From Pseudomonadota bacterium (lineage in GTDB: Bacteria; Pseudomonadota; Alphaproteobacteria; Dongiales; Dongiaceae): a stretch of DNA of 64,000 bases. Positions within the stretch are counted from its first letter, which is position 1. Each line of letters opens with the position of its first letter. The notes beneath the pieces were generated by a model that was not told the DNA's origin, searched no databases, and was given only the letters and a program-made list of their open reading frames with translations. Position numbers and translations under genes: made by a program. Shown here piece after piece: positions 1 to 64,000 of the stretch. Location: positions 310,001-374,000 of the forward strand of contig JAJYUT010000004.1 in the NCBI GenBank assembly GCA_021792365.1, read 5' to 3'.

Positions 1-1
1 G

Positions 2-517
2 CAGGTGGAGCTGGTGAAGGCGATCGCCGCGGAATATGGCGGCGGCGAGTTCCGCTGGAGCGTGAAGCCGGAAGAGCGCACGAAGCTATGGCAGGCCCGG
101 CACGACGCGTATTACGCCGGACTGTCGCTGCGCCCCGGATCGCGCGGCTGGCCGACCGACGTGTGCGTGCCGATCTCGCGTCTCGCGGAATGCATCGTGG
201 AGACCCGCAAAGACATCGAGGCGAGCGGCCTCCTCGCGATGATCCTTGGCCATGTCGGCGACGGCAACTTCCACGTCACCATTCTGGTCGATCCCGACTA
301 CCCGGAGGAGCTGAGGCGCGCCGAGGCCTTCAACGACCGGCTGGTTGACCGCGCCCTCGCCATGGGCGGCACCTGCACCGGCGAGCACGGCATCGGCTTC
401 GGCAAGATCGCGTTCCTGGAGCGCGAGCACGGCGAGGCCGTCGGCCTGATGCGCCTCATTAAGCAGACGCTCGACCCGGAGAACCGGATGAACCCGGGGA
501 AGATTTTCAAGGCGTAG
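2..517 (+). CDS. FAD-linked oxidase, C-terminal part (GlcD / D-lactate dehydrogenase family), truncated at the window edge
   Basis: The reading frame is open from the first bases, so the 5' part, including the FAD-binding PCMH domain, lies outside the window. What remains is the C-terminal cap domain of FAD-linked oxidases: it carries the family blocks GHVGDGNFH and CTGEHGIGFGK and ends in the usual NRMNPGKIF motif. These enzymes oxidise 2-hydroxy acids such as D-lactate or glycolate and pass electrons to quinone or cytochrome. The precise substrate cannot be told from this fragment. A GTG at position 5 could mimic a start but is almost certainly internal. Confidence 0.9.
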   Translation, partial: QVELVKAIAAEYGGGEFRWSVKPEERTKLWQARHDAYYAGLSLRPGSRGWPTDVCVPISRLAECIVETRKDIEASGLLAMILGHVGDGNFHVTILVDPDYPEELRRAEAFNDRLVDRALAMGGTCTGEHGIGFGKIAFLEREHGEAVGLMRLIKQTLDPENRMNPGKIFKA

Positions 518-530
518 ACCTATCAAAACC

Positions 531-639
531 GTCATCCTGGCCGAGCCGCGACAGCGGCGCAGAGCTGGACCCATGGGCTATTGACGCATCGCTGACGGAA
601 CGCGTGGGTCGTGGGTCGCGCTGCGCGCGCCCGGGATGG
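531..639. repeat. Degenerate copy of a dispersed intergenic palindromic element
   Basis: The segment runs from GTCATCCTGGCCGAGC through GGACCCATG, a loop, then CGTGGGTCGTGGGTCGCG to CCCGGGATGGC. It has the same plan as the element at 7764-7874: outer arms GTCATCC/GGGATGGC and inner arms GGACCCATG/CGTGGGTC. Alphaproteobacterial genomes carry many such extragenic palindromes. This copy is more diverged than the other one. It lies between the oxidase gene and the convergent DUF4169 gene and could act as a bidirectional terminator or RNA-processing site. Confidence 0.6.
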
Positions 640-665
640 CCGTTTTTGATGATAATTTTCGAGGA

Positions 666-863
666 CTACTCCTCGTTGTCCTGCTCCGGCTTCTCCCGCC
701 GGTGCCCCTCGTGCAGCTTCTCGGCCTTGGAGTCCAGCAGGCGTTCGCGGTCGCGGTCGGCCTTGATGCGGCCCCATTTCACGCGGCGTTCGCGGGCGCG
801 GCGCTTGTCCTCCTCGCGCTGCTTTGCTTTGCGAACGTGGTTCAGATTGACAATATCAGCCAT
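666..863 (-). CDS. DUF4169 family small protein
   Basis: This 65-residue protein starts MADIVNLNHVRKAKQR and is very rich in Arg, Lys, Asp and Glu, predicting one long charged helix. The MADIVNLN opening and the later GHR motif near the C-terminus are characteristic of the DUF4169 family, small alphaproteobacterial proteins of unknown function that often lie close to fumC and a ribbon-helix-helix gene. Both of those genes are present here, about 7 kb away. No enzymatic motif is visible. It is convergent with the FAD oxidase gene, and a degenerate palindromic repeat lies between them. Confidence 0.8.
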   Translation of the reverse strand: MADIVNLNHVRKAKQREEDKRRARERRVKWGRIKADRDRERLLDSKAEKLHEGHRREKPEQDNEE

Positions 864-1027
864 TTCAAGGGCTTCAGGCTCGCGAAAATTTCACCGGGAG
901 GTCGCGGGTTATGCTTGCGAGGCATTTTGTCCCGCAGCGATAATGGCGGCAAGCGGTTCCGATCTCCATTCGGCCCCGGAACCCCGTGCGTGGACCGACC
1001 CGGTCGCCACAACAGGGCAGGAACGAC

Positions 1028-4000
1028 ATGAAAAAAGTGCTGTGGATCGTCGGCGGCCTCATCGGCCTCCTCATCGTCGTGGCGGTGGCCGCGCCATTCT
1101 TCATCGACCTCAACGACTACAAGGCGGAGATCGCCGCCCAGGCCAAGAAGGCGACCGGCCGCGACCTGGCCATTGACGGGGACATCGCGCTCTCGATCCT
1201 GCCCACGCCCGGCGTGACGGTCTCCGGCATCCGCTTCGGGAACGCGCCGGGCGGCAGCCAGCCCGACATGGCGACCCTCGAATCGGCCACCGTGAAGGTG
1301 GCGCTGATGCCGCTGATCTCCGGCAATGTCGAAGTGGAGGAGGTGATCCTCGACAAGCCGATTTTCGTCTTCGAGAAGCTGAAGGACGGCAGCGGCAATT
1401 GGCAGATCGCACCGGAGGCGGCGGCGCCGGAAGCCGGCGTCGTTCCGGAGCAGGGCGCCGCGCCCGCCTCGGGCGGCGACATGGCGGTCGTCATCAAGAG
1501 CGCCTCGATCGAAGGGGGCACCCTCATCTATCGCGACCTCGCCGCCGGCACCGAGCAGAAGGTGGAGAACCTCAATATCGACCTGTCGCTGGACAGCCTG
1601 ACCGGTCCATTCCAGGCGGAAGGCGGCGCGAGCGTCGCCAACATTCCCGTCGGCTTCCGCATCAAGACCGGCGCGCTCGACCCGCAGGCGCCGATGCCGC
1701 TGGACGTCAGCTTCAACCTGACCGAAGCCGATGCGACCATCGGCTTCGTCGGCCAGGTCGATGTGTCCGCGGTGGAAGCCCCCGGCAAGCCCATTGTCAC
1801 CGGCAGGCTCTCCAGCAAGGGCGATGATCTGGCGAAGCTCATCGCGGGGATGCCGAACCAGTCGGCGGACGGATTGCCGCCGATCATGGCCCAGGCCTTC
1901 GCGGTCAATGCGGATATCGAGGCCGGCATCACCAGCGCAAAGACCGACAATTTCACCGCAACGCTCGGCGATCTGAACGCCAAGGCCAACGTCGCCGCCA
2001 ACTACGAGGCAGCGCCCACCGTGCAGGCGAATGTCGCGATCGGGCGCCTGGACCTGGACAAGCTGATGCCTGCCGGCGACGCGCAGGCGGACAGCGCGGA
2101 AGCATCGCCGGAAGCGGCGCCCGCGGCCCCGGCCGCTCCGTTCAGCTTGCCCGCCGACGTGACGGCGGATCTCGGCCTCACGGTGGAGCAGATCGTCTAT
2201 AAGGGCCAGGCGATCGAGGACACCAACGTCGCGATGCAATTGGCCAAGGGCGTGCTCACGCTCAGGAACGCTTCCGCCAAGCTGCCGGGCGGCAGCGCCC
2301 TCGCGCTCAACGGCGCCCTCATGGCAAAGGACGGCCAGCCCAATTTCGACGGCGCGCTGAAGGCCGATTCGAGCAACCTGCGCGCCCTGATCGATGCCTT
2401 CGCGCCGGGCGCGGTGACGGGCGTGCCGGAGGACCGGCTGCGCAAGCTCGCGCTCAGCACCGGCGTCAAATACAGCCCGGCCCAGGCGGAGCTTGCCAAC
2501 CTGAAGGCGACGCTCGATCAGTCCACAATCAACGGCGGCGTGGTCGTGTCGCTGCCCGATGGCGTGCAGCGCAAGCAGATGGGGCTGGGCGTCGGCCTCG
2601 CGGTCGACAAGCTCAATCTCGACGGCTACATGCCGGCCAAGGCCGCCAAGCAGGCGGAGCCCGCGGCGGCCGAGCAGCAGAGCGCGCCGGGCGGCAATCC
2701 GCTGAAGGCGCTGGCGCCGCTCGCCGATTACAACGCCAATGTCGATTTCAAGGCCGGCTCGCTCACCCTCAACGAGCAGCAGATCAGCGGCCTGCGCCTG
2801 CTCGCCAGCGTGGCGAACGGCACCCTCGACGTGAAGGAGCTGAGCGTCGCCGATTTCCAGGGCGGCAAGGCGAACATCGGGGCAAAGATCACCGACCTCA
2901 AGGGCGATCCCAAATTCGACGCGCGCTTCGACGTGACCGCGAAGGATGCCGGGCGCGTGCTGCAGATGGCGGGCATGGGCGCGCAGCCCAAGGGCAAGTT
3001 CGGCGCGCTGACGCTGAAAGGCACCGCGGCCGGCACGCCGACCGACGTCTCCTATGACGTGAACGCCGCGATGGCCGGCATCGGCTTCCAGGGCGCGGCC
3101 AAGGGCACCGCCAATGGCATCGGCCAGGGCATCCCGAAGATCAACTCGACCTTCGACATCAAGGCGAAGGATCTGGGCCCGATCGCCGCGCTCACCGGCG
3201 CGCCGGCCGACGCGGCGAAGAATCTCGGCGCGGTCAGCTTCGCCGGCAAGGCGCAAAGCGGCGCGGACGATCTGAGCTATGACGTCGCCCTGTCGATGGC
3301 GGGGATCGGGGGCAAGGGCACGCTGAAGGGCAACGTGGCAGGCCTGTCCGGCACGCCCAGGATAGACACCGCGCTCAACCTCACGGCCGACAAGCCGGCG
3401 CCCCTTTTGCAGCTTGCGGGGCTGGCGGGGCCGAAGGCGAAGTCGGTCGGCGCACTCGGCATCGCCGGCACGCTGAAGGGCAGCGCGGAGGACATGGCGC
3501 TCGACCTCAACCTCAATGGCGTGGGCGGCAAGGCCACGGTCACCGGAACCGTGCAGATGCCGAAAGGCACGGACCCGAGCAATCCGCCGCCCATCGGCTT
3601 CGACGTCGCGCTGTCGGCGAATCATCCGGAGTTCACGCAACTCCTGCAGATGGCCGACATCCAGAGTTCGGGCGTAAAGGGGGGACCGTTGAAGGCCTCG
3701 CTGAAGGCGCAGGGCACAACGCAGAAGGCGAGTGTGTCCGGCCTCAACGCAGCCTGGGGCAACAGCTCCGTCGCGGGCAATGCCAGCTATGACGCCACGG
3801 GCGCGAAGCCGAAGGTCGTCGCCGCGCTCAAAGGCGGCGTGGTCAATCTGACGCCGTTCATGGGCGGCGGCGATGCCGGCAAGGCGGGTGGCGGCGGCGG
3901 TGCGAAGGGCGGCTCGCCCTGGTCGGAGGAGCCGCTCGACCTGTCGGCGCTGCGCAACCAGGATGCCGATATCGACTTCACCGCGCAGTCGCTGATCATA

Positions 4001-5287
4001 CCGGACCAGCAGATCGACGACCTGGTCGCCAAGATCACCGTGCGCAATGGCGTGGCGACGATGCAGACGCTGCAGGGCAAGATCTATGGCGGCGGCTTCA
4101 ACCTCAGCGGCACCACCGTGGATGCCAGCACCCCGACCACCAAGGTCGATGCCAAGGTGGCGGTGAACCAGATTCAGGTCGGCCAGGTGATGGGCGGCGG
4201 CATCGCCGGCAACCAGGTCAAGGGGCCGCTCTCGCTCAACCTCAACGCCACAGGCGCGGGCGAAAGCCAGGCCGCGCTGATGCGCTCGCTCGCCGGCAAC
4301 GGCGACGTCGACGGCTCCATCATGGTGATCGGCAAGGTGGAACAGCAGGTCGGCTCGGCCCTGCTCGGCGTCCTCGGCGCCAAGGTGAAGCAGGTGCAGG
4401 GCATCACCAGCGCGGTGAGCGGCATCCTCTCGTCTTTTACCGGCGTCGACAACAAGCTCGACGGCACCTTCAACATCAAGCAGGGCGTGCTCAACACGCA
4501 GGATTTCGCCTTCGTGAACCCGCGGGCGCGCGGCACGGCCAAGGGCGATTTCGACATCGGCGGCTGGGCGATGGACATGATCGTCGACCTGTTCGGTGCG
4601 GAGGCGCAGGAGGCGTTCATGAGCATCGCGCTGGACGGTCCGATGACACCGACCCCGAAATTCGCCACCAACGGCGCCGCCGGGGCGACCGGCCTGATGG
4701 GCCTGACGCAACAGGGCGCCTTCAATCCGGCAGGGCTGGTGCAGGAGATCCCGGGCCTCGAGAAGCTGCCCGGCATCGGCAGCCTGCTGGGCGGCGGCAA
4801 GGCCGCGGCGCCCAGCGGCACCGAAGGACAGCCGGGCGCGACCATTCCCGGTGTCGGCACGGTGCCGGGCGTGAAGCTCCCGGGGGGTGTCCAGGATCTC
4901 CTGGGCGGCGGCAATAAGGCGGCGGACCAAGGCAAGCAGCAGAAGCAGCAGCCGGGCGCGGCCCTGCCCGGTCTCGAGAACCTGCTTGGCGGCACAAAGA
5001 AGAAGAAACAGGAAGAGGCGCAGCCTCAGCCACAGCAGAGCGAGCCCGGCGCGGTCGCGCCGGGCGCGGCATTGCCACAGCCCGCAGAGCCAGCACCGGC
5101 CGAAGCAGCGCCGGAGCAGCCGGCCCCTGCCGAGCAGCCGCCCGCCACGGAGCTTCAACAACCCGAGCCCGAGCCGCAGCAGCCGCAGGCCGAGCCTGGC
5201 GCGGTGCTTCCCGGCGCCGAGCCGCAGCAGCCGCAACCGGAGCAGCAGCCGGGCATCCTCATTCCCGGCCTCAATCTCGGGAACTGA
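1028..5287 (+). CDS. AsmA family protein with a long proline/glutamine-rich C-terminal tail
   Basis: This protein of about 1419 residues has an N-terminal membrane anchor (residues 5-25, MKKVLWIVGGLIGLLIVVAV) followed by the AsmA signature region (FIDLNDYKAEI, then a GRDLAIDGDIALSILPTPGVTVSGIRFGN-like segment). A long beta-rich repeat body follows. AsmA/TamB-like proteins span the periplasm and affect outer-membrane lipid or protein homeostasis. The last 170 residues or so are low-complexity P/Q/E/A with recurring PGAxxPG units. The ATG at 1028 was chosen because it begins the anchor segment; an upstream in-frame start at 986 would add 14 arginine/proline-containing residues without a better signal. 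It is a single gene with no obvious operon partners. Confidence 0.92.
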   Translation: MKKVLWIVGGLIGLLIVVAVAAPFFIDLNDYKAEIAAQAKKATGRDLAIDGDIALSILPTPGVTVSGIRFGNAPGGSQPDMATLESATVKVALMPLISGNVEVEEVILDKPIFVFEKLKDGSGNWQIAPEAAAPEAGVVPEQGAAPASGGDMAVVIKSASIEGGTLIYRDLAAGTEQKVENLNIDLSLDSLTGPFQAEGGASVANIPVGFRIKTGALDPQAPMPLDVSFNLTEADATIGFVGQVDVSAVEAPGKPIVTGRLSSKGDDLAKLIAGMPNQSADGLPPIMAQAFAVNADIEAGITSAKTDNFTATLGDLNAKANVAANYEAAPTVQANVAIGRLDLDKLMPAGDAQADSAEASPEAAPAAPAAPFSLPADVTADLGLTVEQIVYKGQAIEDTNVAMQLAKGVLTLRNASAKLPGGSALALNGALMAKDGQPNFDGALKADSSNLRALIDAFAPGAVTGVPEDRLRKLALSTGVKYSPAQAELANLKATLDQSTINGGVVVSLPDGVQRKQMGLGVGLAVDKLNLDGYMPAKAAKQAEPAAAEQQSAPGGNPLKALAPLADYNANVDFKAGSLTLNEQQISGLRLLASVANGTLDVKELSVADFQGGKANIGAKITDLKGDPKFDARFDVTAKDAGRVLQMAGMGAQPKGKFGALTLKGTAAGTPTDVSYDVNAAMAGIGFQGAAKGTANGIGQGIPKINSTFDIKAKDLGPIAALTGAPADAAKNLGAVSFAGKAQSGADDLSYDVALSMAGIGGKGTLKGNVAGLSGTPRIDTALNLTADKPAPLLQLAGLAGPKAKSVGALGIAGTLKGSAEDMALDLNLNGVGGKATVTGTVQMPKGTDPSNPPPIGFDVALSANHPEFTQLLQMADIQSSGVKGGPLKASLKAQGTTQKASVSGLNAAWGNSSVAGNASYDATGAKPKVVAALKGGVVNLTPFMGGGDAGKAGGGGGAKGGSPWSEEPLDLSALRNQDADIDFTAQSLIIPDQQIDDLVAKITVRNGVATMQTLQGKIYGGGFNLSGTTVDASTPTTKVDAKVAVNQIQVGQVMGGGIAGNQVKGPLSLNLNATGAGESQAALMRSLAGNGDVDGSIMVIGKVEQQVGSALLGVLGAKVKQVQGITSAVSGILSSFTGVDNKLDGTFNIKQGVLNTQDFAFVNPRARGTAKGDFDIGGWAMDMIVDLFGAEAQEAFMSIALDGPMTPTPKFATNGAAGATGLMGLTQQGAFNPAGLVQEIPGLEKLPGIGSLLGGGKAAAPSGTEGQPGATIPGVGTVPGVKLPGGVQDLLGGGNKAADQGKQQKQQPGAALPGLENLLGGTKKKKQEEAQPQPQQSEPGAVAPGAALPQPAEPAPAEAAPEQPAPAEQPPATELQQPEPEPQQPQAEPGAVLPGAEPQQPQPEQQPGILIPGLNLGN

Positions 5288-5471
5288 CGCTTGGTTGGCC
5301 GGCGCGCATTAAACGGCGAGCGCGCCGCCCGCGAAGCCGCCGAAGTGCCTCGCGGAGGGAATTCATCTCCGCGTGCGATAGACCGTTGGCTGTATCAACT
5401 CGGACAGTATCTGCCGCTGCGTTGGCTGCGTCTTTCGCTGCGCCAGGCAATCGACCCGGCGGCGGGATGCC

Positions 5472-5792
5472 TCAAGGCGCCTTCGGGTGAGTTCGCTCGA
5501 TCGAGTCGACGACGCCCTTGGCCTCAGTGAGGCCGAGGCCTGTAGCTTCACGCAACAGCTTGATCGCTTCGATCTTCTGGCCGCTCGCGGAAAGCCGGTG
5601 CACTTCGTCGAGCACCTTGGGGTCGATGTCCAGCTCTTGGCCCTCGATCTCCGCCGCGACCGCGCCGTCATCCATCGTGATCAGCTTTGGCGGCTCGCGC
5701 CCGCCCACATCCCGCGGCTTGCGGCCGAACGCCCGGGTCAGCAGGAAGACCGCGGCCAGGACGATGATGCCGATGAGAAGAAATTTCAGCAT
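5472..5792 (-). CDS. Membrane-anchored protein with a ribosomal L7/L12 C-terminal-like domain
   Basis: This 106-residue protein has an N-terminal hydrophobic segment (residues 2-20, LKFLLIGIIVLAAVFLLT), a polar linker, and at residues 60-106 a fold signature like the C-terminal domain of ribosomal protein bL12 (GQKIEAIKLLREATGLGLTEAKGVVDSIE, compare [23 protein letters not shown] in bL12). bL12 itself recruits translation GTPases, but this protein is membrane-anchored and lacks the bL12 N-terminal dimerisation domain, so it is not a ribosomal stalk protein. Function unknown. It lies alone between the AsmA and GMC genes. Confidence 0.8.
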   Translation of the reverse strand: MLKFLLIGIIVLAAVFLLTRAFGRKPRDVGGREPPKLITMDDGAVAAEIEGQELDIDPKVLDEVHRLSASGQKIEAIKLLREATGLGLTEAKGVVDSIERTHPKAP

Positions 5793-5885
5793 GGCGCCAT
5801 GGTGGCCGCACGCCGGGCCGCTGGCAAGTGCGATCCCGCGCCTTTCCTGACGCGGTCCTTGCCAATCCAGCGATCGCGGCGCCGG

Positions 5886-7505
5886 CTATGCGCCGCGCCG
5901 GTCTTCGTGCAGCATGGCGGCGCCCTTCTCGGCGATCATCAGGGTCGGCGCGTTGGTGTTGCCGGAGGTGATGGCCGGCATGATCGAGGCGTCGATCACG
6001 CGCAAGCCCTCAATGCCGTGCACGCGCAGGCGCGCATCGACCACCGCCCGTTCGTCGCCGCCCATCCTGGCCGTTCCCACCGGGTGGAAGATGGTGGTGC
6101 CGATCTGGCCGGCCGCCTCCGCCAGTTCGTCATCGCTCTGATAGGCGGAGCCGGGCCTGAATTCCTCCGGCACGTGCGGCGCGAGGGGCGGCGCCTGCAT
6201 GATGCGGCGCGTGAGGCGGATGGCCGCCGCGGCCACCAGCCGATCGCGATGCGTCGCAAGGTAGTTGGGCCGGATCGCGGGCGACTCGCCGAAATGCGCG
6301 CTGACCGCATGGACGCTGCCGCGGCTCTCGGGCCGCAGGTTGCACACGCTCATGGTCACGGCGGGGAAGGGGTGGAGCGGCTCGCCGAAGCGGTCCAGCG
6401 ACAAGGGCTGGATATGATACTCGAGGTCGGGCGTCTCGAGGCTCGGGTCTGATTTCGCGAAGGCGCCCAACTGGCTTGGCGCCATGGACATCGGGCCGCT
6501 TCGCCGCAGGAGGTATTCGAGCCCGATACGCGCCTTGCCCCACAGACTCGCCGCGAGGGTGTTGAGCGTCAGGGCGTTGCGCACCTTGTAGATGAGGCGG
6601 AGCTGCAGATGGTCCTGCAGGTTCTCGCCGACGCCCTCCAGCGCGTGCACGATGTGAATGCCGAGATCGCGCAGGTGCGCGGCCTGGCCGATGCCGGAGA
6701 GTTCCAGCAGGTGCGGCGAGCCGACCGCCCCGGCGCTCAGAATCACCTCGCCGCGCGCACGCGCCACCTGATCGGTGCCGTCGACCCTGACCTCCACGCC
6801 GGTCGCGCGGCGGTTCTCGATCAGCACGCGCTTCGCCTGGGCGCGCGAGACGAGGCGCAGGTTGGATCGGTTGCGCACGGGCTTGAGGAACGCCCTGGCG
6901 GTGTTGACACGTATGCCGCCGCGCTGCGTCACGTGGAAATAGGAGACGCCGTGATTGTCGCCGCGGTTGAAATCGGTGACGCTCGGGATTCCCGTCGCGA
7001 CCGCCGCCTCGCGAATGGTGTCCAGGATCGGCCAATGCAGACGCTGGCGGTCGATACGCAGCTCGCCGCCGGCGCCATGCAGATCGTCCGCCCCGTGCAC
7101 GTAATCCTCGTGCCGCTTGAAGTGAGGCAGCACGTCGTCCCAGCCCCAGCCCTGGTTGCCGAGCTGGCGCCAGTGATCGTAATCGCGCGCCTGGCCGCGC
7201 ATATAGATCATGCCGTTGATCGAGGAGCAGCCGCCCAGCACCTTGCCGCGCGGGTAGTTGATGGCGCGGCCCCCGAGCCCCGGCTCCACCTCGGTCTTGA
7301 AGCACCAGTCGGTGCGCGGGTTGTTCATGCAATAGAGATAGCCGACCGGGATGTGGATCCAGAGATAGTCGTCCTTTCCGCCCGCCTCGAGCAGCAGCAC
7401 GGAGACGTTCGGGTCGGCGGACAGGCGATTGGCCAGCAGGCAACCCGCCGAGCCGCCGCCGACGATGATGTAGTCGTAGGTGCCGAGCGTCGGTGCCTGG
7501 CTCAT
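5886..7505 (-). CDS. GMC family FAD-dependent oxidoreductase (choline/alcohol dehydrogenase type)
   Basis: This 539-residue GMC oxidoreductase has the N-terminal dinucleotide-binding motif [13 protein letters not shown] (about residues 14-26) with a following ADP-ribose acidic end (LLLEAGG), the GMC blocks [21 protein letters not shown] and [15 protein letters not shown], and a C-terminal catalytic region with HPVGTARMG and [15 protein letters not shown], giving the expected His/Asn pair. Members oxidise primary alcohols such as choline or polyethylene glycol; the substrate here is not predictable. The start at MSQAPTLG overlaps the stop codon of the ribbon-helix-helix gene (ATGA), so the two are probably translated together. 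Confidence 0.93.
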
Positions 7506-7744
7506 GATGCCCCTGTGCGAATCTGCGACAGCACATAGACGCGCAAGGCGCTGGATAGGTTCGGCGGCGGGTCCATTTCGCCGCGTGTGCGGTCCACCTC
7601 GGCGATCAGCTCGGACAGCGAGCGGCCGCGACCCCTCGCGATCGATTTGAGCGCACGCCAGAACGCGGCTTCCAGCGTGATGCTGGTGCGGTGCCCGGCG
7701 ATCGCCACGGAATGCTTCTCCAGGCGGTGGTCCGACGCGTTCAC
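7502..7744 (-). CDS. Ribbon-helix-helix domain protein
   Basis: This 80-residue protein carries a ribbon-helix-helix core: a beta strand with HSVAIAGHRTSITLE followed by EAFWRALKSIARGRGRSLSELIAEVD. This matches the arylsulfotransferase/RHH_4-type family found next to fumC in many alphaproteobacteria. Such proteins are thought to be DNA-binding dimers, but targets are usually unknown. Its stop overlaps the start of the GMC oxidoreductase gene (ATGA), so it heads a two-gene operon. An intergenic palindrome separates it from fumC. Confidence 0.82.
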   Translation of the reverse strand: MNASDHRLEKHSVAIAGHRTSITLEAAFWRALKSIARGRGRSLSELIAEVDRTRGEMDPPPNLSSALRVYVLSQIRTGAS

Positions 7745-7763
7745 GACGCCCGCTCTCCCACAC

Positions 7764-7874
7764 TGTCATCCCGGCCGAGCGTAGCGAGAGCCGGGACCCA
7801 TGCGGCGCCACCGCGGCGCTGGACGGACGCATGGGTCCCGGGTCGCGCCGCTCTGCGGCTTGCCCGGGGTGACA
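7764..7874. repeat. Intergenic palindromic repeat element
   Basis: This is a long imperfect palindrome bounded by TGTCATCCC and GGGGTGACA. It contains CCGGGACCCATGCG and its complement CGCATGGGTCCCGG as inner arms, plus small hairpins (CGAGCGTAGCGAGAG). It lies in the gap downstream of fumC and upstream of the ribbon-helix-helix gene. A diverged copy lies at 531-639, so it is a dispersed element and not a gene-specific terminator. Comparable extragenic palindromes are common in alphaproteobacteria. Confidence 0.75.
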
Positions 7875-7898
7875 GGAAGAGCATCCGAGAGCGATCTC

Positions 7899-9299
<1,401 letters not shown>

Positions 9300-9420
9300 G
9301 AAGATCCCCGTTGGCGGATGGAATGGCGAGGTTCTAGCCGGAAATGCCCGGTTTTTGAAGCGGCGCATTGACCCGCCGGAACCGGGGGATTTAGGTTGCA
9401 TCTCCGCTTGAGAGGGGATC

Positions 9421-10209
9421 ATGGACAGCCGCATCGCCGCCAATCGCCGCCTGTGGAACGAATGGGCGCGCATCAACCAGGACTCCGCCTTGTACGACAT
9501 GGCTAGCTTTCGGGCCGGCCAGACCTCGCTCAAGCACATCGAGCTGGAGGAGGTGGGCGAGGTCGCGGGCAAAAGCCTCCTCCACCTGCAATGCCATTTC
9601 GGACAGGACACCCTCTCCTGGGCGCGGCTCGGCGCGCGGGCGACGGGAATCGACCTCTCGCCCGAGGCGGTCGCGCGGGCCGAGGCCCTGGCGCGGGATC
9701 TCGGCATTGAGGCGCGCTTCATCTGCGCGAACGTGCTGGACCCCAAGGAGTTGGGCGCGGCGCAGTTCGATCTCGTGTTCACGTCGTACGGCGCGATCAA
9801 CTGGCTGCCTGATCTTGCCGCCTGGGCGCGGGTGATCGCGCGCCATCTGAAGCCGGGCGGCCGCTTCCACATGGTGGAGTTCCACCCGATCATTTCCATG
9901 CTGGACGATGACGCGAAGGAGATCAGCTCCGGCTATTTCAACAGCGGCGAAGCACTCCGCTTCGAATCCACCAGCAGCTACGCCGGCGGCGCGCATGCGC
10001 CGATCGAGTGCTACGAGTGGCCGCACAGCCTGGCCGAGATCGTGCAGGCGCTGCTCGATGCCGGCCTCACGCTGTCCGGTCTCAAGGAGTTCCCGTACTG
10101 CGTGCACCCGTGCTGGAATTTCCTGGTAGAGAGCGAGCCGGGCCGCTACGTGGTCAAGCATCACCCGGGCAAGCTGCCGCTGCTCTTCTCGATCAGCGCG
10201 CGCAAGTAG
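9421..10209 (+). CDS. Class I SAM-dependent methyltransferase
   Basis: This 262-residue Rossmann-fold methyltransferase has motif I as [19 protein letters not shown] (about residues 57-75), an acidic end of strand 2 (GIDLS), a motif II/III region ([16 protein letters not shown]) and post-motif [14 protein letters not shown]. Proteins of this type are widespread in proteobacteria and not assigned a substrate. It is transcribed away from fumC, and the divergent spacer of about 120 bp probably holds both promoters. It is convergent with, and abuts, the TfoX-like gene. Confidence 0.88.
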
Positions 10210-10542
10210 CTACAGCGAGAGAGCCTTTGGCTTTCGCGACCGGCGCTGCGGCTTGGCGGTCTTGGCGCGGCGTGCGGCATCGAGCGCCTTATCGACCCAT
10301 GAAGTGACGACGAGCCCCTTGCGGCCGCTCTCGAACGAGAACGGCGTCGATTCCGCCGTCACGTATTCGGCGCGAGTAAGCTCATCCGTCTTCAGGTACA
10401 GCGTTTCATAGGCGATGAGGCCGAAGAACGAGTCGTCCAGATAGAGGCCATGCCCGCCGAACATCGCGCGCAACCGGAATACGCCGCGCGGGGCGAGGGC
10501 GGCTTCAAGCCTTTGGATGATCGCTTCGGCCTTGGGGGTCAT
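10210..10542 (-). CDS. TfoX/Sxy N-terminal-domain protein
   Basis: This 110-residue protein is made only of the TfoX N-terminal domain: RAMFGGHGLYLDDSFFGLIA is followed by LYLKTD and an FSFESGRKGLVVTSW-like stretch, then a basic C-terminal tail. Full-length TfoX/Sxy regulates competence in gammaproteobacteria, but single-domain alphaproteobacterial members have no established role. It overlaps the upstream MFS gene by 38 bp in the same orientation, so the two are likely cotranscribed. Confidence 0.85.
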   Translation of the reverse strand: MTPKAEAIIQRLEAALAPRGVFRLRAMFGGHGLYLDDSFFGLIAYETLYLKTDELTRAEYVTAESTPFSFESGRKGLVVTSWVDKALDAARRAKTAKPQRRSRKPKALSL

Positions 10543-11749
10543 CGGTTCGCAGCATTCCCTTCAGGATCAGCGGCCCGCAGGCGACGCCCGCGGCCAGCAC
10601 GGCGAAGCCCCCGAGCCACGATCCCGCAGCATGATCGCCGCCGATGTCCAGCGCCAGCCCGAAGACGAGCGGGCCGAGGCTGGCGGCCGCGAAGCCCAGC
10701 AGTGAATGCAGCGCCATGGTGGCGCCGCTCTGCCCCGGCTTAGCCTGGGCGACAGCCCCTGCGGTGAGCGAAGCGGAATCGGCGGTGACGAACAGGGAAT
10801 AGGCGGCGCCGAGCAGGAGCAGGAGCGGGAAGGGCAGGAACGAGCCCGCACCGAAGGCGAGGGCGAGCGCGACGGAAATGAGCATCGCCAGCGTGAGCTG
10901 GCGCCGGCGGCCGATCTTCAGCGCGACCTCGTTGCCGATGATGCTGGACGGCATGCCGAGCAGCAGCAGGATCGCGCCCCACAGCGGGTATGACGTGTCG
11001 CCGGTCGGCGCCAGGCTGCCGGTGGCGCCGAACACCAGATAGGCGACCAGCCAGGCGCGGAAGCCATACAGCTCCCACATATGCGCGGCGTAGGCGAGGG
11101 AATAGGCGAGAGCGTGGCGGTTCCGCGCCGCCTGCCAGAGCGCGCCCCAAGCCGACATCGGCGGATGGTCCGGCATCGGCGGATGCGTCGCCCGTGGCTG
11201 CGATCGCACCGTCGCGGCCACCAGCAGGAAGGCGAGCCCGCTGCCGAGCGCGGCGAACACGAAGGCCGCCGCCGGATCGATCGCCTGGCCGATCGCGCCG
11301 GCTGCAGCGGTCGAGGCACTTGCGCCGAGGCTGAAGCTCGCGGTGTAGAACGCGAGCCAGCGGCTTTGCTTCGGGCCGGTGACGGAATCGGTGAGGATCT
11401 TGAGTCCCGGCATGTAGGTGCCGGCGAGCGCGACGCCCGCCAAGCCGCGGCACAAGGCGGCGGACCACAGATCGCGCGCCATGAAGGCGAGGCCGAGGCT
11501 GGCCGCGAGACCGAGCGCCGTGGCGGCGAGATAGATCATGCGCGGATCGCGCCGGTCGGTCCAGGTGACGAGGAAAGGAACGGCCGCGACATAGCCGACA
11601 TTGAACGCGCCCTCGACGAGGCCGATCTCGGCATTGCCGAGGGACCAGGCGTGCCTCAGTTCCGGCAGCAGCGCCGCGACCGCGCTGTAGCCGGCCATGT
11701 TGAGCGTCTCGGCAAGACACAGCAGCAGAGTGAGGCGCCACGCCGGCAT
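10505..11749 (-). CDS. MFS transporter
   Basis: This 414-residue, roughly 12-helix membrane protein shows the major-facilitator layout: a first helix pair with a WTDRRDPRMIYL loop (motif A-like position between helices 2 and 3) and a central loop near residues 190-205. The substrate is not predictable; members of this general type often export drugs or organic anions. Its 3' end overlaps the TfoX-domain gene. The start used gives MPAWRLTLLLCLAETLNMAGYS, directly entering helix 1. Confidence 0.87.
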   Translation of the reverse strand: MPAWRLTLLLCLAETLNMAGYSAVAALLPELRHAWSLGNAEIGLVEGAFNVGYVAAVPFLVTWTDRRDPRMIYLAATALGLAASLGLAFMARDLWSAALCRGLAGVALAGTYMPGLKILTDSVTGPKQSRWLAFYTASFSLGASASTAAAGAIGQAIDPAAAFVFAALGSGLAFLLVAATVRSQPRATHPPMPDHPPMSAWGALWQAARNRHALAYSLAYAAHMWELYGFRAWLVAYLVFGATGSLAPTGDTSYPLWGAILLLLGMPSSIIGNEVALKIGRRRQLTLAMLISVALALAFGAGSFLPFPLLLLLGAAYSLFVTADSASLTAGAVAQAKPGQSGATMALHSLLGFAAASLGPLVFGLALDIGGDHAAGSWLGGFAVLAAGVACGPLILKGMLRTDDPQGRSDHPKA

Positions 11750-11812
11750 CGGTCACCGCGAAGGACTAGTGAATCGGAGCGGGCTCGCACCCGCTCCGAT
11801 TCGGAGCCGGCA

Positions 11813-12025
11813 TTATGTCCGGCTGCGGTCCAGACCGATATCCTGCATCAGCCTGCGGTTCAGTCCGTCCGGCAAGTCGGGTGGCGATTGTCCATTCAGC
11901 CACCGCAGCGACTTGTAGTCGGGATCGTGCCCGGCCAGTTTGCCGAGGGTGGTCAAACGGATCTCGTGGTCGGCGACCTGCGGGTGACCGAACAGCCAGG
12001 ACAGGAGAGTCGAATGGATCGGCAT
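11813..12025 (-). CDS. Small DUF1127-like hypothetical protein
   Basis: This 70-residue protein ends LNRRLMQDIGLDRSRT, which resembles the C-terminal helix of DUF1127 proteins (typically L.DIGLSR), small Arg-rich proteins linked in some alphaproteobacteria to phosphate or RNA metabolism. The N-terminal half is not typical, so the assignment is tentative. The ATG at 12025 has a GGAG six bases upstream; in-frame ATGs at 12037 and 12076 have weaker signals. Confidence 0.5.
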   Translation of the reverse strand: MPIHSTLLSWLFGHPQVADHEIRLTTLGKLAGHDPDYKSLRWLNGQSPPDLPDGLNRRLMQDIGLDRSRT

Positions 12026-12488
12026 GATGTGCTCCATCTGCTTGAGATTGCATTGCGTGCGTGATGACCAGACCACGCTGCCGCGATGCCGGCGATGAAC
12101 GGGACCACACCTTGAAGAGAACCGAGTCCCGCGGCGCTCCGGAAATGGCGGAGCGCCGTGGAGTCAATGAGGCCGCGAAATGCGGCGACTCAAAATCGCG
12201 ACCGCCAGAGCGGCCGTCAGTTCAAATCAGCTTTGTTTGAAAGCAGAAAGGTGCGGAGCCGGGATCGACCGAAATCGACGGCAGCTACCGGGCGCTAAGC
12301 CCAATGATAGTTTGATACATCATGCGCACCCTCCTCGCGTGAGAAGTATGTGCTTTGTAGCCGATGGATGCGCGAGTGGTCAATTGCCGCGCGCACGAGG
12401 CGCAGGAAATGCGCGCATGCTGTGGCGAGGATGCATCAACGCAGCGGCTCGCTACAAGTATTGCTGCGATACAATCACGCTGAGAGCG
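12026..12488. other. Non-coding stretch of about 460 bp
   Basis: No open frame here has coding character on either strand. It presumably holds the promoter of the DUF1127-like gene and the 3' region of the NTF2-like gene. The central part (about 12200-12480) is noticeably less GC-rich than its surroundings. I see no RNA gene or repeat in it. Confidence 0.5.
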
Positions 12489-12872
12489 TCAGCTTCGTTG
12501 TCTTGGTGGCTCCGATGCGATCGTGTAGCGGTCGATTGCCCACAGCCATGTTCCATCGCCTTGCCGCCGTGCGACTTCCGCGGTCACGCTGCCGTCCGGC
12601 AGGCGTGTCGAGGTGAGGGCCAAGTCGCCGCATACCAATGCCGGCTGCTGCTCGCCCATCGCGAACTTTCGTCCGCTCGCGACGACCTCGACGAAGTAGC
12701 GGCGGATCTCCTCATGGCCGCGCAGCAGGCGGCCCTCGCCGATATCGACCACGGCCTGCGGCTCGAACAGCGCCACCATGCCCTCGACGTCCCCGGCGTG
12801 CTGCCGGGCTATGAGCAGCCGTTCCAGATCCTGCGGATCGCGGGCCGGCTGCCGGTCGGTTTGCCCGGTCAT
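12489..12872 (-). CDS. Nuclear transport factor 2-like (SnoaL-type) protein
   Basis: This 127-residue protein has the cone-shaped NTF2/SnoaL fold pattern: an N-terminal helix pair (LERLLIARQHAGDVEGMVALFEP), VVDIGEGRLLRGHEEIRRYF, then strands ending in WLWAIDRYTIA. Similar stand-alone proteins are annotated as DUF4440 or YybH-like, with no fixed function. The ATG at 12872 follows GAGGAG at good spacing; a longer frame from 12911 would add 13 residues without a signal. It is downstream of sspB in the same direction. Confidence 0.78.
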   Translation of the reverse strand: MTGQTDRQPARDPQDLERLLIARQHAGDVEGMVALFEPQAVVDIGEGRLLRGHEEIRRYFVEVVASGRKFAMGEQQPALVCGDLALTSTRLPDGSVTAEVARRQGDGTWLWAIDRYTIASEPPRQRS

Positions 12873-12935
12873 GACATCTCCTCGCGGCTGATCGCGCTCC
12901 GCCGGGCACAAGGGCGGAGCCGAAGGTTCGGATTG

Positions 12936-13445
12936 CTACTTCTTGCGGAAGGCGTCGAGGGCGACGACCTGCCCGCCGGCCTTGGCGCTGGCGGCCTTGT
13001 CCTCGATAAGGCGCGGCAGATCGTTGAGGTCCTTCGGCGTGACCGGCTTGCCGGCGGCGGTCTCCGCCTCGGCTGCCTCGCCTTCGTGGGTGGTGGTTTC
13101 GAACTGTAGGCCAAACTTCACCGACGGGTCGGCAAAGCTGACGATGGCGCGATAGGGGACGCCCAGCCGCTCATGCTTGCCGCCGAAGCTCAGGGTGACG
13201 GCGAAACCATCCTCCCCGACCTCGAGGCCCCAGAACTGATGCTGGAGCACGATGGTCATTTCCTTGGGATACTGCGACTTCAGGGCCGGCGCCATCTGCA
13301 CGCCGGACTCGCCGGTGCGGAAGGTGAGGTAAAAGTGGTGGTCGCCCGGCAGGCCGGTCGTCGCCACCTCGGTCAAGGCGCGCCGCACGACGCCACGCAG
13401 GGCATCCTCCACCATCCGGTCATATCGCAACCAGTCCTTGCTCAT
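12936..13445 (-). CDS. sspB: SspB family ClpXP adaptor
   Basis: This 169-residue protein matches the alphaproteobacterial SspB family. A compact N-terminal domain (residues 1-125, with HHFYLTFRTGESGVQMAP, MTIVLQHQFWGLEV and VTLSFGGKHERLGVPYRAIVSFADP) binds ssrA-tagged proteins, a flexible acidic linker follows, and the short C-terminal tail (VVALDAFRKK) corresponds to the ClpX-docking peptide. It delivers tmRNA-tagged substrates to ClpXP. It lies immediately downstream of the tmRNA gene on the same strand, pairing the tag with its adaptor. The start at MSKDWLRYD begins family similarity. Confidence 0.93.
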   Translation of the reverse strand: MSKDWLRYDRMVEDALRGVVRRALTEVATTGLPGDHHFYLTFRTGESGVQMAPALKSQYPKEMTIVLQHQFWGLEVGEDGFAVTLSFGGKHERLGVPYRAIVSFADPSVKFGLQFETTTHEGEAAEAETAAGKPVTPKDLNDLPRLIEDKAASAKAGGQVVALDAFRKK

Positions 13446-13524
13446 CAGCCCGGCATTCTCCCCAGCCCGTCGCTTCGACGGGCACGCCAGCAATCCCTGA
13501 AGTTCTACTCCAGCTCTTGAATTC

Positions 13525-13830
13525 AGTGGGGGGCTTTCTGTTGCCCGGCGCCCCCCGGACCGCGCTTACCTATTAGGCAGCGAGAGCCAAACGGCTATTG
13601 TCGTTGGCACTTCTAGGTTGGCCCGATAACGGTGGATACCATGCCGGGCGAAAACCTTACCTTTACCACGCGCGTCGATCCTGTTTCGCCCCCATGAGCC
13701 GCCGGCCAAGGCCGGTCGGAATTTGGTGGAGGCGCCGGGTACCGCCCCCGGGTCCGCAACGCTTATGCCATAAGGCGTTTATCGCCATAGTCGGTTTCCC
13801 GACAGGTCAAATATAGGGACTCTGCCGGGG
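13525..13830 (-). ncRNA. ssrA: tmRNA, two-piece (circularly permuted) alphaproteobacterial type
   Basis: Read on the minus strand, the acceptor piece comes first (hairpins GTCGG-GAAA-CCGAC and GGCG-ATAAA-CGCC, a T-arm CCGGG/CCCGG, then CGCCTCCACCA ending at 13724). A spacer of about 30 nt with a CCGGCC-TT-GGCCGG hairpin follows, then the coding piece from GGGGGCGAAACAGGATCGAC (5' end about 13693). GGGGGCG pairs with CGCCTCC, leaving a G3-U pair, the alanine identity element. The tag frame at 13608-13573 encodes ANDNSRLALAA and ends TAA. This order (3' half before 5' half) is the permuted form known from alphaproteobacteria. The outer ends are approximate; a GGGGGGC/GCCCCCC hairpin at 13528-13556 closes the coding piece. 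tmRNA rescues stalled ribosomes. Confidence 0.95.
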
Positions 13831-13944
13831 AATCGAAAGGGTTAACAGCGCGGCAAGGATACACCCCGGGATATGCGTTGTGCGGCCCGCGGATCAGGGG
13901 CATAAGGCGCCTGACCGCAACCTGCGAATCAAGCACCGATTCCC

Positions 13945-14877
13945 ATGCCCTTGACCAAAGACCAGCAAGCCGAGATCGACCGCCAGCGTGCCGAAACCGC
14001 CGCCACCCGACGCGCCGTTTCGCCGGGCCTTGAGGAGGTGCTCTACCAGGCGTTCCCGGTGCTGGATCACGGCCTCATCCGGGTCATCGACTATATGGGC
14101 GACGACGCGGCGGTGGTGCAGGCGGCGCGGGTCTCCTATGGCCGCGGCACCAAGAAAGTGAGCGAGGATCGCGGCCTCATCCACTATTTGATGCGGCACC
14201 GGCACTCGACCCCGTTCGAGATGTGCGAGATCAAGTTTCACGTGAAGCTGCCGATCTTCGTGGCCCGGCAATGGATCCGCCACCGCATGGCGAACGTGAA
14301 CGAGTATTCCGCGCGCTACTCGATCCTGGATCGCGAGTTCTATATCCCGGCGGAGGAGAACCTGGCGGCCCAGTCGGCCAGCAACCGGCAGGGCCGCGGC
14401 GACGTGCTGGAGGCCAGGGAGGCCGCGCAGGTGCTTGACCTGCTGCGCACCGACGCGACCCACGCCTATGACCACTACCTCACCATGCTCAACGAGAGCG
14501 AGGACGGGCAGAAGGTCGATGAATCCCGCGAGGGCTTGGCGCGTGAGCTCGCACGCATGAATCTCGGGCTCAACTTCTATACCCAATGGTACTGGAAGAT
14601 TGACCTGCACAACCTCATGCACTTCCTCAGCCTGCGCGCCGATGCCCATGCGCAATACGAGATCCGCGTCTACGCGGACGTGATGGTGGATCTGCTGAAG
14701 CGCTGGGTGCCTCTGACCGCCGAGGCGTTCATCGAGCACCGGCTGCAGGGCGTCACTTTGTCCAAGTCCGCCTGGGCCACGATCAGGCGTATGCTGAAGG
14801 GTGAAACCGTCACCCAGGAAGCGAGCGGCCTCGGCAAGCGCGAGTGGAACGAGCTGCAGGCGCTCCTGAAGGAGTAA
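13945..14877 (+). CDS. thyX: FAD-dependent thymidylate synthase
   Basis: This 310-residue ThyX makes dTMP from dUMP using methylenetetrahydrofolate and FAD/NADPH. The defining motif RHR-x7-S is present as [13 protein letters not shown] (R112, S122), along with an upstream [11 protein letters not shown] block and downstream [25 protein letters not shown]. Length is normal for the alphaproteobacterial form. A DCC-family gene follows two bases after the stop codon, so they are probably cotranscribed. It is divergent from ssrA, with about 110 bp between them. Confidence 0.97.
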
Positions 14878-14879
14878 GG

Positions 14880-15266
14880 TTGGCCGGCGCGAAGCCGAAA
14901 CTCTATTACAACTCCGCCTGCCCGGTCTGCCGCACCGGGATCGAGCGGCAGCGCGCCACGATGGACGCGCTATTGCCGGAGGGCAGCGGCGCCATCGCGT
15001 GGTGCGATATCGCCGAGACGCCGGACGCCGCGCGGGAGATCGACCGCAGCGTCGATCAGGTCCGCCACTCCCTGCACATGGTCGATGAGTCTGGCCGACT
15101 GCTGGTCGGCGCCGATGTCGCTATCGCGGTATGGAAGATGACGCCCGGCCGGCGCTGGCTCGGCTGGCTGGCCGGCCTGCCCGGCATCCGTCCCCTCGCG
15201 CGCTGGGGCTACGACCGCTTCGCCGACCGCCTGTTCGCCTGGAACAAGCTGCACGGGCGCTGGTAA
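14880..15266 (+). CDS. DCC family thiol-disulfide oxidoreductase-like protein (DUF393)
   Basis: This 128-residue protein has the N-terminal signature LYYNSACPVCRTGIE with a CPVC pair (DCC families typically show DGDCPFC), and a later region WKMTPGRRWLGWLAGLPG plus YDRFADRLFAWNK typical of DUF393. The redox role is inferred from the CxxC. I place the start at TTG 14880, which has the strong AAGGAG of the thyX 3' end just upstream; the longer frame would begin inside thyX. Confidence 0.82.
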   Translation: MAGAKPKLYYNSACPVCRTGIERQRATMDALLPEGSGAIAWCDIAETPDAAREIDRSVDQVRHSLHMVDESGRLLVGADVAIAVWKMTPGRRWLGWLAGLPGIRPLARWGYDRFADRLFAWNKLHGRW

Positions 15267-15319
15267 TTCCGTCCGGCACAATATAACAATATAGATACTT
15301 CTTTATTCTGGAGGCGTGG

Positions 15320-16363
15320 ATGCCGCACCTCGGCCGGCTGCTCACCGAATCCGTGATCTATGAACCGGAATATGGCGGGGGTCTGTGCAACCACCTGCCG
15401 ATGGCGCTGATCGCGCTTGACCAGATCGGCGCGAGCCCGAGCCGGCTGGATGATTATCGCCGCACGCATGTGTCCTGGCTGGAGGTGCTGCCGGACGGCG
15501 ACGGCGCGGCGTCGGGCGCATGGCCGTTCCGCAAGGCCAATCACGCGGCCTTCCGCGATCTGCAGGCCGATTTCCGGCAGCGCATCGCGCGCGAGGGGTG
15601 GGAGCAAGTCCTGCGCGCGGTGCTGCCGGATTTGGCGCCCGGCCTGTCGGCGGCGGCCCTCCATGGCCTGATCCGCACCGCGATGGGCCTGGTGGCGCGG
15701 CATGATGGCGAGATCGCGGCCGGCTTGGCCTATTGGGCCGCCCATTGGCAGCGGCTCGGGATCGTGCTCGCCGCGCCACCGGGCAACGTGCCCTCCGCCG
15801 ATGCCACGGCCTTGCTGGAACGGCTGCGCGGCGATGCGCGTTTCGCGTTCGATCCCAAACGGGCGCCGGACCTGATCGACGACGCGCTGCTTGCGGTCGG
15901 CGCATTGGAGGGTTTCGACGAGGTCATCCACTGGCTTGACGCGGGACACTGCGGACTGGCCGATCTGGCACGCGCGGCCGGCATCCTCTATGCGGCGACC
16001 GGCGACTTCACCGCCCTGCACACGGTAACCGGGGCGCAAGCAGCCGGCGTGTTGCTGCCTTTCGCGCCTGAGCCGAAGCGGCTGCTGCCCTGGCTGTGGC
16101 AGGGGCAGGCCGCCGCCTATATCGCGCTCGGCCGTCCGCCGATTCCGGATCCCCAGACCATCGATTCCTGGCGCACCGCCGATATGCCGACTTGGCCTGA
16201 ATTGCTGCAGAAGGCGCTGACGGAAGAGGACGAGCACACGGTCAAGCTGTGCTACGCCGCCTTTGCGCTCGGCCGGTCCACCGGCGATCGCCTGTTCCGC
16301 TGGCTCGCCGCGCGCGAGCTTGGCACGCTTGAGGAGATCGGCCTGCCGGCCTGGCGGGTCTGA
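15320..16363 (+). CDS. Questin oxidase-like family protein
   Basis: This 347-residue protein shows the family opening LTESVIYEPEYGGGLCNHLPMALIALDQIGA and a later FDEVIHWLDAGHC, FTALHTVTGAQA and KLCYAAFALG, the helical blocks of questin oxidase-like proteins (DUF4243). The fungal founder catalyses a Baeyer-Villiger ring opening of an anthraquinone. The bacterial relatives have no known substrate, so function is open. The spacer before it (about 53 bp) is AT-rich (ATATAACAATATAGATACTT), a possible promoter. It is convergent with the Mrp gene. Confidence 0.75.
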   Translation: MPHLGRLLTESVIYEPEYGGGLCNHLPMALIALDQIGASPSRLDDYRRTHVSWLEVLPDGDGAASGAWPFRKANHAAFRDLQADFRQRIAREGWEQVLRAVLPDLAPGLSAAALHGLIRTAMGLVARHDGEIAAGLAYWAAHWQRLGIVLAAPPGNVPSADATALLERLRGDARFAFDPKRAPDLIDDALLAVGALEGFDEVIHWLDAGHCGLADLARAAGILYAATGDFTALHTVTGAQAAGVLLPFAPEPKRLLPWLWQGQAAAYIALGRPPIPDPQTIDSWRTADMPTWPELLQKALTEEDEHTVKLCYAAFALGRSTGDRLFRWLAARELGTLEEIGLPAWRV

Positions 16364-16367
16364 CCCG

Positions 16368-17522
16368 CTACTGGATGACGATGCGCGGGCCCTGGCGGGC
16401 TTGCGCGCCGGAGAGCGTGGTCCAGATCCGCTCGGCGATCCCGCGATAGGCGGCGGCGTGCGGCGATTGCGGCTGGCTGACCACGATCGGGTTGCCGCCA
16501 TCGGAGGTCTCGCGGATCGCGATGTCGAGCGGGATCTCGCCGAGGAAGTCGACGCCGAACCGCTCCGCTTCCCGGCGCGCGCCGCCATGGGCGAAGATGT
16601 CGCTGCGGTGGCCGCAATGCGGGCAGGAGAAGTAGCTCATGTTCTCGATGATGCCGAGCACCGGCACATCGACCTTGCGGAACATGTTGAGGCCCTTCTT
16701 GGCGTCGAGCAGCGCGATGTCCTGCGGGGTCGACACGATGACGGCGCCGGAGAGCGGCACGTTTTGCGACATGGTGAGCTGGGTGTCGCCGGTGCCCGGC
16801 GGCAGGTCGCAGACCAGCACGTCCAGATCGCCCCAGGCGACGTCGCGCAGCAATTGCGTGATCGCGCTCATCACCATCGGGCCACGCCAGATCATCGGCG
16901 TCTCTTCGTCGATCAGGAAGCCCATCGACATCACCTTGATGCCGTGATTCGACATCGGCTCCATCACCTTGCCGTCCTTGCTGGTCGGCCGGCCCTTGAT
17001 GCCCATCATGCGCGGCTGCGAGGGGCCGTACACGTCAGCGTCGAGCAGCCCGACCTTCAGGCCATTGGTGTGCAGCGCCAGAGCGAGGTTCACCGCGGTG
17101 GTCGATTTGCCGACGCCGCCCTTGCCGCTCGCCACCGCGATGATGTGCTTGATGCCGGGCAGGCTGAGCCGGCTACCGCCCGCTTGGCCCTGAGCTTGTC
17201 CATGAGCGTGCCCATGAGCATGGCCGTGCGCTTGCGGGCGCTGCGGGCCGGTGGAGCGCTGCGCCGTCTGCGGAGCGCCGCGATGGGCGGTGAGCACGAT
17301 CGTGGCGCTCAGCGCTCCGGGCAGATCCATGATCGCCTTCTCGGCGGCCTTGCGAACCGGCTCCATCACCGGCGCCTGCGCCGGGTCCACCTCGATGGCA
17401 AACCCGACATGGCCGTCGCGCACCATCAGGCCGCTGACCATTCCGGCGGTCACGATGTCGCCACCCTGGGGCACGCGGATGGCCCGCAGGGCGTCCATGA
17501 TCTGGGATTCGGTCAAGGCCAT
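16368..17522 (-). CDS. apbC: Mrp/NBP35-type iron-sulfur cluster carrier ATPase
   Basis: This 384-residue protein has an N-terminal MIP18-like domain (residues 1-95), a His/Gly/Ala linker ([17 protein letters not shown], about residues 108-124) and a C-terminal deviant Walker P-loop domain ([20 protein letters not shown]) with the family cluster-binding pair CPHC (FSCPHCGH). Proteins of this type bind and transfer Fe-S clusters in the cytosol. The histidine-rich linker is longer than usual. The ATG at 17522 begins [13 protein letters not shown], where family similarity starts. It is divergent from hflK. Confidence 0.93.
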
Positions 17523-17740
17523 GCTTGAAACACCTTTGGCGGCGGACGATATGCCATCTGTCCGGCCGCCCACGAGGGCAACCAGGCGGCTTACCCACAT
17601 TGCGCGACCGGCGCGCCCCTGTCATATAAGGCCGCGGGTCGGCGATGCAATTCATATCGCGGCCGGTCCGGAGGCTTCGGCGGAAGCTTGGGATTCCGCC
17701 GTAACAAGCATAAAGTTTCCGAGAACTAGCTGGAGTGATC

Positions 17741-18961
17741 ATGTCTTGGAATAATCAGGGCGGCCCGTGGGGCGGCGGTGGTGGTCAGGGGGGCGGGGGA
17801 AGCCCGTGGTCGCGTGGCCCCGGTGGCGGCGGTCAGCCGCCCGATTTCGAGGAGATGCTGCGCCGCGGCCAGGATCGCATGAAAAACCTGGTCCCGGGCG
17901 GCATGGGTCCCGGCAAGGTCGGGGCCCTGATCGCGGGCGTGGCCGTGGTGCTGTGGCTGGCGAGTGGGCTCTACCAGGTTCAGCCGGCGGAGCGCGGCGT
18001 GCCCCTGGTGTTCGGCCAGTTCAAGGGCGAATTGACCGATCCCGGCTTGCACTGGAATTGGCCGGCCCCGATCGGCAGCGTGCTGACCCCGAACGTCTCC
18101 GCGCAGAACACGGTGGAGATCGGTTTCCGCACCGGCGCCTCCAGCAGCAGTAACTTCGACGACGAGAGCCTCATCCTCACGGGCGATGAGAACATCATCC
18201 AGGTTGAGGCGGTGGTGCAGTGGTTCATCGACGATGTGCAGAAATACCTGTTCGAGATTCGCGACCCGAACGAGGCGCAAAGCCCGGACGCCCTCAAGCA
18301 TGATACGGTGAAGAACGCCGCCGAGGCCGCGATCCGCGAGATCATCGGCGCTTCGCCGTTCGAGCTGGTCATCACCGGCGAGGGGCGCGAGCAGGTGGGC
18401 AAGCAGGCCCAGGCCCTCGCGCAGAGCATCCTGGATGCCTACAATGCCGGCATCCAGATCGAGCGCCTGTCGCTGCAGCGCTCCTACGCGCCGCAGGAAG
18501 TCGCCGATGCCTTCCGCGACGTGGTGCGCGCCGGCCAGGATGCCCAGACGGCGGTGAACCAGGCGACAGCCTACAAGAACCAGGTGACGCAGGAGGCTCT
18601 CGGGCAGGCGAGCCAGATCAAGAGCCAGGCCGAGGGCTACCGCGCCGAGAAGATCGCGATCTCGGCCGGTGACACGCAGCGTTTCATTCAGGTCTACGAG
18701 CAGTACAAGCAGAACCCCGCGGTCACCTCCAGGCGCCTCTATCTCGAGACGCTGGAGCAGATCATGGGGAACATGACCAAGGTCCTCATCGACACGGAGC
18801 AGGGCGGCGCTGTGCCCTACCTGCCGCTCGACCAGCTCATGCGCCAGCAGCCGCAGCCCACATCCTCTCAGCCGCCCGCCGGCACGACACCTCTGCCTTC
18901 TACGGGCACGGGCACGGGCACGACCGCCACGGGCGCCGCGACGACAGGGAGCACCAATTGA
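17741..18961 (+). CDS. hflK: HflK, membrane protease modulator
   Basis: This 406-residue protein has a Gly/Pro-rich N-terminus (SWNNQGGPWGGGG), one transmembrane segment (about residues 62-82, VGALIAGVAVVLWLASGLYQ), an SPFH/band-7 domain, and a low-complexity S/T/P/G C-terminus. HflK pairs with HflC to form a large membrane cage around FtsH. The ATG at 17741 has GGAG five bases upstream. Its TGA overlaps the ATG of hflC by one base (TGATG), the classic coupled arrangement. Confidence 0.97.
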   Translation: MSWNNQGGPWGGGGGQGGGGSPWSRGPGGGGQPPDFEEMLRRGQDRMKNLVPGGMGPGKVGALIAGVAVVLWLASGLYQVQPAERGVPLVFGQFKGELTDPGLHWNWPAPIGSVLTPNVSAQNTVEIGFRTGASSSSNFDDESLILTGDENIIQVEAVVQWFIDDVQKYLFEIRDPNEAQSPDALKHDTVKNAAEAAIREIIGASPFELVITGEGREQVGKQAQALAQSILDAYNAGIQIERLSLQRSYAPQEVADAFRDVVRAGQDAQTAVNQATAYKNQVTQEALGQASQIKSQAEGYRAEKIAISAGDTQRFIQVYEQYKQNPAVTSRRLYLETLEQIMGNMTKVLIDTEQGGAVPYLPLDQLMRQQPQPTSSQPPAGTTPLPSTGTGTGTTATGAATTGSTN

Positions 18962-19848
18962 TGAACCGACGTCTGACCGCTGCGATCATCGCCGTTGTGA
19001 TCGTCCTGGTCGTGGCCTATTCCGCGACCTTCTTCGTGCACCAGTCGCAGAATGCGGTGGTCGTCCGCTTCGGCAAGCTGGTCGACGTGGTCGAGAACGA
19101 TGCCGGCCTGCACTGGCGCGTACCGTTCGTGGACCAGGTCACCTATATCGACCGGCGCGTCATCAATATCGACGCGCCCTCGTTCGAGCTGCTGACCCGC
19201 GACCAGAAGTTCCTGGTGGTATCGGCCTATGTCCGCTACCAGATCGAGGATCCCAGCAAGTTCTATCGCGTGGCGCGGGTCGAGCAGACGGCCGAGCGCC
19301 GGCTGGTGATCGCCCTCAACGAGACGCTGCGCGACCAGATCGGCGCGGCGCCGTTGCGCGACATCCTCTCCGAGCGGCGCGCCGACCTGATGGCCGACGT
19401 GACGGCGCGGCTCAAGCCGGCGGGCGACGTGTTCGGGATCAAGGTCGTCGACGTGCGGTTCAAGCGCATGGATTTCCCGCAGCAGAACAGCGAGGCGGTC
19501 TACAACCGCATGCGCACGCAACGCGCCCAGGAGGCGACGCGCATCCGCGCCGAAGGCGCGGCCAGGGCGCAGGAGATCAGGGCCCAGGCCGACCGCGACC
19601 GCACGGTCCTGCTGGCCGAGACGCAGAAGCAGGCCCAGATCATGCGCGGCGAGGGCGATGCCGAGGCGACCCGGATCTACAACGAGGCGTTCTCGCAAGA
19701 TCCGGAATTCTTCGACCTCTACCGCTCCCTGCAGGCTATGCGCACCGGCCTCACCGGCAACAACACGACCTTCGTAGGCTCGCCCAAGGGCGATTTCTTC
19801 CGGTTCTTCGAGGAGACCGGAGGCAACGGCCAGCTTCCGCAACAATAG
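18961..19848 (+). CDS. hflC: HflC, membrane protease modulator
   Basis: This 295-residue SPFH protein has an N-terminal transmembrane helix (residues 5-24, LTAAIIAVVIVLVVAYSATF) followed by the band-7 domain with FRKLV-like FGKLVDVVENDAGLHWRVPF and the helical RMRTQRAQEATRIRAEGAARAQEIRAQADR coil. It forms the HflKC complex that modulates FtsH. It is translationally coupled to hflK and followed 59 bp later by the DegP-type protease gene, the common alphaproteobacterial order. Confidence 0.97.
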   Translation: MNRRLTAAIIAVVIVLVVAYSATFFVHQSQNAVVVRFGKLVDVVENDAGLHWRVPFVDQVTYIDRRVINIDAPSFELLTRDQKFLVVSAYVRYQIEDPSKFYRVARVEQTAERRLVIALNETLRDQIGAAPLRDILSERRADLMADVTARLKPAGDVFGIKVVDVRFKRMDFPQQNSEAVYNRMRTQRAQEATRIRAEGAARAQEIRAQADRDRTVLLAETQKQAQIMRGEGDAEATRIYNEAFSQDPEFFDLYRSLQAMRTGLTGNNTTFVGSPKGDFFRFFEETGGNGQLPQQ

Positions 19849-19907
19849 CTCTCATGACGGGTTTGTGATCGGAAAGAGCGGTCGATTGGCCTCTTTTGAG
19901 GATTATG

Positions 19908-21467
19908 ATGGGGGCGGAGCGCCGGAACCGGGGCGGCGCGTTTGGCGACAGCGCGGAGGACACTTTGAACGCGAACACCACCAGGTTCCACCGCAGCCAG
20001 AGCCGCGCGGTTGCGCGGGCGGCGGCTGAGAATGCAACCGTCGGCATGTGGCTGAGGCTCGCGCTGGCCGCCGCGCTCACGATGCTGGCGTTGCTATGGA
20101 CGCAGCAGGCGTTCGCGCGATCGGCGCCGGAGAGCTTTGCCGACCTGGTTGAACAGGTGATCCCCGCCGTGGTGAACGTCTCCAGCACACAGAAGGTGCC
20201 GCAAAGCCAGCAGATGCAGGACCTGGACGAGATGTTCCGGGATTTCCTGGATCGGCGCGAGGGCCAGCCGCAACAGCGGCCGCCGCGCGGCGGAAGCTCG
20301 CTCGGCTCCGGCTTCATCATCGATCCGGCCGGCTACATCGTCACCAACAACCACGTGATCGAGGACGCCGAGGAGATCCTGGTTCTCACCCACGACAACG
20401 AGGAGCTGAAGGCCACCATCGTCGGCCGTGACGAGAAGACCGACCTGGCCCTGCTCAAGGTGGACGCGAAGCGGCCGCTGCCGGCACTCAAGTGGGGTGA
20501 TTCCGAGGCGCTCCGGATCGGCGACTGGGTGATGGCGATCGGCAATCCCTTCGGCCTGGGCGGGTCGGTCACCGCGGGCATCGTGTCGGCGCGCCAGCGC
20601 GACATCAATTCCGGACCCTACGACGACTACATCCAGACCGACGCGTCCATCAACCGCGGCAATTCCGGCGGCCCGATGTTCAACATGAACGGCGAGGTGG
20701 TGGGCATCAACACCGCGATCTTCTCGCCCTCCGGCGGCTCGGTCGGCATCGGCTTTGCCATCCCCTCGAATCTCGCCAAGCCGATCATGGCGCAGATCAA
20801 GGAGTTCGGTAAGCCGAAGCGCGGCTGGCTCGGTGTGCGCATCCAGACCGTGAGCCCCGAACTGGCGGAAGGCCTGCGGCTCAAGGAGCCGAAGGGGGCC
20901 CTGGTCGCGAGCGTCACCAAGGACGGCCCGGCGGACAAGGCCGGCATCAGGCAGGGCGACGTGGTGCTGCGGTTCGACGGCAAGGAGATCACGCAGATGC
21001 GCGGCCTGCCTCGCATCGTGGCGGAGACCGAGACCGGCAAGACCACGGACGTGGTGATCTGGCGCAAGGGCGCTGAAGTGAACCTGAGGGTCACGGTCGG
21101 CGAGCTGACCGAGGAAGCGGAGCAGAAGACCCTGGCCAGCATCGAGGCGCCGCCGAGCCCGTCGGCCACCATCGACCTGCTGGGCCTGAAGCTGTCCGCC
21201 ATCACCGATGAACTGCGCCAGAAACACCAGATTCCGGCCGATGCCGAAGGCGTCGTCGTCGTCGATGTGGCGCAGAGCGGGCCGGCGGCGGAGAAGGACA
21301 TGCGCCCCGGGGACGTGATCGCGGAGGTGGACCAGAAGGCCGTGACCTCGCCGGAAGAAGTCAGCCAGCGCGTCAAGGCCGCGCAGGACAACGGCTACCG
21401 AGTGGTCACGCTGCTGGTCAACCGCGGCGGCGAGTTCCAGTGGATCGCGCTGAAGATCACGCAATAA
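19908..21467 (+). CDS. degP: DegP/HtrA-type periplasmic serine endoprotease (Do family)
   Basis: This 519-residue protease has a membrane-targeting segment at residues 47-70 (MWLRLALAAALTMLALLW, cleavage after AFA likely), a trypsin-like domain with catalytic H149 (NNHVIED), D179 (KTDLALL) and S253 (NRGNSGGP), then two PDZ domains. It degrades or refolds misfolded envelope proteins. The start is uncertain: ATG 19908 has GAGG at good spacing, but this leaves an unusual N-region of about 46 residues before the signal helix, and ATG 20046 would give a normal signal peptide. It is convergent with the GT-DUF579 gene, five bases apart. Confidence 0.94.
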   Translation: MGAERRNRGGAFGDSAEDTLNANTTRFHRSQSRAVARAAAENATVGMWLRLALAAALTMLALLWTQQAFARSAPESFADLVEQVIPAVVNVSSTQKVPQSQQMQDLDEMFRDFLDRREGQPQQRPPRGGSSLGSGFIIDPAGYIVTNNHVIEDAEEILVLTHDNEELKATIVGRDEKTDLALLKVDAKRPLPALKWGDSEALRIGDWVMAIGNPFGLGGSVTAGIVSARQRDINSGPYDDYIQTDASINRGNSGGPMFNMNGEVVGINTAIFSPSGGSVGIGFAIPSNLAKPIMAQIKEFGKPKRGWLGVRIQTVSPELAEGLRLKEPKGALVASVTKDGPADKAGIRQGDVVLRFDGKEITQMRGLPRIVAETETGKTTDVVIWRKGAEVNLRVTVGELTEEAEQKTLASIEAPPSPSATIDLLGLKLSAITDELRQKHQIPADAEGVVVVDVAQSGPAAEKDMRPGDVIAEVDQKAVTSPEEVSQRVKAAQDNGYRVVTLLVNRGGEFQWIALKITQ

Positions 21468-21471
21468 CCGC

Positions 21472-23199
21472 TTAGAACGCGTAGCCCTTCAGCACCGCCC
21501 GGCCTTTCACTTCGACGAAGAGGCGGGCGCCGCCGAGGTATCGCTCGGCAAACGCCTGTTCGACGGGCCGTTGGCCATCGTGGACGAAGACGCACCCCCC
21601 CGGCGCCACCAGTTGGGATGCGGCGTGGATGCTTTGCATCCGACCGGGCTGGGTATCGCTATGGCCGGCGGGTCCGTCCACCAGGATGACGTCCCAGCGG
21701 CGGCTCGCAATCCCGGCTGGCAAATCCATGGCGAGTTCCGCCGGCTGATCCAGCAGCGTGCGCCATTCGGACACCTTGGTGCGGTACTGCACGTCGTGGA
21801 CGCGCGCCGTGGCGAGCCTTGCGCGCGCGTCGGCAGCCCACCGCGGATTGTCCTCAAGGAAGGCGGTGGTGCCGCCGCGGTTGACCTTCTCCCAGAAAGG
21901 TGAATCGTTGCCGCATCCGAACACCAGCAGGGCGCAGCCGGGCCTCTCGTGGATCGCGGCCACGATCGGGCGGAGTTCCACCGCTTCCAGTTGGACATTG
22001 GCGAGCGCATCGGCGCCGAGGCCAAGCTGCTCGCCAAGATCGGCGCGCAGCCGCTCGGCGAAGGTGGCGAGATGCTCCTTGAAGCGAGCCCAGGGAACGC
22101 CACTGGCATCGCCGAACGGCCAAGGGCCGCCGTCGAAGCGGCCTCTGCCGCCGAGCTCCCCCGTCAGATCGTCGAGCAAGGCCAGGAAGCGCCGGCGCTC
22201 CGGCTCGATCCTGGCGAGCGTTCTTGCCCGGATGATCTCCCTGGGGACGTTGCGTGCCCGAAGCGCGGCGACCGCATCGCGCACCGCCGCCGGCTCGGGC
22301 TCGCAGACGATGCAGTATTCGGGATCGAAGAAGACGTCGCGGCCGCCTTTCGATGGCGTGCTGACCACCGGCAACCCAGCCAGCATGTACTCCATGGAGG
22401 CGTAGCTGGAGCCTTCAATCTCGGAGAGGATGAGTCCGACGGCGGCGCGGCTGAGCGCACCATTCACCTGCTCGTGCGACATTGGAACCGGCAGGCCGTC
22501 GACCATCTCGTTCAGCAGCGCATGGTCAGGATTCCGGGCGATGGTTTCCGCATACAGGCCGCGGAACCGCTCGCGTCGCTCGGCGCTTGGATCCACATAG
22601 GCCACATAGGCAACACGCGGGACAGCGGCGGCCAGTTCATGGCGCTTCACCGGCATGAAGCGGGCATTGTAGACCGCATCGAATTCCACCTCGGCATGCG
22701 CAAGCGGGCGGAAGATTCGGTCTGAGACCATGAAGTTCTTGTTGAGGAAGATGGCGGGCAGGCCGACTTCCTGCAGCAGCGCCGTCTCCGCGGGCGTGTT
22801 GCAGATGAAACGGAAGCGATGATTCGGATAGTGCCCGACGTGATCGAGGAATTCCCGCCTGATCGTTTGCGGTGGCCCGTGACGCTCTATGGACCAGGTC
22901 GGAAAGATCACGAAACCTGCTTTGCTGTTGCCGTAGTGACGGGCAAATGCGCTCGCAATCCCTAGATTCTCGTGACGGGAAATGCCCGCGAGCAAGACCG
23001 GGGGCTCGGCCGACAGCAGACGCGCCGGCCCGAAGCCGCCCAGGTCGCGCGGCTTTTGCGTGGCGCGGCGGTGTGCGTGGCGCCGCCCCATAGCCATGGT
23101 GCCGCGCCGCTTCTTGGGACCCTTCGGCCCGGCATCGCGCCCGAGTGCACGCTCCAGGCGTTTTCTGATGGCGCGTAGTATGAGCTTCTTGAGCCGCAA
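21472..23199 (-). CDS. Fusion: GT-B glycosyltransferase plus DUF579/GXM-like methyltransferase domain
   Basis: This protein has about 575 residues. Residues 65-345 look like a GT-B glycosyltransferase, with a donor-site block EGSSYASMEYMLAGLPVVSTPSKGG at 262-286. Residues 405-575 match the plant DUF579/GXM family that 4-O-methylates glucuronic acid in xylan: LLVFGCGNDSPFW, GGTTAFLED, YRTKVSEW, WDVILVDGPAGHSDTQPGRM, CVFVHDGQRPVE, the same blocks in the same order. This suggests a glycan enzyme that adds a sugar and methylates it or a neighbour. The N-terminus is basic. The start is placed at TTG 23199 after AGGA; ATG 23097 is an alternative. It is divergent from the GT2 gene, and these two genes interrupt the usual degP-serB neighbourhood. 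Confidence 0.78.
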   Translation of the reverse strand: MRLKKLILRAIRKRLERALGRDAGPKGPKKRRGTMAMGRRHAHRRATQKPRDLGGFGPARLLSAEPPVLLAGISRHENLGIASAFARHYGNSKAGFVIFPTWSIERHGPPQTIRREFLDHVGHYPNHRFRFICNTPAETALLQEVGLPAIFLNKNFMVSDRIFRPLAHAEVEFDAVYNARFMPVKRHELAAAVPRVAYVAYVDPSAERRERFRGLYAETIARNPDHALLNEMVDGLPVPMSHEQVNGALSRAAVGLILSEIEGSSYASMEYMLAGLPVVSTPSKGGRDVFFDPEYCIVCEPEPAAVRDAVAALRARNVPREIIRARTLARIEPERRRFLALLDDLTGELGGRGRFDGGPWPFGDASGVPWARFKEHLATFAERLRADLGEQLGLGADALANVQLEAVELRPIVAAIHERPGCALLVFGCGNDSPFWEKVNRGGTTAFLEDNPRWAADARARLATARVHDVQYRTKVSEWRTLLDQPAELAMDLPAGIASRRWDVILVDGPAGHSDTQPGRMQSIHAASQLVAPGGCVFVHDGQRPVEQAFAERYLGGARLFVEVKGRAVLKGYAF

Positions 23200-23296
23200 G
23201 GCGGAGGTCCTGGTATAGTGCCGGCCGGCGGTGGTGGGCGGTCGCCGAATCGTTCTTACCAAATTCCTTGGTGGCGCATTTTGGGGGAGAATCGCG

Positions 23297-23371
23297 ATGA
23301 AGGACAAGTTGCCAAGTCTGGCCTGGAGTGGCCAGCAAACGGCACCCAGCGAGCCCTCGCCCGTATGCTGA
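23297..23371 (+). other. Short upstream reading frame overlapping the GT2 start
   Basis: An ATG at 23297 follows a strong GGGGGAGA ribosome-binding site and opens a 24-codon frame (MKDKLPSLAWSG...) that ends with TGA at 23369-23371, overlapping the proposed GT2 start at 23365. The GT2 start has no good site of its own, so translation of the short frame may couple to it. Alternatively, the GT2 protein begins upstream in another frame (TTG at 23281). It is seen in sequence only. Confidence 0.4.
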
Positions 23372-24456
23372 CTCAATTCGCCGGCGTTCGGCCGCCACGG
23401 GTCGCGGTCGTGATCGGCTGCCACGATCAGGCGGCCTATGTCGAGGCGGCGATCCGCTCCGTCGCGGCGCAGAGCTACCAGGATTTCGAATGCGTCGTCA
23501 TCGACGACAGCTCCAGCGACGGCAGTTCCGGCCAGATCCAGGAGACGCTCGCGTCGCTCGGGGATGCCCGCTTTCGCGCCATCCTGCGCAGCGAGAACGG
23601 CGGCCAGATGGTGACCATGCTGGAGGGGCTGGATGCCACGTCCGGCCCGTTGATTGCCTTTCTCGATGCCGACGACCTCTGGCATCCGGCGTTCCTGGAG
23701 CGGCATGTCCTGGCGCACCTGTCGGAGCAGGGCGTGGCCGCGGTGTCGTGCTCGAACCTTGCCGTCATTGACGCAGAGGGCGTTCAACTTTCCGGCGGCC
23801 GGCCGAACTTCATCGGCGGCGACCCCCGAAGATCGCCCGGCAAGCACAAGTTCCGGGAGGAGAAGCTCGACACCGAAACACGCCTGTTCGTCGAGCGGGA
23901 CATTGTTGACCGCTGGCTCTGGTCTGCGACCTCGGCCATGATGTTCCGTCGTGTCGTCATCGACATCCTTCGCCCCGCCCGTCCGGAGCGCCTGCGCATC
24001 TGCACGGACCATTATCTCGCCAGGGCGAGCCACATGCTCGGCGGTACTGTCCGCATCGAGCGCAGCCTGGGCTGCCACCGGCTGCATAGCGGCAACGGGC
24101 TCGCCCGCAACAGGGTGCTCGGCGACAGGACCGCGCTCGGCCGGCCGCCCGAGGAGATCATCGCTGCCTCTCGCGAGGCGTTCGTCGAGCGTCTGTGCAG
24201 CATGGCGGAGGAGCTCTGCGCGATGCTGCCGCCCGCCTACCTTCGCAAGCTGCTGGTGGCGAATGCCGGGCCGGAGGGCGCGTCCGCGCTGGCGAAGTCC
24301 AGTGCCGGCGCAAGATTCATCATGTCTACCAAGTCGCAGCCGGGCTCCGGCGAGGCTCCGCCGCCAGTCCGCCCCCAGGCCAAGCCGCGCGTCAGGCGCC
24401 ACCGCCTGGCCGACTGGATGATGCCAGGACGCAATCGCGCGAAGACATCGGACTAG
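23365..24456 (+). CDS. Glycosyltransferase family 2
   Basis: This protein of about 363 residues has a GT-A fold: VAVVIGCHDQAAYVEAAIRSV at residues 13-33, VVIDDSSSDGS at 44-54 and the metal-binding DXD as FLDADDLW at 99-106. The C-terminal third is helical and basic. It transfers sugars in cell-surface glycan synthesis; donor and acceptor are unknown. The ATG at 23365 begins the family region but lacks a clear Shine-Dalgarno sequence. A short frame with a strong site overlaps it. It is convergent with serB. Confidence 0.85.
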   Translation: MLTQFAGVRPPRVAVVIGCHDQAAYVEAAIRSVAAQSYQDFECVVIDDSSSDGSSGQIQETLASLGDARFRAILRSENGGQMVTMLEGLDATSGPLIAFLDADDLWHPAFLERHVLAHLSEQGVAAVSCSNLAVIDAEGVQLSGGRPNFIGGDPRRSPGKHKFREEKLDTETRLFVERDIVDRWLWSATSAMMFRRVVIDILRPARPERLRICTDHYLARASHMLGGTVRIERSLGCHRLHSGNGLARNRVLGDRTALGRPPEEIIAASREAFVERLCSMAEELCAMLPPAYLRKLLVANAGPEGASALAKSSAGARFIMSTKSQPGSGEAPPPVRPQAKPRVRRHRLADWMMPGRNRAKTSD

Positions 24457-24470
24457 CGAGACGCCGCGGG

Positions 24471-25370
24471 TCAATCCCGCGTCACGAAATCCGCGCGCTT
24501 GTAGCCCTGCAGATAGAGCAGCCCGGTTGGCCCGGCATAGTCCAGCCACACGGGAACCGCCTGCTTCACCTTGGGCTTGCCGCAGAAGGCGATGCCCAGG
24601 CCGGCCTGCTTCAGCATCGGGATGTCGTTGGAGCCGTCGCCGATCGCGAGGGTCTCCGGCTGCGCCAGGCCGCGCTCCGCGGCGAGCCGGCGCAGCGCCT
24701 CCACTTTGCCGGCGGGATCGATGATCGGCGGCGGAATGCGCCCGCTGAGCCTGCCGTCCACCACCTCCAGGTCGTTGGCGATATCGCAATCGAAGCCGAT
24801 CAGCGCGCGCACGCGGCTGGTGAAATAGGTGAAGCCGCCGGAGACCAGGGCAGTGTAGGCGCCGTGGGCGCGCATGGTGGCGATGGCGATCTTCATGCCG
24901 GGTGTCGGCTCGACCTTGCTCCAGGTCTTGGCGAGGGCATCGAAGGGCAGGCCGCGCATCAGCTCCATGCGCGCGATCAAGGTGTCGGTGAAGCTCATCA
25001 GACCGTTGACCGACTGGAGCGTCAGGTTGTCGATCTCCGCCTTGTGAGGCGTGAAGGTGGAAAGCTCATCCAGCGTCTCGCCGATGATGGCGGTCGCATC
25101 CATGTCGGACAGCAGCAGCTTCTTCCGCCGCCCCGCCGCACGCAGGACGTTGACGTCGACCGGAACATCGATCAGGCGCCGCCGGATCTCCTCCAGCGCC
25201 GCGACCTCATCGCCCTCGAACGGTATTTCCCCCGCGCGCTCCGCATCAAGCCAGATCAGCGGCTTCGTTTGCGCGCCGGCGGCCTGCAGGCCGTGATTGA
25301 CCCGCTCGATCAAGGCCGGTGTAAGCTCCGCCGCATCGGGAGCGCAAATGAGCGACAATACGAACGTCAT
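24471..25370 (-). CDS. serB: Phosphoserine phosphatase
   Basis: This 299-residue HAD phosphatase carries out the last step of serine synthesis. HAD motif I is SDMDATAI (nucleophile D89, acid D91), motif II is ALVSGGFTYF, and motif IV is IGDGSNDIPML. The N-terminal 80 residues correspond to the ACT-like region seen in proteobacterial SerB. The start at 25370 begins MTFVLSLICAPD; a longer frame to 25511 overlaps miaA and lacks similarity. Its 5' end overlaps that of divergent miaA by 23 bp, a tight divergent arrangement common in alphaproteobacteria. Confidence 0.95.
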   Translation of the reverse strand: MTFVLSLICAPDAAELTPALIERVNHGLQAAGAQTKPLIWLDAERAGEIPFEGDEVAALEEIRRRLIDVPVDVNVLRAAGRRKKLLLSDMDATAIIGETLDELSTFTPHKAEIDNLTLQSVNGLMSFTDTLIARMELMRGLPFDALAKTWSKVEPTPGMKIAIATMRAHGAYTALVSGGFTYFTSRVRALIGFDCDIANDLEVVDGRLSGRIPPPIIDPAGKVEALRRLAAERGLAQPETLAIGDGSNDIPMLKQAGLGIAFCGKPKVKQAVPVWLDYAGPTGLLYLQGYKRADFVTRD

Positions 25371-26379
25371 GACGAGCGGGGGTATAAGCGACGGGACGGG
25401 GGGGCACAAGCCGGTCGTGGTCGTCGCCGGCCCCACGGCGGGCGGCAAGTCCGCGCTGGCGGCCCGCCTGGCGCGCGAATTCGGCGGCATCGTCGTCAAT
25501 GCGGATTCCATGCAGGTTTATCGCGACCTGCCGGTCCTGACCGCTCAGCCAGATCCCGCGGAGATGTCTGCCGTGCCGCATCGGCTCTATGGGTTTCTGG
25601 CGCTCAACGATGTGTGCTCGGCGGAGCGCTGGGCGATGCTGGCGCGGAGCGAAATCGACGCGGCGCATGGCGCGGGCAAGCTGCCGATCCTGTGCGGCGG
25701 CACCGGCTTCTACCTGCGTGCGCTGATGCAAGGCTTCTCGCCGATGCCGGGCGTGCCGGCGGAGGTACGCCAAGCGGCGCGTGACCTGCTGGATGAGATC
25801 GGATCGGCCGCCTTGCGCGAGCGCTTGGCGGCCGGCGATCCGGAGAGCGCCGCGCGGCTGCATGCCAATGACCGCCAGCGCATCGTGCGCGCCTGGGAAG
25901 TGCTGCAGGCGACCGGCACGCCGCTCTCCGCGTGGCAGAAGCTGCCGCCGACCGCGCCAGGCGATCTCCAGTTCCTCTCCCTTGTGGTGCTGCCCGAGCG
26001 CGCGGCGCTCTATCGCGCCTGCGACCGGCGCTTCCTCGCCATGCTGGAGCGCGGGGCTGTGGCCGAGGTGCGGCGCGTGCTCGAGCGCCGCCCCGGTCTC
26101 TACCGGCCGGACCGAGCGCCGCCGGAAGGCGGCGCCAAGGCGCTCGGCTTCTGGGCCTTGGCCCGGCATGCCTGGGAGGGCTCGGAGGTCACCGGAGAAA
26201 CCGTCGCCGCAGTGCAGCAGCAGACCCGGAATTATGCCAAACGACAGATGACCTGGTTGCGCAATCAAATGCCAGATGGGAATTTTATAACTCCAGAGCA
26301 GCTTGATATGCAATTTTCAGAAAGTAACTATGCAGGAATCCGCCAGAAAATTCGCGGTTTCCTGTTGACCGGGGGGTGA
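25348..26379 (+). CDS. miaA: tRNA dimethylallyltransferase
   Basis: This 343-residue MiaA adds a dimethylallyl group to A37 of tRNAs reading UNN codons. The P-loop GPTAGGKSALAARLA, the VNADSMQVYRDLPVLTAQP block, the GGTGFYLRAL motif and the C-terminal RNYAKRQMTWLRNQ are all present. The ATG at 25348 has GGGAG five bases upstream; an ATG at 25369 is also possible. It leads into the ilv operon after 89 bp. Confidence 0.96.
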   Translation: MSDNTNVMTSGGISDGTGGHKPVVVVAGPTAGGKSALAARLAREFGGIVVNADSMQVYRDLPVLTAQPDPAEMSAVPHRLYGFLALNDVCSAERWAMLARSEIDAAHGAGKLPILCGGTGFYLRALMQGFSPMPGVPAEVRQAARDLLDEIGSAALRERLAAGDPESAARLHANDRQRIVRAWEVLQATGTPLSAWQKLPPTAPGDLQFLSLVVLPERAALYRACDRRFLAMLERGAVAEVRRVLERRPGLYRPDRAPPEGGAKALGFWALARHAWEGSEVTGETVAAVQQQTRNYAKRQMTWLRNQMPDGNFITPEQLDMQFSESNYAGIRQKIRGFLLTGG

Positions 26380-26468
26380 TCAGCCACTAGGTTCCGCCGG
26401 CCCGTGGCGGAAAAGGCCGCGCGGCAGCTATTTTTGCATCGTAGAGCGGGCGGGAAGGAGCGCTTGCC

Positions 26469-28229
26469 ATGGCGACGGAACCCATCACTGGCGCGGATAT
26501 CGTGATAAGAGCCCTGGTGGATCAGGGCGTTGAGGTCATTTTCGGATATCCCGGCGGGGCCGTCCTTCCGCTCTATGACGCGCTATTCAAGCAGAACCAG
26601 ATCCGCCACATCCTGGTCCGGCATGAGCAGGCTGCGGTTCATGCCGCAGAGGGTTATGCGCGCTCGACCGGCAAGGTGGGCGTGGTGCTGGTGACGTCCG
26701 GCCCGGGCGCGACCAATGCGGTCACCGGCCTGACCGACGCGCTGATGGATTCCGTGCCGGTCGTGTGCCTGACCGGGCAGGTGCCGACGCACCTGATCGG
26801 TAACGACGCGTTCCAGGAAGCCGATACGACCGGCATCACCCGGCCGGTCACCAAGCACAATTACCTGGTCAAGTCGATCACCGACCTGTCGCGCGTGGTC
26901 CACGAGGCGTTCCACGTCGCGCGCAGCGGCCGCCCAGGCCCGGTGGTGGTCGACCTGCCCAAGGACATCCAGCAGGCGAAGCACGAATACGCCAATCACG
27001 CCAATCAGCGGCACCGCTCCTACAACCCTCAGGTAAAGCCGGATCGCGCGCTGATCGAGCGTGCGGTCGAGATGATGGCCCAGGCCCAGCGGCCGCTGTT
27101 CTATATCGGCGGCGGCGTGGTCAACTCCGGCCCGGCGGCCTCACAGATGCTGACCGAGCTCGTGCGCCTGACGGGCTTTCCCTGCACGCAGACGCTGATG
27201 GGCCTGGGCGCCTTCCCGGCGTCGGACCCGCTCTCGCTCGGCATGGTCGGCATGCACGGCATGTACGAATCCAATCACGCGATGCATGACTGCGACCTGA
27301 TGATCAATATCGGCGCGCGGTTCGACGACCGCGTGACGGGAAGGCTGACGGCGTTCTCGCCGGGCTCGAAGAAGATTCACGTCGACATCGATCCATCCTC
27401 CATCAACAAGAACATCCATGTCGACCTCGCGATCGTGGGCGATGTCGGCCACGTGGTGGAGGACATGCTGCGCGTGTGGAAGGCGCGCCAGGCGAAGCCG
27501 AACGGCAAGGCGCTGGCCGGCTGGTGGGACCAGATCAGCAAGTGGCGCGCGCGCGAATGCCTGCGCTATCGCCCATCCGACGAGGTGATAAAGCCGCAAT
27601 ACGCGCTGCAGCGTCTCTACGACGCGGTGAAGGGCCGCGACTTCTACATCACGACCGAAGTCGGCCAGCACCAGATGTGGGCCGCCCAGTTCATCAAGTT
27701 CGAGAAGCCCAACCACTGGCTGACCTCCGGCGGGCTCGGCACGATGGGCTATGGCCTGCCGGCGGCGATCGGCGTGCAGATCGCGCATCCCGAGGCATTG
27801 GTCATCGACGTGGCCGGCGAAGCCTCGATCCTCATGAACATCCAGGAGATGTCGACCGCGGCGCAGTATCGCCTGCCGGTGAAGATCTTCATCATGAACA
27901 ACCGCTGGATGGGCATGGTGCGCCAGTGGCAGGAACTGCTCCACGGCGGGCGCTATTCCGAGAGCTACAGCGACGCGCTGCCGGATTTCGTGAAGCTGGC
28001 GGACGCGTTCGGCTGGACCGGCCTGCGCGCGACCAAGCCCGCGGAGATGGACGATATCATTAAAACCATGATCGAGACGCCGGGTCCGGTGATCGTCGAT
28101 GTCGCGGTCGATGAGAAGGAGAACTGCTTCCCGATGATTCCGTCGGGCTCGGCCCACAACGAGATGCTCCTGGGACCGGAGGATCAGAGGGAAAGCCCGA
28201 TCTCCGAAGAAGGGATGGTGCTGGTGTGA
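26469..28229 (+). CDS. ilvB: Acetolactate synthase, large (catalytic) subunit
   Basis: This 586-residue ThDP enzyme condenses pyruvate (or pyruvate and 2-oxobutyrate) in the first common step of valine, leucine and isoleucine synthesis. The N-terminal ThDP-PYR region (FGYPGGAVLPLYDAL, conserved glutamate in VRHEQAAVHAAEGYAR), the central FAD-binding domain (NIGARFDDRVTGRL) and the C-terminal ThDP-PP region (AGEASILMNIQEMST, MNNRWMGMVRQWQ) are complete. The stop overlaps the GTG start of ilvN (GTGA), so the two subunits are coupled. Confidence 0.97.
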   Translation: MATEPITGADIVIRALVDQGVEVIFGYPGGAVLPLYDALFKQNQIRHILVRHEQAAVHAAEGYARSTGKVGVVLVTSGPGATNAVTGLTDALMDSVPVVCLTGQVPTHLIGNDAFQEADTTGITRPVTKHNYLVKSITDLSRVVHEAFHVARSGRPGPVVVDLPKDIQQAKHEYANHANQRHRSYNPQVKPDRALIERAVEMMAQAQRPLFYIGGGVVNSGPAASQMLTELVRLTGFPCTQTLMGLGAFPASDPLSLGMVGMHGMYESNHAMHDCDLMINIGARFDDRVTGRLTAFSPGSKKIHVDIDPSSINKNIHVDLAIVGDVGHVVEDMLRVWKARQAKPNGKALAGWWDQISKWRARECLRYRPSDEVIKPQYALQRLYDAVKGRDFYITTEVGQHQMWAAQFIKFEKPNHWLTSGGLGTMGYGLPAAIGVQIAHPEALVIDVAGEASILMNIQEMSTAAQYRLPVKIFIMNNRWMGMVRQWQELLHGGRYSESYSDALPDFVKLADAFGWTGLRATKPAEMDDIIKTMIETPGPVIVDVAVDEKENCFPMIPSGSAHNEMLLGPEDQRESPISEEGMVLV

Positions 28230-28789
28230 CGCGCGCGATTCCGTTGCGTCGTCGCGATCCGGCCAAGAAGGGGGCTGAAGGGGTGCAGCAGCAGATCGAG
28301 CGTCATACGATTTCGGTGATGGTGGACAACGAGGCCGGCGTCCTGGCGCGCGTCATCGGCCTGTTCTCCGGACGCGGCTACAATATTGAAAGCCTGACCG
28401 TCGCCGAAGTCGATGCGCAGCGCCATTTCTCGCGCATCACCATCGTCACCAGCGGCACGCCGATGATCATCGAGCAGATCAAGAACCAATTGCGCCGCCT
28501 GGTGCCGGTCCATCGGGTCAGCGATCTGACCATCGATGGGCCTTCGCTCGAGCGCGAGCTTATTCTGGTGAAGGTCAACGGAACCGGCGAGAAGCGCGTT
28601 GAATCCCTGCGCATCGCCGACATCTTCCGAGCGCGGGTCGTGGATTCGACGATCGAATCCTTCGTGTTCGAGATGACCGGCTCGACCGAAAAGCTGAATG
28701 CCTTCATCAACCTGATGCAGCCGCTGGGCCTGGTCGAGGTGTCGCGCACCGGCGTGGTCGCGATCGCGCGCGGCTCGGAAGCGATCTAG
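28226..28789 (+). CDS. ilvN: Acetolactate synthase, small (regulatory) subunit
   Basis: This 187-residue regulatory subunit has an N-terminal ACT domain (TISVMVDNEAGVLARVIGLFSGRGYNIESLTV) and the conserved C-terminal dimerisation region. It confers feedback inhibition by valine on the catalytic subunit. It starts at GTG 28226, overlapping the ilvB stop. The N-terminal 20 basic residues precede the ACT domain, as in many alphaproteobacteria; a start further downstream would lose the coupling. Confidence 0.96.
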   Translation: MTRAIPLRRRDPAKKGAEGVQQQIERHTISVMVDNEAGVLARVIGLFSGRGYNIESLTVAEVDAQRHFSRITIVTSGTPMIIEQIKNQLRRLVPVHRVSDLTIDGPSLERELILVKVNGTGEKRVESLRIADIFRARVVDSTIESFVFEMTGSTEKLNAFINLMQPLGLVEVSRTGVVAIARGSEAI

Positions 28790-28799
28790 GAAGACTGCG

Positions 28800-30504
<1,705 letters not shown>

Positions 30505-30531
30505 TCGGCGAGGACGCCAGTTGATCCGGCT

Positions 30532-30561
30532 GCGAGGGCCGATCGCTCCATCGGCCCTCGC
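30532..30561 (+). terminator. Hairpin terminator after ilvC
   Basis: This is a perfect 12-bp stem, GCGAGGGCCGAT paired with ATCGGCCCTCGC around a six-base loop (CGCTCC), 28 bp downstream of the ilvC stop codon. No long T-run follows, so it may act with Rho, but its position is right to end the ilvB-ilvN-lysE-ilvC transcript. Confidence 0.75.
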
Positions 30562-31890
<1,329 letters not shown>

Positions 31891-32011
31891 CCACGATCGG
31901 CTAGCATGGCCGCAGTTTTCCTTTGCGGCCATGGTCAGCCTGTGGAAAAATTGCAGAACGAACGGGATTTCAAGGCCTTGGCGGCTTGCGTGAATTCCCG
32001 GAGGGTGGAAC

Positions 32012-32983
32012 GTGAAACAGCGTTCTAGCGCTATCGGCGCGACTTCCCCCCTGAAGGTGTGGTTCCAGCGGTTTTCTTTCGTCCTGCTGACCATCGCGGC
32101 TTTCGGGGTGCTGCTGATCGGCAAGGCGGATACCGTCATGCTGTCGCGGGCCCGCGTCTGGGTGGCCGACACGGTCGGGCCCTTCATCCACGTCGTCTCC
32201 GCGCCGGTCGAGACGGCGCGGGAAACCGCGAGCGAGGTCCAGTCCTATTTCGCGCTGAAGCAGCGGGTCGAGATCCTGCAGCGCGAGAATCAGGCGCTCC
32301 GGGATTGGGAGCAGCAGGCGCGTACGCTGAAGGCGGAGAACGAATCCCTGCGCGCGCTGCTGAACATGGCGTCGAGCCCGCGCATCAGCTTCATCAGCGC
32401 GCCGGTCATCGCCGACGCCTCGTCCGGATTCGTGCGCGGGGTCATCGCGCTGGCCGGGCGGGACCAAGGCGTGGTGAAAGGCCAAGCCGCCATGGTCGGC
32501 AACGGCATCGTCGGGCGCGTGCAGGATGTCGGCGAGCGCGTTTCGCGTATCATGCTGCTGACCGACATCAACAGCCGCCTGCCGATCCTGATCGAGCGTA
32601 CGCGCGACCAGGCCGTACTCGCGGGCAACAACTCGGACCAGCCGGACATCAACTACCTGCCGCGTGACGCCGATATCAAAGTCGGCGACCACGTGGTGAC
32701 ATCGGGCGTTGGCGGCGCCTTTCCTCGGGGGCTGCCGGTGGGTGAGGTGGCGGAGATCGTGGACGGCAAGGTCTATGTGCGGCCCTTCGCGGACCTCGGC
32801 CGGCTGGAATTCATCCGCATGGTGGATTACGGGCTGCCCGGTGTCCTGAAGGAGGACCTCGGCGTCGAGGCGGGCGTGCAGAAATTCGCGAAGCCCGCCG
32901 CCGCGCCTGTGCAGTTGCCCAGGCCCGCGAAGCCGGCGGCGACGACCCCCAAGCTGAAGCCGACTGAAGGATTGGCCCAGTGA
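32012..32983 (+). CDS. mreC: Rod shape-determining protein MreC
   Basis: This 323-residue protein has an N-terminal membrane helix (about residues 22-38, FSFVLLTIAAFGVLLIG), a periplasmic coiled coil (residues 75-115), the beta-rich MreC core and a Pro/Ala/Lys-rich tail. It links MreB and the PBP2-RodA synthase. The GTG start at 32012 follows GGAGGGTGG. Its stop overlaps the GTG of mreD (GTGA). Confidence 0.95.
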   Translation: MKQRSSAIGATSPLKVWFQRFSFVLLTIAAFGVLLIGKADTVMLSRARVWVADTVGPFIHVVSAPVETARETASEVQSYFALKQRVEILQRENQALRDWEQQARTLKAENESLRALLNMASSPRISFISAPVIADASSGFVRGVIALAGRDQGVVKGQAAMVGNGIVGRVQDVGERVSRIMLLTDINSRLPILIERTRDQAVLAGNNSDQPDINYLPRDADIKVGDHVVTSGVGGAFPRGLPVGEVAEIVDGKVYVRPFADLGRLEFIRMVDYGLPGVLKEDLGVEAGVQKFAKPAAAPVQLPRPAKPAATTPKLKPTEGLAQ

Positions 32984-33492
32984 TCGGGCTCACCATCAAG
33001 CACCAGATCACCGAATGGCTGCGCCTCGCGACGCCCGCCCTGGTATCGCTGCTGCTGCTGCTGATCAGCATCGCACCGTGGCGGCCGTTCGACGCTCCGC
33101 TGGGCGGATCGCTGGTCGCGGCCTCGATCTTCTACTGGACCATCTATCAGCCCGAGGCGATGACGCCGTGGGTGGCGGCCTTCGTCGGGCTGTCCAGCGA
33201 CCTGCTCGGCCTCTCGCCCATGGGCCTCGGCATGCTGGTGGCCATCATCGTCTGTGGGAGCGGGCAGTTCTGGCGGCAGCATCTGGCGGACGCCTCCTTC
33301 GTCCTGGTGTGGCTTGCCTTCGCGGCGACCTCGGCGGTCATTTTCTTTTTCGCCTGGGCCCTGGCCGCGCTGATCCTGGAGCAATGGCCGGACCCCTGGC
33401 CGATCGCGCTCCAGAACATCGTGAACGTGGCGCTCTATCCGGTTCTGACCCTTTTGTGCGGGCGGCTGCAGCGCGCGCTGTTCGATCAGTGA
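32980..33492 (+). CDS. mreD: Rod shape-determining protein MreD
   Basis: This 170-residue integral membrane protein has about five predicted helices (for example VSLLLLLISIAPW near the start and LYPVLTLLCGRL at the end). Sequence conservation in MreD is low, but the size, helix pattern and position between mreC and mrdA are diagnostic. It belongs to the elongasome. It starts at a GTG overlapping the mreC stop codon. Confidence 0.92.
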   Translation: MIGLTIKHQITEWLRLATPALVSLLLLLISIAPWRPFDAPLGGSLVAASIFYWTIYQPEAMTPWVAAFVGLSSDLLGLSPMGLGMLVAIIVCGSGQFWRQHLADASFVLVWLAFAATSAVIFFFAWALAALILEQWPDPWPIALQNIVNVALYPVLTLLCGRLQRALFDQ

Positions 33493-33502
33493 GGGCTGCG
33501 GG

Positions 33503-35389
33503 ATGGGCAGGATCAAGCAGCAGCAGCAAAGCCACCAGAGGGTGTTCACGCGGCGCGTGGCAATCCTGGGCGGGTTGAAATTCGGCCTGGTCGGTGCGCT
33601 GGCCAGCCGGCTCTATTACCTGCAGGTGATCGAGGGCGAGAAATACAAGCTGCTGTCGGACGAGAACCGCATCAACCATCGCATCCTGTTCCCACCCCGT
33701 GGCCTGATCCTTGATCGCTTCGGCATCCCGCTCGCCACCAATTCACCGAGCTACCGCGCGATCCTCGTCGCCGAGCAGACGCCGAACCTGCAGGCGACGC
33801 TCGAGGCGTTCTCGGCGATCGTGCCGCTCAGCGAGCGCGATATCGCCCGCACCTTGCGGCAGCGGCAGCGCACGCAGGACTTCAAGCCGATCACGGTGAA
33901 GGATGACCTCACCTGGGAGGAGGTGAACGCGGTCGAGCTCAACCTGCCCGATCTGCCCGGCATCTCCATCGAGATCGACCAGAAGCGCGTCTACCCGTTC
34001 GGCGGCATCACCGCGCACATCCTGGGCTACGTCGCGCTTCCGAACGAGAAGGACGTGGAGAACGATCCCGACCCGCTGCTGAGGCAGCCCGGCTTCCGCA
34101 TCGGTAAGAACGGGCTGGAGCGGCACTACGATGCGGCCTTGCGCGGGGGCGCCGGAGAGAGCCAGCTCGAGGTCAATTCCTATGGCCGCGCGCTACGGGA
34201 ACTGGCACGGCGGGAAGGCGATGCCGGCAGCGACCTCGTGACCACCCTCGACATCGGCCTGCACCAGTTCGCGCATCAGCGCCTGTCGAGCGAGATGGCC
34301 GGCGCCGCGGCGGTCATGGACGTCTATACCGGCGATCTGCTCGCGCTGGTGTCTACGCCCTCTTTCGACCCGACGGCCTTCTATCGCGGCCTCACCAACG
34401 ACGAATGGCACGAGCTGAGCAACGACATCTACGGTCCGCTGACCAACAAGGCGGTTGCCGGCCAGTACGCGCCCGGCTCCACCTTCAAGATGATGACGGC
34501 GCTGGCCGCGCTCCGGGCCGGCATCAGGCCGACCGACCGCGTCTATTGCAGCGGCGTCACCGTCCTCGGCTCCGCGCGGTTCCACTGCTGGCGTCGCGAG
34601 GGCCATGGGTCGGTCGACATGACCAACGCGCTGAAGCTGTCGTGCGACTGCTATTTCTACGAGATCGCCCGGCGCATCGGCATCGACCAGATCGCCGAGA
34701 CGGCGCGCATGTTCGGCCTCGGCAACATCGAAGGCCTGGATTTGCCGGGAGAGAAGCCGGGGCTCATCCCCGATCGGGCGTGGAAGAAAGGGGCGCTGGG
34801 CGACATCTGGCATCAAGGCGAGACGCTGGTGGCCGGCATCGGGCAGGGATTCATCACCACGACGCCGCTGCAGCTCTGCGTGATGACGGCGCGCATCGCC
34901 AATGGCGGCTACGCGGTCAAGCCGCGCCTGGTGCGGCGCATCGCCGAGGAATCGCCGAACGACGAAGGCAACCCCATTTTCCCGAGCCTTGGGCTGTCCC
35001 AGGAGTATCTGAAGGTGCTGCGCACGGGCATGGACATGGTCAGCAACACCGAACGCGGCACCGCCTTCCGCTCGCGCATCGACATTCCGGGCATGGAGCT
35101 GGCCGGCAAGACCGGGACCAGCCAGGTGCGGCGCATCACCATGGCCGAGCGAGCCCGCGGCGTGCTCAAGAACGAGCAACTGCCCTGGAACCAGCGCGAC
35201 CACGCGCTGTTCGTGGCCTTCGCGCCGGTCCACGCGCCGCGCTACGCCTGCTCCGTGGTGGTGGAGCATGGCGGCGGCGGCTCGGCGGTTGCGGCGCCGA
35301 TCGCGCGCGACATCCTGATCGAGTGCCAGCGGCGCGACCCGTCGCGGCGCAACCCGAACGCCGAAGGCGGCCGGCGCGAGATGCCGTAA
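33503..35389 (+). CDS. mrdA: Penicillin-binding protein 2 (peptidoglycan D,D-transpeptidase)
   Basis: This 628-residue class B PBP has a single N-terminal membrane helix (about residues 19-36), a pedestal domain, and a transpeptidase domain with the active-site SxxK as GSTFK (S326, K329), a second motif at SCDCYF and KTGTSQ as the third. It cross-links peptidoglycan during elongation, working with RodA. It is ten bases downstream of mreD, in the elongasome operon. Confidence 0.97.
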   Translation: MGRIKQQQQSHQRVFTRRVAILGGLKFGLVGALASRLYYLQVIEGEKYKLLSDENRINHRILFPPRGLILDRFGIPLATNSPSYRAILVAEQTPNLQATLEAFSAIVPLSERDIARTLRQRQRTQDFKPITVKDDLTWEEVNAVELNLPDLPGISIEIDQKRVYPFGGITAHILGYVALPNEKDVENDPDPLLRQPGFRIGKNGLERHYDAALRGGAGESQLEVNSYGRALRELARREGDAGSDLVTTLDIGLHQFAHQRLSSEMAGAAAVMDVYTGDLLALVSTPSFDPTAFYRGLTNDEWHELSNDIYGPLTNKAVAGQYAPGSTFKMMTALAALRAGIRPTDRVYCSGVTVLGSARFHCWRREGHGSVDMTNALKLSCDCYFYEIARRIGIDQIAETARMFGLGNIEGLDLPGEKPGLIPDRAWKKGALGDIWHQGETLVAGIGQGFITTTPLQLCVMTARIANGGYAVKPRLVRRIAEESPNDEGNPIFPSLGLSQEYLKVLRTGMDMVSNTERGTAFRSRIDIPGMELAGKTGTSQVRRITMAERARGVLKNEQLPWNQRDHALFVAFAPVHAPRYACSVVVEHGGGGSAVAAPIARDILIECQRRDPSRRNPNAEGGRREMP

Positions 35390-35401
35390 GGACGCAGCAA
35401 G

Positions 35402-36562
35402 ATGGGCATCGAGCTTCATAGCGTTGGGTCGCCGCCGGGTCTCCGGCTGTCGCAGCGCATCCGGCAGATCCCCTGGAGCCTCGTCATCCTCGTCGCGATG
35501 GTGGCGTCGATCGGCTTCGTGATGCTGTATTCCGCCGCCGGCGGGGACCCAGACCGATGGATGAACAAGCAGATGATCCGCTTCGCGGTCGGCATCTGCG
35601 TCATGCTGGCGATCGGCATGGTCGACCTGCAGCGGCTCGCGAAGATCGCCTATCCGCTCTATGCCGTCGCTCTGGTGCTGCTGATCTATGTCGAGTTCGC
35701 CGGCGAGATCGGCATGGGCGCGCAGCGCTGGATCGACCTAAAGGTCTTCCAGCTCCAGCCATCGGAGTTGATGAAGATCTCGCTGTGCCTGGTCCTCGCG
35801 CGCTATTTCCACGGCCTCAGCTACGAGGAGATCGGCCGGCCCTGGGTGCTGATTCCCCCGACCTTGCTGGTGATCCTGCCGGCCGGGCTGGTGCTGAAGC
35901 AGCCGGACCTGGGCACCGCGGGCATGCTGCTGATGGTCGGCGGCGCCATCTTCTTCGTGGCCGGCGTGCGCTGGTGGAAGTTCGCGATCGTGTTCGCGCT
36001 CGGCATCGTCGGGGCGGTCGTCGCATGGAATTCCGGCTTCCTGCACGATTACCAGAAGGCGCGCGTCCTGACCTTCCTCGATCCCTCGCGCGACGCGCTC
36101 GGAAGCGGCTACCACATCACCCAGTCCAAGATCGCCCTGGGTTCCGGCGGCGTGTGGGGCAAGGGGCTGCTGCAGGGCTCCCAGGCCCAGCTCAACTTCC
36201 TGCCGGAGCGCCACACCGACTTCGTCTTCACCATGCTGGGCGAGGAACTCGGGATGGTGGGTGGCCTGCTGGTGCTGACGCTCTATTCGCTGCTGGTGGT
36301 CTATGGCGTCGCCATCGCGCTGCGGACGCGCAGCCATTTCGGGCGCCTGCTGGCGTTCGGCATCGCCATGAACATCTTCTTCTATTTCTTCATCAACACG
36401 GCGATGGTGATGGGCCTCATCCCGGTCGTCGGCATCCCGCTGCCGCTGATCTCTTATGGCGGCACCGCCATGATGACGGTGATGGTCGGTTTCGGTCTCC
36501 TGATGGCGGTCTACATCCAGCGCGACCACCGGGTCGGCCGGCGCAGCTCCAACGAGGAGTGA
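35402..36562 (+). CDS. rodA: RodA, peptidoglycan glycosyltransferase (SEDS family)
   Basis: This 386-residue membrane protein of about ten helices is a SEDS-family polymerase with the conserved blocks AQRWIDLKVFQLQPSELMKI, LKQPDLGTAGM, GSGYHITQSKIALGSGGVWGKG and LPERHTDFVFTMLGEELG (the catalytic aspartate region near WxD in SEDS). It polymerises lipid II during elongation with PBP2 (mrdA, 12 bp upstream). It is the last gene of the operon. Confidence 0.97.
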   Translation: MGIELHSVGSPPGLRLSQRIRQIPWSLVILVAMVASIGFVMLYSAAGGDPDRWMNKQMIRFAVGICVMLAIGMVDLQRLAKIAYPLYAVALVLLIYVEFAGEIGMGAQRWIDLKVFQLQPSELMKISLCLVLARYFHGLSYEEIGRPWVLIPPTLLVILPAGLVLKQPDLGTAGMLLMVGGAIFFVAGVRWWKFAIVFALGIVGAVVAWNSGFLHDYQKARVLTFLDPSRDALGSGYHITQSKIALGSGGVWGKGLLQGSQAQLNFLPERHTDFVFTMLGEELGMVGGLLVLTLYSLLVVYGVAIALRTRSHFGRLLAFGIAMNIFFYFFINTAMVMGLIPVVGIPLPLISYGGTAMMTVMVGFGLLMAVYIQRDHRVGRRSSNEE

Positions 36563-36613
36563 CCCCTGGCTAAGCTCTTGGCTGGCCTGGGTAAATCTGC
36601 GCTAATTTGGCTA

Positions 36614-36642
36614 TCGACAAGGCCGTCTTGCTTTTGCTATAC
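36614..36642 (+). promoter_or_regulatory. Putative tRNA promoter
   Basis: TCGACA at 36614-36619 and CTATAC at 36637-36642 are spaced 17 bp apart and end about 20 bp before the tRNA-Lys gene, a good position for a sigma70-type promoter. The -35 is a weak match. Confidence 0.4.
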
Positions 36643-36661
36643 CGCGCGCCTCGCATGGGGC

Positions 36662-36737
<76 letters not shown>

Positions 36738-36920
36738 ATCAAACGCCGGCTTAGCGCGCGGCATCACAATACGCGGCCGTTTTGGTCCCAAACAGGTCCT
36801 GGCCTAGCTAGGCTTCAGTGCCGCTTCCCGGAAGTGCCAAGAGCTGCCATTCAAACCGCGCCCGCGTCTGCCTTTCCGGATGCTCGGCGCCGCGCAAATG
36901 CCCCTTGGACCAGAAACTGA

Positions 36921-38144
36921 CTACGTCCCTGACAAGAACAACCTCAGATCCGTGCTGGGGTCGGCGATTGCCGATCTCGAGATCGAGCGGCCGGCTTCGA
37001 GCATTTTCTTGCCGATGCCGTATGCCAACGCATCGTTCATGGCATCGACGGCGATCAGCCGGTCTTCCCGGTAGTACCAAACAGACGCGCTCTGCTCCCG
37101 TTTGCCAGGTCGCATGACACAATCGGCATAGCCGCGGTTCAAACCTGCGATCTGGAGCTTCACATCGTATTGGTCAGACCAGAACCAGGGTGCCGGATCG
37201 TAGTCATCCTCCGCCCCCATCATTGCGGCCGCGGCATGCTCCGCCTGATCGATCGCGTTCTGGACGGCTTCGAGCCTGGTCGAGATCCCGCGCCATTGAA
37301 ACCGCGCGCAATCGCCGGCGGCATAGACGTCCGGCGCTGACGTGCGACACGATCCGTCGATCAGAATGCCATTGTTAACGGCCAAGCCCGCGGCGTGGGC
37401 AAGATCGTCATTGGGAATGATCCCAATGCCGACGATCGCAAGGTCGGCTGGCAGATGCGTCCCATCCTTGAGGCGTGCACCGGTCAGCCTCCCGGCCTCT
37501 CCGGCAAGATGATCAAGTGCTGCCGATTCTCGAATCACCACGCCGTGCTTCCGATGCAGAGCGCGGAAGTAATCGGCCGTCACCGGGGCCGCGACACGCT
37601 GCAGGATACGATCCGCCACTTCGATGATGGTGACGGCCAACCCCTTAGCGGCGGCGACGGCCGCGCCCTCGAGGCCGATATAGCCGCCACCGATCACCAG
37701 CAGCCGCTTGCCAGGCTCGAGCAGCGGCGCGATCGCATCGGCGTCTGCGACCGTGCGAATGGTGAAGACACCGCTGAGATCGCCCCCGGCCTCCGTCGGC
37801 AGTCGGCGCGGGCGCGCCCCGGTCGTCAGGGCGAGCTTCGCGTAGCGAAGCACGGATCCGTCGCCGAACGTGATGGTCCGCTCCGTTGGCGAGAGCGCGG
37901 TGGCGGTGACGTCCAGCCGAATGTCGATCCGCTGGTCCTCGTACCAGCCCGGAGGACGGATCAGCAGGCGCGCAAACTCGAGCTCGCGCGACATGTATTT
38001 CTTGGACAGCGGCGGACGCTGGTAGGGCAGGGCGGACTCCTCGCCGACCATCACGAGGGGTCCGGCATAGCCCAATGCCCTCAGCCTCGACGCCAGGGCG
38101 GCTCCGGCCTGGCCCGCGCCTATGATCACGATCGGGTCGACCAT
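36921..38144 (-). CDS. NAD(P)H-dependent ferredoxin reductase (putidaredoxin reductase type)
   Basis: This 407-residue FAD protein has an N-terminal FAD-binding GxGxxG (IIGAGQAGAALASRL), the family block LPYQRPPLSKKYM and a second Rossmann motif (VIGGGYIGLEGAAVAAAKG) for NAD(P)H, then the AGDCARF motif contacting FAD. It passes electrons from NAD(P)H to a [2Fe-2S] ferredoxin. The ferredoxin gene lies eight bases upstream and a P450 two genes further up, so it is the first link of a class I P450 electron-transfer chain. Confidence 0.93.
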   Translation of the reverse strand: MVDPIVIIGAGQAGAALASRLRALGYAGPLVMVGEESALPYQRPPLSKKYMSRELEFARLLIRPPGWYEDQRIDIRLDVTATALSPTERTITFGDGSVLRYAKLALTTGARPRRLPTEAGGDLSGVFTIRTVADADAIAPLLEPGKRLLVIGGGYIGLEGAAVAAAKGLAVTIIEVADRILQRVAAPVTADYFRALHRKHGVVIRESAALDHLAGEAGRLTGARLKDGTHLPADLAIVGIGIIPNDDLAHAAGLAVNNGILIDGSCRTSAPDVYAAGDCARFQWRGISTRLEAVQNAIDQAEHAAAAMMGAEDDYDPAPWFWSDQYDVKLQIAGLNRGYADCVMRPGKREQSASVWYYREDRLIAVDAMNDALAYGIGKKMLEAGRSISRSAIADPSTDLRLFLSGT

Positions 38145-38151
38145 CGACAGG

Positions 38152-38469
38152 CTAGATGTCAGGCACGTGCAAGATGAGCCCGTCCAATTCCTCGCTCGCC
38201 TTGATCTGGCAGCTGAGCCGGCTCATTGGCGTGCGCTCGGCCGAAGTGATCTCCAGCATTTCGTTCTCCATATCGCCGGGACGGCCGGTCTTCTCGTACC
38301 ACGCGGCGTCGACATAGACGTGGCAGGTGGCGCAGGAGAGACAGCCCCCGCATTCGCCGATCACGTCCGGGACGCTATTTGCGACCGCCGCCTCCATCAG
38401 GTTGTGGCCCGCCGCCACCTCCGCGCTGATCTGGCGGCCATCGTGCAGGATCCAGGTCACCTTCGGCAT
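38152..38469 (-). CDS. [2Fe-2S] ferredoxin (putidaredoxin/adrenodoxin type)
   Basis: This 105-residue ferredoxin has cluster ligands C40, C46, C49 and C87 in the adrenodoxin-type spacing C-x5-C-x2-C-x37-C (ECGGCLSCATCHVY and RLSCQI). C43 is an extra cysteine not expected to bind the cluster. It shuttles single electrons from the adjacent reductase to the P450 at 39795-41054 and possibly to the second P450 at 47668. It is tightly packed in the operon (12 bp after the synthetase-like gene). Confidence 0.95.
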   Translation of the reverse strand: MPKVTWILHDGRQISAEVAAGHNLMEAAVANSVPDVIGECGGCLSCATCHVYVDAAWYEKTGRPGDMENEMLEITSAERTPMSRLSCQIKASEELDGLILHVPDI

Positions 38470-38481
38470 CGACGGCTCCGC

Positions 38482-39771
38482 TCAGACAAAATGGATGTAG
38501 TAGTCGCGCAGGGCATCGCCTTCGAGCCCGGCGGTCTTCTGGATCTCGACTTCCTTGATGCCGATGTGATTCTGCACGAGCAGCTCGCCGACCTGCGCAA
38601 CCAGCTCGGCATCGTCCGCCAGCGCCTTGAGCGCCTCAGGCAGGGATTCCGGTGCGCCCACCTTGGCATCGTGCGCCGTGAAGCAGTCGGCCTGTTCGGC
38701 CGGCGGCAGCTCGTATTTCTGGGTGAAGCCGAGGCGTGCCGCCTGCAGCACGGTCGCGGTCAAGGTGTATAGATTGGCCGATGCGTCACCCATGCGATGT
38801 TCGATGCGGGACTTGGCGCCATGTTCCGCCGATAAACGGGTGGTAACGCCGCGGTGATCGATGCCCCAGTTGCACCAATAGCCGGAGAGGGTCGCGGGCT
38901 TCAACCGATGATAGGAACTGACGGTCGGCGCGACCAGGCCCGCCATCCCGCGATGATGATGCATCAGGCCGGCTACGCACCCGCGGGTCAGCGCTGTCAG
39001 ATGCGCGACGTTGCCGCATTCGCCCACGGCGTTCCGACCCTGGGGGTCGAGGAAGCTGAAGTTGACGTGCAGGCCGCTGCCGCCAACGTTCAGGATAGGC
39101 TTCGGCATGAAGGTCAGGATGATGCCGTGCTCGAGCGCGATCTCCCGCGCCATCAGGCGGAACAGAAACACATCATCGACCGCCTTGACCGCGTCGTCGT
39201 AGGTCAGCGTGAACTCGAATTGCGGCGAATCGTACTCCGAGGTGAAGCAGTCGATGTGGAACCCGACCTCGCTTGCCCTCTCCCAGATCGCATCGGTGAA
39301 GCGCAAGGGGTCGACATAGCGCCCGGTGCCGTAGACGTAAGCCCCCGGCGTCTGATAGGGAACGATCCGGCCCTCGGCATCGCGCTGGAACGCAAAGGCC
39401 TCGAGCTCGAGGCCAACCTTCGGCGAGTAGCCGAGGTCCTGCCACTGCTTGACGGTGCGCTTGAGCAGGCTCCGGCCGCATAGCGCGAGCGGCTTGCCGC
39501 TGCTCTCATAGAGGTCGGCAATGACGACCTTGGTGTTGGGCTCCCAGCCCTGGCGGATATCCTCCTCGACATAGATCGCCTCCATGTCCGGCAGGCCTTC
39601 GAGCATCGAGCCGCCGGGCGCGGGCACCAGCTCCTTGTCATAGGTCACCGCAAAGGTCCCTTGGCAAAACCGCGAGGAGCCATTGCCCATCTTGCTGGCC
39701 GGCAGGTATTTGCCACGCGCCAGGCTGAGATGATCGCAGAACAGCAACCTCAGTCTTTCCCCCACCGCCAT
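38482..39771 (-). CDS. Glutamine synthetase-like gamma-glutamyl/amine ligase
   Basis: This 429-residue protein has the GS catalytic domain: GLELEAFAF at 120-128, metal-site glutamates in SEYDSPQFEF (E179, E186), GSGLHVNFSF (H235), APTVSSYHRLKP, CNWGIDHRGVTTR and IEHRMGDASANLY. The N-terminal beta-grasp is short. The W-G-x-D-H/N-R pattern resembles gamma-glutamyl-polyamine and amine synthetases more than housekeeping GlnA, and no glutamine synthetase regulator is nearby. It would join an amine to glutamate using ATP. Its position between a P450 and the ferredoxin recalls the mycobacterial morpholine/piperidine loci. Substrate unknown. Confidence 0.82.
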   Translation of the reverse strand: MAVGERLRLLFCDHLSLARGKYLPASKMGNGSSRFCQGTFAVTYDKELVPAPGGSMLEGLPDMEAIYVEEDIRQGWEPNTKVVIADLYESSGKPLALCGRSLLKRTVKQWQDLGYSPKVGLELEAFAFQRDAEGRIVPYQTPGAYVYGTGRYVDPLRFTDAIWERASEVGFHIDCFTSEYDSPQFEFTLTYDDAVKAVDDVFLFRLMAREIALEHGIILTFMPKPILNVGGSGLHVNFSFLDPQGRNAVGECGNVAHLTALTRGCVAGLMHHHRGMAGLVAPTVSSYHRLKPATLSGYWCNWGIDHRGVTTRLSAEHGAKSRIEHRMGDASANLYTLTATVLQAARLGFTQKYELPPAEQADCFTAHDAKVGAPESLPEALKALADDAELVAQVGELLVQNHIGIKEVEIQKTAGLEGDALRDYYIHFV

Positions 39772-39794
39772 CTATCTCCCCCGGATGCTTGACC

Positions 39795-41054
39795 TCATTG
39801 ATGAACGCAGACCGGCAGGCGCTTGATGCCGCCGATGAAGTTTGAGCGCAGGAATTCATGCGGTCCCGTCTGCTCGATGCCCGTGATGCGCTTGACCAGC
39901 TCCCGCAGCAGGATCCGGACCTCCAGCCGCGCCAGCCACATGCCGAGGCAGACATGCGGCCCGCCTTGCCCGAACGCCACGTGGCGGTTCGGTGTGCGCC
40001 GGAGATTGATGTCGAACGGCTGGTCGAAGGCCGTCTCGTCGCGGTTGGCGGAGACGAACCACAACAGCACCTTGTCGCCCGCCTTCACGTGCTTTCCATG
40101 CAGTTCGAAGTCACGCGTTGCGGTGCGCCGGAAATGCATGGTGGGCGACGCCCAGCGGATGAATTCATCCGGGGCCGTCTCCCACATCTGATTGTCGCCG
40201 CTCTTGAGCTCGGCGAGCAGCGCGGGCCGGTTGGCGAGCGCGTAGAGCGACGCCGCGATCGAGTAGCGCGTGGTGTCGTTGCCAGCGGCGACCAGCAGGC
40301 AGAAGAAGTTGCGGAACTCATTCTCGGAGATCAGGTTGCCGTGGGAGTTCGGCCGCAGGATGAGGTGCAGCACGCCGCTGGTGTCGCCCCTCTTTTCCTT
40401 CTCTCGCATCAGCGCCTTGGCGTAGTCGAACAGCTCGGCGCCCGCCGGCGAGCGGAACGGCATCAGGCGGTAGGCATCGGTATCCGCCTTGTCCAGGACA
40501 TGCTCGGTGAACTCTGGGTCGGTATTCGCAATCAGCTGGTCGCCCTTCTCCACCAGCCAGTCGAGGTCGGTGTCCGGAACGCCGATGATCTGCCCCAGCA
40601 TGCGCATGGGCAGCTGGCGCGCCACGTCCTTAACCGCGTCGAAGCTGCCGCGCTCCAGCACGTCGTCGAGAATCGAATCGCAGATGGCCCGGATCTGATC
40701 CTCGAACTGCGCGACGATCGGCTTGGAGAAGGCCTTGCTCACCAGCACGCGCGTGCGCGAATGCTCCGGCGGGTCGGTCTCCTGGAACGTCCGCCGCGCC
40801 AGGTACTCCTCGTGGGTCTGGTCCTCCATGCGGATGCCGCGGGCCGAACTCAGGAGCTCGTAATTGCGGTTGAGCTCCAGCACGTCGTGATGACGGGTGA
40901 CCGACCAGAAGCCCTTGCCGCCCTTCATCTCGCTCCAGGCCAGCGGGTCCTCGCAACGCATTCGAGCGAATGTGTTGTATGGCGCCCCGGCCAGGAAGGA
41001 ATCGTGGTCGGAAAGGTCGGCATGGCCGTTGTCAGTCGGGGCGAAACTCGTCAT
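39795..41054 (-). CDS. Cytochrome P450 (first of two)
   Basis: This 419-residue soluble bacterial P450 has I-helix oxygen-activation motif AGNDTT (257-262), K-helix ExxR as EFIR (E297, R300), FRRTATRDFEL and the heme loop FGQGGPHVCLG with ligand C369. All core motifs are canonical. With the ferredoxin and reductase downstream it makes a complete class I monooxygenase. The HFRRTA and LLWFVSANRDE blocks resemble P450s acting on terpenoid, steroid-side-chain or other hydrophobic substrates, but the cluster argues for an aromatic or amine substrate. Unresolved. Confidence 0.95.
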   Translation of the reverse strand: MTSFAPTDNGHADLSDHDSFLAGAPYNTFARMRCEDPLAWSEMKGGKGFWSVTRHHDVLELNRNYELLSSARGIRMEDQTHEEYLARRTFQETDPPEHSRTRVLVSKAFSKPIVAQFEDQIRAICDSILDDVLERGSFDAVKDVARQLPMRMLGQIIGVPDTDLDWLVEKGDQLIANTDPEFTEHVLDKADTDAYRLMPFRSPAGAELFDYAKALMREKEKRGDTSGVLHLILRPNSHGNLISENEFRNFFCLLVAAGNDTTRYSIAASLYALANRPALLAELKSGDNQMWETAPDEFIRWASPTMHFRRTATRDFELHGKHVKAGDKVLLWFVSANRDETAFDQPFDINLRRTPNRHVAFGQGGPHVCLGMWLARLEVRILLRELVKRITGIEQTGPHEFLRSNFIGGIKRLPVCVHQ

Positions 41055-41093
41055 CTCTCCGCTCTTACGCCGCTTCCGGCTCGTGCCGCAAGA

Positions 41094-41894
41094 TCACCGC
41101 TCGATTCTCGGCACCAGCGATTTGCCGCCGTTCCACACCACGCCGATCTGGCGGTAGTACGCGCCGATGATTTCCCGCACCTCGAGCCGCGCCAGCTCCT
41201 CGGTGGGCGAATCAAGCAGCGCAAAGCGATCGACGGTCGCTCGCCATGGCTGAGCCCCCTCGAATTTCGCGCCGGTTGATTCGATGAGCTCGGCATGGAC
41301 GTCGCCCGTGCCGTCGATCGCCGGCAGCCAGCGGTGATGCGCCATCGGATGGCCGTTGACGAAACCATTGCGCTCGGCCGGCTCGCTCAAGGTGATGATC
41401 GCCTCCGCCAGGCGCCGGTCGTTGGCGGCGAGGGTCGCGCCGAACCTGCCGCCGGCTGCGACCTGCGGTGCCGGCGCGAACGGATGCGGGCGCGTGATAT
41501 GGATGGAGCCGAGCTTTTTGGGGTAGCCCTGATGGATGCCGCGCAGCAGCGCGAAATCCTTGTCCACCCAGATATAGATGCAGCGCGAATAGATGCGGCC
41601 CTCGAACGTGCAACGCACCACCGCGAACGCTTCCTTGTACTGCGCACGCACGGGATCCAACATCTCAGCTTGCGTCCCACCACAGGACTGCCAGTCGGCC
41701 CAGATGAGGGCGACTGCCCCCGGATCCTCCGCAGCCGGCGTCAAAGGCGCCGGCAACAATTCCGCCACGCGCGCGGGGTCGGTGCGGAACTCGATTGTCA
41801 GCAGGTCGCCGGAATAATACCACGGCGGCGGCGGCAGCAGCGAGGCCTGACCGCTGGCGCTGCGCGGATAGAAGAAGCCCTTCGGCTCGCTCAT
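41094..41894 (-). CDS. Acetoacetate decarboxylase-fold enzyme
   Basis: This 266-residue protein is of the ADC family. The Schiff-base lysine site is present as HQGYPKKLGS (K126, K127; the classical enzyme has PKK at the same place), and the N-terminal PPPPWYYSGDLLTIEFRTDP block is typical. The fold also supports aldolase-dehydratase and other Schiff-base reactions, so decarboxylation is not certain. It lies four bases from the FAH-family gene within the ring-cleavage operon and may act on a ring-cleavage product. Confidence 0.85.
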   Translation of the reverse strand: MSEPKGFFYPRSASGQASLLPPPPWYYSGDLLTIEFRTDPARVAELLPAPLTPAAEDPGAVALIWADWQSCGGTQAEMLDPVRAQYKEAFAVVRCTFEGRIYSRCIYIWVDKDFALLRGIHQGYPKKLGSIHITRPHPFAPAPQVAAGGRFGATLAANDRRLAEAIITLSEPAERNGFVNGHPMAHHRWLPAIDGTGDVHAELIESTGAKFEGAQPWRATVDRFALLDSPTEELARLEVREIIGAYYRQIGVVWNGGKSLVPRIER

Positions 41895-41897
41895 CGC

Positions 41898-42752
41898 TCA
41901 GGCTCCCGGCTTCTTGGGCGGGCGGATGCCGCGGAACTCCCAATCGCCGCCCAGCGCCGTAGACAGCACTTCCTCCGACTCCGTCGGCTGCGCGCCGAGA
42001 TCCTCGCGGATCGGCTCCGGCCCTTCGACGATGCGGTTGGCAAGGCGCCCCAGCCCTTCGATTTCGACCTCCACCATGTCGCCCGGCTGCACCGGCCGCG
42101 AGTTCGCAGGCGTGCCGGAGAGCAGCACGTCGCCGGGCTCCAGCGTGATATTGCGCGCGATGTCTGCGACCAGGTAGTGCATGTCCCAGGTCATCTCCGC
42201 GGTGTTGCCGTCCTGCTTGAGCTCGCCGTTGACATAGGTGCGCAGATACTTGTTGCGGAAGTCCCAGCCGGTGACGAGAGCCGGCCCGAGCGGGCACAAT
42301 GTGTCGCTGCCTTTCACGCGCAGCATCGACCCCGCATCGGTGTCGCGGAAATCGTGCAGGCCGAAATCATTGGCGACGGTGTAGCCGGCGATGTAGTCGC
42401 CGGCCTCGCGCTGCGAAACGTTGCGGCATCGCCTGCCGATCACGATGCCGACCTCGCCCTCGTAGTTCAGCCACTTGCAGCGCTTCGGGCGCACCACGTC
42501 GCCGCCGTGGGCGTTGAGCGAGGAGAGCGGCTTGTGGAAATAGGTCGGCGTGGCGGTGAGCTTGATCTGAAATTCCTTCACGCGGCTGACGTGGTTGAGG
42601 TGCACGCAGACGATCTTGGTGGGCACCACGGGTGGCAGGTGCACGGCATTGGCGATCGCGATGCGCCGGCCGTCGCGCGCCACCAGCTCCTCGCCCTGCC
42701 GCTCGGTCTCGACCACAGCGCCTGCCAGCAAGATTCGACGAAATTCCCGCAC
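41898..42752 (-). CDS. Fumarylacetoacetate hydrolase-family isomerase/decarboxylase
   Basis: This 284-residue FAH-fold protein carries the metal-binding pattern YEGEVGIVIGRRC with E, plus the later NDFGLHDFRDTD and the LEPGDVLLSGTPANSRPVQPGD loop. In homoprotocatechuate catabolism the FAH-fold enzyme HpaG/HpcE isomerises and decarboxylates the ring-cleavage product. Here a single-domain protein sits between the extradiol dioxygenase and the ADC-like gene, supporting a similar role. The specific reaction is inferred. Confidence 0.85.
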   Translation of the reverse strand: MREFRRILLAGAVVETERQGEELVARDGRRIAIANAVHLPPVVPTKIVCVHLNHVSRVKEFQIKLTATPTYFHKPLSSLNAHGGDVVRPKRCKWLNYEGEVGIVIGRRCRNVSQREAGDYIAGYTVANDFGLHDFRDTDAGSMLRVKGSDTLCPLGPALVTGWDFRNKYLRTYVNGELKQDGNTAEMTWDMHYLVADIARNITLEPGDVLLSGTPANSRPVQPGDMVEVEIEGLGRLANRIVEGPEPIREDLGAQPTESEEVLSTALGGDWEFRGIRPPKKPGA

Positions 42753-42775
42753 GTTGCTTCTCCCCTGACCTGACC

Positions 42776-43636
42776 TTAGCGCGAGTCGAACCAGACATGC
42801 ACCTGTCCGGTGCCGATCGCGTTCTCGTACTCGCTATAGAGCCGGCCCCGCGCGCGCCATTCGCCTTCGCCCATCGCTGCCGCCATCATCAGATAATGGC
42901 CGAAATTGGCTTCAGGCTTGAACTTCAGGAACTCCGGCATGGTGGCGAGGATGCGCGCATGGTCGCCCGCCTTCATCCACGCGATGCGCTCCAGGTCGGC
43001 GGCGGAGTGGGCCGGGCTGAAGATATGCTCGATGCCGGCCGCCTCGTGCTCACGCAGCTTCTGCAGCGGCCAGAACTTGTGGCTCATTGCGCCGGAAGCC
43101 AGCAGCACTACGCGACGGTCGATATTCGCGATCGCCTCGCGCAGCGCGCGGCCGACGCGCAGGAAATCCTCGCTCTCGCCGGTCTGGGCGCAGCTGACCG
43201 AGACCCACGCCTCCTTGCCACGCTGCAAGTAGAACGCCGGATTCACGGTCGCGTACTGGATCGGCAGATGGGGGTCGTCGATCGCCGTGATCCAGGTGCC
43301 GTGCTTGCGGCCCAGTGCGGCGGCAGCCACGGCGAACTCCGGATCGCCCGGCAGGTCAAAGGGCACTTGCGACATGCCGCGCGGCAGCTCGTCGGAGGTG
43401 TATTTGCCAGTACGGCGCGCATGGCCCGTGATGATGTACTCGACCGTGGTGAACCAGTGCGAGTCGAAGACGATGACAAGATCATAATCGAGCTCGGAGA
43501 GAACCTCCCGGCGCAGGCGATGGAAGCCCTCGACCACGGTGAAATCGCGGCCGTTGTTCAACTCGTGCCGGATATCCTGCGGCAGCATGACGGTGGGCAC
43601 GTGGGCGATCAACCCGCAGCCGACGACCTTACCCAT
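42776..43636 (-). CDS. hpaD: Class III extradiol ring-cleavage dioxygenase, homoprotocatechuate 2,3-dioxygenase-like
   Basis: This 286-residue LigB-superfamily protein matches the enterobacterial HpaD/HpcB family along its full length, with shared blocks AHVPT, VIVFDSHW, YTSDELPR, VLLASGAMSHKF and GTGQV. The expected Fe(II) ligands H12, H60 and E242 fall at the family positions. It opens a catechol ring next to the hydroxyls, most likely 3,4-dihydroxyphenylacetate or a related catechol. Its 3' end is 24 bp before the FAH gene, and its start overlaps the aldehyde dehydrogenase 3' end by 8 bp. Confidence 0.9.
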   Translation of the reverse strand: MGKVVGCGLIAHVPTVMLPQDIRHELNNGRDFTVVEGFHRLRREVLSELDYDLVIVFDSHWFTTVEYIITGHARRTGKYTSDELPRGMSQVPFDLPGDPEFAVAAAALGRKHGTWITAIDDPHLPIQYATVNPAFYLQRGKEAWVSVSCAQTGESEDFLRVGRALREAIANIDRRVVLLASGAMSHKFWPLQKLREHEAAGIEHIFSPAHSAADLERIAWMKAGDHARILATMPEFLKFKPEANFGHYLMMAAAMGEGEWRARGRLYSEYENAIGTGQVHVWFDSR

Positions 43637-45092
43637 GTGTCCTCCAGCCGTGCGGCGCGTAAACGCTGTTCTTGACGTCGCAATAGAAATCGAACGACCA
43701 GGTGCCGCCTTCGCGCCCGATGCCGGACTTGCCGTTACCGCCGAAAGCCTGGCGCAAGTCGCGCACGAAGAAACAGTTGTTCCATACCAACCCGGCGGAG
43801 ACTTGCGCCGTCACGCGCTCGGCGCGCTCGGGATCGCCGGTCATCACCACGGCAGCGAGGCCGTATTCCGTGTCGTTGGCGAGCGCGATCGCTTCTTCTT
43901 CGGTGCGGAAGCTCTGCAGGCAGAGAACCGGGCCGAAAACCTCCTCGCGCAGGATCTCCGATCCGGCCGGTGGATCGACGAACAAAGTCGGCCGGTAATA
44001 GAGTCCGCCGAGGTCCCTGTTGGGGCCGCCGCCCAGCGCCGGCTGGAGACCGGACGCCAGTGCCCGTTGCACGAAACCGTCGACGCGCTCGAAATGAGGC
44101 CGGCTGATCTGCGGGCCGATATCGGTCGCATCGTCGCGCGGATCGCCCTGCCGTATTGCTTTGGCCTTAGCCAGAAAGGCTTCGAGGAATTTTTCCCGGA
44201 TGCTTTCCTCGACCAGCAGGCGCGTCCCCGCGAGGCACACCTGCCCGGCATTGTCGTACTGACCAACGGCGGTGTTGACCGCGAGGTCGAGGTCGCAATC
44301 GGCGAACACGACGAACGGCGACTTGCCGCCCAGTTCGAAGGACAGCGGCACCAGGTTGGCGCCGGCGGCCGCTGCGATCTGCCGTGCGGTAGCGACCGAG
44401 CCGGTGAAGCTGAGGCGCCGGACCTTCGGGTGGCGCGCGAGCGCAGCGCCGGCCTCGCGACCGATCCCCTGCACCACATTGAATACGCCGTCGGGCACCC
44501 CAGCCTCGGCCGTGACGTCCGCCAGCAGCGATGCAGTCAGCGGCGCCCACTCAGGCGGCTTGTATACCACGGTGCAGCCGGCGGCGAGCGCCGGCGCGAT
44601 GCGCCAGGTACCCAGCATCAACGGCGCGTTCCACGGCGTAATGATGGCGGCGACGCCGCTCGGGTCCCAGCTCACGTGGTTGCGGTGACCGCGCACGTCG
44701 AAGTCGGCGTGATCGAGTTGCAGCAGCCAGTCGGCGAAGAAGCGGAAATTCATGGCGACGCGCGGCATCACCCCGCGGCGGTGGGAACGCAGCAGGGAGC
44801 CGTTGTCGCGCGTCTCCACCTGCGCCAGGATCTCGACCCGTGACTCGATGATGTCGGCGATGCGGTGCAGCAGCCGAGCGCGCTGCTCGCGCGGAGTGCG
44901 TTTCCAGGTCTTGAAGGCTGTGGCGGCGGCCTCGACCGCCTGGTCGATGTCCGCCGGGCCGCCGGCCGAGACTTCAGCGATCACGCCTTCATCGATCGGC
45001 GAGACGGAGTGGAACCGCGCGGCGCTCTCGACCCGATGGCCTGCAATCCAGTGCCGCGTGTCGACCTCATGACCTTCGACGCGAGTCATCAT
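43629..45092 (-). CDS. Aldehyde dehydrogenase (carboxymethyl-hydroxymuconate semialdehyde dehydrogenase-like)
   Basis: This 487-residue NAD-type ALDH has the catalytic cysteine in NAGQVCLAGTRLLV, the general base in FELGGKSPF, and the coenzyme motif SFTGSVATARQI. It is the first structural gene after the MarR regulator and overlaps the extradiol dioxygenase gene by 8 bp. In the homoprotocatechuate pathway HpaE oxidises the semialdehyde made by the dioxygenase, which is the likely job here. A palindromic operator lies 20 bp upstream of the start codon. Confidence 0.92.
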   Translation of the reverse strand: MMTRVEGHEVDTRHWIAGHRVESAARFHSVSPIDEGVIAEVSAGGPADIDQAVEAAATAFKTWKRTPREQRARLLHRIADIIESRVEILAQVETRDNGSLLRSHRRGVMPRVAMNFRFFADWLLQLDHADFDVRGHRNHVSWDPSGVAAIITPWNAPLMLGTWRIAPALAAGCTVVYKPPEWAPLTASLLADVTAEAGVPDGVFNVVQGIGREAGAALARHPKVRRLSFTGSVATARQIAAAAGANLVPLSFELGGKSPFVVFADCDLDLAVNTAVGQYDNAGQVCLAGTRLLVEESIREKFLEAFLAKAKAIRQGDPRDDATDIGPQISRPHFERVDGFVQRALASGLQPALGGGPNRDLGGLYYRPTLFVDPPAGSEILREEVFGPVLCLQSFRTEEEAIALANDTEYGLAAVVMTGDPERAERVTAQVSAGLVWNNCFFVRDLRQAFGGNGKSGIGREGGTWSFDFYCDVKNSVYAPHGWRTHG

Positions 45093-45111
45093 CGCCGAGC
45101 CTCGGGAAAAC

Positions 45112-45128
45112 CGTTCGATATCGAATGA
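45112..45128 (-). promoter_or_regulatory. Putative MarR operator, site A (upstream of the ring-cleavage operon)
   Basis: CGTTCGATATCGAATGA contains the perfect 12-bp palindrome TTCGATATCGAA (45114-45125). It lies 20 bp upstream of the aldehyde dehydrogenase start and 45 bp past the MarR stop, where a repressor could block transcription or initiation. A nearly identical copy lies at 45987-46003. Confidence 0.7.
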
Positions 45129-45166
45129 TCTCTCAAATGCCGGGTCGAGTCAAGACTAGGACGCGC

Positions 45167-45760
45167 TCAGGCTTCGTCTTCGTCCAGCCGATCGAGCTCG
45201 GCGATGGTAGCGAGGATGGTGCGGATCGCATCGGTCGCGGCAGCCATCTGCTTCGGCGTCAGGCGCGCTGCGATCCGGGTTTCCTCCGCGTTGAATTTCG
45301 GAAACAGGGCGCTGATCAGCTCGGCGCCGGAGGCGGTCAGGTTCACGATCACCAGCCGCCGTTCCGCCTCGTTGGCGCGCCGGCGGATCAGCTTCCGGCC
45401 CTCGAGCATGTTGAGGATGCTCGAGAGCGTGCTCTTGGCCACACCGGTCTCCACCGCCAGGCGCCGCGTCTCCAGTTCGCCATAGATCCACAAGCACCAG
45501 AGCGTGACAAAAGCCGACCAGTGCAGCCCTGCTTCCTCCAGCACCGTGCGCTCGAAATGCTGGCGGATCAGGCCAGAGGCGCGGTGGATGTTGGAGATGA
45601 GCGCCATGGACTGCAAGTTGATCCGCAGCCCCGCCACCTTCTGCTCGCCCAGGATCTCGGCCAACGGCTTCTTCGCCTTCTTCCGCGCGAGGCCGGCTGC
45701 AGGGCCATCCTGCGTCGGCTGCCGTTTGGTTCCCGTCGTGCCCGGACGATCCCGATTCAT
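45167..45760 (-). CDS. MarR family transcriptional regulator
   Basis: This 197-residue winged-helix protein has a basic Lys/Arg-rich N-terminal extension of about 35 residues, then a MarR core: HFERTVLEEAGLHWSAFVTLWCL, ETRRLAVETGVAKSTLSSILNMLEGRKLIRRR (recognition helix) and the wing with ANEAERRLVIVNLTASG. MarR proteins are usually repressors released by phenolic ligands, which fits a neighbouring aromatic pathway. It lies between two copies of a 17-bp palindrome, one on each side, and so probably controls itself, the catabolic operon and the permease/P450 unit. Confidence 0.92.
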   Translation of the reverse strand: MNRDRPGTTGTKRQPTQDGPAAGLARKKAKKPLAEILGEQKVAGLRINLQSMALISNIHRASGLIRQHFERTVLEEAGLHWSAFVTLWCLWIYGELETRRLAVETGVAKSTLSSILNMLEGRKLIRRRANEAERRLVIVNLTASGAELISALFPKFNAEETRIAARLTPKQMAAATDAIRTILATIAELDRLDEDEA

Positions 45761-46139
45761 GCTAGCTCCTCATGGCGTTCCCGCCGCTTATAGCATCGGC
45801 GGACGATGGCGATGAAGAACTGAAATGCCGTCACGCGCGATGGTCGCGGCAGGATCCAACCCGGTGACGCGAGTGTTCTCCATCCTCGCGATTACTTGGC
45901 CGCTTCCGCGCATTGCTGCGCCGCGGCAGGCGGCCGAACAGCACGTTGCGCACAGGTCCCTTGCTCCCGACGTGGTTTTGTAATATCGTTCGACATCGAA
46001 TGAATAAGAATTGGGCGTGTCGCTGACCAGCGCCGGCCGGCCGATCAAATCGGCGCGGCGGCGAAGGACGGGCCGCGCCTGCGGGGGAGGAACAGCGGGC
46101 GCCGGACTACGAACCGCCTGCACGTCAGGGGAGGACGAC
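45761..46139. promoter_or_regulatory. Divergent MarR/permease control region
   Basis: This intergenic region of 379 bp between the divergent marR-type gene and the permease has no coding frame of its own. It contains operator site B (45987-46003), preceded by TAATAT at 45981-45986, which could be a -10 element for the permease. The rest shows no RNA gene or repeat. Confidence 0.6.
45987..46003 (+). promoter_or_regulatory. Putative MarR operator, site B (upstream of the permease/P450 unit)
   Basis: CGTTCGACATCGAATGA differs from site A by a single base; its core TTCGACATCGAA is a near-palindrome. It lies 137 bp before the permease start and 227 bp before the MarR start. The shared sequence on both sides of the regulator gene is the main evidence for a common regulon. 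Confidence 0.7.
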
Positions 46140-47606
46140 ATGGCAGAAACACTTCAATCGACAAGCCAGGCGAGTGCGGGCTCAGGCCAGTTGCGCCGCA
46201 ATGCGCTGGGCGTCGCGGCGATTACTTTTTTCGTGGTGTCTGCGGCCGCGCCGCTGACCGCGGTCGCGGGGGGCTATCCGATCGCGATGCTGCTGGGCAA
46301 CGGGGCCGGCGTGCCCGCCGCCGTGGTGCTGGTGACGGTGATCCTGCTGTTGTTCTCGGTTGGCTACACAGCGATGGCGCGGCATATCTCCAATGCCGGA
46401 TCGTTCTACGCCTTCACGTCGCGCGGTCTGGGCGGCGTCGCGGGCGGCGCGGCCGCCTATATTGCGCTGCTCGCCTACAACACCATGCAGATCGGACTCT
46501 ACGGTTTGTTTGGCGCGGTGACGGCCGGCACGCTCGCGGGCTACGGCATCGACCTGCCCTGGTGGGCGTGGTCGCTGATCGCGCTCGCCATCGTGGCGTT
46601 CCTCGGCTACCGCCAGATCGACCTGTCGGCCAAGGTGCTGGCGGTCCTGGTCATCCTGGAATATGTCGCGGTCGTGATCCTGGATGTCGCCATCATCGGG
46701 CAGGGCGGCGCGGCGGGCATTGACTTCACCAGCTTTACGCCGGGCGCGTTCCTCAGCGGCTCGACCACCATCGGCGTGCTTATTTGCTTTGCAGCCTTCA
46801 TGGGCTTCGAGGCGACCACGATCTACAGCGAGGAGGCGCGCGATCCGAAGCGCACTGTCCCGCGTGCGACCTATCTGGCGGTCTTCATCATCGGCGTATT
46901 CTATGCCATCAGCACCTGGGCGATGGTACTGGGGGTGGGCGCGGACAAGGTGGTCGAGACCATCGGCGGCCTGCCTGATCCCACGTTGTATGTTCCCACG
47001 CTGTCCGATCAATATGTCGGCGGATGGTTGACAACGATCATAGGCCTGCTGCTCGTCACCAGCGTGTTCGCGGCGCTCCTCGCCTTCCACAATGCGGCGG
47101 CGCGCTATTTCTATGTTCTCGGACGCGAGGGCCTGCTGCCGGCCAAACTGGGCAACACCCACGATGCGCATCAAAGCCCGCATAGCGGATCGGTGCTGCA
47201 GACCGTGCTCGGCATCGTCGTGCTCGCGCTCTTTGCGATCACCGCGCAGGACCCGATCTTCGCCCTGTTCACCTGGCTCACCAACACCGCGACCCTCAGT
47301 GTCATCACGCTCATGTCGCTGGTGTCCTTCGCGATTCTGGCCTTCTTCAAGAAGGAGCCGGCGCTCGAGCCGTCGGCACTCAAAGCGTCGATCGCGCCGC
47401 TGCTGGCCGGACTCGTGCTCGCCGTCATAGCCATCCTGGTGGTCGTTAATTTCGGCGTGCTGACCGGCGCGGCGGCGTGGCTGGCAATTGCATTACCCCT
47501 GCTGGTGCCCGTGGCGGCTGTGCTTGGCGCGCTGGCGGCAAACAACCTGAAGCGGAGCGAGCCAGCGCGGTTCGCACAGATGGGCGCGCATCAGGCTGGC
47601 CGGTAG
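46140..47606 (+). CDS. APC superfamily amino-acid/amine permease
   Basis: This 488-residue protein of about 12 helices has the APC opening GVAAITFFVVSAAAPLTAVAGGYPIAM and a helix 6 region GFEATTIYSEEARDPKRTVPRA, both diagnostic of the amino-acid/polyamine/organocation superfamily. It imports amino acids or amines with a cation. The start at MAETLQ follows GGGGAGG. It is cotranscribed with the second P450 (61 bp downstream) and shares an operator with the ring-cleavage operon, so it may import that pathway's substrate. Confidence 0.93.
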   Translation: MAETLQSTSQASAGSGQLRRNALGVAAITFFVVSAAAPLTAVAGGYPIAMLLGNGAGVPAAVVLVTVILLLFSVGYTAMARHISNAGSFYAFTSRGLGGVAGGAAAYIALLAYNTMQIGLYGLFGAVTAGTLAGYGIDLPWWAWSLIALAIVAFLGYRQIDLSAKVLAVLVILEYVAVVILDVAIIGQGGAAGIDFTSFTPGAFLSGSTTIGVLICFAAFMGFEATTIYSEEARDPKRTVPRATYLAVFIIGVFYAISTWAMVLGVGADKVVETIGGLPDPTLYVPTLSDQYVGGWLTTIIGLLLVTSVFAALLAFHNAAARYFYVLGREGLLPAKLGNTHDAHQSPHSGSVLQTVLGIVVLALFAITAQDPIFALFTWLTNTATLSVITLMSLVSFAILAFFKKEPALEPSALKASIAPLLAGLVLAVIAILVVVNFGVLTGAAAWLAIALPLLVPVAAVLGALAANNLKRSEPARFAQMGAHQAGR

Positions 47607-47667
47607 CGAGAACGATTCTTCAATCTTCGGAGGGCCAGGGCACAGCCCTGGCCTGCGGAGGAGGGGC

Positions 47668-48855
47668 ATGGCCTTTGCAGACGAGATCACGGTCGCCGCG
47701 CTCGAGGCGGACCCCTATCCCATCTACGCCCGCCTGCGCCGCGAATCGCCGGTCGCCTGGGTGCCGGCGGCAAATGTCTGGTTCGTGACGCGCTGGCAGG
47801 ATGTCGAGTTCGTCAGCAAGAACGCAGCGCTGTTCGCGGCCGAGGTTGCGACCTCGCCGGTCGAGCGCTCCATGGGCAAACCGACGATCCTCACCTGCGA
47901 CGGGCCGCCGCACGACGAGCTGCGCCGCGGCTTCGACCAGAAATACAAGCCGCGCGCCGTCTCTGAATACATAGACGAGCTCGCCCGGCCGCTTGTTGCT
48001 GAGTACCTGGAACGGATTGCACGGCGCGGTGAAGTCGACCTGATGGCCGAGTATTTCGAGCCGCTGTCAAGCCTGGCCCTGGCGCGCTCGCTCGGCTTCG
48101 ACAGCGTCGACGTGAAGACGCTGCAGCGCTGGTTTCACGGCATGGCCATCGGCGCCGCGAACTACGAGAATGATCCCGAGAAGCAGGCGATCTCCGACGC
48201 CGCCAATGCCGAGGTCGAGGCGGCGATCATCCCGATCTTCGAGAAGCTGGAGCGCAACCCGGACGATTCCGCGATGTCACGCATGCTTCACGACGGCATG
48301 GAACCCGGGTGCACGCGGTCGCGGGCATTCCTGCTGCCGTCGATCAAGGTCGCGCTGCTGGGCGGGATGCAGGAGCCGGGACATGGCGCCGGCACGGTGC
48401 TGTTCGGGCTGCTCACCAATCCGGAGCAAATGGGGGCTGTGCAGCGAAACCTGGACGGCCTGCTGCCGAAGGCGGTGGATGAGGGGCTGCGTTGGATCGC
48501 ACCCATCGGCACGCAGATGCGCCAGGCGACGCAAGACGTCGAACTGGGCGGTGTCACGATTCCGGCCGGCGCGCCCGTGGCATCAGTGCTTTCGTCCGCC
48601 TGCCGCGACGAGGCGCGCTACAAGGAGCCGGACAGCTTCGACATCCATCGCACCGAGACCGGCCATGCGGCCTACGGCTTCGGAAGCCATTTCTGCGCCG
48701 GGCGGTGGTTCGCGCAGCGCCTGATCCCGCACTTGCTGCGCCCGCTGCTGGAGCGCCTGCCTGATCTCAAGCTGGTGCCAGACCGCCCGCCGATGTTCCG
48801 CGGCTGGGAATTCCGCGCGCCAACCACGCTGCACGTCGCGTATCGGCCGAACTAA
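47668..48855 (+). CDS. Cytochrome P450 (second), atypical I-helix
   Basis: This 395-residue P450 has ExxR (E272-R275, EGLR) and the heme loop YGFGSHFCAGR with C343. The I-helix block that normally reads A/G-G-x-D/E-T-T is GGMQEPGH (232-239), so the conserved acid-alcohol pair is changed to E-P and there is no threonine at the usual place. It starts 61 bp after the permease with a GGAGGAGGGG site. No own redox partner is encoded; it probably uses the ferredoxin and reductase of the neighbouring operon. Substrate unknown. Confidence 0.93.
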   Translation: MAFADEITVAALEADPYPIYARLRRESPVAWVPAANVWFVTRWQDVEFVSKNAALFAAEVATSPVERSMGKPTILTCDGPPHDELRRGFDQKYKPRAVSEYIDELARPLVAEYLERIARRGEVDLMAEYFEPLSSLALARSLGFDSVDVKTLQRWFHGMAIGAANYENDPEKQAISDAANAEVEAAIIPIFEKLERNPDDSAMSRMLHDGMEPGCTRSRAFLLPSIKVALLGGMQEPGHGAGTVLFGLLTNPEQMGAVQRNLDGLLPKAVDEGLRWIAPIGTQMRQATQDVELGGVTIPAGAPVASVLSSACRDEARYKEPDSFDIHRTETGHAAYGFGSHFCAGRWFAQRLIPHLLRPLLERLPDLKLVPDRPPMFRGWEFRAPTTLHVAYRPN

Positions 48856-49387
48856 TTCGGCCATGTCCTTGAGAGCGACACGGTAGCAATGTCGGACCCA
48901 TGGATACGCGATGGGAATCAGAAGCGGCGGTAGACACATGTCCGCGCTAGGTGAGCTTTCCTCTCGGTAGGCCGACATGCATTCGCATGCATCCGCGGCT
49001 CACGACGTCCATATAAGCTACCGCCGACTCCTCGCGTGGCCCAGCAGATATCGGTCGCTCTCCACGTAGGGCCCGAAGCGGCGATCAGTGCCGCCATGGC
49101 CCCATGCTCGACCCTGGTACGTTGATGGCCGGCGGCGCATGACAGTCTCGGCCATACCCAATTTGCGATGGGGCAACGCACGTGGCCGCGCACAGTCCGA
49201 CGTCATGATCACCGCGAATCTCCGACGAAGTCTGGGCGGTCGGATAGCGCTGGGCGTACGGTGTCGGAACAGGATTGCGCTCCGCGGGTTTCCCCGGGCG
49301 TGGCGGGGTGGGCGCGGACATGTGGGGTTCCGTGGCCCTGGCGTTCCGGGGCCATTGGCATCGAGCGAGGAGCATCGAGAGGTGGAG
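48856..49387. other. Non-coding stretch of about 530 bp
   Basis: No frame on either strand looks like a protein here. A small inverted repeat (CATGCATTCGCATGCAT near 48977) is visible. The region lies between the catabolic locus and the glycan locus and probably holds the promoter of the sulfotransferase gene. I see no tRNA, IS remnant or attachment repeat. Confidence 0.5.
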
Positions 49388-50689
49388 ATGACGTCGACCC
49401 AGGTGACGGAGGCGCAACGCATCTGCACGGTCGTTCTCGGCTCCGGCCGGAGCGGAACCTCGGCGGTTTCCAAGCTGCTTGCTCTTCTCGGTGTCAGGGC
49501 GAATTTCACGCGCGATCAGGCCGGCGAATCCAATCCGCTCGGATACGGCGAGGACGCGTTCATCATCGAATCGCACAAGCGCGTCGCCGCAGCGACGGGC
49601 ACCGGATCAGTCTTGCCGGCGGGCGAGGTTGCCCTGAGCGACGCTGAGGTGCGGGCCGCCTTCGACAGGCTCCAGCAGTATCTGTTGGAGAACACCACCC
49701 CCGGCGAGCCCTGGGGATTCAAGGACCCGCGCACGTCGGACTATCTGCCAATGTGGCGCCGGATCTTCAACCGCACCCGGATCACACCGAAATACGTGCT
49801 GTGCGTGCGCCATCCCGCGACGGTCCTGACGTCTTTCGCGATGGCCTATGCCAACACCCCGGAGAAGGCGCAGCTCATCTGGCTGAACCGCACACTTAAC
49901 GCGCTCTACGAGACGGGCTTCAGCTGTTTCATCATCCACTACGAGGCGTTGATCGCGGAGCCTGTCGTCATCGCGCGCGATCTTGCGCGCTTTGTGTTCG
50001 GTAAGGAGGGTGAGGCGCGCGTCGATGAAAACGCCGTCCGCGACTTGATACGGCCCGAGCTCAACCGCTCGGCAACCCGTCCCGCCGCGCCGGCAGGGCC
50101 GCTGGCGGCACGACTCTATGCGGCCTTGAAGGATCTCAGCGGCGCGGACTTTCCGCGCGAGCCGCTTGTCTCCGTGGTGCAGGACCTCATCGGCATTCGG
50201 AACACCTTCCTGCCTTGGGCCTCCGAAGGTGCGAAGGGCCGCGCGGCGGGTCGATCGCAGCCTGGCAAGGATGAGAATGACCCGGGCCAGGACAGAACGA
50301 AGCGCGCGTCGGATGCCGCGCAAAGAGACGCGGCGCTGGAGGAAGCCCGTGACGAGATGGAGAGCGGGTTGAAGGAGCTACGGTCACAATTCGCCGCCAT
50401 GGCCGCCGAGAACGACCATCTGACCATGCTGCACCTGGAGTTACGCATCGCGGTGGAGCAGCTTCAGTCGCGTCTTGTCACGGCTGAGGCTAAGGTTTCC
50501 GCAGTGGACGCTGAGAACGGCAATCGGACGGAGCTGTGCCGGGAAGCGCGTTCGGGGGTCGAGCAGCTTCAATCGCGCCTTGCCACGACTGAGACCAAGC
50601 TCGCCGCCGTCCTGGAGGCCGAAGAGGCCAAGCGCGCGTCCGGCGGGATCGGTCGCCGGTTTCTGCGGATCATTGGAAGAGGGTCCTGA
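49388..50689 (+). CDS. Sulfotransferase-like protein with coiled-coil C-terminus
   Basis: This 433-residue protein has the N-terminal 5'-phosphosulfate-binding loop (VLGSGRSGTSAVSKLL, residues 16-31) and a later VLCVRHPATVLTSF block like the 3'-phosphate-binding region of sulfotransferases, with FIIHYEALIAEP following. Residues 300-415 form a predicted coiled coil with heptad repeats (two related RIAVEQLQSRLVTAEAKV segments). It would transfer sulfate from PAPS to a glycan. The ATG at 49388 follows AGAGGTGGAG. Confidence 0.8.
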   Translation: MTSTQVTEAQRICTVVLGSGRSGTSAVSKLLALLGVRANFTRDQAGESNPLGYGEDAFIIESHKRVAAATGTGSVLPAGEVALSDAEVRAAFDRLQQYLLENTTPGEPWGFKDPRTSDYLPMWRRIFNRTRITPKYVLCVRHPATVLTSFAMAYANTPEKAQLIWLNRTLNALYETGFSCFIIHYEALIAEPVVIARDLARFVFGKEGEARVDENAVRDLIRPELNRSATRPAAPAGPLAARLYAALKDLSGADFPREPLVSVVQDLIGIRNTFLPWASEGAKGRAAGRSQPGKDENDPGQDRTKRASDAAQRDAALEEARDEMESGLKELRSQFAAMAAENDHLTMLHLELRIAVEQLQSRLVTAEAKVSAVDAENGNRTELCREARSGVEQLQSRLATTETKLAAVLEAEEAKRASGGIGRRFLRIIGRGS

Positions 50690-50787
50690 TCACTGGCGCC
50701 TATGCGTGGCGCGGCTCACAACCTTGATGGCGATGCGACACGGTTGACAGAGCGCTTTTACGGAGCCGCCGGCTGGAGCTCTCGGCC

Positions 50788-51951
50788 TCACGACGCGCCG
50801 AAATCGAGCAGATCTCTCCAAAGCCTGGCGCGCGGGGTTGACCGCAGGGCAGGGGGCATGGCGCTGTTCCCATTTGCATCCTTTCCCAATGCTGCGTTTC
50901 GGATGAGCCGCATCCATTCGCCCGCCCAGCGGTCATAGGCGAGGTGCTCCTCGGCGAATCGCCGTGCATTCTCTCCCATCCTGGCGCGGGCGACCTCGTC
51001 CCGGCAAAGCGCGCCAAGCGCAGCCGCCAGGTCGCCCGGCTTCGCGCGATCCGCTAGATATCCGGTTTTGCCGTGCCTGATCAGCTCGTTCACCCCGAGG
51101 CAATCCGAAAAGCCGATGCATGGGACGCCGAAGGAGAAGGCTTCCACGACAACGTTTGGAAAACCTTCGTCATATGACGGGATCATCAGTCCGTAGGCGT
51201 CGGCATAGATAGCATGAATGTTACCTACGAGGCCGTGGTCGACGACCTTTGCGAACGGATAACGTGCGGTGATCGCGTCGACCCATTGCTTGAGGGCATT
51301 CAGTCCATAGAGGTGGAGCTCCCACCCATCCAGTTCGGAGGCCGTCCGGCAGAACGCCTCGACTGCGGCCAGGCCGTTCTTGTTCCGCGTCTTCAGGGCG
51401 CCCACGCAGACGATCTTTCGCCGCGTGGCGACGTCGCCTTTTTCAGGGACGACAATAGAATTGTAGAAGCCGTAGGCAAAGCAACGGAGTTCGGGCATGA
51501 GGCTGTCGACATAGCCCGGCGTGGTGAGCCGGATGGCTGCGGCATGGGCGAACACGGCTTGGCGCAGCCAGAAGGCCGAGCGCGCGTCGTTCGCCTCCTC
51601 CGACATGGCCAGCAGCATCGCCATGCGGTTCGGGTTGGTGCATTCCTGAATGATGAGTGGGCACCCAGCCACCCGGGCGATGTGCACCGCCGCGGCAAAG
51701 AAGCCCCCCATGACGAAGCACACCAGGAGATCGTAGCCTTGTTTCGCGATCTCTTCCTTCGGATGCTTGCAATCCACCACTTGAAGACCGACCGCGGGAT
51801 CAAGATCGTAGGGCAGCTCGGTGCCATTGGCCGGATGGCACACGATGCATGCCTCTTCTCCTTCGGAGACGATCAAGCTGGCGACTTGCGCGGCGATGCG
51901 CTCCGCTCCGCCCCTGCCGCGCAGGAAGCTGGGGATCACGATGCCGACCTT
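50788..51951 (-). CDS. Glycosyltransferase family 4
   Basis: This protein of about 388 residues starts at GTG (51954 by frame) with the GT4 opening IVIPSFLRGRGGAERIAAQVA. Its C-terminal donor-binding region SYDEGFPNVVVEAFSFGVPCIGFSDCLG contains the E-x7-E pattern (DEGFPNVVVE). It adds sugars to a glycan. Its start overlaps the stop of the small coiled-coil gene upstream (GTGA), so the two are translationally coupled. Confidence 0.88.
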   Translation of the reverse strand, partial: KVGIVIPSFLRGRGGAERIAAQVASLIVSEGEEACIVCHPANGTELPYDLDPAVGLQVVDCKHPKEEIAKQGYDLLVCFVMGGFFAAAVHIARVAGCPLIIQECTNPNRMAMLLAMSEEANDARSAFWLRQAVFAHAAAIRLTTPGYVDSLMPELRCFAYGFYNSIVVPEKGDVATRRKIVCVGALKTRNKNGLAAVEAFCRTASELDGWELHLYGLNALKQWVDAITARYPFAKVVDHGLVGNIHAIYADAYGLMIPSYDEGFPNVVVEAFSFGVPCIGFSDCLGVNELIRHGKTGYLADRAKPGDLAAALGALCRDEVARARMGENARRFAEEHLAYDRWAGEWMRLIRNAALGKDANGNSAMPPALRSTPRARLWRDLLDFGAS

Positions 51952-52190
51952 CACCTCTCGCTTCCCGAGCGGCGCAGATCCTCGAACATTCTGTCCAGTT
52001 GATCCCGGTAGGACTCCTGCAAACGCTCCCTCAGCCGGGAGATATGCCCTTGCAGAGATTTGACGCGGCGAATCGCCTCGTTACGCTCGTGCCTCGCGAC
52101 CTTGAGCTGCTTCCTGAGCGAGGCATTCTCTTTCTCGAGCTTTCGGATCTGCGGCACTTTCCGGATCCAACGGCCGATTGCATTGAGCAC
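51951..52190 (-). CDS. Small coiled-coil protein coupled to the GT4 gene
   Basis: This protein of about 79 residues is nearly all heptad-patterned helix (IRKLEKENASLRKQLKVARHE onwards), with many charged residues and no enzymatic motif. The stop overlaps the GTG start of the GT4 gene, strong support that it is expressed. The GTG at 52190 has AGGGA seven bases upstream; a longer form from GTG 52226 is possible. The sulfotransferase-like protein also ends in a coiled coil, so both may help assemble a glycan complex. Not a recognised family. Confidence 0.6.
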   Translation of the reverse strand: MLNAIGRWIRKVPQIRKLEKENASLRKQLKVARHERNEAIRRVKSLQGHISRLRERLQESYRDQLDRMFEDLRRSGSER

Positions 52191-52437
52191 GATGCATTCC
52201 CTGTCTAACGCGGCGTCCTTGGCCACCCACGCGCCGAAGAGTTCCCGAACTCGCCACGATAGCTATACGAGCCGGTTGAGTGAGTGCAAGCTGGAAATTG
52301 GGCAAGGAAACCCTGGTCGTCGGCGGCCGTCGCTCCGCGGGCGACGCGTGGTGTTGTCCTTGCAAGTCGCTCCGATCCGCGCGCTGAGGAGAGTCGATGG
52401 AAGCCGACGCGGCGCGGAGAGGCGGACGAATCGAGAC

Positions 52438-53586
52438 TCAGTTCCAGCGGACGCGCGGCATGATGCGGCCGGTCTCTATCAGAGCCTTGTGCCGCATCAC
52501 CGTCTTCAGCATATCCGAGAGAACCTCGCGGGTCATCGCATGCGGTTTCAACCCCAGCTCTTGCAGGCCCGTGGATTGGGCATTGTAGTAATGTTCCTCC
52601 TTCTCCTTGCGGGGGTTCGGCAGGTTCCGGACTTGCACATCGAGGCCCAGCGCATCGCCTGCCTCGCGAACTCGGGCAGCAAGCTCGTTGACGGAGAACA
52701 GCTCGGTGAACTGGTTCAGCACGCGCAGCTCGCCCGCCGGGACAGGATTTGAAACGGCAAGATCCACGCATTGCAGCGTGTCGCGGATGTTGAGATAACC
52801 GCGGGTCTGCCCGCCCTTGCCGTAGACCGTGAGTGGCACACCCGCAACCGCCTGCACGAGAAAGCGGTTCACCGCGGTTCCGAAGATGTCGTCGTAATGG
52901 AAGTTCGGCAGCAGCCGCTCATCGATTCGCGACTGATCGGTTTCGAGCCCGTACACCGGACCTTGCATCAGGTCCGTGACACGCAGGCCGTAGAGCCTGA
53001 CATAGAACCAAAGCAGATCGGTATCGAGCACCTTGGTCGTGTGGTAGAGCGAGCCCGCCGCCCGCGGGTAGAGGAACTTGTCGCGCCGGCCCTTGTGCTC
53101 GATCTCGATCCAGCCTTCCTCGATGTCGATGTTCGGGGTGCCGTATTCGCCCATCGTCCCCAGCTTGATGATGTGGCATTGAGGCGCGTGGCGCAGGACG
53201 GCCCAGATCAGGTTGAAGGTGACCCCGATATTGTTGGCGAGAGTGAGCCTCGCCTCGTCGAACCCGCGCATGGAGTAGGGTGCGGAGGGCTGCTCCGCAT
53301 AGTGCACGACCGCATCGGGCCGGACCCGCTCGAACAACTCCGACATCCGGTGAAAGTCGTTGCAGTCAAAGATGTCGACGGCGATCTCTTGGTTGGTCCG
53401 CTCGCGGAAGAAGCGCGCACGCTCGGCGAGGTTCGGGGTCGGAATCAGCGCTTCGGAATCGGTCTCGAGGGCGACCTTGCGACGCAGGTAGTTGTCGACT
53501 GCCCAGACCTGGTGCCCGGCCGCCGCGAAATGCATCGCAGTCGGCCATCCCAGATATCCGTCACCCCCCAATATGATGATGCGCAT
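52438..53586 (-). CDS. sqdB: UDP-sulfoquinovose synthase (SqdB/SQD1) homologue
   Basis: This 382-residue extended SDR has NAD motif GGDGYLGWP (7-15). The catalytic set of plant SQD1 (T145, Y182, K186) falls at T144 (LGTMGEYG), Y181 and K185 (SLYHTTK). It shares the SQD1 blocks TMGEYGTPNIDIEEG and DLMQGPVYGLETDQ. SQD1 adds sulfite to UDP-glucose to make UDP-sulfoquinovose. No sulfolipid partner genes (sqdC, sqdD, sqdX) are visible, and the neighbours are glycan genes, so the product may enter a surface glycan. The ATG at 53586 follows GAGAGG. Confidence 0.85.
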   Translation of the reverse strand: MRIIILGGDGYLGWPTAMHFAAAGHQVWAVDNYLRRKVALETDSEALIPTPNLAERARFFRERTNQEIAVDIFDCNDFHRMSELFERVRPDAVVHYAEQPSAPYSMRGFDEARLTLANNIGVTFNLIWAVLRHAPQCHIIKLGTMGEYGTPNIDIEEGWIEIEHKGRRDKFLYPRAAGSLYHTTKVLDTDLLWFYVRLYGLRVTDLMQGPVYGLETDQSRIDERLLPNFHYDDIFGTAVNRFLVQAVAGVPLTVYGKGGQTRGYLNIRDTLQCVDLAVSNPVPAGELRVLNQFTELFSVNELAARVREAGDALGLDVQVRNLPNPRKEKEEHYYNAQSTGLQELGLKPHAMTREVLSDMLKTVMRHKALIETGRIMPRVRWN

Positions 53587-53627
53587 GAACCCCTCTCGCT
53601 TTTGAGACCGCCCGCCCGGACCGGTGC

Positions 53628-54716
53628 TTATGCCGACACGGACTCCGGGAAGTGCGACTCGAGATACCTGAACAGGTCGTTCCTGGTCATGGGCTGTTCG
53701 TCGCTCGAGACATAGGGCTTCCGGACGAACGGGCCGTCGAATCCGTAGGCGTGCGGCGAGTCGCCCTCGCGCCACTGGGCGGCGGAGAAGGCGATGAGGA
53801 AGTCGCCGTATTCGATGGCCCGCCGGACCTCTTCGTTGCTCAGGAGCTCTTCATAAAGCTTCTCCCCGACCCTGATCCCGACGGTCTTCACGGCGACGCC
53901 ATCGGGCGCGTGGCCGTATCTGGCGGCCCGCTGCTGGATCATGACGTCGGCCAAGTCCGCAATGCGGATCACGGGCATTTTCGTGACGAACACCTCTCCG
54001 CCGCGGGCCATCATCGCGGCCCTGAGCACCAGTGACACGGAATCATCGAGGCTCATGATGAAGCGGGTCATTCGTTCATCTGTGAGCGATACCGGCCCAC
54101 CCTGCGCGATCTGGCGATCGAACAAGGGGATGACTGACCCGCGAGAGCCGAGCACGTTGCCGAAGCGCGTCGACACGAAAATTGGTCCGTTGGCGCCATA
54201 GTGCGCCTGCGCGGCGGACAGCAGCCGCTCGCCCATCAGCTTCGATACCCCCATGACGCTGGTCGGGTTGACGGCCTTGTCGGAGGAGGTGTTCACGACC
54301 CGCTTGACCTTGCAGGCGACCGCCGCGTCAATGATGCTGATAATGCCGTCGACGTTCGTCCCGACCGCATCGCGCGGAGAGAGTTCGCACAGGCCGACAT
54401 GCTTCAGCGCGGCCGCGTGGACCACGACGTCGATGCCGCGCATCTTTTCCATCAAGGTTTCGCGGTCCCGCACGTTTCCAAGCGACAGTCGCACCCGGTC
54501 ATCACCGGCATAGCGCTCCGCGAGAAAGAACAGCTCGGTTTCGTTGATGTCGATGCCATAGACCCGTGCGACGCCCAGTTCCAGCACCTGGCGCAGGATC
54601 TCCTTTCCAATCGTTCCGGCTACGCCAGTGACCAGAACCGTTTGGCCGGCCCAGGGCGTTGCCTGACCTCGGTCATGCGACTGCCGTTTCAGCGGCCTCT
54701 GGGTGCCTTCGCTCAT
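53628..54716 (-). CDS. Nucleotide-sugar 4,6-dehydratase-like SDR (CapD/PseB family)
   Basis: This 362-residue extended SDR is of the polysaccharide-biosynthesis CapD family. NAD motif TGVAGTIGKEI (30-40) is followed by VVHAAALKHVGLCELSP and TSSDKAVNPTSVMGVSKLMGE, where the tyrosine of classical SDRs is replaced by methionine, as in UDP-GlcNAc inverting 4,6-dehydratases. RPGEKLYEE-like IRVGEKLYEELLS is near the C-terminus. It makes a keto-deoxy nucleotide sugar for glycan synthesis. It is upstream of and in the same direction as sqdB (41 bp gap). Confidence 0.88.
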   Translation of the reverse strand: MSEGTQRPLKRQSHDRGQATPWAGQTVLVTGVAGTIGKEILRQVLELGVARVYGIDINETELFFLAERYAGDDRVRLSLGNVRDRETLMEKMRGIDVVVHAAALKHVGLCELSPRDAVGTNVDGIISIIDAAVACKVKRVVNTSSDKAVNPTSVMGVSKLMGERLLSAAQAHYGANGPIFVSTRFGNVLGSRGSVIPLFDRQIAQGGPVSLTDERMTRFIMSLDDSVSLVLRAAMMARGGEVFVTKMPVIRIADLADVMIQQRAARYGHAPDGVAVKTVGIRVGEKLYEELLSNEEVRRAIEYGDFLIAFSAAQWREGDSPHAYGFDGPFVRKPYVSSDEQPMTRNDLFRYLESHFPESVSA

Positions 54717-55280
54717 GTTCGTTCCGCCTGCCGTTGAGGAGCCAGGTCTGGGTATCGGGACCGGGTCACATGTCCCGTGGCCGCTCTGCGCGGCGAGGAG
54801 CTCGCCCTAACCTGGAGGACGGCGTTCGTGACGGAAGTGCCGAAATTCGCCTGGGGAGCAGTATCGCGGTCCAATCGACCGGATTGCTTCTTGATGACGA
54901 GGATGATCTGGGCGTACAGCCGCCGATCCCATGAGGCGGGGGGGTTCATCTTGCTCTTTTTATTGGTTCGCCTGCCTAAGAACGCTCTGTACGACATCCC
55001 GCCGCTAGGGCAGCCCCCCTTCGCCGCAGGAACACGCGGTAGAATCGACAGGAGGCTACAGCCCACCTTAACCGGCGATGGCAACAGGCGCCAGCACCTC
55101 CGTGCCGCGCGTACGAGGCCTTGCAAGTGCGGACATCCCGTCGCTTGGCGGAGCGTCCGCGCTTTGTGGCCCGCCTGCCCGAGAGCGAGCGAATCCCTCA
55201 GTGCGGGGAGGCCGGCCTCTCCCGCACCCGCGCCGCCGTTGCGATCGACTCGGGGCTCGTCTTAGCGTTTCCCCGATCGC
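54717..55280. other. Non-coding stretch of about 560 bp
   Basis: Neither strand has a frame with coding character. It should contain the promoter for the dehydratase-sqdB-GT4 direction and the 3' region of the OmpA-family gene. A T-rich patch (CTCTTTTTATTGG near 54955) stands out from the GC-rich surroundings. I see no RNA gene. Confidence 0.5.
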
Positions 55281-56252
55281 TCAGAAGCGAATACCGAACC
55301 CCAGCGTGGTCGCGATAATCCCTTCGTCCAGGTCGCGGTTGAAGGGAATGTCGTAGGCGACCTTGGCGAGGAACGGGCCTGAGCGCAGGCCGATCTCCGG
55401 GCCGGCGAAGAAATCGTCATCGAAGCCCGCGCCGTATAGGTAGCCGATATTGCCGCCGAAGTGGGCCGCGATCTGTTCGGTGCCCATCAGCAGGTCCACG
55501 CTGCCCGCGGTGCGGCCGCCGAACCCGTCATTGCCAGTATCGAAATGATAGAAGCCCGCCTGCTCGAGGCCAGCTCCCAGCCACGGCGTCACGGCGAAGT
55601 CGAGGCCCAGATTGATGCCTCCCAAGTGGCTGGTGCCCCCGACCTCGTCCTCGAGGTTATAGCCGTAGAAGGCGCCGACGCTGAAGAGTCCCCGCTCGCG
55701 CTCCGGCTCGGGCTCGGGTTCGGCCACCTGCGGCGCGGGCGCGGGCGCCGGCTCAGGCGGGGGTGCGGGCTCAGGCGGCGGTGCGGGCTGGGCGACCAGA
55801 ATCTCGACCCGCCGGTTCTCCGCCTCGACAACGCCGTCACCGGTAGGAACGGCAAGTTCGGTCTCGCCGAGCGCGACCGCGCTGATGGCATCGGCCGGAA
55901 CGCCCTGCTGGATCAACTCGTCGGTCACCGCCTGCTCGCGCCGTTCCGACAAGGCTTGATTGTAGGCCGCATTGCCGGACGTGTCGGTGTGGCCGCGCAC
56001 CGAGACGCTGGCCGACCCGGTGCGCTGGTACTCCTGCGCCGCTGCGGCGATGGCTGTGCGCGCCTGTTCATCAAGCGTGGCCTCGTCCAGCGGAAAATAC
56101 ACTACGAACTGGTTGGACTGCGCCTGCGCGAGGAGCGTGGCGGACGCGCGGAAGGTCGAAAATTGGGTCGTATCTGCTGAGGCTGCCGCAGGAACGAAAA
56201 TGCCAGCCAGCGACAGCGCAAGGGTGCTGAGCCTCAGTGCTCGGTCTTTCAT
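55281..56252 (-). CDS. OmpA-family outer membrane protein with inverted domain order
   Basis: This 323-residue protein has a signal peptide (residues 1-26, ending AAASA), then an OmpA peptidoglycan-binding domain (about 48-155, with FPLDEATLDE, VRGHTDTSGNAAYNQALSERR and ENRRVEI), a P/E/A-rich linker (PAPPPEPAPPPEPAP) and a C-terminal beta-barrel-like segment ending in the aromatic residue GFGIRF. Usual OmpA proteins have the barrel first and the OmpA domain last. The ATG at 56252 begins the signal peptide; an upstream frame to 56294 is not needed. Confidence 0.85.
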   Translation of the reverse strand: MKDRALRLSTLALSLAGIFVPAAASADTTQFSTFRASATLLAQAQSNQFVVYFPLDEATLDEQARTAIAAAAQEYQRTGSASVSVRGHTDTSGNAAYNQALSERREQAVTDELIQQGVPADAISAVALGETELAVPTGDGVVEAENRRVEILVAQPAPPPEPAPPPEPAPAPAPQVAEPEPEPERERGLFSVGAFYGYNLEDEVGGTSHLGGINLGLDFAVTPWLGAGLEQAGFYHFDTGNDGFGGRTAGSVDLLMGTEQIAAHFGGNIGYLYGAGFDDDFFAGPEIGLRSGPFLAKVAYDIPFNRDLDEGIIATTLGFGIRF

Positions 56253-56504
56253 CGGCCATCTCCAATGGATCGGGGAATCCCGCAGCGTGAACACCCATAC
56301 ACGCAGTGCGTTGCGCCAGAGGGCGGACCGCTGGAGCGCTTCTCAAGAGTCTCCGAGCAGTCCGGCGCATCCCACCGGCACATCCTGAGCCGAGCTTGCG
56401 GCTGACGCGAGAGGGCGTCCAGCAACATGTTGGGAATATTTTGCCCGTCTTGACCGGCGCTTCGGCCCGCACGGCGGCATCCCAAGCGGCCTGCCCACGC
56501 GCGC

Positions 56505-58166
56505 CTAAGTCGGAGCTGTCTCGTTGCCGGTGGTGGACTTGAACGGGTTCGGAACCGGCATCAGGAGGACCGCCCGCTTGGTGAGGAGATAGGCCATGGC
56601 GAGCTTCTTCCGGACGCGCGTGCGCACCGGCTCCGGATTGAACGGCAACTCGGTGAGCGGGGGGGCCAGAACCTGGATCGCCGAGCGCTGGGCGAAGCCC
56701 ATCCGCCGCTCGCGCGGGCTGTATTGCAGCAGGAGATGGCCGATCCACAGGCAGTTCGCCGGATAGAAGAAGTGGCCGTCCAGCACGTCCAGGGTTCGCT
56801 GCACGGTCGAAGCCCAGGCGCCGAAGCGCTGCTCGAGGTAGAACCGGTCCCGCCAATCGAGATCGAGGGCGACCGGATCCGCCAGCGACCCCTGCCAGGC
56901 CGTCATGGCATCCATCCACAGGGACAGCGGGGTGGGACGCGCATGGAAGAATGCGCGCAGGAGATTGCCCGGCGTCGGCGCCCTTTCCGTCAGGCCCGAT
57001 CGGAAGAACCGCGCCCACTGCGCGCATCGGCCGATCTCGAAACCATGGCCGGCCGCGATGGTGAGGCCGGGATCGTGCATGTGGTCGGCGCGGCCGCTCG
57101 CGCACATCGCGGCGGTCGGATGGAAAACGGCGCGATCCATGTGGGCGATGATGGCCGCCTCCCGCGCCCGTACCTCATCGACGCCGAGTTCCGGGTCATC
57201 GCGGAAGCTATGAGGGATGCCGATCCTGGCCGCCAGGCGCGGCGGCATTTCGCGGTCGGCGCGCCCGAGGAGCGGATGGATCTCGGTGAAGGTCTCGAAT
57301 GTCACGTCCGCGGCCTTCGCCGCAGCCAGAACCGTGCGCGTGTCGAACCCCGCGGTCAGGCCCACCACACGCTGGCGGAACGCCAAGCCGCCCCAATTGC
57401 CCATGACGGTCCTGAGCGCGGAGGACAGCATGCGTATGTCCTTGTCGGCGCCGTTGCCGCCGGCAGGAGAGAAGCGGACCGGACGGATCGCGCCGGATCG
57501 CGGCTCGATCGTCCGCAACGCCAGGAGCTTGAAGACATTCTCGCGCGTGGTCAGCGGCGCCGGGATCCAATCCATGCCCTTTTCGTGCGCGATCTTCCAG
57601 GGCAGGCGCGCCGCCGGCGCAACGCCCGGGAGGTAGCCACCGAGGATGGCTGGGCTGCTCGAGATCCAGAGGTCACCGCCGGTCCGGCGATGATAAATAC
57701 CGAGTAGTCCGGCGGCGTCCTGCAGGCACCGTTCCGCGGAGATCAGGGCCCATTTGCCGGCCCAGAATCCCGTCCACTCCTCGATGTCCCACGAGTGCTT
57801 GGACGCGAACGTCTGCTCGATTGAAGATCCGGGCGTGTCCGCCAGCACCGCCAAGCCGAGCAGGAAGTGCTCCTTTCCGTCCTTGGAGCGCAATCGGCTC
57901 GCCCGGAGCTTTGGGCACAGCGAAAGGACGAGGCCGTCGGCAAGCTGGAAAGCTTGCCATTCAGGGCGCACCCGTACGGCCTGCGGCCCCAGGACAAACT
58001 GCTTCTGATGTGCAACGAGCACTTGCAACTGCCGCCCCTGCCGCCCCGACGAAATGAACTCGCCGCACCCTTGCCGCGCGGCTTCTTCTGCTTGCCCCGC
58101 AAAAAGAGCTATGTCCCCAGTTTTCTCAGTGTTTAAGCGTGGAACAGCGTTGAAAACACCGAACAT
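56505..58166 (-). CDS. Asparagine synthase-like protein lacking the glutaminase cysteine
   Basis: This protein of 553 residues has an ATP-PPase-like block at 269-280 (GLTAGFDTRTVL) where true asparagine synthases have SGGxDS, and an N-terminal domain resembling the glutamine amidotransferase fold. It begins MFG rather than MCG, so the catalytic Cys2 is absent. Such AsnB-like proteins in polysaccharide loci are thought to form amide bonds or adenylate substrates, but no function is established. It is divergent from the acyltransferase gene. Confidence 0.72.
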   Translation of the reverse strand: MFGVFNAVPRLNTEKTGDIALFAGQAEEAARQGCGEFISSGRQGRQLQVLVAHQKQFVLGPQAVRVRPEWQAFQLADGLVLSLCPKLRASRLRSKDGKEHFLLGLAVLADTPGSSIEQTFASKHSWDIEEWTGFWAGKWALISAERCLQDAAGLLGIYHRRTGGDLWISSSPAILGGYLPGVAPAARLPWKIAHEKGMDWIPAPLTTRENVFKLLALRTIEPRSGAIRPVRFSPAGGNGADKDIRMLSSALRTVMGNWGGLAFRQRVVGLTAGFDTRTVLAAAKAADVTFETFTEIHPLLGRADREMPPRLAARIGIPHSFRDDPELGVDEVRAREAAIIAHMDRAVFHPTAAMCASGRADHMHDPGLTIAAGHGFEIGRCAQWARFFRSGLTERAPTPGNLLRAFFHARPTPLSLWMDAMTAWQGSLADPVALDLDWRDRFYLEQRFGAWASTVQRTLDVLDGHFFYPANCLWIGHLLLQYSPRERRMGFAQRSAIQVLAPPLTELPFNPEPVRTRVRKKLAMAYLLTKRAVLLMPVPNPFKSTTGNETAPT

Positions 58167-58354
58167 TCGCGCCGGTTCCGCCCCAAGTCAACACGGCGCA
58201 ATAAAATAGTCGTGATGGCGCGCCGCCGTCACAGATCAACCGGGAACCGTAAACATGGGTTCAGCATTGTTCTGCGCCAGATCATTCTCCACAGATTGCT
58301 TTCCACGGACGCCCAGTTGGGTGAAACGTTCCATCTTGCGACGGTGAGGGCAGC

Positions 58355-59515
58355 ATGATCGCCGCATTGATCAGCACCGGGCGCGGACTTCAATCCCTTG
58401 TCCGCGGCGGAGCAACGCTCCGCAAAGAGGAACTCTCGCAGACGATCAGCTTCGCGCGCATCGTGCTGATCGTGGGTTTGGTGTTCCTGCATTACGAGTG
58501 GTTCCCGAACGCCCGGATCTCCCCGTTCCGCGGCCTCGATCCGACGCAGAACCAGATCGCCACCTTCGTGCAGAGCTTCGTGCTGTTCTTCTTCTTCAGC
58601 GTAGTGCCGCTGCTCAGCATGATCTCCGGGTGGCTGTTCTTCTCGTTCCTCTCCGATCCGGCATCGGCCCTGGCCGGCCGCATCCGGCGCCGGTTCGCCT
58701 CGCTCTATCTGCCGCTCGTGTTCTGGAACGCGCTGTTCCTGGCGTTCCTGCTGCTCCTGTTCCACGCCGCGCCCGGCCACCCGCTGCTGGCGGAGATGAA
58801 CATCGATCTCCAATCCGCCGGCATCATGGATTACGTCAACGCCGTCTTCGGCCTTACCAAGCACCCGATCGGATTCCAGTTCTGGTTCGTGCGCGATCTG
58901 TTCGTGACGGTGCTGGTCAGTCCTCTGCTGTGGATCCTGCTGACTCGCGCGCCGGTGATCGGGGCCTTGCTGCTGGGCGGGTGCTGGTTCGTGGGGCATG
59001 ATCTGTGGATCTTCTTCCGCGCCGACGTCGTGTTCTTCTTCTATCTCGGCGGGTGGATCAGGCTGCGCGGCGTGCCGGTGGAGATCGGCGCGCGCGCCAC
59101 TCTGGTCTTCCTCGCCGCCTATGTGCTGCTCTGCGCGGTGCGGACGCTCGCGCCCTATGTGGTTGGGGACGGCAACCCCTTCGAGCTCCAGGTTGCCACC
59201 CGCGCCATGCGCCTGATCGGCGTGCTCGCCTGCTGGGGCCTGTTCCAGCGCATCGCGTTGACGGGCATGGGCGGCGTGGTGGCGCGTTATGGCGGCCTGG
59301 CCTTCTTCCTGCATGCAGCCCACTACCCGCTGATTGCGGAGGTGAAGCTGATCCTGTGGGATCTCCTGCCGGCGGAGACGCAGCCCTGGATGCTGGCGCA
59401 TTATGTGGTGAGCGTCCTCGTCACGGTCGCGATCGGCATCGGGCTCGGAATCGCGCTGACGCGGCTTGCGCCGAAGGCGTTCGCCTTGCTGAACGGCGGC
59501 CGGGGCATCGCCTAG
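58355..59515 (+). CDS. Acyltransferase-3 family membrane protein
   Basis: This 386-residue protein has about ten transmembrane segments (for example FARIVLIVGLVFLHYEWF, FVLFFFFSVVPLLSMISGWLFF and LPLVFWNALFLAFLLLLF). The helix 1 region with a histidine (VFLHYEW) and RIRRRFASLYLPLVFW fits the acyltransferase-3/OpgC-like pattern. Such proteins O-acylate surface glycans or glucans. It follows a divergent 188-bp spacer after the AsnB-like gene. Confidence 0.85.
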   Translation: MIAALISTGRGLQSLVRGGATLRKEELSQTISFARIVLIVGLVFLHYEWFPNARISPFRGLDPTQNQIATFVQSFVLFFFFSVVPLLSMISGWLFFSFLSDPASALAGRIRRRFASLYLPLVFWNALFLAFLLLLFHAAPGHPLLAEMNIDLQSAGIMDYVNAVFGLTKHPIGFQFWFVRDLFVTVLVSPLLWILLTRAPVIGALLLGGCWFVGHDLWIFFRADVVFFFYLGGWIRLRGVPVEIGARATLVFLAAYVLLCAVRTLAPYVVGDGNPFELQVATRAMRLIGVLACWGLFQRIALTGMGGVVARYGGLAFFLHAAHYPLIAEVKLILWDLLPAETQPWMLAHYVVSVLVTVAIGIGLGIALTRLAPKAFALLNGGRGIA

Positions 59516-59583
59516 CGCGACGGCAACATCGAGGGCGCCGGCTTGTTCGCCAAGCATCATCAGGCCAGCAGACAGGTCCCGCC

Positions 59584-60159
59584 ATGCCGAGAGCCTCGCA
59601 CCTATCGCCACTTCGCTTTGCGGCTTCCTTTGCCGGCGGCGCGCTGATCGCGCTCGTAGGGTCCCGGCTGTTGCCGCCGCTCGTCGCCCAGGCGCGCGGC
59701 GCGGCGCGGATGAGGGCGGATGGGGATCCGCTCGCGACCCTGCTGGACGATCACCGTGCGATCCTGTCGCATCTCGACGCAATGGCCGAGTCCGCCGACA
59801 CGGAGGTGTTCGTCCGGACGCAGCATCTGCTGCGCCTCAAGCGGCGCCTCGCCGCCCATGCGTTGGCCGAGGAGGATATTGTCTATCCCGCCTTGCGCGA
59901 GCATCTGGAGACGGTCGATGATGCGACGCATCTCTATGAAGAGCACGCGGAGATGAAGGTCCTGCTCTACAAGCTGGAGCAGACGTCGAAGGGCGATGGA
60001 CAGTGGCACCTTCATGCCACGGAGTTGCGCACGCTGGTCCAGCGCCACATCCGGCAGGAGGAGGAGGTCGACTTCCCCAAGCTGCGCGAGACGCTGGACG
60101 AAGCCACATCGACCGAGCTCGCATCCAAGATCGCGCGCGAGAAGGCGCTTCTGCTCTAA
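59584..60159 (+). CDS. Hemerythrin HHE-domain protein
   Basis: This 191-residue protein has an N-terminal hydrophobic stretch (residues 10-30, FAASFAGGALIALVGSRLLPP) and a hemerythrin domain whose ligands are in DDHRAILSHLDAM, HALAEEDIVYPALREHL, EEHAEMKVLLYKLEQ and RHIRQEEEVDFPKLRE. A di-iron site for O2, NO or iron sensing is likely. The start MPRASHLSP at 59584 follows a GC-rich spacer; the frame upstream overlaps the acyltransferase in another frame and is not coding. A similar gene lies on the opposite strand 66 bp away. Confidence 0.88.
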   Translation: MPRASHLSPLRFAASFAGGALIALVGSRLLPPLVAQARGAARMRADGDPLATLLDDHRAILSHLDAMAESADTEVFVRTQHLLRLKRRLAAHALAEEDIVYPALREHLETVDDATHLYEEHAEMKVLLYKLEQTSKGDGQWHLHATELRTLVQRHIRQEEEVDFPKLRETLDEATSTELASKIAREKALLL

Positions 60160-60225
60160 TCCCCAAAAGAAAGCGGCGGGACCGGCGTCCAACGCCAGCC
60201 CGCCGCGACTGAAGGAATTGTTGCT

Positions 60226-60789
60226 CTACAGCCTGGCTTGGACTTCGTCCACCGAACGCTTCAGGCCGAGGAACGCCTCCACGCGCCGGGCCGCCATCTG
60301 GGCGCCCAGGGCGTAGAGGTTGGCATCGGTCCCGCGCATGTCGGGAAACATCTCCGATTCCTCTTCCTCCACGTGATGCTCGACCAGCTGCATGAGTTGC
60401 TGGACGCCAGGCCCGACCGCCCCCTCCGCAGCCAAGCCCTCGATGATCTTCCCGATCTGCTCTTTCATCTCGCTGTGCTCTTCGATCGCTTCCTCGACCT
60501 GGTCATCGTCTTCCAGCGCCCGCTCGGCCTCCGGATAGAAGATCTCCTCCTCGAGCCTGGCATGCACGGTAAGGGCGGAGCAGATTTTGGCCGCCAGCAC
60601 CGCCTTCATGCGGTCGCTGGCCTCGGTTTCATGTTGCTGGAACATGGCCCTTACTTCGGCATGATCCTGCATGAGGAGGGCGGTCCCGTCCGGCGGCACC
60701 TTTTTGCCGGCCGAAAGCAGGTCCCGCAGCGTTGCGGGATCCTGCGGCACGAGGTTCGATGTCACGACATCGTCGATCTGCATCGCCAT
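60226..60789 (-). CDS. Hemerythrin HHE-domain protein
   Basis: This protein of about 187 residues has a hemerythrin domain with ligand segments LMQDHAEVRAMFQQHE, HARLEEEIFYPEAERAL, EEHSEMKEQIGKIIEG and EHHVEEEESEMFPDMR. A di-iron centre is expected. The start at 60789 follows GGAGG at good spacing; an in-frame ATG at 60804 overlaps the stop of the upstream ferritin-like gene (ATGA). It is in the same operon as that gene. Confidence 0.9.
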   Translation of the reverse strand: MAMQIDDVVTSNLVPQDPATLRDLLSAGKKVPPDGTALLMQDHAEVRAMFQQHETEASDRMKAVLAAKICSALTVHARLEEEIFYPEAERALEDDDQVEEAIEEHSEMKEQIGKIIEGLAAEGAVGPGVQQLMQLVEHHVEEEESEMFPDMRGTDANLYALGAQMAARRVEAFLGLKRSVDEVQARL

Positions 60790-60800
60790 GTCGACCTCCA

Positions 60801-62060
60801 TCATTCCGCCGCGATGCGTGTGGCATAATCGGTCTGGGCCGACTGGCGCTCGTCCTTGCGCCGCAATCCGGGCACCGGATTGGGACCTTCGGTTTCCAGG
60901 CGATACTCGTCGCCGCGTCCTTCGATCGTTTCGGCGATTACTGCCTCGGACGGCACCCAGTCGCCGTTGACCGTGCGATTGTATGCGAAGTAGCGGTCAT
61001 CCTCAGGCAGGGTGGAGACCGGCACGAACTCGCTCTCCTTCGACGTCAATTCCACCTGGTTGGCCAGCACCTGCCGGACATACTCCTTGTTCTCCTTGAA
61101 CTGCATCGGCCGCTCGATGGCTTTCGGCAGGAACTCCTCGGGATCCCGCCGCTCAACCTTCCGGACCAGTTCGCAGGCAATGCGCAGATGCTCGATCTCC
61201 ATCGCGAGGTGCAGCTCGTAGAGCGCCTTCACCCTGGGATCGGTCTCCTCCTCCATGAAGGAATAGTAGATCCAGCACTCGTTGTACTCGTGGAACGCCA
61301 GGTTCTCGAGCATGGTGCAGCCGGGATCAAGGATGGATTCATAGTGGCTGACATGCTGCTCCTCGATCTGCGCGATCTCCAGATAAAGGCCGCGCGCGAG
61401 CGGCTCGACGAAGCGGTTTCCGATGGTGTTGTACCAGTTCATGGTCTGCTGCTCGGCCGACATGACGGTCAACGCGTTGAGGATCGATTGCGGATCAGCC
61501 GCCAGCGCCGTCATCGGACGCCGGATCTCGTCGCGCGGGTCGCGATGCTCGAAAATGGTGGGGCGGCCCGGCGTGATCTCGGTCAGGCCGCCGACGATCT
61601 TCTCGGCCTTCTTGCTGTCGAGCAGTTCGTAGAGGTTGGCGTAGCGGTAGAGGTGATCGAAATCCTCGAGCAACCCGAACTCGTACACCTGGCGGAGATA
61701 GGCATCCGGCTCGTTCTGGGCGACCCAGGCGGTGAGATCGACCGCCACCTGCTCGTAGCCCAAGGTCACCTCCAGGGTGGTCTCGTCGCCGGGGATGAGC
61801 CAGTTGACCGCCTTCTGCTGCTGGGCCTCGACGCGACGCACCAGGGCGAGGTGGCGCTTGATCTCGGGATCGAGCGTGTTGCGCGCCAGCATGTGGGAGA
61901 ACATCTGGGCCTCGACCTCGATGCCGTTCGCCACGATGCCGCGGCATCGGCCGAACGGATGGACCGAGTCCTTGTCATAGGGCGTCACGTTGAGGTCGCG
62001 CCAGTTGCGGAACTGCTTTTCGAGCGGCATGCCGCGCTCTTGCAACGGATTGAACGACAC
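60801..62060 (-). CDS. Ferritin-like helical protein of unknown function, probably two ferritin-like bundles
   Basis: This 419-residue, almost all-alpha protein repeats glutamate/histidine metal-site patterns: EVEAQMFSHM, EQQTMNWYNTI, EIAQIEEQHVSHYES (ExxH), FGLLEDFDHLYRYANLYE and AMEIEHLRIACEL (ExxH). This suggests two diiron four-helix bundles. The C-terminal 90 residues are polar and lack such motifs. The GTG at 62060 has AAGGAG upstream. Its stop overlaps the start region of the hemerythrin gene downstream, so both are likely coexpressed. Function is not known. Confidence 0.65.
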   Translation of the reverse strand: MSFNPLQERGMPLEKQFRNWRDLNVTPYDKDSVHPFGRCRGIVANGIEVEAQMFSHMLARNTLDPEIKRHLALVRRVEAQQQKAVNWLIPGDETTLEVTLGYEQVAVDLTAWVAQNEPDAYLRQVYEFGLLEDFDHLYRYANLYELLDSKKAEKIVGGLTEITPGRPTIFEHRDPRDEIRRPMTALAADPQSILNALTVMSAEQQTMNWYNTIGNRFVEPLARGLYLEIAQIEEQHVSHYESILDPGCTMLENLAFHEYNECWIYYSFMEEETDPRVKALYELHLAMEIEHLRIACELVRKVERRDPEEFLPKAIERPMQFKENKEYVRQVLANQVELTSKESEFVPVSTLPEDDRYFAYNRTVNGDWVPSEAVIAETIEGRGDEYRLETEGPNPVPGLRRKDERQSAQTDYATRIAAE

Positions 62061-62372
62061 GGGAGGGCTCCTTCAGGCATGTGTGGAAATTCGCCTCCCT
62101 GAAACAGGCCTGCTTTGCGAATGCTGCGTGCAGCCAAAAAAATCGTTGGTTGGCTCTTCGATCAATCCAGCGCAAGGTTCCGACGTGATTATGGACGTTG
62201 CCGCACCAGATTGTCATTTGATTGTCGGCGCGGCATGGCATCGAAGCTTTCTTGACGCAAGGCCGCCGCAAGAGCAGCCATGGACCCGGAGAGAAGTAAT
62301 CCACCCGCGGATCCGGCCGGAACCGGCTGGACCGTCAACGGTTTAGAGTTCATGGCAAAGAGGGCACCCGCT
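62061..62372. other. Divergent spacer of about 310 bp
   Basis: This region separates the ferritin-like gene from the small acidic protein gene. Longer versions of the acidic gene could start at 62280 or 62352, but these lack good ribosome-binding sites. Apart from likely promoters I see no other feature. Confidence 0.45.
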
Positions 62373-62591
62373 ATGTCGAAAGCTCCCAGCAGCGGCCGCA
62401 AGAAAAGGGCGACTGTGGACGGCTACGACGAGGTCGATGTCGCCTCGATCGACTCCTTTCCAGCCAGCGATCCTCCCGGTTGGATCGAGGTCAAGGCCCA
62501 TCCCTGTGCCGACGAGGAAGATGACGCCTCGACCGCCGAGGAATGCCTGGAAAAGACCGCAAAGGCCGCCAAGCGCGCGGCCTCCCGATAG
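62373..62591 (+). CDS. Small protein with an SFPASDPPGW motif
   Basis: This protein of about 72 residues has a basic N-terminus (SKAPSSGRKKRATVDG), then DEVDVASIDSFPASDPPGWIEVKAHP, and a Lys/Ala-rich end. The SFPASDPP-W motif occurs in many short alphaproteobacterial proteins of unknown function. The ATG at 62373 follows GAGGG; starts at 62352 or 62280 are alternatives. Its 3' end overlaps the AlkB-like gene by 49 bp in another frame. Confidence 0.55.
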   Translation: MSKAPSSGRKKRATVDGYDEVDVASIDSFPASDPPGWIEVKAHPCADEEDDASTAEECLEKTAKAAKRAASR

Positions 62592-63178
62592 CCGGCGGGC
62601 AGTCCTCTCGGCCCCGGCAGCCAAGCCTGCTAGGTCCGCCGGATATCCCTGGGTTCGCGTATCAGCCTGATCTCATCTCACCGGAAGAGGAGAGGGAGCT
62701 GGTCCGGCGCTTGTCCGTGCTGGATTTCAAGAACTTCGAGTTCCGCGGATACATGGGCAGCCGGCGGGTCGTCTCGTTCGGCTTCCGCTACGATTTCGGT
62801 GACAGCAAGGTGCATGCGGCGCCGGACATTCCGTCGTTCCTGCTCCCGCTGCGTCAGTTGGCGGCCCAGTTCGCGCAGATCGAGGCTGCGGCGCTGCAGC
62901 ATGTCCTGGTCACGGAATATCAGCCGGGTGCCGGCATCGGATGGCACCGGGACCGGCCGGTATTCAGGACCGTGACGGGTGTATCGCTGCTGTCGCCATG
63001 CCGTTTCCGGCTGAGGCGCAGGCAGCCGACCGGCTGGCACCGCCAAACCGTCCTTCTCGAGCCGCGCTCCGCCTACCTGCTACGCGGACCAGTGCGGGAG
63101 GAGTGGGAGCATAGTATTCCGCCGGCTGAGAGTTTGCGGTACTCGGTTACGTTCAGAAGCCTGAAGTCGGAGGCCTGA
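62543..63178 (+). CDS. alkB: AlkB-type 2-oxoglutarate/Fe(II) dioxygenase
   Basis: This protein of about 211 residues has the AlkB catalytic layout: HxD motif GWHRDRPVF, the block VTGVSLLSPCRFRLRRR, the distal histidine in WEHSIPP and the 2-oxoglutarate arginine in RYSVTFR. Such enzymes oxidatively remove alkyl groups from DNA or RNA bases, or act on proteins. The start at 62543 is uncertain because it lies inside the preceding gene. The next gene starts at a TTG one base after its stop codon. Confidence 0.88.
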   Translation: MPGKDRKGRQARGLPIAGGQSSRPRQPSLLGPPDIPGFAYQPDLISPEEERELVRRLSVLDFKNFEFRGYMGSRRVVSFGFRYDFGDSKVHAAPDIPSFLLPLRQLAAQFAQIEAAALQHVLVTEYQPGAGIGWHRDRPVFRTVTGVSLLSPCRFRLRRRQPTGWHRQTVLLEPRSAYLLRGPVREEWEHSIPPAESLRYSVTFRSLKSEA

Positions 63179-64000
63179 TTGCGGGTCCTGGTTACCGGTG
63201 CGACAGGGCTGATCGGATCGGCGGTGATGGCTCGCCTGCTTCGGGTCGGGCACCAGGTTGTCGGCATATCGCGCGGCACCGGCGCTGCTCGGCAAAGCCA
63301 ACCGCATGTCGCGTGGGTGAGCCTCGACATCTCCCGCCAGGTTACGCCCGAGCACTGGATCGCGCATCTCGAAGGCGTAGAGGCCGTCGTGAACTGCGCC
63401 GGCGCATTACAGGACAGCCCGTCCGATAACCTGAAGGGCGTGCATGCCGTCGGGATTGCCTCCTTGTTCACGGCCTGCGAGCGGCTCGGCGTCCGGCGGG
63501 TGGTGCACTTCTCCGCTATCGGCGTCGATCGCGAAGCGCCGAGCGCGTTCTCGCGCACCAAGATCGAAGGCGATCGCGCCTTGATGGCGCGTGATCTCGA
63601 TTGGGTCATCCTGCGCCCCTCCGTCGTGCTTGGCCGCGCAGCCTATGGCGCCAGCGCCCTGTTCCGCGGGCTTGCCGCGCTGCCCGTTCTGCCGCTCATG
63701 CCGAATACCGGGCGGTTGCAGGTGGTGCAGCTTGACGACGTGGTCGAGACCGTCCTGTTCTTCCTCAAGCCGGATGCGCCGAGCCGGGTGGCGCTCGAGA
63801 TCGCCGGACCGGAGCAACTTTCCTTCGCCGATGTCGTGCTGCAGTATCGCCGCTGGCGCGGGGACGGGCCGCCGCACGTCGCCCACCTGCCGGACTGGAG
63901 CGCGCGCCTGATCTACCTGCTTGGGGACATGGCCAGCCTGCTCGGGTGGCGCCCGCCGGTGCGTTCTACGGCACGCCGGGAGATCACGCGGGGTGCCACC
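63179..64000 (+). CDS. SDR-type NAD(P)-binding protein (NDUFA9/YbjT-like), truncated at the window edge
   Basis: Starting at TTG 63179, the first 274 codons of this gene are in the window with no stop. They show the NAD(P) motif VTGATGLIGSAVMARLL, VVNCAGAL and RVVHFSAIGVD, with a divergent YxxxK-like FSRTKIEGD. This matches the complex-I NDUFA9/YbjT-like SDR group, which often has a C-terminal DoxX-like membrane domain outside this window. It starts directly after the alkB-like stop, with GGAGG five bases upstream, so the two are probably cotranscribed. Confidence 0.85.
   Translation, partial: MRVLVTGATGLIGSAVMARLLRVGHQVVGISRGTGAARQSQPHVAWVSLDISRQVTPEHWIAHLEGVEAVVNCAGALQDSPSDNLKGVHAVGIASLFTACERLGVRRVVHFSAIGVDREAPSAFSRTKIEGDRALMARDLDWVILRPSVVLGRAAYGASALFRGLAALPVLPLMPNTGRLQVVQLDDVVETVLFFLKPDAPSRVALEIAGPEQLSFADVVLQYRRWRGDGPPHVAHLPDWSARLIYLLGDMASLLGWRPPVRSTARREITRGAT

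Follow-up and report, generated by a model that had tools for sequence, protein, structure and literature searches.

The locus described here can be compared with several known systems. With the homoprotocatechuate/4-hydroxyphenylacetate meta-cleavage pathway (hpaGEDFHI) it has HpaD-, HpaE-, HpaG-C- and HpaR-like proteins in common, as well as the logic of cleavage followed by oxidation and decarboxylation; unlike that pathway, it adds a glutamine synthetase (GS)-like ligase, cytochromes P450 and an ADC-fold enzyme, and its proposed substrate bears a glutamyl amide. A gamma-glutamyl tag attached by a GS homologue links it to the Puu pathway (PuuA-PuuB-PuuC-PuuD) and to Streptomyces GlnA3/GlnA4. 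PuuC- and PuuD-like genes are found in actinomycete versions of the locus, and gamma-glutamyl-aminobutyraldehyde is proposed as the common intermediate; however, the proposed route does without the PuuB amine oxidase step, its aldehyde being expected to come from ring cleavage and aldol cleavage. In the degradation of aniline and 1-naphthylamine (AtdA1, NpaA1; GoaS), the amine sits on the ring and is lost upon oxygenation. There the aromatic amine is glutamylated first, by a GS-like ligase without the flap glutamate, as described in PMC11335346. Such a ligase is common to both systems, whereas the route considered here would involve a side-chain amine, P450s and a tag that persists. To our knowledge, the PipA and MorA clusters (piperidine/morpholine), whose substrates are cyclic amines, include no ring-cleavage dioxygenase. 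They do combine a P450 and its ferredoxin partner with a GS-like gene nearby (PMC9477822), a grouping that recurs in our locus. The second P450 of the locus (P450b) has chains of GcoA, from the guaiacol O-demethylase GcoAB, among its closest solved structures; in place of the three-domain reductase GcoB, of which no relative is encoded at the locus, a separate ferredoxin and ferredoxin reductase are present. Finally, the closest solved kin of the ADC-fold protein, namely MppR, 6eej/4zbo and 5upb, have the position of the Schiff-base lysine in common with it, and we know of none that belongs to an aromatic-amine operon. Among the open-access papers searched, we found no published description of this gene set.

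The window, the whole 64 kb stretch of DNA analysed, contains eight minus-strand genes 3' of an HpaR-like MarR gene and, opposite them, a divergent plus-strand unit. An open reading frame was found for every named gene, and profile searches returned the expected Pfam families:

36921..38144, minus strand: FdR, ferredoxin reductase (Pyr_redox_2 205.7 bits, Reductase_C 102.8 bits)
38152..38469, minus strand: Fd, 2Fe-2S ferredoxin (Fer2 36.8 bits)
38482..39771, minus strand: predicted GS-like gamma-glutamyl-amine ligase of GoaS type (Gln-synt_C 217 bits)
39795..41054, minus strand: P450a, cytochrome P450 (p450 66.5 bits)
41094..41894, minus strand: ADC-fold enzyme (ADC 168.8 bits)
41898..42752, minus strand: predicted FAH-fold decarboxylase/isomerase, HpaG C-terminal-domain-like (FAA_hydrolase 198.9 bits)
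42776..43636, minus strand: predicted LigB-type extradiol dioxygenase, HpaD-like (LigB 90 bits)
43629..45092, minus strand: HpaE-like aldehyde dehydrogenase (Aldedh 520 bits)
45167..45760, minus strand: HpaR-like MarR regulator (MarR 33.8 bits)
46131..47606, plus strand: APC-family amine/amino-acid permease, start codon provisional (family called from NCBIfam only: TIGR00909 amino acid transporter, 91 bits, below cut-off)
47668..48855, plus strand: P450b, cytochrome P450, GcoA-like (p450 54.6 bits)

These frames and their Pfam/NCBIfam matches, together with the order kept in relatives, confirm the eight-gene set and the divergent permease/P450 unit reported in the earlier note.

On balance, we consider it probable that the operon serves the inducible catabolism of phenethylamines (dopamine, tyramine, 3-methoxytyramine or close kin) and that the glutamyl tag stays attached through ring cleavage. 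The APC permease would import the amine, which some relatives would make in situ from DOPA or tyrosine, and the GS-like ligase would join gamma-glutamate to the side-chain nitrogen. P450b would O-demethylate a 3-methoxy group and P450a, working with Fd and with FdR as electron supply for the P450(s), would hydroxylate the ring, the two together giving gamma-glutamyl-dopamine. The HpaD-like enzyme would then open the catechol ring with the tag still on, the HpaE-like dehydrogenase would oxidise the ring-fission semialdehyde and possibly the terminal aldehyde too, and the FAH-fold enzyme would carry out isomerisation and decarboxylation. Hydration and cleavage of the resulting 2-oxo-enoate by the ADC-fold enzyme would release pyruvate and gamma-glutamyl-4-aminobutyraldehyde; the latter would be a substrate of PuuC, as in the putrescine pathway, and its oxidation and PuuD-type hydrolysis would yield GABA and glutamate. 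Carbon accounting for the canonical sequence on a CH2CH2NH-gamma-Glu side chain ends in the same two products, gamma-Glu-4-aminobutyraldehyde and pyruvate, and with the nitrogen capped, no free amino-aldehyde able to cyclise would form. We infer every reaction, every substrate and the persistence of the tag through ring cleavage; the observed basis is gene content, gene order, two operator copies, protein families and, in relatives, decarboxylase, O-demethylase and PuuC/PuuD genes at the same locus. We put the chances of a broader proposition at about even: that the nitrogen is capped as a gamma-glutamyl amide while the catechol is dismantled, that meta-cleavage is fused to Puu, that an ADC-fold enzyme does the work of HpaH and HpaI, and that this happens in at least two phyla, on dopamine, tyramine and 3-methoxytyramine.

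The best NCBIfam models are HpaE for the aldehyde dehydrogenase (518 bits vs a cut-off of 638), HpaD_Fe for the dioxygenase (136.6 vs 315.95) and HpaR for the MarR regulator (43.4 vs 121), while HpaG-C is second-best for the FAH-fold protein (208 vs 276). The nearest solved structure of the HpaD-like protein is a 3,4-dihydroxyphenylacetate 2,3-dioxygenase (8iq8, 2e-21), and its residues H12, H60 and E242, which we take to be the metal ligands, are conserved in at least 97% of 81 aligned sequences among the matches listed. Identity as a DOPA dioxygenase was considered and dropped, the nearest 4,5-DOPA dioxygenase scoring just E 0.014. Across the 17 genomes of the order, HpaD over its curated cut-off was found in none; HpaF (PF02962, CHMI) matched none of them and none of 14 control genomes, although in the wider phylum the same model matches 20 of 120 genomes. 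HpaH and HpaI over cut-off were likewise found neither in the 17 genomes nor at the locus, which, as had been noted earlier, lacks HpaF, HpaH and HpaI; family members below cut-off are present in 13/17 genomes (HpaH) and 16/17 (HpaI). The tag might instead come off before ring cleavage: P450a would oxidise the carbon next to the nitrogen, the amide would collapse and, after an aldehyde step, free 3,4-dihydroxyphenylacetate would enter the ordinary homoprotocatechuate meta pathway, ending in succinate semialdehyde and pyruvate. The three best models and the second-best fourth fit this reading, as does the sufficiency of one aldehyde dehydrogenase in the window, and an HpaE-type enzyme is also able to oxidise succinate semialdehyde (PMC12718150). 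We nevertheless regard early loss of the tag as unlikely, since all the Hpa assignments lie below curated cut-offs and HpaF is unmatched in all 17 genomes of the order.

The ligase itself is consistent with amine glutamylation. Leu295 aligns with the residue of B. subtilis GS (4lnf) that we take to be the flap glutamate, and among 78 aligned homologues (the window and 77 loci, among the matches listed) this position is Leu in 74, Ala in two, Thr in two and Glu in none. The flap glutamate is also missing in amine-glutamylating enzymes, according to PMC6529630 and PMC11335346. With Gln-synt_C at 217 bits and Leu295, the window ligase has the GS catalytic domain minus the flap glutamate, the combination used as the criterion for GoaS. 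The alpha-type and actinomycete ligases are only about 32% identical, which makes equal substrates for both groups an assumption. We do not claim independent GS recruitment in alphaproteobacteria and actinomycetes: the two form separate branches in the tree, but own-genome paralogues are long-branched, so that a single origin may apply as well. P450a, whose nearest solved relatives are CYP125MRCA, CYP268A2, CYP126, CYP125 and CYP124, is proposed to hydroxylate the ring of the tagged amine. P450b is a candidate aryl O-demethylase; one of its closest matches among solved structures, at 290 bits (about 1e-85), is GcoA, annotated as "aromatic O-demethylase, cytochrome P450 subunit", and the P450s 8u09 and 9ia1 score almost as high. 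Relative to GcoA, it has Met in place of Phe at position 75 and Ala, beside a gap, at position 169 (Phe in the wild type), and it keeps Phe395.

The ADC-fold protein is closest to MppR-type members (MppR 1.2e-55, 6eej/4zbo 2e-50, 5upb 1.4e-31; 3bh2 only 0.0043). It retains the Schiff-base lysine position, and K126-K127 of its PKK motif are invariant in 13/13 aligned sequences. The proteins 4zbo/6eej and 5upb have aldolase-dehydratase activity. We propose that the enzyme is a hydratase-aldolase replacing HpaH and HpaI; alternatively, the HpaH- and HpaI-family homologues elsewhere in the genome could supply these activities. ADC-related proteins of this kind are proposed in PMC7820114 as the aldolase of phenol meta-cleavage in one archaeon. 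The role is not extended to the entire ADC family: homologues with 39-44% identity occur in Tistrella, Bradyrhizobium and Rhizobium, in two annotated stretches without a ring-cleavage gene and in a third that is unannotated.

The conservation of gene order is far beyond chance. The order HpaE-HpaD-FAH-ADC-P450a-GS-Fd-FdR, with the MarR gene and the divergent APC permease, is shared by 10 of 11 relatives of the same bacterial order; in the eleventh (L031) a contig end cuts the locus and GS-Fd-FdR alone is visible. The comparison of gene order with related loci proposed in the earlier note thus yields the same order in every one of the ten relatives with unbroken contigs. The idea that the combination is peculiar to one genome does not hold: the relatives share it, and many actinomycetes have a version of it with substitutions. 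P450b is present in 7/10 relatives, a count limited by two stretches (L028 and L030) that stop within or just past the permease; in L027 a thymidine phosphorylase occupies its position. Six pairs of loci apparently come from the same genome (L021/L044, L022/L043, L024/L045, L027/L049, L029/L046, L030/L048), so that alpha-type counts in the full-flank survey overlap with those from the 10-11 relatives. The GS of L022, a decarboxylase-bearing relative, is 86% identical to that of the window.

Two palindromes are candidate operators:

45113..45126, plus strand: putative operator copy 1, RTTCGANNTCGAAY, 20 bp upstream of hpaE
45988..46001, plus strand: putative operator copy 2, RTTCGANNTCGAAY, in the gap between the MarR and permease genes

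The palindrome has exactly two copies in the window, against 0.02 expected from shuffles. Rather than sharing a single operator, as first thought, each transcription unit has its own putative copy. The two-site layout, including the site upstream of hpaE, is found in 10/10 relatives, and L026 has a third site. Of the 131 loci examined, 17 carry the palindrome, every one Dongia-type and none actinomycete, which limits the regulatory claim to the window's group; in this search it was not found in L018, L050 and L051. By eye, from the alignment, copy 2 adjoins a promoter-like TTGCNN-N17-TATCGT.

The locus is not unique: related gene sets occur in many actinomycetes. The survey comprised 84 loci; a set of 80 loci, the best of at least 562 matches, is biased toward close ADC relatives. 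The full-flank count leaves out 20 of the 84, in which a contig end lies less than 8 kb from ADC. Among the matches listed, 56 full-flank actinomycete loci include a GS in 55 (the exception being L052), a P450 in 51, a PuuC-like aldehyde dehydrogenase (at least 55% identity to reference copies) in 47, a PuuD-like hydrolase in 47, and both in 46; nine of the 56 have no PuuD-like gene in the stretch. Wherever both occur, they are adjacent and on the same strand (46/46 with trimmed queries; over-long reading frames as queries gave 30/46), with a 4 bp overlap between the frames in S. canus. The number of PuuD-like genes also varies with the query, from 48/84 loci with a single query to 58/84 with four or five. 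The best NCBIfam models for the S. canus proteins are PuuC (568 bits vs a cut-off of 850) and, weakly, PuuD (83 vs 266). By the same tests, neither gene is found in any of the eight full-flank alpha-type loci, and in the window locus a decarboxylase gene is missing as well as PuuC- and PuuD-like ones. PuuD homologues of the window's own genome are unlinked to the locus and were rejected as linked pathway genes, none lying beside aldehyde dehydrogenase or GS genes. L055 reduces the set to GS, ADC, HpaE, HpaD, FAH, PuuC and PuuD, with no P450 found within its 20.8 kb stretch; among the matches listed, GS and the ring-cleavage core are retained in five full-flank loci whose stretch shows no P450. 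The latter loci argue against early loss of the tag, which would there need a P450 from elsewhere, and such a route also leaves the PuuC-PuuD pair unexplained.

Lincomycin-type and betalain pathways use extradiol-cleaved DOPA; MppR, the closest match to the ADC-fold protein among solved structures, has a biosynthetic role; and many hosts among the matches listed are Streptomyces. The cleaved catechol might by the same token build a natural product, but this seems to us highly improbable, the HpaR-like regulator, permease and Puu-type genes being of catabolic type and the annotated neighbours, which are part of all neighbours, including zero assembly-line genes.

Under the catabolic reading with a persistent tag, locus context (decarboxylases, O-demethylases, PuuC/PuuD) points to phenethylamines as probable substrates. 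In 4/10 relatives the operon also contains a PF00282 decarboxylase gene, placed between those for ADC and P450a; these four proteins are 66-90% identical to each other, and the sole one compared (L028) scores 744 bits with the solved DOPA decarboxylase 7xin vs 370 for the next. A tyrosine-decarboxylase-like gene, weak against curated cut-offs and about 25% identical to the DOPA-type proteins, lies 3' of FAH in two Streptomyces loci. As a query, the annotated L017 decarboxylase matches L017, L100 and, at 32%, L078, and no other locus; short matches of the L100 frame in five other loci were discarded, this over-long frame overlapping FAH. A VanA-like Rieske O-demethylase gene occurs in two actinomycete loci, L095 and L078. 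P450a persists in all four relatives that have a DOPA-type decarboxylase, and making the catechol is thus not a full account of P450a; a P450 is missing from the stretch in both tyrosine-decarboxylase-type loci, which reverses the simple expectation. The same chemistry might act on another amine in the window's genus, such as vanillylamine or a different benzylamine, or another aromatic amine, with phenethylamines used just in the decarboxylase-bearing relatives. O-demethylase homologues would suit any guaiacyl amine, and the operon has no decarboxylase in the window and 6/10 relatives; yet gene order and the set of remaining operon genes do not change whether or not a decarboxylase is present, and the L022 ligase, at 86% identity, is from a decarboxylase-bearing operon. 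We therefore rate this alternative as quite improbable. The scheme first put forward, in which an aromatic amine is imported, gamma-glutamylated, oxidised by P450 and cleaved, is in part supported and is the best-fitting reading, narrowed by comparison to phenethylamines. Its suggestion of a new substrate need not stand, given that the in-operon DOPA/tyrosine-type decarboxylases indicate dopamine, tyramine or 3-methoxytyramine; novelty looks to lie in the route, not necessarily in the substrate.

Should this interpretation be true, an operon widespread among soil bacteria would acquire both a class of substrates and a full scheme of reactions. Three families would take on untypical jobs: a GS-like ligase acting on catecholamines, a GcoA-type P450 on methoxylated amines and an ADC-fold protein as hydratase-aldolase, which would give the ADC-fold family a physiological role. 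Gamma-glutamyl-dopamine and gamma-glutamyl-GABA are predicted as diagnostic metabolites, and the route may account for an amine-oxidase-free recycling of plant and animal phenethylamines by soil bacteria.

The eleven genes of the locus lie where the earlier note had placed them. On the minus strand, a MarR gene is followed, in transcription order, by genes for an aldehyde dehydrogenase (HpaE-like), a LigB dioxygenase (HpaD-like), proteins of FAH and ADC fold, a P450 (P450a), a glutamine-synthetase-like (GS-like) ligase, a 2Fe-2S ferredoxin (Fd) and a ferredoxin reductase (FdR); the plus strand carries an APC permease and a second P450 (P450b). The top NCBIfam models for the dioxygenase, the dehydrogenase and the regulator are HpaD_Fe, HpaE and HpaR, each under its curated cut-off, and the HpaG C-terminal domain, likewise under its cut-off, is the second-best model for the FAH-fold protein. 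With Hpa models as best or second-best matches that all stay below their cut-offs, the locus is kin to the homoprotocatechuate (hpa) system but outside its membership. Cell-wall genes lie on one side (33503-36562; a penicillin-binding protein and a RodA-like protein, judged from the look of the translations), and genes resembling a sulfotransferase, a glycosyltransferase and a sugar epimerase on the other (48918-53775). Between such unlike neighbours, the catabolic locus looks like an inserted accessory block.

Regulation appears to involve two operator copies, one per transcription unit, in place of the single shared operator proposed before. The 64-kb window contains two copies of the palindrome RTTCGANNTCGAAY, compared with 0.02 expected from shuffles:

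45113-45126, palindrome copy, 20 bp upstream of hpaE
45167-45760, minus strand, MarR gene, first of the minus-strand genes
45988-46001, palindrome copy in the divergent MarR//permease gap, beside a promoter-like TTGCNN-N17-TATCGT

The promoter-like element aligns, by eye, across relatives from the same bacterial order. All ten relatives have one palindrome copy 15-59 bp upstream of hpaE, whose start was placed by alignment, and one or more in the gap. Among 131 loci the palindrome is present in 17, every one from the window's group, and we infer that the MarR protein binds these predicted operators.

The gene-order comparison suggested in the earlier note revealed strong conservation: the whole FdR-Fd-GS-P450a-ADC-FAH-HpaD-HpaE-MarR//APC set occurs, in order, in 10 of 11 relatives, the eleventh being cut by a contig end. 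P450b was found in seven of the ten; the stretches of L028 and L030 end at the permease, and in L027 a thymidine phosphorylase takes its position. The group includes named Dongia species, and a search of 17 genomes of the order, the window's own among them, gave a ligase match at E < 1e-90 in 12. A scan with the ADC alignment, one genome per species, gave at least 562 relatives, the best 80 of which come mostly from Streptomyces, Actinomadura and other actinomycetes. In the 84 loci formed by these 80 and four plasmid loci, we found HpaE in 80, HpaD in 80, FAH in 79, GS in 77 and P450 in 74. In actinomycetes the ring-cleavage core shares 53-83% identity with that of the window, against only about 32% for the ligase and about 40% for P450a.

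Several loci are variants. A large plasmid of Novosphingobium sp. EMRT-2 (L018, 9210-18660) carries a rearranged version (GS 50%, P450a 62%, HpaD 58% identical) with two aldehyde dehydrogenases, flanked by TonB-dependent receptor genes. The S. canus locus (L019, 16969-19531) has an inserted extra P450, ferredoxin and F420-dependent LLM oxidoreductase, LLM homologues being present in 16 of the 84 loci. In S. endocoffeicus (L100, 10752-12889) the operon is followed by a GntR-type regulator and a TIGR03364-type FAD oxidoreductase, and in L028 a BenE-type benzoate transporter (6021-7226) adjoins FdR. Operons of this type also occur in contigs binned as Candidatus Paceibacterota (L051) and Candidatus Symbiobacter (L050); the former assignment is probably a binning error, because its ligase clusters with the alphaproteobacterial ones.

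What we take to be the flap glutamate of B. subtilis GS aligns with Leu295 of the ligase. Across 78 aligned ligases (the window and 77 loci) this position holds Leu in 74, Ala in two, Thr in two and Glu in none. According to two papers, loss of this residue accompanies enzymes that glutamylate amines instead of ammonia (PMC6529630, PMC11335346).

As to which amine, four of the ten whole-operon relatives (L022, L026, L028, L030) have one more gene, located between those for ADC and P450a, that scores 314-330 bits to Pyridoxal_deC; in L030 its frame overlaps that of ADC by 4 bp. The L028 protein matches the solved DOPA decarboxylase 7xin with 744 bits over 466 residues, followed by plant tyrosine/DOPA decarboxylases at no more than 370 bits, and it shares 69-90% identity with the remaining three. 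After FAH, the Streptomyces loci L017 and L100 carry a distant decarboxylase, with tyrosine decarboxylase as top NCBIfam model (129 and 121 bits; cut-off 905); for the L100 copy the leading solved matches were 5hsi ('putative decarboxylase'), 6ebn ('non canonical aromatic amino acid decarboxylase') and 7cwx ('decarboxylase'). Finding two such remotely related decarboxylases, both of the aromatic-amino-acid type, in the same kind of operon points to a phenethylamine as its substrate. The window's own operon contains no decarboxylase, and the closest in its genome to that of L028 is 45% identical and on a different contig. A third decarboxylase, in a Pseudonocardia bin (L078, 5474-6877), sits beside P450, VanA-like and PuuD-like genes.

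The Puu pathway offers a clue to the fate of the glutamyl tag: its PuuC and PuuD steps convert gamma-glutamyl-aminobutyraldehyde to GABA and glutamate. In S. canus, the top NCBIfam model is PuuC for an extra aldehyde dehydrogenase (568 bits; cut-off 850) and PuuD for an extra hydrolase, a weak match (83 bits; cut-off 266) closest among solved structures to Lin1909 and probable glutamine amidotransferases (PuuD 6vtv, 78 bits); their reading frames share 4 bp. Among the 56 full-flank actinomycete loci (at least 8 kb either side of ADC), 47 have a PuuC-like gene, 47 a PuuD-like gene and 46 both, always as neighbours on the same strand. Meta-cleavage would act on a catechol bearing a CH2CH2NH-gamma-Glu rather than a CH2COOH side chain, and aldol cleavage would then release, by our own carbon accounting, pyruvate and gamma-glutamyl-4-aminobutyraldehyde. 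Because this predicted product is exactly the substrate of the PuuC/PuuD steps, we think that the tag stays attached through ring cleavage. Neither gene occurs in any of eight full-flank alpha-type loci or is linked to the window's locus, PuuD homologues being present, unlinked, in its genome. The window's HpaE may do double duty for the missing linked PuuC-type step, since an HpaE-type enzyme can reportedly oxidise succinate semialdehyde (PMC12718150).

The nearest solved relatives of the ADC-fold profile are MppR (1.2e-55), 6eej/4zbo (2e-50) and 5upb (1.4e-31), with 3bh2 marginal (0.0043); the invariant K126 aligns with MppR Lys156. In Saccharolobus grown on phenol, two ADC-related genes are reported to rise 77- and 82-fold and are proposed to act as meta-cleavage aldolase (PMC7820114). 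In 17 genomes of the window's order, HpaF had no match and HpaH and HpaI none over cut-off. This absence, the MppR-type kinship and the Saccharolobus precedent are our reasons for tentatively giving hydration and aldol cleavage to the ADC-fold enzyme, although lower-scoring members of the HpaH and HpaI families, encoded elsewhere in the window's genome, leave it a candidate only.

Among solved structures, P450b is closest to chains of GcoA, a guaiacol O-demethylase (290 bits), with P450s 8u09 and 9ia1 close behind. It keeps GcoA Phe395, replaces Phe75 with Met and has Ala at position 169, as do the chains displayed in the alignment, where wild-type GcoA has Phe. This would allow a bulkier ring substituent to fit. 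Two actinomycete loci encode a VanA-like Rieske O-demethylase, L095 (87 bits to VanA_C) and L078 (61% identical to the L095 copy). The presence of two unrelated O-demethylases suggests that methoxylated catecholamines, such as 3-methoxytyramine, feed into the route.

A role for P450a as maker of the catechol would not account for all the loci. Five of the 56 full-flank loci (L017, L055, L075, L100, L106) lack a P450 in the sequence compared, as expected if dopamine were used directly; the part of their neighbours that was scanned showed no other hydroxylase. Both loci with a tyrosine-decarboxylase-type gene are among the five (chance about 0.007 by our own arithmetic, weak since the two strains are related). 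Against this expectation, the four DOPA-decarboxylase loci retain P450a, which must then serve a different function there unless these strains use several amines.

In the open-access papers searched, subscription papers lying largely outside this scope, no published description of this route was found, whether under the gene set, gamma-glutamyl-tyramine or -dopamine catabolism, ADC-like aldolases or P450-GS-ferredoxin clusters. A term search of the text of a review on bacterial gamma-glutamylation (PMC9397018) returned no tyramine, dopamine or P450. The nearest precedents are P450 clusters for piperidine/morpholine that include a GS gene (PMC9477822) and aniline-type pathways of glutamyl organic amine synthetase, GoaS (PMC11335346). 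The earlier observation is real, and its broad interpretation, in which an aromatic amine is imported, gamma-glutamylated, oxidised by P450 and ring-cleaved, was right in kind. These genes are best read as a gamma-glutamyl-tethered meta-cleavage pathway for phenethylamines: as a route it appears new, and the operon is widespread.
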